This document shows positions 1-64,000 of a DNA stretch of 64,000 nt, piece after piece. Each line of letters starts with the position of its first letter. Within the stretch, counting starts at the first letter, position 1. Under the pieces are notes generated by a model. That model made no database searches, was not told where the DNA came from, and saw nothing but the letters and a program-made list of their open reading frames with translations. Source of the stretch: Branchiostoma floridae. Taxonomy: Eukaryota; Chordata; Leptocardii; Amphioxiformes; Branchiostomatidae. Position numbers and translations under genes: made by a program. The stretch spans positions 7,140,734 through 7,204,733 of the forward strand of contig NC_049989.1 in NCBI RefSeq assembly GCF_000003815.2, in the 5' to 3' direction.

Positions 1-168
1 TGACACTAGTTTTAAATTGTTAATTGTTAGAAGTGGATTCTATAGGCAAATTCATTGCCGCCTATCCAGTGACATGATATATGATATGATACAATGTGTC
101 AGTTTCAAAAGACAATTTTACCTTTAAAGACGGCTGGAATTATAAATCATAAAACGAGTAATACTTGC

Positions 169-3100
169 CCTCCTCCTCCTGTTATATAGGCATAGCCTGA
201 GTCTACCCCTCGTGTCAGTCCATAGCCATACCGCTCTCCTAAGAAGATGGGGTCAGTTGGATCATAGCAGCTGAGGACAACCAGTAATCTGGGCACACTG
301 AAAGAACATAGTGTTGGTCAGTAAACAAAGTGTCACACATCACAGATATCTATTTAATTAAACTTTTTTGTTTTTTTGTTTAAACTTTGACATAACGTAA
401 TCAACAAATGCATAGAATCGGTGTTAAATTACATGTACCTTAAAATTTCAGCTTTATTTCTTTGCCGCAAATCTTGCAAAGCCAATAAGATACCTACATG
501 GATGGGATTAGATACTGATCTGCAGGCTTCAGAGTCTGTATCTTTAGAGTCTACATGTTGACCATTCTTTCCCTACCTTAACAAGGTGTCATCATCAGCA
601 ATGACCAGCCAATCCATCTTCTTCAAACTTTCCTTGGAGTGAAACTCTTTGAGAATGGCATAGACTTTCCCACAGTGGCCTAGGGGCAGCCAAAAACAAA
701 TGCATTAACACTTTTACCAAGCATCATCTGATTATTGATTTGATACAAGAGTGCAAGTTATCATAACAAAACCATCTTCTCTTGTATGTTTATTGGAAAA
801 GTGGTTCAAGTTAAAGTTGCAGTAATATGTTTATGTAGTAGCTTTCTAAACTTGCACTAAACTTGCACTAAACTTGCACTATGTTCATATGATCATACCA
901 ACCTCTCTCTGTGTTTGGCACCCCTGTAGTGACTGTTGGAATGGTAGAGTCTTCCTTGTCGCTATAGTATGTTATATGCCTGGCATGCTTCCCCCATGTT
1001 TTCTTAACAACAGGCACTGATAAAAAGAAAGATGAAAATAAAACCATCATGAAGAACACATAAATGTAATGATTCACATAAGTATATAAAAAACTGTTCA
1101 TGGACATCCTCCATACAACATCCTTCATGTGACAGTATCTACCATGAACTCTAAATGGTTTTCCCTCAAATACTATGAAAGTACCAGAGCAAAAATATTT
1201 AGCTTTTGGTCTTCATTCCCCCTCCACTCTATAATATGTGTTAAATCTACCTTATAAAGTTATCATTTAAAGCTGGTGTGTTTCCCCGAAGGCTGGTTAT
1301 TTTGTTAGAAACAAATGTGGTACTTCTGCCAACTCAAAATCCAATAAAAAAGATATTGATAACATTTCCTGGAGGACACAATTACTCATTACCCTTGACA
1401 CAGTCTTATCACTATGAACACATTGTCAGACAGCCATAAATCAATTTTATAGTATTGGTATCTATGACACCTTGTCAAACACAATGTTATATTTTATGAT
1501 TACATGAACCCTTATCATCTTTGTGTTGAAAGTTACAAAGTTATTACTGATGTCCCACTATTACTTCTAGTACACAAATGTATATAGAATACAAACACAC
1601 AGTCTATAGCTAGTCTCTAAGAACTTTTTGCCAGATTTGGTATACATGTACATCATTCCCGCCTTTTACAATTGTTGCAAAATACCTGTCGCCATATACT
1701 TTGCATGTTGTGCAACCGTTCATTCATTCATTCTCATCACAAACCTCTGTCTTTGTGATATTTCTCACAGGTTTTTACAGCAAAGAAAACTGTCTCCTCT
1801 GGCACTGGATCCCCCTGGAAATAAAAAAAATTCTGTTCACATTCAGTAAGAATTTTTATGTCTTAAAAGTTAAAGTACATGTATAACTACAAAAGAAAAA
1901 AGAAAAAAAATGCTTTGAATTACAGATATCATATCCCTCATATGCATGATACATGGTTTGTATCTTCAATCTCCTCAAAGTTGACAATCAAAACAAAGAA
2001 AAATAAAAACAAAACTTACACATTGTGGCAATTTGGTAGGGAAAGTTGTTACACACTTGACATTGTCATTTTGTGGACCTGCACAGAACTGTGGCACATC
2101 TGTAAGTCTGACTCCTTTCCCACTGTCATAGATGTACATGGCTATCTGTGATGACAGACAAGATTTAGGATTAGACCTTCAACAACTAATCAATGATTCA
2201 AATAAAACAAAAGTAATATTGTGATTGTTGAGACAGCAAAACAAAGTTTCAAAAGCATGATTCATGTACATCATAAAACACATGTACACTACTTATACCA
2301 TTTAATAAGGATGCACAAGAGTTAGCATACTTCTGTAAAAAGCTTTCCTTTTACTTTATCAAGCTTAAGGATACAAACTAAAAATCACAGTTCATCATTG
2401 CCATCCCTACCTCATGTTTAAGATCAATGGTGAATTCACTCTGATGACTTTCCTCAGACCATCTTTTTGCTAGCCTACAGAATGGAAAAGACACCAGAAA
2501 ACAATTAACACAATTACTTGCATACAAGGGTATAAATATCATTGTGTCACTAGCTAGACTCAGACTTTAAGCATATCTACCAGATCAGTTCAGATGAATA
2601 AGTCATGTATTATTGACGTATTTCAATATTTGAGATTAAATACTATCTATCGTGGTTGTCAAACTATAACGAAAATATAATAATAAGTTGATTATAAATA
2701 TTATGATAACTTGTACCTATTGAGCAGTGGGGCACTGAGAGCCCAGCCTGCTGAAAAGTCTGGGTAAGAGAAGGACCCAGGGTTTTGGTGGAAGACAAAG
2801 TGGTGGATAATGGTGGCTTCCTGGTCTACTAGAGCATGGCCTAGAAAAAGTTCCTAAGGAAACATAACAAAAAATTAGATTTATTGTAAGGAGAACAGAT
2901 ATAAGAGTAAAGTTTCTCATCACATTCATAGGCATACTATATAATAATTTCACATAGTTGAATGAAGTCTGTCACAAACATATTGATTACATGCCCTTAA
3001 CATTCATCTTAGATAAAAACATCAATGGCATAAATTATTCAGAATCACCTTTTCAGCATCATACTTCCTGAGAATGTCGAGCAATGGCAGGAGTTTCACA

Positions 3101-4390
3101 GCTGTGTCATCTTCACAAAAGAACACCCAGGCTGCTCTCTGCCCAAAGGTCTGGGAAATTCTGAAGGGAATGCATCAATGGTGCAAGCTGTTACAAAATC
3201 AAGCATAAAAGGAACAAAAGCAAACAGCAACTGCTGTTTCGAAACAAGGAAAAATATTCAGTTCAGCCAAAAAATAAAGAGTATTTCTGAATTTTTTAAA
3301 GCTCTCCTTGAGGGAAAAGTTACTCTGCTACGTAAATCGTATATCTTATTCGTTTGTTGTATATACATTGTATACATGTTCTACTGTTGTATCTCTGCCA
3401 AATACTTTAGATTCTATGTTTGTCAAACTCACTTACTTGGGAAGGTAGGGAAGGATGGTCCACGCCCCCCGGCCTTTCCACTCCTCATGCAACAGTACAA
3501 CTGTCGGTGGCTCCTGACATCACAAACCATACATTCAAAATATTTTCTTTACTTTAAAGCAAATGACACATACTAATTCAGCATGCTATTGTGCACATAT
3601 GATTATGACAGAGCTTCTTTAATTCAATAAAATTGAGCAAGTATAATTTGGCCAAAACATGGGAAGCAAGCACAACAGATATGAAGTATGAACAGAATTG
3701 TTTCAAATAGTTGGAACCATTTCACCACATTGCTGTATGGTGAAGGCAAAATGCAAAATGAAACACACCTGTTGAATGTCCTGAGCTTGTTGCCTGATGT
3801 TTTCTCTGAGCTGGCGAGCCTTTTCTGTGTGGTAGCTGTACTTCTGGCTCTGGATGATAATTACCACATCCTGCAGTCCTAATAAAAAAAAGATGTGTTC
3901 CGAAATATTTCATACGTATACTGACGTCTGAGAGCACATAATAGTCATCTAATTTATTGTGATCGTCCTTGTTGTTGGTAAAGTCAATTTGAATGTTGAT
4001 AAGTGACTCCATCCTTCTTATCTGCCATTTTGGGAATTTGAACATAACATAGCTTTGATTAGCTTTCACGTGCTAATACCCTAAGTACATTAGATGAAGT
4101 GCAGCATAGAACCTCCATACCAGCTGACCCTTACCTATATTATTGCCATGATTATCCCCTTGTTGACGTGTTATGTCGTCTGCTACACCAGGACCGGTCT
4201 GACCGGAATCTTTGGGCTCGGAGGCGGCGACAAGCAGACCTGAAAATGGAAGGTATTCACTCAGATAAGGTTCTAATAACACTAGTGAACAGACAGATAT
4301 CAAAAGGAAACAAAATATAAGCAATGATCTACCTAAAACCAGCACTGAAAGCTTGTAAACTGTGCGATGTATTTTGACTTCTGCCGCCAT
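169..4390 (-). CDS. B3GLCT: Beta-1,3-glucosyltransferase, 12 exons, C-terminus outside the window
   Basis: In vertebrates this ER-lumen GT31 enzyme adds glucose to O-linked fucose on thrombospondin type 1 repeats. Minus-strand exons: 4333-4390, 4135-4239, 3769-3878, 3437-3513, 3049-3160, 2717-2853, 2411-2474, 2020-2145, 1745-1814, 903-1016, 577-679, 169-297. Frames join without a break over about 401 residues; the human enzyme is near 498, so about 100 residues are missing. Recognisable stretches are VVIIIQSQK (exon 3), [10 protein letters not shown] (exon 5), EATIIHH (exon 6), FTIDLKHE (exon 7), [14 protein letters not shown] (exon 10), the catalytic DxD region WLVIADDDT (exon 11) and [10 protein letters not shown] plus YITGGGG (exon 12). 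The ATG at 4390 is chosen because it has a strong context (A at -3, G at +4) and leads into a basic n-region and a hydrophobic LSVLVLGLLVAA signal segment. An in-frame ATG at 4417 adds 9 residues. Exon 12 ends at a GC donor. Confidence 0.93.
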
Positions 4391-4875
4391 TTTGTTCGAA
4401 GTGTACTCAGTAACCATGCAAGGATTTAAGCAGTTTAGAAATTTTGAAATTGATTGAAAACACGAGCAAGTTTCAGTTTTTTGACACCTTTTGTAACGTA
4501 AGTAGCGGTTTACGTAATCAGTAACGATATAAAAGGACTCAAATGAGAAGACAAGTCAACATAGATAGGAATTATTCCAAGCTCCTTCTTCCCTGAACTG
4601 CTGTCCAGCAGCAAATGGGTCCAAAAGTTTCACTCACAGTGGTTGCAACTCACAGGATGTAAGGGAAACTCTGATTGGTGGAAATCTTTTCCCATCAACC
4701 AATTAGACTTAGTGTTATTTAGAGAGGTATTAAAATCTCCACTGCGCATGCACATGACCTTTGTCCCCAGGTGTGCGCATACCTGTGTGGTGTTTGTGTT
4801 TGGTGGGTGTTTTGGTGCGAGTTTGGGCAGTTTTGGTTAATTTGTAACAATTCCAACGGGAAGATCGCCATCAGA
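4391..4875. promoter_or_regulatory. Head-to-head intergenic interval, candidate bidirectional promoter
   Basis: The start codons of B3GLCT (minus) and the TBC-like gene (plus) lie only 485 bp apart, so both promoters must sit here or in undetected 5' exons. I see no convincing TATA box, which suits a housekeeping bidirectional promoter. The shared-promoter role is inference from spacing alone. Confidence 0.5.
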
Positions 4876-7800
4876 ATGAGTTCTACTACACCAGAATGGC
4901 TTGAGGACTGCAAACATCATGTCACAGAGACCAGCGTAAGCTTTTATCTCGTGTTTTACTAAGAAAATCTCAACAAGTGTGTAAACACTGAAGGACCGTT
5001 ATGTCAAACCGAATTGCACATAGACCAAGGAGCCTCCTTGCGTAGTCTAGCTAAACCATTTTATTTTTCCGATTGATTTATATTTGGAAAGTCATTATCA
5101 TTTTTATTTAATTTCTCTAATTGGTATCAAGGTAGTAAAACTCATAAATTGAGAAATGACAATTTTCTGTAACTTTTTCATTCTCCCTATATAGTAAATG
5201 TCCAAGACCAAAGGTGTGACCTTCCTTCAGCATCAATAATCTTTGATCATTTCAGTCAGTTTGATAAGATGTAAGTTTAATAATTACTGTACTGCAATAA
5301 AAATACACTCACATTTTCATTTTTTTAACATTTTGTGAACCTATAACTAAATCATCATCAGCATTGTTATTCCTTGTTTTAAGGGGAAAATTATGTACAT
5401 AGTTCATCCTCTACCAAAAGGAATGTAAAGATAATATCAAGTTACCTCCTGTATATTGTAATAAAGTGTCGATCGCTGTATGCAATGGCTTTTAGGGTGA
5501 AAAGTTGAAAAATGAGTCACAGATGATAACCTGATTTTTCCATCCAATCCAAAGATGACAAAAAGAACCAAGAACAATGATACTGTTTAAACTGATGAAG
5601 ATGTATAATGTTCTTCTGTGTTTATGCAGGAATGGAAGAGCTTCACTGTGGAGCTGTTTGATGCAGTACAGCAGCAGCTGACAGAGAGTCATGTGAAGTA
5701 CTTCAGTGATCTGTCAGAAGCTGAAAAGGAACTCTTCATGGAGAGGGCTGTCAGGGCCATTCAGCATGGTAGGTGTACAATCAATTATTCAGTAGCTAAA
5801 TTCTTTAGGTTACGTAAAATGAAAAAGAGTTATCAAATAGGAATTGGTGAAGGATACATAATAAATGCCTTTAGTAGCTCATAGCCTGTGTACCAGGCTT
5901 TGTCACTGGCTATTTTCTGACAAAAAGTCATCAAACGTACTACGTAGTAACAATCAGAAAATATATCTTTATATAAACAAGCAATATATGTTACAATTTG
6001 GAAATGCCAGTGGTTGTTATTAGAGGCTGGCTCCATATCATCTGGAAACCTTTCACTTTCAATCCAACCAAAAATTTAATTACGTTGTACAGCTTCTTTC
6101 AATTGAAAATGTGTTTCCATTTGATAGACACCTTACTAGTGTCAGTTCTTCATCTAAAAACTCTGATTAAAAGATCGGATCAGTCCATTTCCAAAGATAA
6201 CTGACCGACCACTTGTTCCTCCCAGGTTCCTCCTTCACCACCCTGAATGCCCAGGTGTCTAAGATGCTGGACATGGCTCTCAACAACGAGGTGGCCCGAG
6301 AGCTCCTGGAGGACCATCCGGTCAACACCAAGTCCGACCTGGTGCTGGGCCACGCGCGGGATGGAGCGGTCAGTCTTCTGCAGCGGTGGCCGGACATGAG
6401 GGACAAGTTACACCTGTGTCTGAACCAGCCCCTCCCCCCTACACTCAGGCAGCTGGCATGGAAACTACATCTCAGGAACTCCAAATGTATGTGTGTTTGG
6501 CAGGGCTGCAACTTGAAACTTGAATTGTATGGTTGATTCTTGATAGTGAGTTATATCCATACTGTTTTATTTGGGACTAATCTGCCTCTCCCTGGTGGTT
6601 TACTGATATCTGGCTTTGTTTTTCCTAATACTGCAACTAAAAGTCAATTTTCTTACCAAAATCATATCAAATCTACAATATTTTTTTTTGTATATCTGTA
6701 CTTCTAGTGCGCAGACAGTATGCCACTGCTGTGAAGACTGAGTCCCCCTCGCTGAAGTCACCATGGCACAGAGAGATTTGTCAGAAGTGTGAAGACATCT
6801 TGCAGTCCGAGCCAACCTTCAAACCTCTGGCAAATCATTATGGTGAAGTACCAATCAGTGTGCATGTCTTGTAAATGTTCATGATGACTTACAATAGAGG
6901 ACACATGTTGACACAATTAACAGATTATCCTATGGGTAAAGCAAAAGATGACAATTGCACAAATTTGATAATCTGTTGTTTTTTTTTCATCTAAGCTAGC
7001 ATGCAATATCCAGATTACTGTTGCTTAGTGAACTAGGGTTGGGGTTTTGACTGTTTTCTACTTGTGTTTTGGGTTAGTGAGACTACATGTGTTATGTCTA
7101 AAAAAATTCTACTCCTCATTGGTACTGAATAGAATGAATACATGAATAGAATGTATTCTTTGCTACAAAATGAATATACACTTCAGTACGATCAGTAATA
7201 TCTGTATGATTATCACAGATTACTTGTAACTTTTTGCAGGTGTGCTGACTGCAATGCAGTCTGTCCTGTCCTACTACCACGCCAGTCTCCAGACAGCCTC
7301 CACCCTGCCTGACATGGACTACCTGTTACTGGTACCGTTCCTGGCTGTCACACAGAACACACTGTCCGGGGACTCCGCGGCTGGGGACAACGTTAAAGCA
7401 CTACTGGTGGAGGAGTTTATCACATACATGGCACAGCGACCTGGGTACATGAGGGAGTCAGGGGTGAGGGTAAGTCAGGCAGCACTCAGTCAGGGGGCTT
7501 TTACACTAGCACGTAGTCCTTGTGATCAGAGTTTGCCTGTTAGATAAAATGCATGGTACACATCAATTTACCTTATTCATTTCAGGGTTGCGCAGCTCAA
7601 TGTTTATTACAAATGAATAAAATAACGTAAGCTGCATTACAAATGAATAAAATAAGTAATGTACACATACAATCACATGCAAGCAAACATACAACAAATA
7701 ATAAATATGGTAATAATAAAGAATAATGTAAACTAGAAAGGCCGACATTTGCTTAAGAGCAAATACAGCATATTTCAGCCATACCCCTTCCCACGCAACA

Positions 7801-10800
7801 TTGGACTGTTCCAAATCACCCCTGCGCAAAAATGGAACATCCTCTTAACAGTACATTATCCCCCAAAGTGGACTGGTATTGTGAATTGATTCCAGGTAAA
7901 AACAGTGCTTGCTTCTATTTTTCAGAAAATGACAATAATAACACCTTCCATTCAGAAAATTTTCATCATGACTGAAAATTGTTGAATGACTTCATGTAAT
8001 GTCATTAACAATTTTCAGTACGATAACTAGGTGTAAGTTTAAAAAAGTATAAGCTCCTTGTGATGTGGGTACATTTATTATTGCAGTGAACTTTTTTTAT
8101 TCAAGTAGGGCATACGATTTAATAATTATCAAGCAGGTGCAGGTACTGTAGGAGCGTTTGTTTTCTTCAAGCTGTAAAACTGTTAAACTGTTTTACTTTG
8201 TATGCAATCAGCCATCGAGCCTATTCTTATTTTAGTTTAACAACTTCCTGCCAGACCCGGAAGATACGATTGAACCTTGTTCGAGGATTTATTTTCGTCT
8301 GTCTGGTCAGTCTGTTCATACCCTGGCGCTGAGAGTGTTTTGTTGGGCTGAAACTCTGGCAGTTTAAAGTTACTTACAATTTAAATGTTCAAAGTTTATG
8401 TCAAAAAACAACAGCACTAGGAAATGTGGCCACTATAGACAGGTGGTCACTATAGAGAAAATGCTGATCTATTGACTAGGAGCCATACGTTACACATGAT
8501 TTCAGTACACTGATCATTAATCATATAAACATTGCACAGGTAAGCCAATTGTTTAGATGTACAATTAAGTTCAAATAATTCTGAAGAGAAATATTGATGA
8601 GAAAATAATCATCCTCGCCACTGTCTAACTTATAATTACGTATCAAAACTAAACGCAGATTTTCTAACTAACGCACCTTTCGCCGACTTCATCAAAGGAC
8701 CGCCGGCTATCAATCAAACACGGCTGTTGATTAGACTTAGAGTTTCAAACAGTCATGTGCTGTGTGCCAGTTGACAGCGAACTTCATGCTACGTGATGTT
8801 TTACATTGCTTGGACCTTCTTTCCTACAGCGGTGCTTCTACAAAATATTTAGACTGTAACACTGAGTCCCACATGTTTTATAGAATAGAATTTGACGCAG
8901 AACAGCGTTTTTTGCTGGGTATTTTTCTTGAAACATGTCCGTGGGAATATCAGCGAGGCGGCGACATAGGGATATCAGACCGTCAACAAAAGTCGCACGG
9001 CGGCTAACGGCGCAGCGAAGATACTAGCGCTATAAATAAGCGCTTCAACTAAGGATGGCAACCCGTACAATATTTTTGTATACTGTTGAGCTAAGTAAAG
9101 TTTGTTGTTTATGAGGTTTTAGTTGTCTTTGAAGCTTTGACCCGAAATATTTTAAAGTCAAACTGCTGAAGAGAAGTAAGTGACTGCTACGATTATCGTA
9201 GATATGGCCCTAAAAAAACTGATAAAAGAGGCGTTCTCAATAGTCTAAAATGCAAGAGCTTCCGGGGGGGCTTAGCCCACCTGGGTCCCCCCACCCCACC
9301 CCCACCCCCCACAGTGGCCCTGCCCCTGGACCCCGCCAGGGACATTCGGCGGCCCCCGGACCCCTGTCCGACGCTTTGAAAAAATCCTGGCGAGAAGTCT
9401 GTACGGCCTGAGTCTTCAAGTTAACGTATTGTGTGGTCCCGCTTATGAATATTAATTAGCCTTCGCTTTCCTCTTCGCTGATTGGCTGAACCATTAATTG
9501 AATTAACTCTTCCTGCCGGCTAGACGCAGGTGCAGATGTCGGCTCTGTGGGGTGAACGTCCGAAAGGTCATGGCATGAAGAACGAAAGAAAACCAATTTC
9601 CCCTAAAAAAAGTGCTGTAATTAAGCCTTTTACAGTACTTTATGCCAAAAATTTTACTTGGATCATTTTACCGACTATCTTATGCCTATCTATACCAAAT
9701 GTTACTCATACCAGGGTACAGGGGTGCAAAATATACCGTTATAAGACCGTCAACAACAGTCGCACGGAGCTAACAGCGCAGCGAAAATACCATCGCTAGC
9801 GTTTCAACCGCTTCGGATAACAAGTTATAAGTACTGTTGAACTCAGTAACGTTAAAGTTTGTTTTTAGTTGCCTTTGACGGTTTGACCTGAAATAGTGTT
9901 ACGCTAAACTCCTGAAGAGAAGTTAAGTGACTGCTGCGATTAACATAGATATGCCCCTAAGAACTGATACAATATAAAGCCTTCTGAATAGTCTAAAATG
10001 CGAGAGCCTTAGGCGGGCTTCGCTCCCCCTGGCAGGAACACTGCTATATACGGGATCATGAGGCCCCGCTTATGAATATTAATTAGCCTTTGGCCTCCTC
10101 TTCGCTGATTGGCTAGGTCTTTGATTCAATTAACTCGCCGGCTGACGCGCACAGGTGTGGCTCTGTGCGGGGTCACGGAAGGTCACGTCAGGAGGCCAAA
10201 AGAAAACAAATTTCCCCTCAGAAAAGTGCCAAAATTAATCATTTTAAAGTTATTTATGTCAAAAATTTTACTTGAATCTTGTTACCAAGTATCTAATGCC
10301 TATCTAGACCAAATTTCAGGTCATTTAATTGTAATACCAGGGAACAGGAGCCAAAAGTGTCCTTTTTTGGTCAAAAATTGGCCAAAAATCGCAAAAATAA
10401 GCATTTTGTTGCACTGTACACCAAAAGTGTTATTGAATTTATATGAAGGGATTATCAAGGCACATCTGTGTCAAATTTCAGCTCATTCGGTTGCAATACC
10501 AAGGTACAGGAGCCAAAAGTGTCCTTTTTTGGTCAAAAATTGGTCAAAAAATCGCAAAAATAAGCATTTTGTTGAACTGTACACCAAAAGTGTTATTGAA
10601 TTTATATGGGGGCATTATCAAGGCACATCTCTGTCAAATTTCAGCTCATTTGGTTGTAATACCAGGGTACAGGGGCCAAAAGTGTCCTTTTCTGGTCAAA
10701 AATTGGTCAAAAAATCGCAAAAATAAGCATTTTTTTGTACTGTACACCAAAAGTGTTATCGAATTTATATGGGGGCATTATCAAGGCACATCTCTGTCAA

Positions 10801-13800
10801 ATTTCAGCTCATTTGGTTGTAATACCAGGGTACAGGGGCCAAAATATACAGTTTTGGTCTAAAATTGACCAAAAAATCTCAATAAAATCATTTTAGAGGC
10901 AGATATGAAAAAACTGAGAAAAAAGCATCAAGGTATTGGCCCATTCTACCCCTGTGCCAAATTTCAGGTCATTCGGTCCAGGAACGGCGGAGATGAATCA
11001 CTTTGAAGATTTGACAGGAGAAAGAAGAAGAAGAAGAAGAAAGAAAGAAGAAACATTACGAATACAATATATTTCACCATACTATGTATGGCTGAAATAT
11101 AACAATAACTGAAAGGTAACAACAATAATTAATACTGGTTATCAAGAAATTGATTTATAAGAAATTCTATTTGTAAGGAATTTATAAGAAATGATAGGTG
11201 GGAATAAGTTAAGTAGTGATGCATTACATGTACTTGTTTTTCAGGAAAGTCATGGCCATCTTCATATGTTTTATTTTATTTCACCATATTTTAAGGACTT
11301 CAGTGATGAGAAGCTGGTGTTTGCAGACACTGTAGCTGACTTGCTGAAGCAGCATGATGACCACCTAGCAACTGCCATCAGTACTGCATTTGCCACAGAA
11401 AAGGGTATGATGTTACAATAGTTACTGCCTGTTCTCATTTGTATTGTTGTAGACTCCCGTATATTAATGTATGTAACCACTTATTCTTCATTCGTGTATC
11501 AGTGAGGACACCTTGCAACTCACAGAGAATTGCATGTTAAGGCAAGACTGCTTGTGTCAAAATCTTTTTTCACTCCCAGTAACTCCCAGTCGTACCAGCC
11601 TGGAGGAAGGCCTGCAGACACTTCTGCAGCCGCTTCTAAGGGTCATGTTTGTAGGTGAGCAACCTTAAGTCCTCATTAAATTCTTTACCAGGATAGATAT
11701 AATTCTATGAAACATATTAAGTGTGACTGCACTGCAAAACATGCATTCATTCCATATGATATTTATTTTAACGTACATTTTTATATACAATTTGTTTGAG
11801 CCCATTATTGCCCTGTAGGACAGTGTTTAGTCCTATAGTCGTGTATATGCCGTACACAGTAAGTACATATTCTAGTGTTTAGGACACGTCACACAGCTGT
11901 ATGTACAACAGCAGTTACTTACCTCTAAATACCCCACAGGATATCTCCAAATGGACTGTCTCCTGTATATTTGGGACCAGTATATCATCGGACTAGATGT
12001 CCCAGCCTACCAGGTTCTCCCCACCATCTCTACTGTACTTCTCATGCTACTCAGGGAACATTTCTTCAAGTGCAAGAATGTAAGTGACAAAAAACTTAGT
12101 ACTGTATCTAGAAATCAAAGTACAGTTTGAGATTGGAAGACAAGTTTTTCTGTGTTGGTACATCAACACTTTTTAAAACTTCATTCCAACATATAGACTA
12201 GATCCACCAGTGTGCATGTGAGATGAACATGCAATCAAAACACATGATATTGATGGAGTCTAGACCTTTCAAATTTGGTTATAGGCTGTGTAAAATCCTA
12301 CCAGTTGGTACTTCAAATCAAAATTGTCATTACTTTTTGCTAATAGTAGAAAAATGAGTCAGCATAAAATTCTGCATATTTGCTGTGTCAGTGAAGCTTT
12401 GTGTTTTCTTCCCCAGTCTCACCAGATGGAACAGGTTTTGACCAGTCACAGCCGGAAGCTTCACATGCACCAGTTCCAGTACGAGATCAACAAGAGGTTC
12501 TACAGGACTCTACACGCTCAGATTCACAAGGATGACAAGTCTACCATGCCTGTGCTCGATCCTACACAAAGTCAGTTATCAATAGAAATATTGAGTTTGA
12601 AGGGAGTTTATAGAGCACAAAGTGAAAATCAATGTCTTGCAGCAGCTAGACTTTAAACATTTGGACAATTACAAAATTTAAACAATGATAATGACAATGT
12701 GGCTTGTGAATACTCTTTTATGATTTCACTAGCAATTGTTTCAAGTGTACATTTGGTACTCTAAACTTGTTTGAACTGACCACAGGTGTAGGGATGCCCC
12801 CTCCATGGACACACTGGTCAGTAGAGAAGCTCCCTCCCAGACAGAAGGCCCACGATCGCAGACAGGCGAGAGAGGAGAGGGAGGCACAGAGACTCAGGTA
12901 CACTGGAACAACATGTACATTTGTCATGTAGCGGCCATATAATTATGTAGCCATATAACTTTGAACCATTTCTATTCCTATTACAACTAGCCTTCTTTTC
13001 TTGTATGCAACATTCATCAGTTCTATACATGCCATTTCACAGTAACAGCTGTTGCCTCAAGGAGGACAATGCTTCATGTTGCAATTGGTGCGCTCTTCAC
13101 ACCCATATTAACCTGGGTTTATTTCCAGATTTGTTGAACAGCAAAAGGCAGAAGGGGAGATGAAGCAGGAAGATGAACTTGCCAGAAAAAGGTTGGTGTT
13201 TCTGATACATAAGTTTACTATAAGACATTGTACATTTGGTATTATGAATTCTCACCAGTTAGAGAAAAATTAAGCTGCAGAAATTGACAGCTTTGTACAA
13301 CAGAAAAGAAGGACAAAACAGCTACTATTTTTTTGCAGTTTAACATATCAGTAAGCCTTCTAACTGTGCCATGTATGAATATTTGTGTAGGGAGGAGGAG
13401 AGGCAGCTAGAGCTAGCACTGGAGCAGTCCCGTCGTCAGCAGGACCAGGAGAGACTGGCACTGGAACAGGAGCTGGATGCGGTCAGAGAACACTTTGATT
13501 ATCTAGGGTCTACGAAAGTCGTCAACTATAATATTGAAATTATTTTTGTGACTTTCCTTGTTGGATCATAAAAAGAAGAATCTGTGATTTCTTGTGGTTA
13601 CAAAATGGCTACATTTCTGGTGATCCTTTGATCATTAACATGTTATGTACTTATGTAAGTACATGTAAGTATGTTCATGTTTCATTTTTTGCAATATGCA
13701 AGACATGTTGTTCAAGACATCGCTTTTGCAATGAAACTAAAACCAAAAAAAGATTATATTTTGTAACTTTTTAGAAGTGGTTCCTTGATGTTTATTTATT

Positions 13801-14609
13801 TATCACCCCAGGAGAGACAGGCGAGATATGAGCTACAGAAGCGAGCTGATGACCAGATCGCCATGTTACAGAAACAGATCGACGATCTTAAGAGGATGAA
13901 AGATACCAAACCTGTAAGGATAATTCCTGACACAATATATATCAATAATAAAGTACATCTTGTCTAACATGTTTCAGTGAGTAATTAAGTGCACCACATG
14001 TATCCATGTTGTATGTCTAGAACCTTTTTAGAATTAATTGTATGTTAATACCTCAACTTTTTTTTAAGTCAACTATAAGAGCCAACTATATGATGGTTGC
14101 ACTGGCATTGTAGAGTACCAACCTGTCACCATCTAATACCACTGACATGTTCATCCTCATTCATAGAAATCTGCAGCGCCATCAGAGACTCTATCAGCAA
14201 TCAGGTGAGCAACAAGTACTTAAAAATGCTTTTAGTCTTTTAAAGGGTATGGAATCCAAAAGAACTTTTTGTATCAATGTAAGATTGAGCTTACTTTTGC
14301 CTCAATGTTTGTCTTTTGCTGTGTTTCCAATGTGTTAGTTACAGTTAAGACCTTGTCATCTGACAGTCATGTGATGTTCACATGATCCTTCCCCCTGTTC
14401 CCAGTTTGAAGGCTCCGCCCCCTTCAGCTGCCACTCACGTGACCAGGACCTGGCCAGTCGCCCCCTCTCCTGCCAGGTCAGAGCCCTCCCGACCCCCCGG
14501 GACACCAGATGCAGTCAAGGCTGAGACTATCATGCGAGACTTAGTCGGGCGGATCATGCAAGGAACCAACTTCCGTTAGTATAGAATCATAAACGCATTT
14601 TGTGATGTT

Positions 14610-14657
<48 letters not shown>

Positions 14658-15925
14658 TACGTTAACCCAGCTTTAAGGGTCAGATTTACTTTAATTTCCG
14701 TAGTGTTTGTCTAAGTGTTCATGTTTACAATGTACACACCGTAGGGATGTTGTGCTTGGCCTTTCCTAAACAAGATAAGAAACTTCGAGAAGAAAAACAG
14801 AAAACTACTGCCAAATGAACTGACTTCACAACTATATAAAGAAGGACTGGAATGAAAGCATCCTTCTTTTAAATCTGTTTAAACCTGAGATACAGTTCAA
14901 TACCGACTAAGATGGCCTTCAGTAAAAACTATTTCAATGTTTCATGGAAGGCCCAGGTTACATCTTCAATAAATTTTCCAAACAAGAAAAGTCACATATC
15001 TAGCTTAGAGCTTTGATCCATCTCCAGGATTATGGTGATTATAAAATAAATGGAATCAGTTTATTTTTGTAGTAAACACTAGTAGAATAATCTGTATAAT
15101 TTACCTTGTTGTGTGTTTGCCTCCTCCAGTGGCACATGGTACAGGTGATGAGAAGGATACCTTGGACCAACAGACCAGACAAAGTCTGCAGGCTTACAAC
15201 AAGGATCGCAGGGAGGCAGAGGTGGGTAACATAGTGGAAGTCACTTGCTGGGTTGGATAAAAAAGTTCTTTGTACACATTGTACACATTTGTATACATTC
15301 TGTGTTATTTACTTAGATAACATTTTTCTGATCTGTCACTTTTGTCACCTCAAGGCTTCATTGTGTACAAAGAACTTTTTCACTTCCAGTGTTTTACCAG
15401 CCTAAAAACTGTTCCCACATTTGTTTGCTTTTATGTACAAGTTGTATGCATCACACAAGTGCATCATGGTATAAAACACCAGCTTTGCACTTAGAGTTAG
15501 ACTGGGTAAGTAAAGGACCGATTGTTTTGAGTCATCCCACAATGATGCACTTCCCTTCTCTTATTATGAATTCAGATTTAATCACAGCTTGATACAAATG
15601 TAAACTATACAAAAGTTGTTAACAAGTACTACATCAATTTTTTTTCATAGAACACATGTATTTACTTCCAATTATTGAACCAGTGTCACTCAATGTTTGT
15701 GATATCCAGATTGAGATATTTGGACGTCGAATCAGCTCACGTGACTGGAACAGTATGGCATCCGGTGAGCGTACAGACACCCAGGGGAGACTAGCGGATG
15801 CTGTTCGAAGGAAAGTAGAACAACGACACGGCACCAACAGTGGACACAACAACAAAAGTCGCCATGGCACCAACAACAGTCGGCATGGCAACAACAGTCG
15901 ACACAGCACCAATAGTCGACACTAG
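4876..15925 (+). CDS. TBC-like domain and coiled-coil protein, 17 exons, complete
   Basis: Exons: 4876-4935, 5630-5768, 6226-6486, 6708-6842, 7240-7469, 11296-11404, 11580-11654, 11940-12079, 12417-12570, 12786-12897, 13129-13191, 13391-13481, 13812-13913, 14167-14204, 14405-14574, 15130-15221, 15710-15925. They join in frame to 728 residues. Residues about 135-385 look like a Rab-GAP TBC fold, from LRQLAWKLHL near the start to FVGYLQMDCLLYIWDQ near the end. The usual IxxDxxR arginine finger and YxQG glutamine finger are not visible, so GAP activity is doubtful. Residues about 455-560 are a long charged coiled coil (EEREAQRLR, EEERQLELALEQ). A Pro/Ser/Ala-rich linker follows at 565-605, and the last 38 residues are a His/Arg/Asn/Ser/Gly repeat built on SRHGTN. 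I do not recognise the orthologue. The first ATG is used because it opens exon 1 in frame; a further upstream exon is not excluded. Confidence 0.85.
7470..11295 (+). repeat. Composite interspersed and tandem repeat filling intron 5 of the TBC-like gene
   Basis: Two diverged copies of a roughly 700-bp unit lie head to tail. Matching landmarks are GACCGTCAACAA near 8978 and 9746, CTGAAGAGAAGT near 9168 and 9913, and CCGCTTATGAATATTAATTA near 9440 and 10067. The second copy runs into about four tandem units of 162-163 bp (CCAAAAGTGTCC at 10351, 10513 and 10676, a variant at 10839), while the first keeps only one collapsed unit. The block ends in an (AAG)n run (about 11020-11050) and a short hairpin ending TATGGCTGAAATAT (11087-11100). 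The reverse complement of that 14-mer occurs at 7770-7783. Confidence 0.8.
8424..8460. repeat. Remnant of the GGCCACTATAGACAGGTGG repeat family
   Basis: This stretch reads TGGCCACTATAGACAGGTGG followed by a second partial copy of the same motif. It matches the core of the palindromic element at 61748-62213, so it is a short fragment of the same family. Confidence 0.6.
14611..14655. repeat. (TA)n microsatellite
   Basis: An uninterrupted TA dinucleotide run of about 40 bp just downstream of exon 15 of the TBC-like gene, in its intron 15. No function is implied. Confidence 0.95.
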
Positions 15926-16341
15926 CCACTGGCTAATTTTTTTACAAATGATTTTAAGTTGTTGTGCCTTTAATTTATATATTGTATATGTGTTGTAAAA
16001 AGTTGCAGATACATGCATATGTTAGAATGTGCTTTTGTATAAACCTTGATAGATACATCCCTAAAAGTTTAATTGCAATGCAATATGATGTTATCAAATA
16101 CTTATTGCTGTTTTTCATATTTTTGTCTCTGTTGTGCTGTCCTTGTATATTGAACGGTATGTCATTGTGTAATAAGTCCCATATTTTAAATGTACCTTAA
16201 TTGTGCCTTTTACTATGCAATAATTCAAGTCGCTGTATCAATATATATGTTTCATTACTAAATACTATTCAAGTCACTGTACCAATACATAATGTTTAAT
16301 TGTAAAGTTACTGTGTGAATATTGTTACAACAAGCAATAAA
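15926..16341 (+). other. 3' UTR of the TBC-like gene, with poly(A) signal AATAAA at 16336-16341
   Basis: AT-rich sequence follows the TAG at 15923-15925. AATAAA at 16336-16341 is the first canonical hexamer about 410 bp past the stop, a plausible 3' UTR length. Cleavage would fall near 16360. Transcript data would be needed to fix the end. Confidence 0.6.
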
Positions 16342-16694
16342 CTATTATATAGCACTCACTCCTAGGGCTATTGTTACCCTGTTGCTTACTAGTAATATGC
16401 AACTACCAGTACATCGATTGTCTCAGCATATTGTGGTCAAAATATCTAATAGATATTTCAGTAGAGGGTGTCTATAAACATGTAATGTGTCTGTCATGAA
16501 TTGTGAAATACGCTCTCAGTTTAATATCTCCGTAACCTCTTACCATGTTTCCCCAACTGGCTTTCTTCAGAAATGTCCATGTGTTTTAGACACTTCAAGG
16601 TTTCACTTCAATGCCCAAGACACAATAATAAACATTCCTGTCTACACTATCAATTCGTCATTAAGGATAGGTTAGCGAGTCTGAAACAGACAAT

Positions 16695-16835
16695 GTAGGT
16701 TTTAGAAGGTTATGTTTTCAGTTGTGCCATGGTTTATTGTGGGTCTACATGAATGTCAACAGCATAACTCAAGAAGGTGTGGATGGATCATCATGATATT
16801 TCATGATGTCTTCAGAAATGAGAAAATATTTTCAA
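16695..16835 (+). repeat. Interspersed repeat, copy 1 of a family seen three times here
   Basis: The core reads AGCATAACTCAAGAAG followed by GTGGATGGAT. Related cores occur near 31620-31660 and 35250-35290. The 16.7-kb copy also has the upstream AGAAGGTTATGTTTT block typical of the fuller family sequence. No coding potential is visible. Confidence 0.6.
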
Positions 16836-17039
16836 TCAAATCAAGACTGGCAGATATTGATCGCGTCATCACAGATAGCAAATCACGGACGGTTCTGGTA
16901 TACATTTTTCTGACCAATGACACTCTTCAATGGGCCAATCGAAAACTAGGCATGCTTAAATACACTCCTCAGAGACAGCCAATCGTGAAAGGTTCTGGGG
17001 TGCTTTCAGACCAATGACAAGCCAGAATTCCCTCAGCGT

Positions 17040-18660
17040 ACTAGCAGGTGACAGGTGACAATATTTGCACCTGTGGTGGGCACACCGGTTCTAAAAAAAA
17101 CGACGCGAGCCCATTGTTATCACTCACGGTCGATTCAGCAACCAGCGAAGACCGTATCCGTTTCCTCTTACGCGTGACAGCGCGCCGTGAGCTGAAATGT
17201 GCGGCCTGGGAAGACAGACACGGCCTGGAGAAGAGAGGTCCTAAGAGTTACCGTACCAATGGCAAGAGTTACCGCAACAGCACCCATGACATCGCCACGC
17301 TCGGCAGGCCGAGGAGCCACCAAGAGAACCTACAGGTTCACCTACGCTGAGACCTGCGGTGTTCTAAAAGGTGAGACGTTCAGCCAGATAATTCGAAACA
17401 TTCAAACGTCGTTGCCTTCGCAGCATTTTGCCTTCCATTTACTGACACCACGGATGTTTTAATGTTATCTCAGGCTCTATGTCTGCTTCCCCGAATCCGC
17501 CACTAGGTATGTTTTATATGTCTTGTTTCCGTTAATTAAAGATGTCGGACACTATCCGGTCGCAACTTAAAGTTGTAATTCCACTTGTTAACTTTGGAGC
17601 TTTTGTTTCTTGCAGTGCGGTGGGTGATGGTAGGATATACAAGCGTACCGGCCCACCTGAAGCAATGGAGACCGTACCTATTTCTTCTCGCGGATAGCGC
17701 ACCGCAAGCCGAAATCACGGTGCAGCCGCTTGAAGGGAGGCAAGGAGCTGGGGAAGACTAATGCTGAAAGCTACCGTAACGCCCGCGACAACGTCCACGG
17801 CATCGCCCAGCCAGCTCACCGTATGCTTCTCCTCGGAGCCTCCAGCCTCATCTACAAAAGTGACATTGGTGTTCGAAAAGGTGAGACATTCGAAGATTCA
17901 AATGTCTTGCATTTGCTTTCGCAGCGTTTTGCTTTCTATTTACTGAAACAACTGATATTTCATTGTTATCCTATACTCTATTTCCCGACTAGTGTTCTGC
18001 TCGTGTCCGCACGTCATGGGCACAGTCCGGTCTCAATTTCAAGTAACATTTCTAATTGCAATTGAACACCCCGGCGTTAACCAGCCTTTGTTTCTTGTAG
18101 CTTTGCATCAGCTCTGAACCCCAAATCAGAGGAAGGGCGTGTGTCAGGTACTGAAGCCGATTGAAGAAGCCACGAGTGCCGAAAAGTGATGCGCGAGTGC
18201 CGTACACCCCCGTGTTGTATGCAGCCAAGTTCCTGAGGCACCGTGAAGAAAGACGGACTGTTGACGTGACGTGATATCACCACTGTGAGTCGATCCTACT
18301 TGCAACTTGCTCCAACTCAACGCTGATGACTTTTGGCGATTTTTGGATACTTTTTTTCTTCTTACTTACAGGGAAAGAATTACAACAGAGCTTTTATTTA
18401 CGTGAGCAATAAGCCTGGCTGTCCGTTTTTATTGCCTGTAATTTGACTTTGTTGTCGCGAACCGTTTGGTTACAATTGCCATTGGGCAACTGATAACATT
18501 AAGCCTTTGTTTCTTGCAGTGGTAGGTGAGGGAACTTGATGCGTGCACTCATGTCTAGCGGAGCAATCGACGTAAGACAGGACAGCAACAGCTACCGATC
18601 AGCCACGTTGTATACAGTACAAGAAGCACCATGAACACTCGACTGGTGATATCACACCTG
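17040..18660 (+). ncRNA. Candidate non-coding transcript with tandemly duplicated exon-like blocks
   Basis: A CpG-rich block starts near 17050. Four exon-like segments are bounded by good plus-strand splice signals. Block 1 ends at a CTAAAAG/GTGAG donor (17371). Block 2 runs from TTTCTTGCAG (about 17615) to CGAAAAG/GTGAG (17878). Block 3 runs from TTTCTTGTAG (about 18100) to ACT/GTGAG (18285). Block 4 runs from TTTCTTGCAG (about 18520) to CCT/GTAAG (18660). Blocks 1 and 2 and their following introns are homologous with about 520-bp period; blocks 3 and 4 are homologous with about 414-bp period. The reading frames of the copies do not correspond (frameshifts and stops separate them), so I favour a non-coding RNA. 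Short peptides from ATGs near 17259 and 17761 cannot be excluded. Transcription is not shown by sequence alone. Confidence 0.4.
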
Positions 18661-20130
18661 TAAGTTGATCTTACTCAACTTGCTCCAATGACGTGACGCC
18701 GATGATTCCTTTACACTTGCTTTATATAGCCGTAAAGCTGTTGTAATTATATCCAAGAAAATGTTAGCCTGGTCATCTTGTTCTTATGCCTGTGATTTGA
18801 CTTCTTTTGGAGTGACAAGAAGCTGGGAAGGAGACGTCTCGGCAGCTGCCAGTCAGGAGAGACTACCCAGTGTTCGTGTCAGAAGTTATTGTTGTATTTT
18901 CGTGAGAGCTTACGTGTCCCATATATGTAATTCGTAGGCAAACGAGTTTGATTTAACGTTCTTCGTAGAGAATCTAGTCTTATTCACGTAATTCGTAGAA
19001 AGGTGACCAAGTGTTTTGTAATTGCTTTCCTTGATTTTCGCGTGATATGTAAGGAGTTCTTCTGAATTCAGTGTAAAGCGTAATCAGACCAACCACCCCC
19101 AGGCAGGCAGGCATTCTTAGCAACCTCAAGTTTTATCAGCAACATTTTTATTTTCATTTTCAAATTGTATTATGCTATTCCAGTACTGGACTCTCGATGG
19201 CTGGCTCCAAATTTTTGCTTTCCGCTCATTCCTCGTTAAAGGGGCAAATTGCTGTCGCACATAAGCAGCGGGCCACAGTTTTCTTTAAAGACACAATGAC
19301 TACGTATTTTGCCCTTTTCCGTTACAAGTACATGATAGTAATATGCTACGCAATGTTTTCCCACCATTGTTAGTTACCTTTTGGTCGTCCCGGGTAAGGT
19401 TTTGCTTAGAAACACGCTAAAAACACGTGTAGGAAATGCTATAAAGGTGAATATCGTGGCATTTTGATAATGAAAAGACGTTAGTTCTTTAAATTTTCAG
19501 TCATAATTTACATCAACCACTTAGGCCGGCTTGTCACGTGTTGATGAGCTTGTCCAGCAGACGACCTTTTTACGTCAGATGCCGTTTTAATCTTGTCGCC
19601 AACTTTTGTATAATTTACGTTACCGAACTTCTGTTGGGTGTAATTCGCTTACGAAAAGACATTTTCCGCTAATGTTTTCACTGTTTTATCTGCTAAACAG
19701 TGGTGTTGCGTAATAAACAAATGACAGAACACATAAAACACGAATGTTGGAAACATGACTATAACCGCCAATCTCAGGCCGTTTGTCACTTTTTTGATAT
19801 AATTTACGTTACCATAATAAGTCCCTTAGAATTATAGAAAGATCATTACTTTTGTACTCATAGGAAAGAATGCTCCCAGATAAGTAATTGCCTGCAGAGT
19901 TAACCTTTCCAGAGCTGTTTGTTAAATTTACGTTACCATATAATTTACGTTACCATTTTTTTTCTTCAACATGTCATCGGATGTTCAGCAAGAGCACATC
20001 AACCAAAGACGTATTATCTGCTGTAATGTTACTGTAGGTGGGCTTGGCTTGCCATAGAGTCACAATGCAGTCTGTTTATATGTTCCTGTTTCAGTGAATT
20101 TTACGATGCTGGGACTTTTCATTTCTCATA
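18661..20130. other. No gene recognised; motif-bearing stretch downstream of the duplicated exon-like blocks
   Basis: No ORF with family resemblance is visible on either strand. It contains four copies of the 13-mer AATTTACGTTACC (19612, 19801, 19925, 19942). It may be part of a longer transcript beginning near 17 kb, but nothing here proves that. Confidence 0.5.
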
Positions 20131-20309
20131 GGAATGTAGAAATACGAGGGGCGAGTAAGAACAGAAACAACACCCCGACTCCCGGGATTCGAACCCGCGC
20201 CGAACCCGGGCAGCCGGATCACAAATCGAACGTGCAAACCGTTCGGCCAAAAGGCTTAAGCCATTAGGCGTCTTCGGTTTAGCAGTCCTTGAACACCACT
20301 GTTACACTA
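20131..20309 (-). mobile_element. tRNA-derived SINE, copy 1
   Basis: Read on the minus strand, the element has an A-box-like TGGCCGAACGG and a perfect B-box GGTTCGAATCC (plus 20185-20195), the RNA polymerase III promoter of a tRNA gene. The acceptor stem cannot pair, so it is not a functional tRNA gene. Copy 2 lies 90 bp downstream and shares head and body, including the CACTGTTAC end. Confidence 0.75.
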
Positions 20310-20400
20310 CTCCCTCTTTTCTTTTAAGATTCGTCCTCGAATCTCCGTGATCGACATCCCTGTGTGGCACATACTAGCCTGTTACTCACAGGGCCGGCGT

Positions 20401-20587
20401 GGGAACCATTGTAGAAATTCAGAGGGGCGAGTAAGAACAGAAATAAACAACATCCCGACTCCCGGGATTCGAACCTGCGCCGAACTCGGGCAGCCGGATC
20501 ACAAATCCAACGTGCTAACCACAACACCAAAAGCTCAAGAGCTGTTGGCGTGGTCAGTTTGGCAGTGCTAGAACCCCACTGTTACAG
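20401..20587 (-). mobile_element. tRNA-derived SINE, copy 2
   Basis: The minus strand shows TTGTGGTTAGCACG (A-box region), a D/anticodon-arm-like segment and GGTTCGAATCC (B-box, plus 20465-20475), then AGTCGGGATG and an AT-rich tail toward lower coordinates. It is a sister of the copy at 20131-20309. The acceptor stem is absent, so it is a SINE head rather than a tRNA gene. Confidence 0.75.
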
Positions 20588-20920
20588 GAACGATGTTCAA
20601 ATGATAAACCTGACATGCACCAACTTGGAAAGATGCGGGTGTTTATATTGATATCTGATGCTTCAATAATCAACATTACACGGAATGTATAGTACCAAGT
20701 TGAATAAATGTATATTGGGTTGGACTGAACCAAAATAAACCCCTGTTGCATCATGTCCTGCTATTCCCAAAGACTTGATTAAAGGACGCGAGGACGAAGC
20801 GGTTCTGACCTAGAGCGTGTGATTGCGTGAATCCTTTGTTACTTAGCATGTATTTAAATAGACCCCGCCAAGATAGAGACCTTGCATATCTTGGGTGTCT
20901 TTCCGCAGAGTCCGGGTGGG

Positions 20921-21321
20921 TATACACCTTTCTCATGCGGCGGCCATGATAGATCGAAGAAGAGGTCAATGAGGCAAACAGACAAAACTTATTTCTAAAA
21001 TCAGGTCCCATTTAGTTTTCCCCCAAACCACACTAATTTTCATGATATAAGATAGAATAATAAATATTACAAGAAGTGTTATGCACCGAAAGATGTAGCA
21101 ATTTAGAATAGTGTAGACTGACCCCATAGTCCCTTAAAAGATGCAAAATTACAACATAATAATGCAAATTTTTAACGAATTTGCAGCCATTCACTTATTG
21201 GTTGATTTCCTAATTGGCAGGCTACCATTGGTCGAACTGCTAATTATGATGGACAGCCTTTTGTTTGCCACATTGAACTCGTTTTAGATCTATCATGGCC
21301 GCCGGGTGAGAAAGGTGTATA
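20921..21321. repeat. Fold-back element with about 35-bp inverted ends
   Basis: TATACACCTTTCTCATGCGG continuing into GGCCATGATAGATC (20921-20955) is the near-perfect reverse complement of 21287-21321. The 330-bp interior has no recognisable coding content. The structure suggests a small non-autonomous DNA transposon (MITE). Confidence 0.65.
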
Positions 21322-22019
21322 GGACGAACAAGATTATACGGGTATTCCGGATAACAAAGATGCACTTTTTTGCTACTCTGAAGCAACATGAAGATAAGAG
21401 GTCCAGCATTATAGACGAACATGACCTGATCAGTTCAAATAGAGCCAGTATGTACACTATTCGGCTTTCCTCCAAATGTTAGAGATTCTGTACTTTACGT
21501 TACCACAGTTCATTGGCATTTACCTGTAGAATAGATATCGCCTGCTTCCAACCATTTTCATAAATATATTCTATCGCTCTTATCCCAGCCTACAGGGTGA
21601 AAATTAAGGAGTATTAAACGGTTTGTCTTCATATCAGAAAAAAAATCATTTATTTACTTTTATACAAATGTAGCAAACTTAATAGCTAGTAAGTTTGATG
21701 ATTATTCCTAAACAAATGACATGGCGGTTAAATATTTCTCATTGGCGTGTAATTTGAAGGTTTTGGGTTGGAAAATTCGCTAATTTGGCTGTTGTTAATC
21801 CACTATTACTTGCTGGAACATTTCTCTGTGTAGTAATATGCTCTTTATTACGAAATTGTAGGAAAGATGACGTGGCCTACTAAAAATCAAATATCTCCAA
21901 AATTAAGCGTGTTAGCACCAGACAAAAATAGCAAAAGATAGTCGATATAAGTGGTAACAAGTTCATACCAGCAGGTAAGCGTTTTGGACAACTTTATTTT
22001 TTACAATTTTCTACCTCCA

Positions 22020-24600
22020 ATTTTCCCAGTTAATGAGGAATGGGCGTTTCATGTCTTTGCATATATGAGTGACAAAGTCTTTTGTTCTCACATTAAGCCG
22101 TTTTTATTTCATGTATTTTGCTTCCGTTCTTGTACAACAGTGGCCAACAGTTTAGAGTTTTGCAAATGTTGATATTGCCGCTGTCATTGGTGTTGAAGTA
22201 GCTTGGGGTCTTTTGTACTTGAAGTCCTGTGGAAAGTTCGCTGCTGAAGGCTTAGGCTAACGTTCGGACACTTATATCGTGTACTAACACACAAACACGC
22301 GCGCACACACACTTTAACACTACATGTAGTAGCACACATTAACATCTAACAGTGGCACGTGGCACATTAACGTCTACCGGTACCAACATCACTCAGCACA
22401 GTAACATATCAATACACTGACACTCTGAACAACCGTCTGAGCCTTCTGAAAGCAGCACATAACTTTTCACATGACTTCAAGTACGAATGGCTTCAAGTTG
22501 CCTCCACCAATACACCGGCGATGTCAACATTTGCTAATTCTGAACTGTTATCCACATTTGTACTGGAATGGAGACAAAATACGTGAACACACGAGCTTTG
22601 AGACCAAAGGTCTTTCATCATGATGCAAATAGGCTTTTTATATCTTTATATGCTTAAACAAAGTCATCGACAGTTCTGTGCGTTTAGCAAAGATGTTTTA
22701 GGAAAACAATATATAATAATAGTCTCGCTAGCTAACATGATGAGTGTTCTACGAATGCTTCGTGTAGAATAAATATATCGAAACAAATGCCTGACTAATG
22801 TTTTAAGCCCGACCATGAAACAAACATTGCCATGTGTTCCTAAATGTAACATTATCCAGTGTGCTATATTCGAATGTACTTAAAGTTTTAGACAACAAAA
22901 AAGAAAGATTGCTTTCATATCTAGCTCACTTCGTATAATGCACTTCATGTCCAAGCATACTTCGTATAATGCACTTATGTACAAGTATTCAACGATTCAA
23001 TTACTGGATGTAGATAACGTTATAGTGCAGATAGACGACGGCAGTTCTGATAGCATCTAGGATTGTTTGAAGTAGGCAAACTTAATTGTGTCGTCACACT
23101 GGAGTTGGAGTGACTGAAATAAACGAATGTTTGTTTTGTGTCCATTCATTTACATTATCAACAAGGAATAAAGCCTTTTGCTCTCACTTTGCCTTTTTAT
23201 TTCTTGTGTTTCGCTTCATTCTTGTACAAGAGTGGCCACATTGTCCTAGAATGGCAGCAAAACACTTGAATAAAAGTGCTTTGAGAGCCAAGGTCTTTCT
23301 TCGCTGAGATAGACTATATCTTTGATTACGTTACCAAATTGACATTTGAGACGTAGTTCTAATAAAGCCGAGCTTAACTGCTGTGGTATGTTTAGGATAT
23401 TAAGGGAATGTGGTTGTAAAAAGTGTAGAATAAAGCCTCTATCTTAAGCTCGATTATGTAAACCATGAAACGATCTTGCCTATGTTATCAAATACCTTGT
23501 ACAAGAGCTGTCAACAGTTCGGAATCAAGCAGTATTGATGTTGTCGTTGGTGTTGAGGTAACTTTGAGTCTTTGTACTTGGCGGCCTGTGGAAAGTTCGC
23601 CGCTGAAGGCTTAGACTGACGTTCTAACACTTAGATGTTAACGTGTGGTGTAATGCGTGTGTCCGTGCGAGATATTAACACTAGCTACTTACACACACTA
23701 ACACCGGCACTTGGCAAATAGTCCACCACCATCACTCAGCACAGTAACATCTTAATACTTAACACTCGGAACAACCGTCTAAGCCTCTAAAGCAGCACAA
23801 TAGCTTTCCGCGGAGCTACAAGTACAAATTTTCAAATGGCTTCAAGTTATCTCCACCAGTACACAGACGATATATCAACGTTTACGAATTCTGAACTGTT
23901 CGCAACTTTTGTCCTAGAATAGAGGCTCTTGCTCTTTACACACTTGTAAGCTTTGTTAAAAAGTCATCGCCAGTTCTGTACATAGCAATGGTTGTAATAC
24001 TTGTACATGTACTTAGACTGTTCTAACATGTTGTATCGGTAGCTAAAGTAAGTGAAGGGAGTACTTGTTCATGATCGATCTTTGTCAGTGTCTTACTACT
24101 GTTGCCCAATTGTGTAAATCATGAAACGGCAACCTTACCTACGTCTTACATAATGTCCTTTCTGGGTAAATCTTACTGTTTTTTTTGGCGAAAGGCAAAT
24201 TCAGAAATGCTTGAATAATATACTCAGAACTAGAACAATATCATTCACTATGTACCCAAATCAAGTATTGTATATCATCAACTTAATTGTAGATCAGATG
24301 GGTATGTTATTCACACTGGCGTGGTTGCTAATAAATTTACGTTTGTTTTGTGTCCATTAATTTACATTAGAAGCAGTGAAAGTCTTTTGTTCTCTATTGG
24401 CCTCTATATTTCTTGTATTTTGCTTTATACTGGTACAAGAGTGGCCAGCTTGTCCTAGAATGGCAGCAAATACTTGAATACAAGTGCTTTGAGAGCCAAG
24501 GTCTTTTTGCTGAAGTTAGCAGTATACATATATTACAATACAGGCATAGTTTATTAAGTTTAAAACAACAGATGATTTGCATATATGATCAATGAGGTTT
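22020..24600 (+). repeat. Diverged tandem array, about 1.1-1.2-kb units
   Basis: Segments recur in order. CTTGTACAA..AGTGGCC is at about 22128, 23222 and 24430. CTTTGAGA..CCAAAGGTCTTT or AGCCAAGGTCTTT is at about 22597, 23279 and 24488. AAACCATGAAAC or its variants are at about 22811, 23459 and 24117. CTGTGGAAAGTTCGC with GCTGAAGGCTTAG is at 22227 and 23586, followed in both by CATCACTCAGCACAGTAACAT. The short copies at 23138-23306 and 24351-24517 lack an internal segment of about 430 bp present in the first copy. Frames are not conserved between units, so I see no protein. Confidence 0.6.
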
Positions 24601-27600
24601 ATATAACATATATATCAATTATGCAAATGAAGAGCTCGTGTTTATGAGGAATTACTATAATTCCATATTGGAAATGATGCAAATTTGATACTTGCGGCAT
24701 TACGAAGCTATCGTTAGACACAAATCTTGCACACAAAAAACTCAGGGCCATATGTGGATAAACGCCACAATAGTCTTTCCTGAGATATGATTTTCATACT
24801 TGGCGAAGGTATGAGGTCGTGGAACTCTACATTTATCTTTGGCACTCCTGGCTGTAGAGCGGCAGCTAGATACCCTGTAGTGATGACAAAACCAATGACA
24901 TTACTATGTCATTAGTTCTCGTGCATTTCTGGCGTTCGACTTGATTAGTCTACCCACGAAATTCCACTGGGGAGTAACCTTAGCTGCAATGGTATTGGTA
25001 ATTGAAAGCTGACCATTTTCTAAACAGGAATATGAAAGACATGTATCAAGTAACAAACTAATTTGTACATGTGATGGTCTCTTAAAAAATCTCAGACCAG
25101 TCCCTTCTTAAGTTTTGATTTTTGAGGGAAACAACCAAGGTTAGGCAAACACGGTACTGACAATATCCTTCCTCAACATACTTTAACAGATTGAAGTATA
25201 TAACCTGGCCCTGTACCCCTCGTGATGTGTGCGGGATGTGTCAGTTTACAGGATGGAGAGTGTCCGGTCCTTGTACATTCAACAAACTAAACCTGAAATT
25301 TGATGAGAACCCAAATAAACATGCTGAGGGCCAAGTTCAAATCTTATAATCACATCTTCCACCTGCCACTCATGGAACAGGTGCCAGATGTCAGCACTAA
25401 CTATGGCCTTGGACATGACGAAACTGGGATGTACTTTGGTTCTACATTCTTGGAAACGATAACGCTAACAGCAGGCCAGTGTTAGAAACATTTAAACCAC
25501 TGTTTGACAAATATTTCTATCTTGGCTCCCTGTGCTTTACTTTCAGCTAGTGTCTGCAGATGGGTATGTACGTTCTTGGAAACGATAACGTTAACAGTAA
25601 GGCAGTGTTAGAAACATGTATACGCCACTGTTTGACAAATATTTATTGGCTCCCGGTTTATTACTAGTGTCTGAAGATGTGTATGGTGAGTGAGGTCAAT
25701 GCTTAATGGAAAGGTAACGTCAACTGGAGGTTGCTGTGAAAGTACTACTAATATATATTTGTACTTTAGTAAGCTTCTGCTAACATAACTTGTCATTTCT
25801 TTAAAGGCAAAAGAAAGTGTAGAATAACCCAGACTAACCTAAGATTTCAAAATCATTGTGGAGTATATGTGAAAACAATCCGATGATCCATGGCGATTTG
25901 CACAGGAAGACGTTGTCTTGGACTGTGGTAGTTGGCCAGCGGTTTATGCGGTATTTTTTTTACAAAATGGGAACCTAAGCTAAACGGGCTTCAAACATCT
26001 AGCCTTCTTCTCGAGATATCAGTGCACGTTTTTATAAAGTTTGACCCTACTGTATCTTAAGCTTCTAGTGCGGGGTCAAACCTGGTATCACTAGAAAGGT
26101 CTATCTCCGAGTAATTGTAATCTGAAAACTAATATTTTTAAGTGTTAGCGTTTGCATAAAATCTACAATCTAGATATTTCATGGAGTTATGAGGTCGCCG
26201 AACCCTAGTTAAACAAGAAATCTTTTTAAAAAAGCTGTGCCTTGCCGCGTATTTTATGTTATTTTGGTAAGTTAGACTAGATTCTACGCTTAAAAATCAC
26301 GAGTTCCACATGTCGCCCCCCTCCCCCTCATTATCATAATTTATGTCAGATGAATTATTGGCACATTAAACAGGTTTTGTAAAACTTTTGACCCACAATG
26401 AATATGCATTATTTTTTATTACAAACTAAGTTCCTTCTGATGCAATTTGTGATATATATTCATATGAACATGGTGAGTTAAAGCGTAGATTTATTACGCT
26501 GGACCACATACAGTAACATGCGTCTAGAAGAGCGTTTTAATACTCGTCTGGAATGTACCATTGTCTAACTAAGCCATGAAACTCGGCAAGGAAAGAAGGG
26601 CCTTTGGAAGGGGCTTTGGAAGGGCTGGGTTAAAAGGTCCGTCCATTGATCCATGGAAAAAAGCTGGCGTAAAGCCTTGCCTGGCGGCAAGGCAAAAACA
26701 GATCTTTGGGGTAAATGCATTTTAGCTTACATACGTAAAGAATTGCTCATTTCAGTCATGGATACTGTTCTTACCACCGCAGATCTGCTTGGAGATGGAT
26801 TGGCTGGATCTGCCGGATTGGACTGGTGGCAGAAGGTCAGATTTGTATGGGGAGGGAGTGAACCATGCTATATTTGCTTGCAAATGTTCCCTATCTACTG
26901 AGTATAATTGCCTAATGCAGGCAAACAAAATAGTGTGTCTGACTACTGTGCATCATCTTATGTGCATCGTCTGATGCCCCTTTATGTCCCATGGGACCAG
27001 TGCACGGAGCTGTGCCCTCCAATCAACCCGCGTGACCCGGAGGTTAATAGGTACGTCCTCGAATTACCAGGGTGCAACGCGACACTCTGGCCAGGACAGT
27101 CGTAAATACAAAGGTGCATATATAGATAATTTGAAAATATCTCGCTAAATGCTACTAGTTGTTTCACTCTTATTGACGTATGGTTGTGTTCTCTGTGTGC
27201 TTTTCTAATATATGAATATTTCATGTAACTCTATAATAAAACAACGTGTTCTGATACCATACAGTAGTTAGATGATCGAAACATCATTAGACACTTTTTC
27301 TACTACATACTCCGGCCAAGACTATGCTGACAGGTGTTCCTGGTTCAAAACAACGTTTCCTTTTCCTACTCTTTAAAGTGATTGGGTTTAGCATTTCATC
27401 ACACATAGACCACAGTCAAATCCGGTTAGACTCCAGTCAAGTAGAGGCTTTGTGTTCAACATAAGGACTGAAAGTCAGCGTGGGTAAGGAAACCATCATG
27501 CGCTGCGTTAAAACAAACCCCCTCAAACCGTCTGTGACAGGCAGACAGCGTTTCCGCCATCCCGTTGAAGGTTATTCGGAAGGTGCTAAATCTTGGTCTA

Positions 27601-29270
27601 AGTCAAAACATGATATTCTATTTTACACGAGTCAAAGATCCCGTCTACGATTGATCAAGTCCAGGTTTGAAACCGCTACGCTATGGACATTCTGCTGAGT
27701 GCTTAGGTCTTTGGGTTGTGGGAAGAAAGAGCGTACGCGTTATTATTGTACAGTTATCCTCGCCCTTTGACAAATTCTCCGTCTCATAGTGCGAAAGGCA
27801 TTCCGAACCAATTAGTACGGGATCGGTACGATTACTTGACATTCTGTCTTCTTTATTTTTCTTGAGGGTATCGCCTGTGGGAACCACCTAACCATCCCCT
27901 AACACATGTATCCAATTCTGTCCCTGGTAGCTAGAACATTGCAGTTGAACCCCAACACCCAGATGGTTTAAGTCCTTTGACATATTCGTGAGGCACTGAT
28001 TTATTCTCAGAACGTTCACGGTCACTGTAATTGGCAAACAAAGCACTCGAAGAAAGCCCGCGTCAGAAAAACAGGGGAAAGGCTAAGCCAGTTAGAGTTA
28101 AGACTCTGGGTCGTCTTGCTCCAACGCATCTTTCCATAGAGCAGACGTTCGTCTTATAGTTTACCTCCGCTGCCTGCAGCATAATCCTTCATACTTGATC
28201 TAAGTACAGACTTCGACTGAGTTCAAGGGAAGGGTGCCTCGCGTAGCCCGGCCGCCCGACATACTTAATCTATTTGGTCTGGAGCAGACCCACAGTTCTA
28301 ACACCCACCAGGCCACTAGAAGAACCTGTTTCTCGTCCTTGATTGACGTTTTCCAAAACAAGCACTTCAGGAGCTTACACAGAGTCCCGGGGAAGCAAAG
28401 TAGGGGTTCAACTCTTCCTCTATGTTAACATCACGCTCTCTCCCGGGCCAGGAATCGTTAGTCTGGAAGTCTACGATATACAGATTCGGCATTACGGGAG
28501 ATGTCTCATAATTTTGATGACGTCATTCGTGCACCGGAAGTGACGATGCTGTCAGGTTCAAGACTCAAAGATTTTCGATGTCAGAATTATTGATGAAAAG
28601 AATACAAATGTTCGCATAACTTATAATGGTTTACTCTCACTATGTAAAGAAACTGAATAGATAAAGATTAGATAGAAAATAGATGTTCAAAACTTGTCTA
28701 CAAAGTAACAGACATTTCATTTGTATGACGATTTACCACGGTACATAATTGTGTAAACATTACGTACAATGTTATAAAAGCTTCCGTAACTCCTGCTGCA
28801 AAAATCTTTGCTCTCGTGGTACCCTCAACGCTCAACTGTATCGAAGTCGCCCAGTCCTGCCATAGGAGACTTTCAACAGTACAGTCTGTGGGAGATGAAG
28901 CTAGCCCAGGCCTACCAGACGACACAAGGGCTTGTTCAGGACTGTACTTCCAAATCACGGTCGACGTCTGAGTCGACGTTTTGCAACGACCTGACGACGT
29001 TTGCTGGTGCTTGTAGCGGAAGGCGTTTTTAGGCGAAACACCGGTGATTTTCCTAGAACATCGGCGGGCGAGACTTAAAGAAGTGTACGAGAGATTTTTG
29101 GACTTTCATTCATACATGACTGAGTCTGTACCCCGCATACTGAGTGTACAGCACTTATACCAGCTGGTTCTCAGGGCGTGTTGTTTGGGGCGTTGACAAC
29201 TACAAAGGAGTCTGGGTTTGTGAGAAAGGGACAAATCGCCTGTAGTGGACCTTATCGCAAAAGGACAACA
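24601..29270. other. No gene recognised between the tandem array and the EMI-collagen gene
   Basis: The only structure seen is a local duplication: TTCTTGGAAACGATAACG at 25448 recurs at 25575, followed in both by CAGTGTTAGAAACAT and CACTGTTTGACAAATATTT (period about 130 bp). Short ORFs across 25.3-28.5 kb resemble no family known to me and lack supporting splice context. The last few hundred bases before 29271 probably contain the EMI-collagen promoter and 5' UTR, but I see no clear core element. Confidence 0.5.
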
Positions 29271-32200
29271 ATGAGAACGGAGATGATACTCATAAGAACC
29301 ACATTGTCGCTGCTGGTGACTCTGGTTGTGTTGAACGTATCGTGTGTGGGGTCTACCAAGGCGCAGCGTAAGTCCACCAACGGGTACCAGGGAGGGACCA
29401 GGTAAGATTTCATGTGAATGTGATATAACGTTACATGCAGTTTTTACCAAGCAAATGTAACGAAGTGTGTTCAGGCGGAACATTGTTGTGAGTGTCAATG
29501 ATGGTGATGTTCAGGTGCAGATATGAATGCGTGATATCAGCATGTCTAATTGTCTCCTGAATCACTCCTTGTAATAACGTGGGCCCATGAGTGTTGCCCA
29601 GGTCACGTACCCTTTGTAGAGTCGAACACACACGACCGTAATTTTTCTGCACTCAATCTGTCTCGAAAGTGTTTGCACGTGTCCAAGGCTTTGTGTATCA
29701 TCAGATGCAACAATCGGTCCTTTGTGTACGCCCATGAAAACCTTAGCTGTGTCCTTTAAGAATCAGTTGGCTGGTTGAATATTATGTACTGGTTGCTACC
29801 CCCTGTTCCTATGATTTTTAACTGTAAGACATGGTGCCTCTGTCGGATAATATGAGGATGATTGCTAAAGATACCGAAGACAAGGTTGTGAACCTGACTT
29901 TGAAAATGTCTACACGTTAGGTACGAAGCACACTGCACTGCATTATTATTGCTCTCACGCCCATCCCGTCACTACTAAAATATTACATGGGTGTCGGGGA
30001 TAGCACACAGCGTACCGCACCTCGGCACGGCAGGAATTCTCACAGACTTGACTCTGGCCCGTGGATGGCATGTTAGGATGTGTGTATGGCGACATGGCGA
30101 CTACTCCTGTACTTTTCAGACACAGCCTCAAAAGTAACCATACAACACGTAGAGCCGTTTCCAGAAACATCACGTTTTTAGGTGCAGCTCTGTAAATACC
30201 TGACATGATCAGGTGGTCCTGTGGAATATTGAACAGTGATGTTTCGACTTTATCCCCACAGGACGACAACGCAGGAAAATTGCAAGATTGTTACGGGAAT
30301 TATTTAAACATTCCCTTGTGTTAACATTGTCCTTGATTCGTTTGTGGCGACAGAAGACCATCTCACCACGCCACTTGTACACATAACTCCCTATGTAATC
30401 CTATTTTATCTGGCATGGGGACTTCAGATGAATTATGTCCACTATAACTACCAATAAACTACCTAATGAGACCAATTGCAAGCCCGCCTCTAGACACTAC
30501 ACAAACAGAAGGTGCTAGCCCGTCCCCTGTTTAACCTGAAGGTAATGCCTTGAACCATGACATGTTAATCTAACACAGTTGTTCCACAACCCTGACTTCC
30601 ACAAACGTTATCTAATACATCTTAGATGTCAACATCTTAGTGATATCCATTGCATATACATGACCTTCCGTGAGACAGACATCCTTGTCTGAGCCGTGAA
30701 GCCGACAGATTTTGATATGGTGTTTACTTTGGAGCCTTTAAACCAACGTGCAAGTGTAATTATGACATCTGAAATCTTATACGATGCTGTTTATTAAGAA
30801 GATCACTATTATAAGTGACATGGCTTTAGGTTAAAATGTCATGCCCATAGTACCCAATAGACACTGTGAGAATTCTGGCTACTTTCCGGTTTGGATTAGT
30901 ACATAGACAGAAGGCCAGGTATAAGGTAAAACGAACTCCTCCTGGACATGTGTTTTCTGTTATACGTGCTTGTGCTATCTTTGTAATACCTGTGAGAACA
31001 AATTATGGCCACGGCCAGTTCTAGAGAGCTAAGTATGTCTTGTCCGCTCTTGCATCACTTGTCTGGAGGTGCCTTGGCAGCGATTATTTCTGATTAACAG
31101 TCTTGTCGCCATAGTCGTGTATGGATGGAGAAAGTCACGGCTTGTAACATTGATAAATAGTCAGAATCTGTTAGATGATAGATAAAGTCAGAAACAGTCA
31201 TCTGCGATCACCTGTATACGCTGAGCTGCAGGTGTAAGTTATTTTCCTCACACCCTGTAAATCTAACCCTTGTAGCATGTCTATTTAAAATCCATTATGT
31301 AAGCTTTTAATCATGCTGAAGTCAGACAGGTGGCACTGACAGTTCAAGGTGAACAGGAAGATGGCGACTTTGCTGCGGGCAGTCCTCTTTGGACTTGTTG
31401 AGTTTGAACAAATGTGGTGTGCTTATATTTATAATACTTTACATTGATTCAATCGGTTCAGAATGTCATCAGTTAATAGATTAAAGTGCATCAGAAAACG
31501 TGCTAAAAGTTGAGGTCGCGTAGTAACTTGTTAATTACCTTCGCCAAGAAGGTAAGAAGAGTTTGTTTTTGGCATCGTTTGCATGTGTGTTTGCGTGTAC
31601 ATGTATGTGTGTAGATGACCAACATAACTCTAGAATGCCTGGATGGATTGTGTTGATATCTAGTATTAGGGCAGGTCTTGTTTTGAATGATGCAAACATG
31701 TTATCGACTTGAATAAGCCAAGATCTGTGCAAAAATAAGACTTTTCAGTGTACCAATCACAGCTTAACCCTATCCAGGCTTAAGTAAGGTATGCAGCATC
31801 ACATCTTAAACGTTTTGCTGAGGAGGAAAAGAAGCTTATGGCGTCTGGTGTGTGGTTTTACCCGGCGGCTAGGCGGAAAGGAATCTTGGGAAAGGGGAAG
31901 TCTTATATTTTGTTTACAACTGATGATAACCAGTTGAAAGACGTGCTGTATTCGTAAGGCATGTTGCCTGTCTGTAGGGGAAGGTACTTAGGTGGTGAGG
32001 GATATATCATGATCACAACAGTAGGGTGAATACCTGCTGGCCAAGTTGTTTCAGATGATAGGTCTGTGCAATACTGAAGGGTATTGTCAAGTGTTTGAAT
32101 TTTGATTAACTGTACATTTTACAGGCCAAGGTTTCTAAAGATCAACAGATTAGGAAATATCTAGGCCAAAGGACGAACTGTGCACTGCTAGCAGTGGTGG

Positions 32201-35200
32201 TCCAAATGATGTATGGTGGTTTACAAATTTGTAGTCGGCTGTGGCTTTGCGAGCTCAGCTTGCTAAACGCTAATTAGAAAGTAGTGGCGCTTTGCACGCC
32301 AATTTTTCGGTCTGCTTGAAACAAGGCTGGACAAAGTAATCGAAACGCTCTCCAGGCTTAGCTACGCTTGTTATCGGTGGTGCGAGGATAATTTGGGGCA
32401 AGGCTGTGTCAAAACGTTTATGTTGGAAACTTCTTTTTTCTATAGTGGTAAAAAAAGAACAAAGCTTTCTGGAATAGTCTACACTAACAGAGTAACTATA
32501 CCGGTGTCTTGAAAATGGTCGTTAGTGTGTGTCTTAAAAGCATTCCACAGTGTGTTTAAGGGACCTCGGAATGCATAGGAATGCATATGTCTATACATAA
32601 ATATTTCTGTATTTATACATTCATGGAAATGTGATCCAATATTTAAGCAATCCAGACCTCACAGACTGGTTTGATAGAAATGTTCATTAGAACTTGTTTG
32701 ACAAGACTGCAGCTGGGCAAGTCGGCCATTTTGTTGGTCTAGATGTAATTTTTTATGTGTCGGTCGACGTTGTAGTGGTATAGCGGTTGCGAAGCCTGTA
32801 CCGAAGTAGCGAAGGCTGTACCGACGTGTCCTAGGCTTCGCAATCGGTCTATTGTGTGCATTACAACGTTGCACTTCAGATTAAACAAATGTTGGAAAAG
32901 CCACTTGCTGAACACTTAAGTTCAAGGGTGTCTGGCAGTCGTCCCAGAGTCACGCTTCAGGACTGACAGAGACTGATAACGAGATCACCGCCCGCGCGCC
33001 TTGCAGTTATTACTACATCCCCAGCCGACAGACAACCTCAACAGGTCAACAAGCTGGCGAGGTCGCAACGTTATCTCACATCTTGTACCGGTCTCGGCTT
33101 ATCTCGTGATTGAAAGACTGTAAGTTCTCATTCATCCGCCGGCTCCAACGTGTGTGGTGACGCGGTGAGAGGTAGCAGCAGACAGCACATGTCAGGTGCA
33201 CGGACGAACCGCGATTGCGTGCGGATCCGGCAAGTCGACAAGCTGGTCGGTTTTGTTATAGGGTTCTACCCGACTCCTCGGATACCCCTCGTTTGTTTCA
33301 CGACATCGTCTTGAATACCGTGTCAGTCTATTCCTGATGACCTGATCACATGCAGTTGTCATGCGTTACACAGTCGCCGCCTGCTTTCATTCATGACTTC
33401 TGTTTATGTATAATCAACAAGAACAATCTCTTCAGATGAATTTGAATCCTCAATATTTGACAATAAAAATCAGGTGGTATCAAGTTCAGTTTACAAACAT
33501 GTCAATTGTTACTTTGACTAAATTATTTTGTCTTAAAGCTGGCTGCGATCAGTTCAAAGCCCACCATGAACTAGTATACAAATTGTATTGACGCTATCGT
33601 TATTACGATTCTGTTGCTAAGAGAGCGGCACAATGGTTCTAAAGTAACCAGTCACTGCTGTCGCACGCTGATTACCTTCTGAGTAAACGTTCTCCAACTG
33701 CGAGGCAAAAAGCAGGCTCTTTGACACGCTACAACAAGCGGTTCTGTGAGAAACTCGATCAGGGTCAAGACGCCAGAATAGAGCTTCTTTAACTGCAGGC
33801 CACCCAGGGGAAAGTGAAGTTCGCTGAGTGACACCGGGAGCACGGCCTTTCTGGAGACCCTCACAGTAAACACAACTGTCGGGAGAGATGCCGAGGCCTC
33901 CCGGGCCGGTCGTCTTGCTCGGCCCGGCTGTCTTCTGTCCGTCCGTCATGATCGCCATCTCATCACCTTGACACCGGTAAATAAATGCTGGCTAAATAAA
34001 GTCTGCTTTTAGATGTCTGATTTAAGTAGCTCAGAACAACACGGTTGCTTCTAGACAATCCCACCATCTACCGTACCGGCAAACTGCAAATGAATTATGT
34101 TTCTTGAGCTAAACGTGCAAAAACAGCCCTGAAAACGTCATTGAATTCTAAACCCATACGGGTTTGTGTCAGTAAAAACCAGAGATATAGCTTGACTACT
34201 GACTTAGCTTGACACGCTAGAGTTTGTAGTCACGTGACACAATGCCTCCACGATCGTAAATATCCCAGGCTCCAACTGCCAGAACCCGGATGTTCGTCTA
34301 TCGCCATGACGCAACTATTGGGACTATGGGATCCTAGGAATGTCAGGATTTATTGTAGGGGGTGACACTACATTCAATTACACATCCAGAGCGTGTTAGG
34401 GCGACACTGACCTTGTATCTCTTGTGCTCTTCGCGTTGCACCTGGTTTCGAATGGAAGCTAGTGATTAATGGCGTCTGTGATCTTGGGTAGCAGAGTACG
34501 GGTGGTGTCTGGGGCCTTGGTTGGTCTTGGATCATTCTTACAAACTCTTTATCATGGCTTTATTAATCCAAGGAGGTTATAACCTCCTTGATCAATCAAA
34601 ATAAAATGTCGCATTAATCCAGAGTTACTTTAAGACCTGCTTATAAGACTCGGATGCCCAGGAGTGTTTTAATGTTTCCTCGTGCAAACTCCCTTTAATA
34701 GCAAAGAAATCTTTTTGTTTTCGAAATTTCACAGGGGCGCAGGCTCACATTGATATTGGCGGATGCACAAATCACAGATCCTCTTGAAATGAAAGATAGT
34801 ATACAGCAGAAGCCACATATATTCTGAATGATATAGTTCAAGTCCCAGGCGAGAAGACAATGGATGTTACATCCCAGACAGCTCTTAATGAGTGGTGTTT
34901 ATATGTTGATCCAACAAGACCCATATATACACCACTACCTCATATATTACACTCCTGTCTGCGCCGTTATCTCCCAGTCCCTGTCTCTGTCACGGCCGCC
35001 ATGCTCCCTGCAGAGATAAGTGCTTGTTTTCACACAAGATAAATAGGTGGCTGACCCAGCATAAATGTTTGGCGCGACTGAAGGGTTTCTACTTCTTCCA
35101 ATCTACACACTGGAGAGTATATTAGGGCTGCAGTGCGTTGTTAGGAATGGCAACAACTAAAGCAATATTAGCGACAATAATAAACGACAAGAAAACATAT

Positions 35201-38200
35201 ACGACGATATGAATTAGCATTGCGATTGGTTTTGACTTTTCTGTGTGTGCAGCATAACTCAAGAAGCTGTGGGTGGATCTGTGTGATATTTGTTATGTAG
35301 ATAGACGGTGGCAAATGAAGGACCATTTTGATTGAGGGCCCCTGACGCCTTCTCAAAGTACTGCAGCATAGCATTTAGTTTGTGTATCAACAATATAAGA
35401 TTATATAACACAAGCTACCGACGATGTGTGACGCGAGTCGCATAACTTACGCCTTGAGCTCTTGTCCGCTGAAAACAGAAAAGGTAAATCACCCAAAGTC
35501 CTTTTTTTAGAAATAGCATGTCTGCACAGTTTGTACCGAACTTAGAGGAAATATGTTCCTGCTTACCCTTTCAATTGACACTTACTAATATGTGATGAGG
35601 CACATATGAGAGGGTTATGCGTTGTAATTATATACAGAACACAGGCGGACTGTTGAAAGACACATAACTCTTTTAACAGGCCATGTTTCAGCAGCCAAAT
35701 GTTTGATCTCAGAGTTTACATAACCCAAGTTTAAAAGCCTGGCTAGTCCCCAAACTTAGCAGATGTAAGTTGTGAGGAGACCGCATGAAGTGTTATTTCT
35801 GTGTAAGTTATCCTTTGTTAACATTGACCGTAGACTGTCTGGCAATTTGAAGTAGAAAACATCCGGCTGACGAGTCCAACCCTGTTTAATGTTTAAGTAA
35901 CAGCCCGATTAATCTAAGTGGGTTTTAAATCTACTTTCACTTGTTTGCTTTTCTACTGTGTGAGGCTCGGTTTTTAATGGTTCAGTGTGATTAACTATAA
36001 TGGATTTGTTGATTTATGAACGTTGATTCAAATGTGGCTATTTTTTATTTTACAAAGACGTAGTAGATTCATAACATGATAGCGGTTGTATGATATATAT
36101 AATGAAGAAAATACATGTACTGACTATAATGTGTAACAGTACCAGTTATGCATTGTGACAAATTCTTTTTAGGTGCTTCTTCTTCCTTAGGGTGCCCAAC
36201 CTGAAACTAACAGCCTATTTAGCAGCCCATTCTGCAGCCGATTCAAGCAGCACGGGAGTTTAGCTCCTGGTATCACGATAGACTCTGAATAACCGCAAAA
36301 GGCCATAGTTTTCAAAAGCTCTTGCTTTTATCGTGATAACGTTGAATTTTTCCTTATTTTTCGTTCTCAGTAACTGGTGCGCCTACACAGTGTCCAAGCA
36401 GGTGTCCTGTAAGGTTAAGAATGGCTCGGCGGTCTACAAACAAGCCTACTACATGCCGGGGTGCTCCGTCTGGAAACCTGGCAACTGTTACAGGTAGGCA
36501 GGGGAGTATCTCATGTGGGGCATGTGGCATGGGCAAAGTCAAGACGTCACTGTGAGCCCTCTCACGGTTAGAGATCTGATCGCATGTGCAGCGACAGGTA
36601 TTCTAGGTGATATGTCAAAGGTAAATGCCCAGAAAAAGAATGCAGTTCTTGACTCGACCATATGTACCATTGTTTCAACGTCCAGACGTCGCCAAATGAT
36701 GATGATGATGATGATTATATAGAGGTGGTCACTAGCACAGATTTGACTATGTAATCGTGTTCACTATCTCTGCCAGGTACCGGCGGACAGTGCGTCCCAC
36801 CTACCGAGTGGCGTACAAGACCGTCACGGCCATGGAGTGGAGGTGCTGCCCCGGCTTCCAGGGAGCAACCTGTCAGGACAGTACGTAAACTAGAGTAGTC
36901 TCGTTGTAGTCTCCACCAGATTGATTACGTTTGCTTATAAGGACAATAATTTGACAGGTGAGTTTTGCTACCAAAGGAGTTGGCCGGCCGCTCAGCCAAC
37001 TTTCCGGAGGGGAAACATTTTAACCTTAGCATGGACTGACTATCCTGATTCTTTTGCGGAATTCTACGATCACCGTACCCCAGTAAGAAATTCTGGTGGG
37101 GTTAGTCTCATTAGTTCATTGCCCGGCTTTAATATTTTCCCACTATGTGCCAGAGGTAACAACGATTAGTCAGAGTACAATGATATTGTACGCGACAAGG
37201 AAACTCCAAGATGAGATCTATCGGGTTGATGAAGAGACAAACTGCGTCTCGAAAGATTCCCAAGCCACGAACTGTAGTTGTGTGTATTTTGTTCAAAATT
37301 TTGTCATTTGAAGGCAATTCATTGTATTTCCACAGCTTGCTTCAACTGCACTCGTCTGACAGCTCTAGAGAAGCGGATGAGTGCTCTGGAGAACACAGTA
37401 AGTCTTAGCATTTCACTCACTTTCTCTTTGCGATAACTGTAGAATATGTTTTATTTTCATGTGTTTGAACTTTGATCATGACTTAATTCTCCAACCTCAG
37501 TTAGCTACCATTACAGGAAGCTAGTCTGCGATTTTGTGTGGTACAGAATAGACCAAACGCAACTATTGAAATTTTACAGTTTTGTGAATCTCCTAGTCCA
37601 TATATAATATTCTTATTGCAGGGTCTACCGGTTAGTAGTGACACGAAAGATTTGCCAGTCGGCCCACCCCCTGTCACAAATGGCAAGAAAGCCGACTCGG
37701 AGGTGTTATCGACAGGACCTACAGGGCCCGTGGGTCCCCGCGGCCCTCCGGGTCACCCCGGGATCCCCGGGCGAGCGGGTCCCGAGGGCCCACGGGGAAG
37801 GCCCGGGGCACAAGGACCTACCGGGCCGCAAGGGCCTCCGGGACAACCTGGCTTACGGGGAGAAATAGGCTTACCTGGGGAACAGGGTGAGATAGCGAAT
37901 TATATTAATTTGGTGAGTTGTTGTTGTAGGTACGTAGCAAAAGTTATGAAATAGATGACGAGGATTAGACAAGTTATGTAGGGGTCAACTGCGTCGACTC
38001 CCTTGTAATTTTCTTAAATAAACTTGCATATAACTGTTACATACAATTTACGTTCTGGATCTTTTTTGTAGGTGAACCAGGCATGCCTGGGGCGCCAGGG
38101 TTCAGCATGGAGGGTTTGCCAGAAGGTATGCCTGACATGTCGGCACTACTCCGCAAGGTGGATCTCCTAGCGAACAGAGTATCCCTATTGGAGGAACTGA

Positions 38201-38631
38201 TGGCAGTGACGTCAGAAGGTATGAAAAGAAAGATTATGACATGACATGACTATAACGTAATTTTCCTGTACTTTACATGACTAAAAGAGCACACATTTGT
38301 TAATAATTATAACTTCTTACGAAAAATAATCATAAGCGCCTGTCGTTCCACAGCCGGTGGTTTTCTGCCCGGAGGAGGACCATCCTTACGCCCAGGACCA
38401 GGTACCTCACCTAAACCTGACGTCTCGTCCCCCGAATCGTCCCCAGGACCCGATCTCGTGCCCAGACCCGATCCTGACACGTCACCAACTCCTGCTGAGT
38501 TACCAGAACCTGACGTCATCAGTCCTGACGGCAGACCTGTCTCTACCATATACCCAGGGTACCCAGGGCCTGACTATGAAGGGTCAGCCGACCACAATCT
38601 ACCATTCCTGTTCGAGAGCGAGACCGTATGA
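29271..38631 (+). CDS. EMI-domain and collagen-like secreted protein (EMID1/COL26A1 type), 7 exons
   Basis: Exons: 29271-29401, 36371-36493, 36777-36880, 37336-37397, 37622-37886, 38072-38218, 38354-38631. They join in frame to 369 residues. Residues 1-35 form a signal peptide with a hydrophobic core ([16 protein letters not shown]). Residues about 44-118 are an EMI domain, opening [13 protein letters not shown] and closing [17 protein letters not shown] short [14 protein letters not shown] heptad segment follows. Residues about 164-245 contain Gly-X-Y repeats ([16 protein letters not shown]). A second heptad segment ([19 protein letters not shown]) then leads to a Pro/Ser/Asp-rich tail with PGPG and PEPD motifs. 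EMI plus short collagen segments and no C1q domain fits EMID1/COL26A1 rather than emilins or multimerins. It is expected to trimerise in extracellular matrix. Intron 1 is 6969 bp. Confidence 0.88.
31535..31695 (+). repeat. Interspersed repeat, copy 2 of the family at 16.7 kb
   Basis: It begins CTTCGCCAAGAAGGTAAGAA, has a GTGTGTTTGCGTGTACATG block, then ACATAACTCTAGAATGCCT and GGATGGATTGTGTTGATAT. It lies in intron 1 of the EMI-collagen gene. It is the most complete of the three copies. Confidence 0.6.
32765..32872. repeat. Inverted-repeat hairpin element
   Basis: CGACGTTGTAGTG...CGGTTGCGAAGCCT on the left is matched by AGGCTTCGCAATCGG...CATTACAACGTTG on the right. The loop holds a direct repeat of GCGAAGGCTGTACCGA-like sequence. 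It sits in intron 1 of the EMI-collagen gene and is likely a small MITE. Confidence 0.6.
34569..34590. repeat. Perfect short palindrome, CAAGGAGGTTA half-site
   Basis: The 11-mer CAAGGAGGTTA is followed at once by its exact reverse complement. The same half-site with a 5-bp spacer recurs at 46286-46312. Both copies lie in introns. Confidence 0.85.
35215..35375 (+). repeat. Interspersed repeat, copy 3 of the family at 16.7 kb
   Basis: The core AGCATAACTCAAGAAGCTGT with GGGTGGATCTGTGTGATAT matches copies 1 and 2. It lies in intron 1 of the EMI-collagen gene. Confidence 0.6.
36697..36716. repeat. (ATG)n microsatellite
   Basis: Six consecutive ATG units in intron 2 of the EMI-collagen gene. A simple repeat with no implied function. 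Confidence 0.9.
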
Positions 38632-39683
38632 CGTACCACTGTGTGAACGTTACATAACGGTTTTAACAGTTACGTCCCTGCGTAACACAGTTACATCTTT
38701 ATTGTACACAAAACACTTTTAGAGTAGCGTCATGACATTTCTAGATACCACAATAGTAAAATGTGTATCACTTGTCAAAGATATAGATACAAGAACACTA
38801 TATCTAAGACGATGAGGCGTGTCAGGTAGATAGAATTCTGTCCAAACGTACAACGTTAATGTGTTTTTTTTTTAAATCATAAGAAGGACGTAGTGCATTT
38901 AAACCTTCCTTAGAGCACTTGACGCATTCTATGTATCAAAGTTGATGAGATGTGTTATCTTAGATATCAGTACAAAGTCCAAAGCATTCCTCACACTTCT
39001 TGTCTTTCAACTGAGCATTTTGAAATATCAACAAGACTAAGATATCATCTAGGGCTACAATTAAGTGAAGTTGTCATTATCTTATTGGATATTAAACTTT
39101 TATTTGCAAATATATATATGCTACTATTGTAGTCTTGATCGCGAGTACATGCAGTGTGGGTTTATGTTACAATGTTCAGTTTATAATGTCACATACTTTA
39201 GCAGATTGTATGTCCAGTTTCCAACGACAAAATAAACAGCAGGCACTCTTGAAGTTTTGGTGGTTTTCCAGAAGTCTAAATATGGCAATGTTGCCATAAT
39301 TCTGCAAAACAACCTGCTATTAATTACTTCTAAACTTCAGGAGATGACAGGTGATGATAAAATGTGAGAAACGTTTCATTCTAATCGTCCTCAGTGACTC
39401 TGTATACAGTATAATGTGTGCTTATACTGGGAGCTTTAGAATGCCAATTGTGTTTGATGTACTTTCTCTATATATGGCACGTTCTGGCATCGTACTCAAA
39501 AATTTATAAAAATCGAATGTCACTTTCCGAACCAAAAACACCCAGAAGTGTTTTCAAGTGTAGTATATATGCCTTGTTTCTTGGACGAAACGGGGCAGAA
39601 ATAAATTCCCGGTCACCTTATTGTCACAGCAGTACTGATCGATTATTGTATTGTGGACTACTAGTTCTAGTACTGGACACAGT
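38632..39683. other. Convergent intergenic region; AATAAA at 39231-39236 (plus)
   Basis: The EMI-collagen gene (plus) and the first MCFD2-like gene (minus) converge here. AATAAA at 39231-39236 is the likely poly(A) signal of the former, 600 bp after its stop. The complement of AATAAA at 39099-39104 could serve the latter, which would make the two 3' UTRs overlap. No other gene is seen. Confidence 0.55.
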
Positions 39684-41686
39684 CTACGTTCCGGGTACCC
39701 TCCTCCTAGAGACGACATACTCGATGTAGCTGATCATCCCGTCGTTGTTTGTATCATCTTCAGACAGGATCTTGTCCACAAGACCTAATGATAAAATTCC
39801 AATAGTGTAAGCGACACTTGTCATCACTTATTAATGGTCCCATTCCTGTGAATCCTGTATATTTCTGTTTTACTTCTAGTGCCTTTTAACTTTCGTTAGA
39901 AATCGGGCAATGCTGATTTGAACTGCTAGGTGTCGTGGCAGTTTGAAGGATATGGTCACAGACATGAATAAGGTTGTATTCCCGCTCATCACAATTCATG
40001 ACAGGGGTAGATTTTCTATCGATCCAATCAGTTCAGTTCAGTTCACCTTGATCTAGCCAGTACATTGCCCTGAGGATGCTAGAACAAGGACTATAGAAAA
40101 GTTGGCAGGTAGGTGATATTGGTTGTGTACAAATAACCCTTTTAATGCTCAAGTACTCAACAACATGATGAAAGTATTCACAGAGATGTACCTGTAAATA
40201 CGGTCATCCTCTCCTGGTGCTCCTGGTTGGTCCGTTCCCGTTCCTGCTCGGCAGTCTCTCCCTCAGGAGCCGGGCGCCCGAAACTGTCGTAGTCGGAATT
40301 ATGGGATACCGCCGCCATGATCTCTAACCCGTCCAGATGGTGGTCTTTGTCGCTATCGTGAGATCTGACGTATATATATGATAAAAGGGCAATAAAACTG
40401 AAATAGGGTTTCGGGGGTGTTGTCAAAAAGAACAATCACAAGCCTTACACAGGTGTGCTCGGATTACCTGGCTATCGAGAGACCTGATTTGACCTTAAGG
40501 GCAAAGGAATAATTGCAAACTTACAAACGCTGCAGAAATATCAATACCACGTGTATCGATATATTATTGACTATTAACTAGCTTTCACATTTGCACGAAT
40601 ATGTTAATATTAGGCAACTGTATGTAATTGGATACTTCCTAGCTGTTTTTGGCCAAGACAAGAGCATGCAAAAACATTCACAGACATTCTGTTCATTCTT
40701 ACATGCGGTGTCGTACCTTACTGTAGAGTAGCTCTTATCACAAGATATGTTTTGTTATATTTTGAGTGTACTTCACTACGTATGAATGTGAGTCGTACAA
40801 AAATAATGAAGTTAAGTCATACTTGAAGAAATGGAACTCTCTCTCCGCTGGGGTCATGCTGTTGATATCCTCCTCAGACAGCTCCTTGACGTGTTCTTTT
40901 AAATGTCTGGGAAATATATATGAATGTAACGTCATAGATATATACTTGAAGTTGACCGTATGTATGTACATAGGGGAGATAGGAACAAATTGTCTGATTG
41001 CAGTATCTTTAGTAACCGCTAGAGTGCGTGGTTCCATTCTTTTAATCAGCAATGAAGTGTGTTTGGGTCATACGACTCATACCTTTGTGTTTAGTGACCC
41101 ACGATATGCTATCTAAATTGATATAGGATCTAATTACCGAGGGTTCTCCGTTGCTTACGTTATCATATCTCTATGATGACCATGTGGTCATTTTCCCACA
41201 CATGGAAAAGTACTTCATGTTTTGTTTACCCTGCAGTCGGCCCAGTTTATGTACAGTAGGAAAACAAAACACAGCGAATCAGCTGCTACCACGTAGAGCT
41301 TTGAACCATCAGTTAGCATTACTCACAACTGTTAGTTAATAGTATCCCTGAGTACTTATACCCTGAATTTTTTTATGTCCATGACTAGCAACAAACATTG
41401 TTCTTCGTTAAATTTTGATGCGCACTGAGAAGGCACATATATACGTACTGAACAAGCAGTTCAACACTTGCACGATGAAAGATGTGTGACATTTCCCATA
41501 TGTTAGATAAACGTCGTTTCTATATCATACACCTTACCCCTTGTCCTGCAGCATTTGAGCGTCGCGAAATTTGTTGTCGCCGTACCCCTCGGGAGACAAG
41601 CAACGCGTCTGAGGGACCAGGAGCAGGACCATGGCCCCGACCACAGCCGGGAGAACAGCCGACGACATTGCCACACTACCCGCCAT
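39684..41686 (-). CDS. MCFD2-like: MCFD2-like EF-hand protein, paralogue A (4 exons)
   Basis: Exons in coding order: 41538-41686, 40823-40906, 40192-40364, 39684-39784; 168 residues. In vertebrates MCFD2 is a soluble EF-hand partner of the LMAN1 cargo receptor that helps move glycoproteins from ER to Golgi. Residues 1-29 are a signal peptide (VVGAMVLLLVP). HLKEHVKELSEEDINSMTP is the family's helix before the first EF-hand. EF-hand 1 is DSDKDHHLDGLE. EF-hand 2 is DTNNDGMISYIE. Both loops have canonical calcium ligands at positions 1, 3, 5 and 12. Between them lies a long acidic linker (PAPEGETAEQERER). The C-terminus is short (SRRRVPGT), unlike the charged tails of B-D. No KDEL-type retrieval signal is seen. 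Confidence 0.82.
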
Positions 41687-42261
41687 CCCTCTGTCCCGGT
41701 GTTAACTAGGAGTACGCCTACCGCTGGTTATCTTTGCAAAGCTCGTGTGAACGTTTGTCAATGTTTAACCCATAGTCTAATATCAACGACTGTAAACTTG
41801 CGTAAAAAGATGTCGGTCATTTTTATGAGTATCGTGTATGATGTATGCGTAATGTCCACGGACTGATATCGATACTGTTTTGTGCGTAAAAAGGCCCCAT
41901 TAAATGATGAAATACGATGTAAAGTTTGACCATGTCAAGCAAAGCCTTATCCTACTAGTGAAGTGAGTACTTAAGATACCAACAAGCAATAAAACAACTT
42001 CATTGAATATGTTAGCGTATTTTTCTTTATTTCTGTATCTAAGACCGCTCTGTATCTAGAGTCAACGACCGTCCATCATATCTATTTCCATGACGTATCC
42101 ACTATGCACAATAAATATAAGAAAACGTACTGTTTTCTATAGGTCTAAGTCTAACATCATTAGACAACGTCTTTTGAATAGTTTTCTAACTGGTTTGAAG
42201 TTACTAACAGCTTTTCTATTTGGTAACCGCTTTTTTCCAGCCTTTCAAAGATAAAACTCTC
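41687..42261. other. Intergenic between paralogues A and B
   Basis: It should contain the promoter of paralogue A and the 3' UTR of B. The complement of AATAAA at 42026-42031 lies 231 bp past the stop of B and is a plausible poly(A) signal. No further feature is seen. Confidence 0.5.
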
Positions 42262-44912
42262 CTATTGGTTTAGCTGGTCATTCAGATCCTTTTGCCGCTG
42301 CTGTTGTGAGGCTTTTGCATCTTTTTCATGTCTGCGTCTTGAGATGACGTACTCGACGTAGCTCATCATGCCGTCATCGTCGGTGTCATCCTGCTCCAGG
42401 ATCCTGTCCACCATGCCTTAAGACGAAGATAAAAACATTGTAAAATACTGTTTATCTTATTATTTGTGATTTACACGTAGCACCTTTGTGATATCATAAG
42501 CTTTTTGGATGTTATTTTTCATTAAGTTTTCTTTTTTCATAACTATGCTCAAATATATATTGAATACACGATGAAAAATCTTGTTACCCATGCATGGTAC
42601 AGTGCGATAGGTCGTGACGTCACATGACAGGCCGTAAATGCTAAAAATGCATTGTATCTTCCTTGCTTCCTTTTGTCAAAGGTGTCAATCATTTAGATAT
42701 TTTCCTTATACGTAACTAGACAGCGACATAGGAGCAGAAATGCACATTAGGGGAAATCCTTATATTATGGATCTGAAAATCTACTCTGCATATTATGGGG
42801 GGATACCCGCTTAGTCACGTTTGGGACCGAATCCTCCCTACTGCAGCGCCACCTAGCTTTTTTTCCAGTCATGACATAAGGCAGACCTGTTAGAAAGTTG
42901 AGTCTCTCCTGATGTTCTCGGTACCTCCTGGCTCGTGTCTGTTCGGGAGTCTCATGTTCGGGCACGGGTTGCTCGGCCGGCTGTCTGTGGGAGTGCTGGT
43001 GATCAATGGCCGCCAGGATCTCTAAACCGTCCAGCTTCAAGTTGTGATCAGTGTCGTGAGATCTTCACGAGAAGGAAGGGTTGAAAAGTCAGCGGATGAT
43101 GAAAGGAAGGAAAATTTGGGAATAGAGAAACAACAAACGAAGGCAAAAGAAGGACTGGCCTTGAACGTATCGCTACAAGCTACAAAAAGTAATGCCATTG
43201 GTTTTATAACAGGCTCATTTTTCATCGAATGAATTGAAATTTGGCACAGAGGTAAAGGCATATATCCTCCTGAGATTGAAATATCTCAATTTATTGTTCA
43301 AATTTTTATGAGTGACTGAGTTGAGTTCAAAATGACCACGCCCTTGGTAGCCCGTCGGAAGAAATGAGAGGCTCAATTAACGTGTAATTGATAATGTCCC
43401 TGACTCCCTTGTAGCTATTGTAAGAAACTGAACCTGCTCATGTATCAAACTGCATTTCTCGTTAAACCACATGACTATTTTTATTCGTGAAATACAAGCA
43501 GTTTTTCAGTTTTCGTTTCTGGGGTGAAGTGAGGTATAAGAGCTGATTTTAGGGTCGGGGATCAGGGGTGGGCTGATAAAGGTTTCCGTAGCCAACTTTC
43601 TTGCTAACTGAGAGAGATCAAACTTAGCACACTTTTTGATCTTTAAACAGTTAAAAATTTATGGAAAAACAGTCTACAGAAACCTTTAATCAACAAATCA
43701 CGTATTTGGCTATTATTCAAACTGCCTGTAATATAGCAACTCATTCCATTCTAGTAGCTGTGAAAGAGGAACCATTGGGAGTTTAGAAATGAAAATTAGC
43801 ATGTAACCTAAAGAGACAATCACTATTATACAAATGAAATATCAGCTCCCTACGCTGTTTACAAATGGGTCAGATCTAGAGAAACTGATCTTCTTACAAG
43901 CTTCCAAGAGTGTGGTCACTGGAAATCTACTCAGTTGTTAATTAATATTTTGAAAACAAATTGAGATATTTCAATATCAAGGGGAAATATACCTTTACCT
44001 TTATGCCAAATTTCAACTCGTTCGATGGAAAAATTAGCCTGTTATAAAACCAATGGCATTACTTTCTGAAGCACCCTCGTACTAACGTACTTGAAGAAAT
44101 GGAACTCCAGTTCCTCAGGTGACATCTGGTTGATCTGTTCCTGGGTCAGCTCCTGTACGTGTTCCTTCAGGTGACTGCATGAAAATAGAATTGCAAAAAA
44201 AGACCTGGTAACTCAACTGGTATGGAACATATGAAATAACTTTGTGTTACGTGTTTTGTTTGCATTTGATATCCAAACGCACAAGAGGGTGGTTGAGAGG
44301 CCCAGCTGCTCCAAGTCACACGCTGTTAGTAACAACCTATATGAGGCTCGAAACACCTTTGTTGAGAGGTACATTTTCAGAATAGTCAAGCCTAGCGCCT
44401 GTGAAACATGTCCTATAATCGCTGCCAGTTGTAACAAATGTTGGTCACCAACGTAATAATATGAAAGTGTCATTGTTTGAGGTCAAGCAAATGTTGGTTT
44501 GCTTATCTCCAATCAATATGTTTTAAAAGAACAAAGGTCAGGATAAAAGTACAAATGTTTCCGTTATGTGGCCTTGTATGTTAACGCTACGGACACCATA
44601 TGTAAAATTGAATCTTCTTGGGAAGATGGTGGAAACTATTAGTGTATTCCTGTAGGGTAATTAGATCAATCAAAGCGTGACTAAGTTAGTGACTTTAAAC
44701 CCAGAATAAGTCTTGTTGTGAATAAAAAGAATATCCATATGCTACCAGATTATGCCATATGGCTTGTATAAACACTGTTCGGCAAGAGAACTTTACCTTT
44801 TGTCCTGCACCATGGACGGATCCCGAAACCTGTTCTCATTATCAGTGCCGAACACGTTATGCACCAGAAGTAGAGTCACACAGACTGCAAGACAAGACCA
44901 CAACCTCGCCAT
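42262..44912 (-). CDS. MCFD2-like: MCFD2-like EF-hand protein, paralogue B (4 exons)
   Basis: Exons: 44797-44912, 44091-44174, 42887-43062, 42262-42416; 176 residues. Signal peptide SCLAVCVTLLLVHNVFG, then FRDPSMVQDK, an 84-bp exon encoding HLKEHVQELTQEQINQMSP, EF-hand 1 DTDHNLKLDGLE, a long acidic/basic linker (EHETPEQTRARRYREHQER) and EF-hand 2 DTDDDGMMSYVE. The tail is a charged, Gln-rich helix (HEKDAKASQQQRQKDLN). Exon phases are 2, 2, 1 as in the other three copies. The long exon 3 groups B with A rather than with C and D. Intron 2 carries an 876-bp fold-back element. The donor of exon 3 (GTCTGC) is weak. Confidence 0.82.
43188..44063. mobile_element. Fold-back element in intron 2 of paralogue B
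   Basis: AGTAATGCCATTGGTTTTAT and the following 100 bp (43188-43310) reappear as the reverse complement at about 43940-44063, ending ATAAAACCAATGGCATTACT. Similarity continues inward at lower identity (GACCACGCCCTTGG against GACCACACTCTTGG). No transposase ORF lies inside, so this is a non-autonomous inverted-repeat element. Target-site duplication was not identified. Confidence 0.75.
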
Positions 44913-45494
44913 GACTGTACGGACTGAGTTACCGCCGCTTTTGTCCGTTCGCTATTGTATTTGCTTCGTGTGAGAGTGAATATAACTATTGCAGAAGTAC
45001 ACGTGTACTCAGAGTTAATCATTAGTTCTATACAACAAATACTATCACGTAATTGAGCTGTAGTACCTGGCATTAATGCTGTAAATTTAATTTTTCTTGG
45101 ATTACATTTTAAGGGGCGTGCACGCCTCGCGTTACGTGGTCTTTGTTGTTTAAACAAGTTCTCAGAGTGAATTACATGTTGTGTGGTTCGCGAAGAACTT
45201 TAGATATCACAGACTACAAGTAATACACAGTACAAAGAGTGCGATTCGCAGTGTGACAGGTCAAAAAAATAAATAGTGAAAAGCAGACAAAGAAAGTTTG
45301 TTCGTTTGTGACAATTTCAATGTATAGAATATCAAAGTTCTGGTCTACCTCTTTATTCTTTGCAGACAGTCCTCATTAAAAAATGGTATGAATACCCGAG
45401 TTTTGGCTTAAACGTTATAACAATGTATTTAGTCTGGTCATGATCACATAAGACGACAATGACATGTTTACAACTCTTCATCCATATCCGCCAT
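44913..45494. other. Intergenic between paralogues B and C
   Basis: Promoter region of paralogue B and 3' UTR of C. The complement of AATAAA at 45353-45358 is 137 bp past the stop of C and is a plausible poly(A) signal. Nothing else is seen. Confidence 0.5.
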
Positions 45495-47356
45495 TTATGA
45501 TGTTCCCGAGTTTTCTTGATTCCTCTTCACATTCTGCTCCCTGTGCTTGCGCGTTGAGATGACGTACTCGATGTAGCTCATCATCCCGTCGTTATCTGTA
45601 TCATCTTCTTCTAGAATCTGGTCCACCAAACCTATCAGTATAAAGGAAAATGTTGATGCAAGAGCGTACTATAGATATGCTTTTAGATGTACATTGAGAA
45701 TGTACGTCTTGTTGCACTTAGCCTTTTACTACATTGACTTTTGACATGATCAACTATTCTTCGTAATGCCAAGCGGCATGTTCTCTTCTCTAGGCTCAAA
45801 CACAATGACCACCTAATGCATGGATTTTTGACATTGACCTTCTATTACAAATGTCTACTCTGGTTTCTTCCTTGACGTTTGTTATGGAAGAAGACATTCG
45901 TGTCCAAAAGTATCCAAAATACTACTACTAAGACATTAGCTGAAACATAACATATGTTACCTGTGTGGTACTCCAGCCGTTCATCGTCATCAGGAGGATA
46001 GTTATATTCAGACCTATGTTCGATGGCGGCCATGATCTCCAGACCGTCCAACTTCATGTTCTTGTCGCTGTCGTGGGACCTGGTGAGAGGACGATTCAGA
46101 GTAGGTAAAAACTTAAATACACTTGTAAGCTGTATGATTAAGTGTTAACTACTATGTATTTACTTCTGTAGGGATGATGGTTTCGTGTCCCAAAATTTTA
46201 AAGCTTAAAAAAATATTTATGGCTGCATATGTATTTGTCTTATCTTTTCTATGGCGTCTTTACAGGAAACGTAATTTACGTTTATCCAAGGAGGTTAAAA
46301 AAACCTCCTTGGTTTATCTCACCATCTCCAGCATATTTTTAATGAATGGTAAATGACTGAATGAACGAATTTGCTCAAGCCGCTGACTTACTTGAAGAAG
46401 TGCCACTCCAGTTCCTCAGGTGACATCTGGCTGATCTGTTCCTCTGTCAACTCTTGTACGTGCTCCTTCAGGTGACTGCAACAAAACATCAAGACAAATT
46501 GAGACGTCGGCCATTACCCATATGACCATATATACAATGTAGCCTTCGCGTTCTTCCGCTGTCCAAACAGAGTTTGAAGAGATAACAGAGTAACTGGCCC
46601 AGCCGCTGTTGTTCACACGCTACAACGGCCTCTTACACTAAACACCCATATATGCAAGTGGCGGAAAAAAAGCACTAATTAAGATATGTCAACCATAATT
46701 TGGGGTCATTTGTGCCACGCATGATTGTCGGTTATGAGGGCAGCAACTGGTATTGGTCCATATGTTGTAATCAGTCCCAATGGCGCAACAACATGTCATG
46801 CCAAAATATGTAGTCTGACGTAGGCTTACTTATTCTTTACAACATCTTATTTTAACCTTGCGATTACGGCATCCTAATAAGACAAATACATGTAAAATAG
46901 AATTGAATATAAAGGAATGTACGAGAATACATAACGTAATATCGTTTCCCCTAGTATGGAATAATGAACTGAGAGAGCAAAGAAGGGGCTCTCATGCATG
47001 CAATGAAAATTCAGAAATTGTGTTGAGCCAAGTAAGTCTGATCCAGCGTTCCTCACTCCTCTGTCTGAAATTCTAACCACCTGATGTTCCGAGAAAAAAA
47101 GCGTTTCTGTCCTTAGTCAGACCACGACTATGAAACCGCCAATTATAATCCTCTATTATGTCCCAGTACTGTCTGTCTATTCCATATGTTATACAGGTTA
47201 ACACATATCTACCTACCCTTTATCCTGGACCATGGATGGATCCCGGAACCTGTTGGTGTCCCCCTCCGCTGTAGACACCGCTGTCGGTACCAGGAGGAGG
47301 TAAGTACCGAAGGCGGCTAACAGAGCGAACTGTAACCGGGGCTGAGGCATGGCCAT
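45495..47356 (-). CDS. MCFD2-like: MCFD2-like EF-hand protein, paralogue C (4 exons)
   Basis: Exons: 47217-47356, 46392-46475, 45961-46079, 45495-45631; 159 residues from the ATG at 47356, or 157 from the in-frame ATG at 47350. Signal peptide LLAAFGTYLLLVPTAVS, then FRDPSMVQDK, HLKEHVQELTEEQISQMSP, EF-hand 1 DSDKNMKLDGLE, short linker SEYNYPPDDDERLEYHTG, EF-hand 2 DTDNDGMMSYIE and a basic polar tail (STRKHREQNVKRNQENSG). The short 119-bp exon 3 and the YNYPP motif tie it closely to paralogue D. All calcium ligands are present. Expected in the ER lumen or secreted; a cargo-adaptor role is inferred from the family only. Confidence 0.83.
46286..46312. repeat. Short hairpin, CAAGGAGGTT half-site with 5-bp loop
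   Basis: CCAAGGAGGTT, five A residues, then AACCTCCTTGG. The arms match the palindrome at 34569-34590. It lies in intron 2 of paralogue C. Confidence 0.85.
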
Positions 47357-48210
47357 AGTGAAGACTAGTACTATCCTATACGCACATGCTCGTGTAAGTG
47401 TCTGTTTGAGTATAGTATTTGCACTTGTGTTTAATCTTTAATGCATCACGATGACGTGCTCTACACGTGACAAGTTTATTAATTTTGATATCTTCAACAA
47501 TATAACCAAGTTTATCAAGGAAAAGTTTTATTGCGTTTTGTAAGATAATACATAGTTTACTTCTTGATACCAAGTGGACATTGTATATTCAGCGGTTATA
47601 CTAGTTCATCTTACCTTATGGTTAGGGTAGATACATGCATATGCTATATAAACCACTTCATTGAAAGTACACACACCTACATGTATAAGTATTATCATGG
47701 CATCGGTATGATAAGACTTCAAGGCAGGGTACGTAAATGTTGTATACAGATAAAAGGGAGTATAATTATTGTATTTCACACTAGGTGATCATCATCAAAT
47801 GACAAATCCTTTGAAAAAGACCTTCGCTATCGCTATAACTAGCGCTATCGACATAGAGCACTTAACCGTGAAATTACGGTGTTATTTTCGCTCAGATGCT
47901 TAGCCCCCTTAACTCTTCCTTTTCAGCGTTCAAGGCGGGTCTTTAGGTCTTATACACAGTTTCTTCGAATTCCTTTCAAGTTGTACTTTATATAACGGTG
48001 AGCATGGGATGACCTGTCACACGTATGTTTACGAGCGTACATGTATAACGTTATATATCGCTATCCGGATCCCTCAATTATTTTACAAATAGGTGCCTTC
48101 AGATGTATGTCTGGTTATTAACGATTGTAAGCATTGGCTGCACGTTCCATGTATCCAATTTTATCAACTTCTTCTACTTTTTCTACATCTAATTAGTAGC
48201 ACTGGTAAAT
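47357..48210. other. Intergenic between paralogues C and D
   Basis: Promoter of paralogue C and 3' UTR of D. I see no recognisable repeat or further gene. Confidence 0.5.
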
Positions 48211-49739
48211 TTAATTTCCCTGTTGTTCTTTTTGTTTCCTTTCCGCCTCTCTTTGTTTCCGTGCAGCTTCAGCCTCGACTTCGCGCCTTCTCCTGGCGAT
48301 GACGTATTCAATCCAGCTGATCATGCCGTCATCATCGGAGTCATCGTCCGCTAGGATCTTGTCCACCATACCTGCGCAGTGGAAACAGCGAAAATTCTAG
48401 CGGAGACAGACCAGCATTTTCGTAGAGGGGGTATTGAAAAAATTGTATTGGGAGGATTAGACCATTGATTTACCCAAGAGATGTTACAAAAAAAAAGGTG
48501 GCAAAGGTCCAGAAAGTTCAATATGCTGACCGGGGAAAAATCAAACGAACAATATTTTAGTTAATATTTGCTTCAAAGTCAAACTGTACTGCATATTAGG
48601 TAGTTAAAGTCCTTCACACACCATATGTTGTTTATTGCGGCGCCCATCTCCGTTTCTATACCACTGAGCTACACAGCTGAGAAAGCTCTACATCAGTGGC
48701 TAGTCCCATATGACAGTTCTGTATGTACCTGTATAGTACTCCATCCTCTCGTCATAGTCAGGAGGGTAGTTATACTCGGATTGATGCTCGATGGCGGCCA
48801 TGATCTCCAGACCGTCCAACTTCAGGTTCTTGTCACCGTCGTGAGATCTGTCGTTAACGACAAAAGCATAAGACTTTTTTTATGTGATTTTATCCAGCCA
48901 CGCTTAGGCTTTGGTCCCATTTCCGATACGGGGCCCGGCCGGGATGTTTGCAGAAAAAAAAGTGTTCACCAAGGAATATACACGGTTGACTAATTCTCCT
49001 GACTAATTTTTCTACGTTCTGTGTGTTTTGTTGCCTTTCTTCATCATATTTTTGTTTCCTCAAGCTACCCGGCCGGGCCCTGGGTTGGGCCTATGGATGG
49101 CCTATAGATATGGTACATACTTGATGTCAGCGATATAATACAGTCTGTCATGTCTGAAAAGGATGTACTTACTTGAAGAAGTGGAACTCTACTTCTTCAG
49201 GTGACATCTGGTTGATCTGTTCTTCAGTCAGCTCTTGGACGTGTTCCTTTAGGTGACTACGGGAATATTAGGTTCTGGATTTAACTATACAGCTGGTGCT
49301 CTGACCGTACATATTACATGCTTTCCTTCGGAACAGCTGTGCCCGTTCACACTCTATGGGTTTACAGACCGCAAATCCGTTCGATTATAAATGAAATTTT
49401 AAAAATAACAGAAACCTTTACGTCAAAAACACAGCACAAGAATGATGAAGACCCGTACCAATCGAAATAGACATATTCACAGTATGATTCATTACTTTCT
49501 ACACATTGTAACAATGAAGTAAAATAAAAGTTAAAGATCCTAATATAACGCTACCCATATTGTTCCATATGGTAATCTGAACATTAAGACGGAACCATAA
49601 AAACTCACTGCTTATCCTGTATCATTTCCGGATCCCGAAACTTGTTGCTTGGAGTATCTCCGGTGCCAGTACTTGATGCGTTCGGCACAAGAAACAGGAA
49701 GGCACCGAGGGCCGCCGTCAAACGACATAAAAACTCCAT
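48211..49739 (-). CDS. MCFD2-like: MCFD2-like EF-hand protein, paralogue D (4 exons)
   Basis: Exons: 49609-49739, 49173-49256, 48729-48847, 48211-48371; 164 residues. Signal peptide LTAALGAFLFLVPNASS, then FRDPEMIQDK, HLKEHVQELTEEQINQMSP, EF-hand 1 DGDKNLKLDGLE, short linker SEYNYPPDYDERMEYYTG, EF-hand 2 DSDDDGMISWIE and a strongly charged helix (RRRREVEAEAARKQREAE) that could form a coiled coil. It is the most compact copy and lies farthest upstream in the direction of transcription. The start is the first ATG, immediately before the signal peptide. Confidence 0.84.
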
Positions 49740-50940
49740 GATAGCAGCTTAATTTGTTCCGCTAGTACCTTACTATTACTAGCCGCATGTAAGCATTTAT
49801 TAATCTTTAACCGGGCGCTGTGCGTCCGCACCCACGTGGTTTCAACACTCGATGATACTTTAAATTTGCTTACACAAGTAGATAAACAATCGACAGCATA
49901 TAGTTATTGTAAGGTGTCCGATTCTGGGTGTCGTGGGAATATTAATGAAAACCATTAGGACAGCTCAGACAGAAAACCATTAGGACAGATGTAAAGGGTA
50001 CTTATGATGAACAGTTCTAATGAATTGTCGCACTTTCAGGCCTGGCAAGTTAGCCTTACCATAGTAACTACTAAAACCGTGGGCCACTAGAAAGAGGTAT
50101 AAAATGCCGTAACAACACGTGTAAAACACTCAGTCGAACAGCAGTATATAGTTTATATGTACATCTGCTTGGAGATTGTCGAAACGCTCATAACAAAACA
50201 CTCCCAGTAGTTGTAGTAATTAGCAGGTTTAGTAAGGTGTGATTTTAGTTTATGAAAATAGTTAGAGTCAGACCATGGCAGAGAAACAAATGCCAAATAA
50301 GAACATGTCAGCAACTGTGTCCAGAAGCACCATTTACAGTATTGTGACATTGCCCGACAGCCTTCGCAACTCTACATGGCGACCAGTATGCCACATTCTG
50401 TGTGGACTAATAAGAACAGGAAGGGCGTTGCCCATATGTACAATGACACTCCTTCTATGACACCACCATAATGGGACTGTTATGATATAGTAATGGTATG
50501 TGATATGGGCTATGGTTAGGGGGAGGGGGGAAACGATACTACCCAAACGTCTTGTCATTCAGAGTTCAGAGCTTTGGAAAAAATGACTCTGTGTTAGATA
50601 CATTCGCAGTTGACATTTGAACGAAGCGACGCCCGCCTCATATTACATTTTGTGAGGTTTATTATTGCAATTCCATAACATTAGTCTACATGGTCTGCGT
50701 CAGTGCGGTGAAAATGTGAGAGTTACACTATGTAAAATACGTTCTTTCGCTGTAGTTCATTTGACTCTTTTTTTACCTATAGAAAAACGCATAGAAAGTT
50801 CTGGTCGTCCTGGTAAAGATGTGTAATGGCTATATTGTGATGGTACGGCCCCCACACATGTTCTATAAGGAATGAGGGATTCACCAGTTTAGTAACACGC
50901 CTATACATAACGGGATGACTAGTGATGACCGCATCGCGCC
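49740..50940. other. Divergent intergenic region between paralogue D and the titin-like gene
   Basis: It contains the 5' regions of two divergently transcribed genes. Apart from the TATA element annotated separately, I see no clear motif, repeat or coding segment. Confidence 0.5.
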
Positions 50941-50942
50941 TC

Positions 50943-50967
50943 TATATATATCCCCGGGGAACAGCTG
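50943..50967 (+). promoter_or_regulatory. TATA box with adjacent E-box, promoter of the titin-like gene
   Basis: TATATATA (50943-50950) is followed by a GC-rich step and CAGCTG (50962-50967), an E-box of the type bound by myogenic bHLH factors. The presumed 5' UTR exon ends at AACGACAAG/GTAAGC (donor at 51077). The next exon (51987 onward) has the start codon at 52033. TATA plus E-box suits a tissue-restricted muscle gene. The functional reading is inference. Confidence 0.5.
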
Positions 50968-52032
50968 CACAGTACAGTCCCCAGGGTCGCGCCGTGCGGC
51001 CGCCAACTCAGATTTCTGCACAGTTTTCCCCGGAGAATTATCCTTTAAAACATCGCAAGATCTCCAGTAACGACAAGGTAAGCACCGTTCGTTCAGCCCG
51101 CTAAGTGGTGTTCAAGCGTTATTGTGTGTTTCGTTGTACATTTTCGTACTAAAGACAAGCAGCTGTAAGTTATGTGTACTGCGTTTGTGACGTTGTTATG
51201 ATAGACAGGGACAGATGTTGGCTGATGAGCTATCCACGAAATATAGCTTATTTCTTACCCCCCTCCCCAATGACTAGCCCTTTTTATAATTGCCAAATAA
51301 ATTGAATGTTACACAAGAACTCGTTTGAGTTTTCTTATGTTTTGTGTCACTTCGTAAGTGATATCACTTGATGATATTCCATTGCCGTTCTATTCCTTTC
51401 TGGTGATAACAATATTTGTGTCGTAACGATACCTATTGTTACATTTACTCTTTCATGGAATGGGTTTGGCTTTTCAAGTTTATAAAGATGATGAATTCTG
51501 AACATTGCCTCCTGGACATTTTAGATAGCTTTAACGTTTCATTCGACCCATGGCTATGGCCGATCGCATTCCATAATTTCAGTAGCATACGACATGTACA
51601 GTTCTTACACAACGGAAGAACATTTTGGTCTCTGACAACCTACTAATTACGATACCGTTATTGACGGGAAATTTTAGCTGATTCATAGCTGTTACTGTTA
51701 TGAAACAGTGAGCTTCTGAGCAGGCGCGATGCCCAAATATCAGTTCCAGGGGTTCAAGAATATCGAGATATATCTAGCCGAGAATTAGTTTTTAAACGGG
51801 TCGCGCTAGAAATTATCAATGTGGTTTTATAGCAATGATCGTACACAAGGATTTTCTATCTAAAGTTATACGACCTTAATTTATAGTCTTGCTCCAAGTT
51901 TAACCTCCTTGCTTGCTCTGAATGTATTTACTGCTTTACGTATACCACCCGCGATATTGCGTGATGATTAGTTACTTTTTTCACAGGTAAAATATCATCA
52001 GGCTTGTAACAAGCAAAGAACAAAACAAGATC

Positions 52033-55000
52033 ATGTCAGGTGGAATGAAAACCCTGCGCATCAAGTCCGGAAATGACATCAAACTTGATCTGCCAATCAG
52101 CGGGGACCCTCCACCGACGGTCACGTGGTATAAGGATAACAAAGAGTTGCGTAATTTGGGCCGATACAGCATCCGGAACACCCCCATTTCTACCATACTG
52201 AAGGTGCGCGGTGCAGACTGGACAGACGCGGGAGTATATACACTAAAGGTAATGGCACTTTGAATGACACAACTACACTGATACATACTTCTTGAATTGA
52301 ATCATAAGTGGATAACATCATCAGATGACTTTAGGAATGAGTCAATAATTTTTTTCCTCCGACTCACTAACCTATTGCATATTGACGACAAACAAAAACA
52401 TATCTGAGACAGACTTGAATAAGAAATTCTACTGAATGAAATAATTTGTGTGAAATGAATTTCAGCAATTGAACTTGGTGTGAATGGAGTTGGGTACCAG
52501 GAGAATGCACACGACAAAGTCCATGTGAATATTTGTTGCGCTTTACACTCTTAACAAAATTTGCCTCTTCCCTTTTTTCCAGATTTCTAATGAGTTGGGA
52601 ACCAACAAGGCCGATATAAAGATTGAGGTGATTGGCCCTCCCGACCCCCCTAAGGGCCCCCTGACAGTCAGTGACGTCACCGCTGAAACTGCTGTGCTGA
52701 CATGGGCACCACCACAGTACGACGGCGGAGCGGAGGTAACATGGTGCTTTTTTCGCGACACCTCAATGGTGGAGCCGATGATACAGTACTAGTGTTACCA
52801 TCGATATCAAGTTGAAAATGTTCTAAGAACTCCTACTATGTGTTCGTTTAAAATTAGTTTTGGGCCACGCCTCATGAGCTCAAGCGTCTGGTTCACGCAT
52901 TCCTTGTTCAGGGCTAGCACGACTCTACGTGACGTATCAATACATTTACGGTTGCTGATTTTCAGGTGATGAACTACGTTGTTGAGAAGACGGACAGTTT
53001 CGGGTTGACCTGGGTGTTCGTGAACACAAACGTACAGAGGAACACGATCCGTGTGACCGGACTGATCCCTGATGGGGAGTACAAGTTCAGGATCAGCGCA
53101 GAAAACAGGTGAGTCATAAAGGTCAATCTATTGGATCCTTTCGTTGAGCCCTTATGACAGGTCGTTCAGTGTAATATAACCATCTACTGCCGCACCGCGT
53201 GCCTGCGAAACTGGTGTGTTACGTTGAAGGGCGGTTATACGGCTATATAGATACAGATACAGGTTATTACCACGTCATAGAGCATGATCATCACTAGCTA
53301 GATGTCATGACGTGGTAGTTTCTACACCTGACGATGTGTTTTGTTCAAGGTTTGGCACGGGACGTCCCATCGAGACTGACGTCATCGTAGCCAAGAACCC
53401 GTACGACATCCCGCCCTCCCCCCGAGGCGTGCGGATAGTGGATGCAACCGGTGAAACCATCATATTGGCATGGCGACCGCCTGCAGACGACGGCGGGTCA
53501 GAGATCACAGGTCAGTATCAACCAATCAAGTACGGCTGAAACCTTTATCTGAAGTTTCTCTAATTTCTGTGAATGAATGTTCTCAATTCTCTAAAGATAA
53601 CTTTAGTCCATATTTATTATATTTTTCTACCCAGGTTACATTGTGGAACGACGTGAGAAGACCAGCCGCCGCTGGGTGAAAGTTAACAAAACTCCCGTCA
53701 GGAAACTGGAGATCCGTTCACAGGGGCTCGTGAAGGTATTCCTCGCGCTTTGATAAAGCACCACAAATAGTGCTTCATTTTCAAACGTCACGAGCAACCG
53801 CAATGTTGGTAGCGTTGTTAGATCCAAGATGGCGACCAATCATTCCGAATCCGAACTATCAACTATTTTTTTTCAAAATCATTCTGGTACATATTCTCTA
53901 AATATTCAGGGTCAAAATCAAGCATGTATTGGTTAAGAAAAATTACGTCGCATAATGGTTTTGCACGCTCCTTTAAACACACCATGGCGGAAGTTTGCAC
54001 AGTTGACATCGTTAAAACACCTATTTTGTTTTTGCAACCGGCATTGTTTTCGTATCATTTGTTGGTGAGTGTTTTCTACTAGTTACGATGAACATGCTGG
54101 TACCCATCTAAAACTACCACGCTTCCTGTACGTTCCCAGGGCCTGGAGTACGAGCACAGGGTGAGCGCAGTGAACGCGGCGGGAGTGGGGACCCCTAGCG
54201 AACCAACCGAGCTGGTGGAGATCATTGATCCCGTTGACGAACCGACTGAATTGAAGGTGAGAATTTGCATTCGCTTTGTTTTGTGGTGCTCCAAAATAAG
54301 ACGTTATTCTAAACACTGTTGTTTTTCGCTTTCATAGCTCAGATGTGGATGAACTTGTACCATCTCTCCCCCAGGTTACAGAGGTATCCAGGAATTCGGT
54401 GTCGTTGAAGTGGACAAGGCCCCTTAGCGACGGAGGAAGCCGCATCGTGACGTACATCATCGAGCGACGTCAAATGAAGGATGCTGAGGAGACTTGGCTG
54501 CTCTGTAACGACTCGAACGTGCAAGACACCAACTTCACTGTGGGGAACCTGTTAACGGATGAGGTCATCGTCTTCAGGTAAGGACCAGATTTCTTTTTTT
54601 CTGCAATCTTTTTTATCCACTTCTTAAAAATAAAAAGACATCAACAAAGGAACGGCATGACAGAATCGATGCAAAACTAAATAGGATGAGCTTTCTACCT
54701 TTAGGGCTATAGGTGCACATCTGGTGGCTGTGACGTAGCAATGACGTAATCAAATGTCAGCCATGTCGGTTGCTCTAGTAAAGACGCATGTAAACACATA
54801 AGTCATTTTGTGAGTACTTTTCAGTATCCAGTTCAATATGACAACACCACCATCTCGTCCCCCACCCTCCTTCAACATCATACTCCTTTATGTTGAAATT
54901 TATGAATATGTTTGTTATATGTACGCACCATTATCAAATCATATCACATCACCACTCCAGGGTGTCTGCCCGTAACGCCGCCGGGGTCGTCAGTAAGCCC

Positions 55001-58000
55001 AGCGAACCCACGCCGCCCGTGGTGCTGAGGGACGAGGAACGCCCGCCTGTGGTGCAGGTGATGCAATTTTGTATTGTCTTGATTTAGCAGAGATGATGGA
55101 AGACATTTGATGTATCGCAGCTGCTGTATCATTACAGTGTCAAAGGCAATGTCAATGAAACATAAATGATAAGTTTTGAAAACGTTGCGTTTCTAGTAAT
55201 AGTTATTGGATTTTAGATCCAATGACAAGGAAGGTAACCTTTAATAAGATAGCACTGCCTAACATAGAATCCAATATTTCTGCAGGTGGACGCCAAGACT
55301 AAGACATCTCAGCGGATACGGGCAGGAGAGTCCATACATCTCATCGTCAATGTCACCGGGAAACCACGCCCTGCTATCTTCTGGACCAAAGATGAAGTTG
55401 ATATCCTGAAAGTTTCCGGAGTCAGGGTAAGAAAACGTTAACCACTCGTCCCTTGTCTTGAAGACGGCAAGATATGGTAATAATGCTAGGAGAATCTCAA
55501 ACTTATAAGCAAAGATCATACCATGATAGATCAAAAAATGTCTTTGCATATCTTTATGTGGTTTCTTGACTTCAACCAATACAATTTTGCAAAATGAAGT
55601 AAGATCTTGCTTTTTTTTTATAAAATTTCATGAAGTTGGAATGATGTGATGTTACATGGCAATATGCATTCAGGAATTACAAATTAGATTGGCATTTTTT
55701 TTAATTTGAACTAATCCTGCACTTTCTTCCGGTTGTGTGGTACGAATATCAATATCAGATCAAAAACTTGAATTTTATTGTACTGTCATGCAGGCGACAA
55801 CTGTAGAAAAGAACCTAGGGCCTACTTGTGAGCTCTATATTGCGTCATCAGAACGTGCGCACAATGGGAAATACGTCATCACGGCTCAAAACGAGTTAGG
55901 GCAGGCGTCCGAGACACTGGAGCTTGTGGTCACCGACAGACCACAGCCACCCGAAGGTGAGTCACTCTTTTAATCCAACTCTTGGAGGAACAATCTGCCA
56001 CATGATTTTTTTTTATTTTTACCTAGTACCTGTCCCCACTGCTTAGCTCCAACTCAGTTCTACAAAAGCCTATCAGTGACGTAATTCCCTGTGAACCCTT
56101 TAGATGTTGAAGTGACTGAGATCACCCCAGAGACCGCCACAGTCACGTGGCGCCCACCTGAAGACGACGGCGGGTCAGAGGTCACAAGCTACGTTGTGGA
56201 AAAGTATGACTTCAAGGTCAGTGACATAGTCCTAGGACTTTGCATGTCTGATATCATTAAGACTTTTAGAAAAGGTAAAATCACACTAGGAGGTTTGTTA
56301 GAATGACTATATAGAACAATTACACTAGTAATGTTATTATACGTCTACCAGTATTATAGACACGGTCTAATCAAACATTGTCTGAACCTCAGGAGAAAGA
56401 GTGGACGGAGGTGAATCGTAATGTCCGTAAGACGCCCTGCACCGTGACAAGGCTCGTCGGCGGACGGGTTTACAAGTTCGGCGTGCGTGCGCAGAACATG
56501 TACGGCGTCAGCGACAGGAGAGCCACGTCACAGATGGAGGCCAAATACAACTTCGAGCCACCTGAAGCACCTGACATGCCCCGGCCAATGCAGGTAACAA
56601 CATTACACAACAACATTACAACATTATATCAGCCGTTTCAACAGCAGCGTTGTAGGCGACGAAATGGTTTGCGTAGGTGAAGAATGTTGTCATTATAGGC
56701 TTTCTAGCTAGTGATGATGAGCCCAATGCCTACTACATATTACATAGTGATATTGTCTTAACACTAAAACAAGTTTTGCCTGCTTGCGATTACAATATAG
56801 CGGATAATATCATAGAAACGTAGTTGATTTCGTAAAAGAAGGAACAATGATCACATGCTTGTTAAATGCATTGTACCTTATTATGATGCATGTAACCTTT
56901 GAAAATTATTTCTCATAGATTTCCAGGGAAGAGATAGTCCTTCGTTGGAACGCGCCCCCGGCGGATGGAGGCAGTCCAGTGCTCGGGTACATCCTGGAGA
57001 AGAAGACCGGCACGTCTGTGCGCTGGGACCGGGTCAACACGGACCCCATCGCCACAGAGATCTACACCGTACCCACCGTGGAGGGAGGGGAGTACGACTT
57101 CAGGGTCGCCGCAGTGAACGCAGCAGGGGTGGGCAAGTGAGTGGATACAGCCCGATATACGCTCAATTGCTAGCCTGGGTACAATCCGATTTCTACTGGG
57201 GCTCCTTGCGCTCGCTGCGCTGATCCGATTTCTACCGGGGCAGCGAGCGCAAGGAGCCCCGGTAGAAATCGGATGGCACGCAGGCTAGACCATGGTGCGC
57301 CAAGGGAAAAATCTCCAACATAACATACACTTTTACAAAAGTAAATGTTGCAATTACAGGTCGGTTGAAAAAATATAGCGGGCCATATTTTAAGTAAGGA
57401 TCGCACGGTAATCTTTATCTGTGTCAACCAAGATTAGATGTATAAAGTTATTTGCACACTAACAACTGAACTTAGCAATGATATGCTACGCACGCCTTGT
57501 TTCGACTACATGATTTTCATCTGTTCAAACATTTTTAATCCCTGTCCTATGCTTACTCCCTTTCCATGCTCAGGTTCAGTGTGTCGTCGGGACGGATTGT
57601 AGCGAGAAACATTGGGAAGCCGGGGCCGCCACCCAGTGTGACTGTAGTGGACACCACCAGGTCCTCTGCCACCGTGCGATGGACACAGCCGGAGGACAAA
57701 GGTACATCAAGTCATATATTCAATTATAGAAATTTTTGGATAAATCATATCTGTCTTCTAGATCGAGTTTATTCTTTGTTCTGAACTAGTCACTATGTTA
57801 GATAAGTTACACATGATTAACACAAATATCTGTCTTGCAAATGGTCTTCGTGCATGACGTAGCCATAACATTGATGATTAATATCATGTCGTGATTATCA
57901 TTTTGATATAAGCTTAAGGACACATTATGTATTTTTCATTGGGCAATGCCTTTTAGGAACGATTCCTCTTTTTCCCCATACTTCAAATACTAGTATATAT

Positions 58001-60679
58001 TCAATGTGTCTGCCCCTGGTGCTGAAATACCGCTTGTTATTGTACATTATAAAGTATGGGTAGATGCTTACCAATAATTGTTTCCAACCTCAGGAGGCGC
58101 TGCCATCCAGGGGTACGTTCTGGAAGTTAAAGATACGAAGACAGGGTGGCGCAAGTGCCACACATGTGACGTCATCAAGGGTTGCAACATGACCGTGACT
58201 GGACTAGATCCGGGTCAGGAGTACCTGTTCCGGGTCAGCGCCGTCAATGAACATGGACAGGGAGAGGAGACGGAAACCACTGAGTCTGTAGAAGCTAAGG
58301 ATAGGTACGTTATAACCTTACCTAGATACATATCATAGAAACTTAGCACTTTCTATCTGTGGAACCATGCTTTTTTTTCCAATGTATAATAAAGAAAATA
58401 TGTCTATGAGACAAATATTAAAAGCCAGAGAACATGTAGCCAAGTATAGATGTACAGGATAAATTATAATTGTAACATTGTGCAGACTTGAGCCACCGGA
58501 AGTGGAAGTAGACCCCTTGATGACGCGCGGCACCTCGGTGCATGCTGGCGAGACTCTGCACCTTAAGGCGGGAATCAGCGGCAGACCTGCTCCGGAGGTC
58601 ACGTGGTCCATCCCACAGGAGGTACAGATGATTTTATTACAAAACGTTCGTTCATCGTCAGAAGAATAGATATAGTCGTTGGTACAAACTTTCAGAAGCC
58701 TCTTTCTATTCCCATCCTCCTGCGCACGGTCCTCCAACGGCACTAGGTAACTGCCAATAGGCACTTATATTTAATTAACTTGTGCCGTTGGGGGACCGAG
58801 CGTTGGAGGATGTCTATTCCTGACGTCAGGTGTTCATAAGATCACGTGTTTCAAATGGTATCCGAGCATGAAGAGAGCAATAATGACGGCTAATACGAGA
58901 AGTTTATGCGTAAGATCACTGAACTGAACACAGTTTAGAATAGAATAACCATTTGTCCGTCTTTTAGGAGCGCGAGGGTCGCATCGCTGTGGACACTACG
59001 ACAAAGGACACGCAGCTGTTGGTGATGAACTGTGACAGGACTGACGCTGGCAGGTCTGTGTTCTACTACATGTTCATATTAGGTGGTAAACTCAGTGGGC
59101 ATTAACATAGTTCCGATCAAAAATTCTTCTAACACTACAAATTCAACTATCAGATGGGGTATTCCTTTTTACCCATATGCATTTCATTGATGAACTTTAA
59201 CGGTTAGCCTTGACTGAAGATCATCATAACAAACGACAACACTAATTATTTAAGGTTTTGCAAAATGATCCGTGTGTTTGTGATGTAAGGCTGACGGCAC
59301 GAGCTGATATGGAAATTTATTTCTTGTTCCAGATACGTACTTACCCTTAAGAACAGCGTTGGTGCCAAGACAATGACGTTCAGTGTCAAGGTGCTGGACA
59401 GTCCGTCTACTCCCGTCAACCTTCGAGTCAAGGACGCCAACAAAAATCAGGCTGTTCTCAACTGGGATCCTCCAGAGAAGGTGCCGTCTTGTCTTTCCAC
59501 TAGCATAACAGACTTATATTAAAGTACGTTGGGTGGTTTGCCACTGTGAACGTCTGTTGACTTATACTTTTGATATAAGACTTATTACTTATTTCAGGTG
59601 TTCATTTATGTATATATATGTGTTCAAGGACGGAGGTAGCCTGGTCACACACTACATTGTTGAGAAGAGAGAACAGTCACGACGCACCTGGGGTCCCGTG
59701 GATAGGGAGGTGCAGAGGAACTCCTACCGGGTCAACATGGTCGAGGGCAACCACTACTACTTTCGAGTCACTGCCGTGAATGAATATGGAGAGGGCGTCC
59801 CGGCGGAAACCACGGCACCGACCCTGGCGGCCGACCCTGTTGAGGTGCCCGATCCACCAAGATTCCTGGAGGTACTTTGTCCATAACTTCTGATACTCGT
59901 TTTCACAAATGGTACCCCAGATTATAAACTGGAGTGTCCAATTACTTTCAGCTCGTTCTGAGTCCAATAGCTTTAGTTCTACTGCAGTTTCAAAAGGAAC
60001 CGCTAAGGTATCCAAAATGTGTCCCGTTTTCAAGCCGTCACATATGAAACATTATACATGTAGTGCCATTTTTATAACGTATCGAGTAAGCAGACTAAAA
60101 TGCCACAAAATAACTGGGAACAAAATGTGACTTCCTAAAGTGAGACAACAACCACGGTAGTTACAACACTATTTCTCACAAACAATGTTCATACATGGGA
60201 TGTTTCAGGTGACCCAGGTGACGGAAACAAGCATAGGTCTGTCATGGGAGAAACCTGACTGGGACGGAGGCGCCAGGGTGGAGACGTATGTCATTGGTAA
60301 GTGTGGAACAAAATTTCTTTCGTGATTTCAGAATTAGTAATGGTTAAAAATTTCTTCAGAAAAAACACTTTTAACAGTTAAAGCGTTTTGTGGTTAATTT
60401 CCGTTGTCCTGCCTCGTCAGAGTACTTAGTAGTAACACTGTTCATCTATCATCTATCGTTCTTGCAGAGGGACTATGGGAAGGCAGCAACTCCTGGACGT
60501 TTATGAAGAACACATGTCAGACTCACGTGACCCTGATGGGACTGGACGAGGGGATGACGTACAGCATCCGGGTCCGTGCGCAAAACGGGGCGGGAATCGG
60601 GCATCCGGCGGAGGTGGAGGAGGATATCGTCTGCAGACATCAGGGGAGCCTGCCCATGGTGGACCTGGGAATGCTATAG
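52033..60679 (+). CDS. Titin/twitchin-like Ig and fibronectin III protein, 21 coding exons
   Basis: Coding exons: 52033-52248, 52583-52735, 52966-53108, 53350-53510, 53635-53735, 54140-54256, 54375-54577, 54961-55057, 55286-55426, 55794-55956, 56104-56216, 56393-56593, 56919-57136, 57574-57701, 58094-58304, 58486-58621, 58968-59053, 59333-59480, 59629-59871, 60209-60296, 60468-60679. Total 1092 residues, in frame throughout. Domain order: Ig (1-90), Fn x3 (91-389), Ig (390-492), Fn x3 (493-788), Ig (789-887), Fn x2 (888-1075), short unique tail. Ig domains show the I-set TVTWYKD and DAGVYTL type motifs. Fn domains show W.PP..DGG, Y.VE and Y.FRV.A.N..G motifs typical of sarcomeric A-band titin, twitchin and MyBP-C. 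No kinase, PEVK or signal peptide is present, so it is expected to be cytoplasmic and sarcomeric. Two donors (after 59053 and 59480) are weak. Confidence 0.87.
57172..57286. repeat. Hairpin element in an intron of the titin-like gene
   Basis: AGCCTGGGTACAATCCGATT through GCGCTCGCTGC on the left pairs with GCAGCGAGCGC through AATCGGATGGCACGCAGGCT on the right. The centre carries a second partial copy of GATTTCTACCGGGG. About 47-bp arms. Probably a small MITE. Confidence 0.8.
58713..58812. repeat. Hairpin element in an intron of the titin-like gene
   Basis: CATCCTCCTGCGCACGGTCC with AACGGCAC on the left pairs with GTGCCGTTGGGGGACCG and AGCGTTGGAGGATG on the right, about 31-bp arms around an AT-rich centre. 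The family differs from the 57.2-kb hairpin. Confidence 0.75.
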
Positions 60680-61560
60680 AACAATACACTGGAGTAATCT
60701 GTACTATGGTGATAAGCTAGATGACAGTCCCAAGTGCGCATGTGTAGGCGTGATGCATAGCGGTTTAAGGTCAAAGTGTAAGGCCCCTGCCATGGTCAAT
60801 TTCTCTATCTATGCCAGGAGCCTTAAACTTTTATCTCAGACCACAGCTGTGAACATGCTCACTTTGTACTTGGAATGTGAACTGACATTGGAGCCAATAA
60901 AAGAGTCACTGCACGTGACAACAGCTGGGCGCCTCACCACATTTTGCTTGGATTATGTTGAGAGTCAAGTTGCCACTGTACTATTGAGCTCAATTTGCCT
61001 GTAAATATTGTAATGTGCAAATGTACAAAAATGTAAGACTACCTTATCTATACAATGTCAAAGAAACTGAAAGGAGTGGACCATTTGTAAGATCAGGACA
61101 AAAGATATTCTTACAGTGACGTGTCGCTTTTAAAAGTGCGCCCTGACAATGGCAGTCACATATATAGACACGTACTCATCTTTGTATACTGGATATGACT
61201 TTTAGCACGGCGGTTGTGTGGTCTATAGTAAATGAAACCAGGACATACTTGTGTGGAGACATAACAACCTTGCAAGGCAGCCATGTGCTTAATTTTATTT
61301 ATGACAAAATAGCCGAGGTGCTATTGCCGGACGTGACAAAACTGGTAAATTTGACCAGATTATATCGAGACTTTGTAATCTGACCCGACAGTGAATTCTT
61401 TGCATGCTTGTATGATTCATATTATAAAAATAGGAGTTGTGATTAGTATACATGGGTGTTGTTTTGATATTGATTACAAGTAGTTAGTAGTTACCAAGCC
61501 AATTGCGTGTTCACTTGCATGATTCATTTATTCTTCATACCGCAAATACAATAAATATAT
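60680..61560 (+). other. 3' UTR of the titin-like gene with candidate poly(A) signals
   Basis: After the TAG at 60677-60679, AATAAA occurs at 60896-60901 and again at 61550-61555. Either could end the transcript. No further exon with an Ig or Fn domain was found between here and 63499, so the stop appears to be the true end of the gene. Confidence 0.55.
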
Positions 61561-61747
61561 GCATGACGGATGTCTAATTAAATCCCATGTAACTGTGCAC
61601 TATTGTCTTATTAGTTTGCAATACCTGAAATGAACAATAGCCATTCAAAATTATTTAAAACAATTGTCTGGTATCATGAAATAAAAAAGTGCCAACAGTT
61701 GCGTTTGCTTTGTCTTTTTTTTGCAAACGTGACACATTTCAGTTCAC

Positions 61748-62213
61748 AAATTTTATCAATACATGTGTAATTCAATTTTCCAATTAGTTCGTAAAGTGAC
61801 CAATTTCTAAATGAATTAATGATAACGTAGCTTGTAACCAATAGAAAATAACACCTGACACTTGCGTAAAGTCTACTATATATATATATATATACAGTCA
61901 AACCTGTATTAGGGGCCACCTCTACAGAGGGGCCACCTGTCCATAGTGGCCACTTTTTGTCGGTCCCTTGGGTATTTTATCTACAAGTTGCCACCTCTAT
62001 ACAGAGGCCACCTGTCTATAGTGGCCAAATTTGTCCGGTCCCTTGAGTGGCCGCTATAGACAGGTTTGACTGTATATATATATAGTAGACGTTACCCAAG
62101 TGTCAGGTGTTATTTTCTATTGGTTACAAGCTACGTTATCATTAATTCATTTAGAAATTGGTCACTTTACGAACTAATTGGAAAATTGAATTACACATGT
62201 ATTGATAAAATTT
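61748..62213. mobile_element. Large near-perfect palindrome with 154-160-bp arms
   Basis: The left arm 61748-61907 is the reverse complement of the right arm 62060-62213. They differ by about two substitutions (CACTTGCGTAAAGT against CACTTGGGTAACGT) and the length of a TA run. The arms run from AAATTTTATCAATACATG to ACAGTCAAACCTGT. The 152-bp loop holds two tandem copies of a GGCCACCT...TAGTGGCCA...GTCCCTTG unit. No transposase is encoded. A family fragment lies at 8424-8460. Confidence 0.85.
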
Positions 62214-63498
62214 GATACATTATCGATAAGTATTGCCCACAAGGTTAGATGAAGTCGCCATAGTTTAAATTAATAAATTAATAAAGTGGATACCATTTTC
62301 GGAAAAGAAGGCAGCTCCAGACCTATAGAATCACGATCTTCACTCTTGCCGTGTCTCAAGTGATGTACCTTTCATTCTCACAAATGATTGGTCACGATTG
62401 TCCATACCATAAATACCATCATCTGTAGTTGATTGAAATTGGATGCCCCGATCCCCAGCCCATTCAAGCAGATGCGAAAGTAGGCAAATCACTTTAACGT
62501 TTTCTGACCGGGCGACGTTTCTGCATTTCTCCATTGTTAGAAAAGCCATCCGGTCTGAAAACTGTACAATTTTCTAACCACCCAAACATCTGCTTGGAGT
62601 TTAGCGTTGTCTGACCTAGGAAGTAAATGCCACAGGGGTCACGAGGGGTCATGAGGCTTCTATGACAACACGCACGCACCATCCATGATTTGATTGATTT
62701 ACTGGTCTTCTATGTACAAAATCTGCGGAAATAAGAGTCTATTTCTCACTTGCTATGATATCTAGCTTTGGTGATGACGTAAGGCTGACAGAATATGGTC
62801 TGCTCTGGTGAGAAAAGCTCAGTTTAAGCATGTTGTTGTCGGAAGATCCATGGTTACAACCGGTTTGACAGGTAAGCCCCCCTCCCCACACACTTTCAGT
62901 TTATATACTCTGTAAAAAATACTCGGCATTATAAGATGAAAGAAATTTACCCAAAAGACACATTATGTGTGCCTTTTTTATATAACGTAAGTTACATTTG
63001 ATTGTGTTAAATCCGGAAACAAACTACAATTTACACAAATGATATTACACAATACACAATACACCCTATTGATAGACTTCTATGACACATTGGTATAGTG
63101 ATACAGTGACTACACAACTGCTTTACAAAATCAGACATAACTGAGGGAAGACGTGGATGACACTAAGATCACTTTGGGGTAAATATATGTCATTGAGAAA
63201 TGTAAACAATGGAATGAGACACCATATTTAACCTAATCATGACAGGTTAGGGTAAATATATTTAGGTAATGAAAAGGCCATGATTATAAAAGTAAAATAT
63301 TACTGCAATAAATTCTATATTAAGTTACAATGCACAGATTTGAGATGAGAGCAGTACTAGTATATGATTTAATAACAAATCCATTGTTATGGAAAAGCTC
63401 AATAAATGAAGAAATTATGATAAACATTTGCTATTGCAGTAGTATATTCTTTTCATATTGTTTGATGATTTCTGTCCAGTGTGTGAATCAGAGTGAAG
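62214..63498. other. No gene recognised; upstream region of the DUF4062 gene
   Basis: AT-rich sequence. A 69-codon minus-strand ORF at 62340-62549 resembles nothing I know. A polypyrimidine tract with AG at 63479-63480 (TTTCTGTCCAG) may be the acceptor of the start-codon exon, implying a 5' UTR exon farther upstream. Confidence 0.45.
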
Positions 63499-63762
63499 AT
63501 GGGTTGTGGGGCGTCGACAAACTATCAGTACGAGGTGAACCTCACCTGGGAACAGGTGAGCCGCACCGTGGACACGCCCAGACCCAAGGACGACAAGCTG
63601 GTCCTCAGGCACTCCAACTGGAAAACTGTCCGCATCTTCGTCTCATCAACCTTCAAGGACTTTCACTCGGAGAGAGACGTTCTCGTGAAGGAGGTGTTTG
63701 CAGACTTGAGACATTGGTGTGAGAAGAGGAGGCTACATCTGGTGGAATGTGATCTAAGATGG
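63499..63762 (+). CDS. First coding exon of a DUF4062 STAND-type protein, truncated by the window end
   Basis: The 88 codons end at TGG/GTAAGA, a good phase-0 donor. The protein starts MGCGAS, a likely N-myristoylation and palmitoylation signal. It then carries VRIFVSSTFKDFHSERDVLV and LHLVECDLRW, hallmark stretches of the N-terminal DUF4062 domain found before NACHT or other STAND ATPase and TPR or WD40 modules (TEP1, NWD1 and TTC41-like proteins). The subfamily cannot be decided from this exon. If typical, the downstream exons encode a large signalling or scaffold NTPase. The ATG is chosen for its position just after a plausible acceptor and its intact MG start. Confidence 0.8.
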
Positions 63763-63849
63763 GTAAGAAAATTGAGAAAAATTGAAACAAGAGCAGAAAC
63801 AGACAGAAACAATATATACAAAAATATCCAGGATTCAAAGCCGCGCTGA

Positions 63850-63889
63850 TCCCGGTCAGTTTAGCAGTCCTTGAATCACTGTTACACTT
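63850..63889. mobile_element. SINE body fragment
   Basis: GGTCAGTTTAGCAGTCCTTGA followed by a CACTGTTACAC end matches the non-tRNA body of the elements at 20131-20309 and 20401-20587. The tRNA-like head is absent, so this is a truncated copy in the first intron of the DUF4062 gene. Confidence 0.6.
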
Positions 63890-64000
63890 TCTTCTTCTTG
63901 TAGGACAATCTTATGAGTTGCATATGATATGTGATATGTTTTTAAGAGCAGATAAGCATATACAATGTTTATCAGCAAAATGTAGACATTCTAGGCTGTA

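Follow-up and report, generated by a model that had tools for sequence, protein, structure and literature searches.

Can one super-repeat of the titin C-zone stand alone as a gene, and how would such a gene have arisen? The question is raised by a locus on contig C11 of the lancelet Branchiostoma floridae, lying in a 64-kb stretch of DNA that was analysed as a whole and is referred to below as the window. C-zone units of titin are believed to contribute to the 43-nm order of the thick filament, and they are known from the tandem array of a giant chain. In the lancelet genome, titin itself is found on contig C18, where it is built of regular 11-domain C-zone units (six were fetched); the locus on C11 is a single unit and not a tandem array within a titin gene. 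Nearby open reading frames in the window carry DUF4062 (at 63487) and collagen (at 37505) domains.

Gene model and domain content

The TATA promoter, start codon, stop codon and poly(A) signal that the initial annotation had claimed for the gene were each located (at 50943, 52033, 60677-60679 and 60896 of the forward strand; Table 1). The frame runs through 1092 codons without an internal stop, against 55 and 57 stops when the spliced exons are read in the two remaining frames, and all 20 introns have GT-AG borders, with a GC content of 0.57 in exons versus 0.374 in introns. A spliced-profile alignment, whose profiles took in the gene's own domains, also gave 20 introns, 17 of them at identical sites. 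On the 5′ side, a splice donor at 51078 and an acceptor at 51985-51986 both precede the ATG. As the TATA box, donor, acceptor, upstream in-frame stop and AATAAA are all in place, the ends of the gene appear genuine.

A Pfam scan of the product found eight fn3 and three I-set stretches and no kinase, and their order, Ig-FFF-Ig-FFF-Ig-FF, is the one originally proposed. For all eight Fn domains, the best-scoring titin Fn type (A, B or C) is the type expected from C-zone order, although Fn8 is typed narrowly (C 151.0 versus B 144.2). Together with the three Ig domains, these types match the cyclic order -AC-ABC-ABC of the titin super-repeat, and the fit of 8/8 Fn types makes a chance origin of the pattern unlikely. 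Judged by eye, Ig1 is without its first strand (A), the protein beginning inside this domain. A residue loss considered for Fn5 was dropped, as the alignment has one gap only.

The gene is like the titin C-zone super-repeat (Ig-FF-Ig-FFF-Ig-FFF) in its 11 domains, Fn types, cyclic order and in-register similarity, but differs as a separate single unit cut at position 4 rather than 1. Twitchin and projectin are long thick-filament Ig/Fn3 rods with a kinase and mostly Ig-FF repeats; compared by description plus a PDB match, they share the Ig/Fn3 rod with the gene, whereas their kinase near the C-terminus has no counterpart in its Pfam scan. The titin D-zone repeat, given in PMC10665226 as Ig-FF-Ig-FFF (seven domains), has the same Fn types as the gene; compared by domain layout, the gene adds a second Ig-ABC block.

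Table 1. Features of the locus (positions within the window)
Feature	Coordinates	Strand	Remarks
TATA box (TATATATA)	50943..50950	+	probable core promoter
Probable 5′ untranslated exon	50970..51077	+	inferred, start estimated; ends at donor AAG/GTAAGC
First coding exon	51987..52248	+	in-frame stop 51988-51990, ATG 52033
Whole coding region	52033..60679	+	21 exons, 1092 aa
Ig1 (aa 1-90)	52033..52636	+	C-zone position 4
Fn1 (aa 91-189)	52637..53404	+	type A, position 5
Fn2 (aa 190-289)	53405..54232	+	type B, position 6
Fn3 (aa 290-391)	54233..55039	+	type C, position 7
Ig2 (aa 392-492)	55040..55937	+	position 8
Fn4 (aa 493-591)	55938..56557	+	type A, position 9; top match of MyBP-C C9 among the domains compared
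Fn5 (aa 592-689)	56558..57613	+	type B, position 10
Fn6 (aa 690-789)	57614..58486	+	type C, position 11
Ig3 (aa 790-885)	58487..59399	+	position 1
Fn7 (aa 886-984)	59400..59844	+	type A, position 2
Fn8 (aa 985-1092)	59845..60679	+	type C by a small margin, position 3; followed by a short C-terminal tail and the stop codon
Poly(A) signal AATAAA	60896..60901	+	nearest to the stop codon

Register with the C-zone units of titin

Whether all 11 domains follow C-zone positions in order, the check suggested with the first description of the locus, can be answered positively at the level of blocks. In a tree that took in six lancelet titin units out of the array and two vertebrate ones, the three sub-blocks of the gene group with titin positions 4-7, 8-11 and 1-3 in 100, 96 and 100 of 100 bootstraps, respectively. 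The trees themselves were built with LG and the register bootstraps with the default model of FastTree in fast mode; columns of the alignment in which gaps exceeded 40% were removed, Fn8 was trimmed to 96-102 aa, and position 4 of the vertebrate units was without its first residues. Support is given for blocks because single domains are often ambiguous (positions 5/9, 6/10 and 11/3), titin's own domains being equally so. The two vertebrate units by themselves gave a weak signal for the register (0.664), which became clear only once lancelet titin was added.

A genome search pointed in the same direction. Its best match is one colinear, in-register alignment of residues 190-1090 to C18:17182048-17184744 (678 bits, 39% identity), and residues 7-190 and 690-1088 also match in register (C18:17181331-17181882 and C18:17186791-17187996). 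Altogether, 13 of the 16 matches falling in the six modelled titin units are in register, and three short ones (C18:17186044, 17186347 and 17173106) are off register. Moreover, identity is higher in register than with a swapped register for seven of eight titin units, the exception being unit T1 (0.386 in register versus 0.388 swapped). Overall, the gene is 0.37-0.41 identical to lancelet titin and 0.37-0.39 to vertebrate titin. A surface motif is reported for the position-7 domain of vertebrate titin in PMC10665226; by eye, it was visible neither in the position-7 domain of the gene nor in its counterparts from the six lancelet titin units.

Intron positions differ almost entirely. Only one of 22 modelled introns, at position 9 after K-x-D-x-K and in phase 0, matches any of the four intron-bearing titin units, which have 2-6 introns in common with each other, and so few shared introns argue against a recent plain copy.

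Origin of the gene

We consider it likely, with a probability of about 0.78, that the locus is an open, apparently single-copy lancelet gene derived from one titin C-zone super-repeat, permuted and relocated, with a product acting as a thick-filament A-band accessory. One 11-domain unit would have been excised out of phase, positions 4 to 11 coming first and 1 to 3 after them, and would have ended up on a different contig, where it has a promoter, start and stop of its own.

A closer tie to MyBP-C can also be envisaged, albeit as a rather unlikely reading: the gene would be the lancelet counterpart of this protein, both coming from one stand-alone C-zone unit; positions 5, 10 and 11 would then have dropped out of MyBP-C, and C10 and the N-terminal domains would have been added to it. 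Put as a history, and with just as little expectation, a super-repeat freed in early chordates would survive whole in lancelets as the sister of the vertebrate MyBP-C family and would have been trimmed to C5-C9, corresponding to positions 4, 6, 7, 8 and 9, in the lineage of MyBP-C. Among the domains compared, C9 has its top match in Fn4 (80.9 bits, the next 63.5) and C5, used without residues 686-707, in Ig1 (66.2 bits, the next 62.0). Moreover, C6, C7 and C9 are of types B, C (narrowly) and A, the order Ig-(A)BC-Ig-A is compatible, and over five domains the gene has 24 residues in common with MyBP-C alone, titin copies having 1 to 15. However, the C9-Fn4 match is not reciprocal, as seven titin domains match Fn4 slightly better (83-86 bits); an exon-by-exon genome search with C9 put exons of titin at the top with 51.5 bits, whereas half of Fn4 reached 30.4, and C6, C7, C8 and C10 are closer to titin domains than to the gene.

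Trees are divided as well. The initial annotation had held that grouping of the modules with twitchin or MyBP-C rather than with C-zone positions would speak against its proposal, and grouping with MyBP-C occurs in one block only, block 2, which joined C8-C9 in 73 of 100 bootstraps (titin positions 8-11 in 21) when MyBP-C was added to the register tree, and in 121/150 in another tree set; blocks 1 and 3, on the contrary, stayed with titin (92 and 92 of 100). Quartets joining Ig1-Fn2-Fn3-Ig2-Fn4 with C5-C9 were obtained in 300/300 cases, in 200/200 with a second register added and in 131/200 once lancelet titin was included, and the first two figures are not counted as strong because these splits have no root and the titin units of vertebrates cluster together. 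MyBP-C, taken from one sequence, is also a long branch in these unrooted trees. In layout, the gene departs from the C5-C10 core (Ig-F-F-Ig-F-Ig), with Fn1, Fn5, Fn6, Ig3, Fn7 and Fn8 in addition and without C10; C0-C4 are absent too, an in-frame stop preceding Ig1 and no upstream Ig exons being found in the window. If the sister history were true, MyBP-C would be a liberated piece of the ruler that it decorates.

Less probable still is a relic of the first C-zone assembly, older than the super-repeat array. This was one of the two histories initially offered, and birth from one super-repeat, borne out by the block-level register, fits better because each of the three blocks bears titin positions that had already become distinct. 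The about equal identity to lancelet and vertebrate titin would suit a relic, and the placing of block 1 inside the lancelet units hangs on a node of just 0.573, but the grouping of block 1 with five of the six lancelet blocks has a support of 0.969. A young or decaying, functionless titin duplicate is very improbable. The protein search placed all 52 genome matches at the gene or titin and found neither a second copy nor an ortholog (42 of 603 candidates scored), which, like the apparent loss of the first Ig1 strand, such a duplicate could explain. Against it stand the 37-41% identity to titin units, equal to the lancelet-vertebrate titin distance, and the stop-free frame with canonical splicing, which at this identity seems to have been kept open over a long time. 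Finally, a set of exons belonging to the titin gene itself that had become detached or been mis-assembled, for which titin-like sequence throughout and the incomplete Ig1 could be invoked, was rejected as scarcely credible, given a window free of N in which no further Ig/Fn3 exon was found, and hence none joining the gene to a larger titin gene as the first description had warned, neighbouring frames with non-titin domains, the gene's own signals at both ends, and a titin with full units of its own on another contig.

Predicted role of the product

Judging from homology, the product of the relocated super-repeat is most likely a thick-filament accessory rod. The gene would be expressed in muscle, and its 11 domains would form a rod of about 43 nm (one thick-filament repeat) along the myosin tails, like titin C-zone units. 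The permuted cut would keep the super-repeat boundary (positions 11-1-2-3) whole inside the protein, and these positions mark the level at which MyBP-C sits in vertebrates. A separate A-band accessory of this kind would bind myosin tails and be neither a spring nor a full-length ruler, because the product is without the I-band Ig tandem, the PEVK, the kinase and the M-band Igs of titin.

Such a gene would mean that C-zone units can be set free as genes, and with it the question of how MyBP-C arose can be put to the test in chordates. Moreover, a single unit that stands free, keeps the register and has apparently persisted for a long time could be expressed and studied on its own. As for muscle promoter motifs, the region 49900-51990 has no MEF2, CArG or SRF consensus, and its E-boxes are one CACGTG (50116) and two CAGCTG (50962 and 51160).

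A stand-alone gene with the layout of one super-repeat

The gene studied here encodes 1092 codons plus stop, with GT-AG borders at all 20 introns of the exon model (Table). A spliced profile alignment, whose profiles include the gene's own domains, also gave 20 introns and placed 17 of them identically, the three discordant ones lying at the Ig2 edges and between Fn6 and Ig3. GC content is 0.57 in the exons versus 0.374 in the introns, and the other two frames contain 55 and 57 stops. Pfam recognized three I-set and eight fn3 stretches in the product of the 21-exon model, in the order Ig-FFF-Ig-FFF-Ig-FF claimed by the initial annotation, whose observation of the gene is confirmed. The TATA box, start codon, stop codon and poly(A) signal that it had described are also present. 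By eye, Ig1 apparently lacks its first strand at the N-terminus; the last Fn domain (Fn8) appears complete. No further Ig or Fn3 exons were found on either strand of the 64-kb window in a scan of 2919 ORFs of at least 15 aa, where all matches with E<0.01 fell within 51991-60676 (+).

Table. Coding region and putative end signals of the gene (window positions)
Feature	Position	Strand	Remarks
Coding region	first exon 52033-52248; last exon 60468-60679	+	21 coding exons, modelled from window 51000-62000
TATA box	50943		from sequence
Splice donor	51078		downstream of TATA box; from sequence
Acceptor before first coding exon	51985-51986		from sequence
In-frame stop upstream of ATG	51988-51990		same exon as ATG 52033
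Nearest AATAAA 3′ of stop codon	60896		from sequence

The gene lies on the contig C11, and a search of the 513,431,437-base genome located the largest cluster of I-set matches on another contig, C18. The titin A-band occupies C18:17.02-17.19 Mb in an fn3 search and ends, by eye, in kinase-like sequence; according to a 2025 paper (PMC12198301), the amphioxus genes for titin, obscurin, MYLK and TRIO are found on Branchiostoma floridae chromosome 18. When the genome was searched with the gene's protein (42 of 603 candidates scored), each of the 52 matches fell at the gene or at C18 17.06-17.20 Mb, and therefore no second copy was seen. A genome scan revealed two long clusters of Fn3 matches away from titin, at C8:14.250-14.285 Mb and C19:6.734-6.794 Mb.

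Register against titin and origin of the gene

Ohtsuka et al. are said to have already published in 2011 a vertebrate-like A-band for lancelet titin. We find at least six regular full 11-domain C-zone units within ~43 kb of the stretch C18:17145001-17195000, four of them read as Ig-ABC, Ig-ABC, Ig-AC by type-specific profiles and two more by Ig/Fn order, using the definitions in PMC10665226 of the 11-domain unit in vertebrates and of Fn types A, B and C. Against these units, the top titin match of the gene is a single colinear, in-register alignment (residues 190-1090, 678 bits, 39% identity), the register being the one that pairs the gene's blocks Ig1-Fn3, Ig2-Fn6 and Ig3-Fn8 with super-repeat positions 4-7, 8-11 and 1-3. 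In trees of 27 sequences (three blocks from each of six lancelet and two vertebrate units, plus those of the gene), the smallest group containing each block joined it to these same positions in 100, 96 and 100 of 100 bootstraps, respectively. Moreover, the expected Fn type scored highest for all eight Fn domains, narrowly for Fn8, and 13 of the 16 genome matches inside the six modelled lancelet units were in register, the remaining three being short (C18:17186044, 17186347 and 17173106). Identity in register exceeded the swapped pairing in seven of eight titin units, the exception being the vertebrate unit T1 (0.386 versus 0.388). Counting against the register are a bootstrap of 0.664 with vertebrate titin alone and the ambiguity of single domains (5/9, 6/10, 11/3), which also affects lancelet titin domains of known position; the register is therefore supported at the block level.

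Altogether, the Fn types, block register and colinear match support the earlier proposal that the gene was born from one super-repeat, the other suggestion, a relic of C-zone assembly, being less likely. No stand-alone one-unit titin gene appeared among the published papers listed, judged by titles and abstract beginnings. Since the gene is about as close to lancelet (identity 0.37-0.41) and vertebrate units (0.37-0.39) as lancelet titin is to vertebrate titin (0.37-0.41), its split from titin is, on these identities, old, or the gene is fast-evolving. Block 1 groups with five of the six lancelet blocks at a support of 0.969; the sixth, from unit U2, joins at 0.573 only, and the placement of block 1 inside lancelet titin depends on it.

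Four intron-bearing titin units have 2-6 introns in common with each other, and just one of 22 gene introns, in a model with stricter acceptors that over-splits the gene, matches any of them in position and phase. This intron lies at position 9, after K-x-D-x-K, in phase 0, and the match is exact in sequence context. On this comparison, the gene may either have descended at the DNA level, its introns turning over later, or have been released from an intron-poor exon, such as the one on C18 where a single 2045-aa open frame contains much of U1 and U2.

Possible kinship with MyBP-C and proposed role

Lacking kinase, I-band and M-band parts, the gene is not titin itself, and by its domain layout it is not MyBP-C either. 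A closer kinship with MyBP-C appears unlikely, the signal being clear at C9 and weak at the other domains in these sequence comparisons. MyBP-C C6-C9 aligns in order with the gene (229 bits). Among the domains of eight titin units, the gene and the translations around C9's six top genome matches, C9 prefers Fn4 (80.9 bits; next 63.5) and C5 prefers Ig1 (66.2 versus 62.0), and C6, C7, C8 and C10 prefer titin domains. The Fn4 match is not reciprocal, seven titin domains reaching 83-86 bits with Fn4, slightly above C9. With MyBP-C included (29 sequences), Ig2-Fn6 grouped with C8-C9 in 73 of 100 bootstraps and with titin 8-11 in 21, blocks 1 and 3 staying with titin (92/100 each). Residues common to MyBP-C alone number 24 in the gene versus 1 to 15 in eight titin copies, with 15 in the isolated copy U2. 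In terms of Fn types, C6 is B, C7 narrowly C and C9 A, which would fit a MyBP-C built from positions 4, 6, 7, 8 and 9. A C9 genome search gave 80 matches, of which four fell outside the gene and C18 17.0-17.3 Mb, all four weak (~37 bits or less); a distinct MyBP-C of the lancelet therefore did not stand out. A 2024 paper (PMC11203038) describes MYBPC orthologs in tunicates and uses lancelet titin as the root of its tree.

By homology, the protein would be expected to form a free rod of 11 domains on myosin tails, with the super-repeat boundary (positions 11-1-2-3) inside the rod. The analysis established the sequence, domain order, register and genomic location; expression, A-band location and tail binding are predicted.

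Neighbouring open frames and repeats

Two introns of the gene carry inverted repeats, hairpin or MITE-like at 57170-57288 (arms 49 nt, complementarity 92%, spacer 21 nt), with the second at 58713-58812 (38 nt, 84%, 24 nt). Downstream, an ORF at 63487-63849 (+), with which a neighbouring gene may begin, matches DUF4062 (E 1.6e-5) and, weakly and below cut-off, nephrocystin-3. Three ORFs (40178-40435, 42765-43064 and 45845-46144, all −) have in common an RSHDSDKxxxLDGLEIMAA-like stretch; they gave no Pfam match at 0.01, and may be EF-hand genes like MCFD2. The ORF 37505-37954 (+) matches Pfam PF01391, the triple-helix repeat of collagen, with E 3.9e-11, and overlapping open frames at 10109-10862 (+) contain a peptide repeat (..LSNFSSFGCNTRVQGPK..), by eye apparently a tandem DNA repeat.
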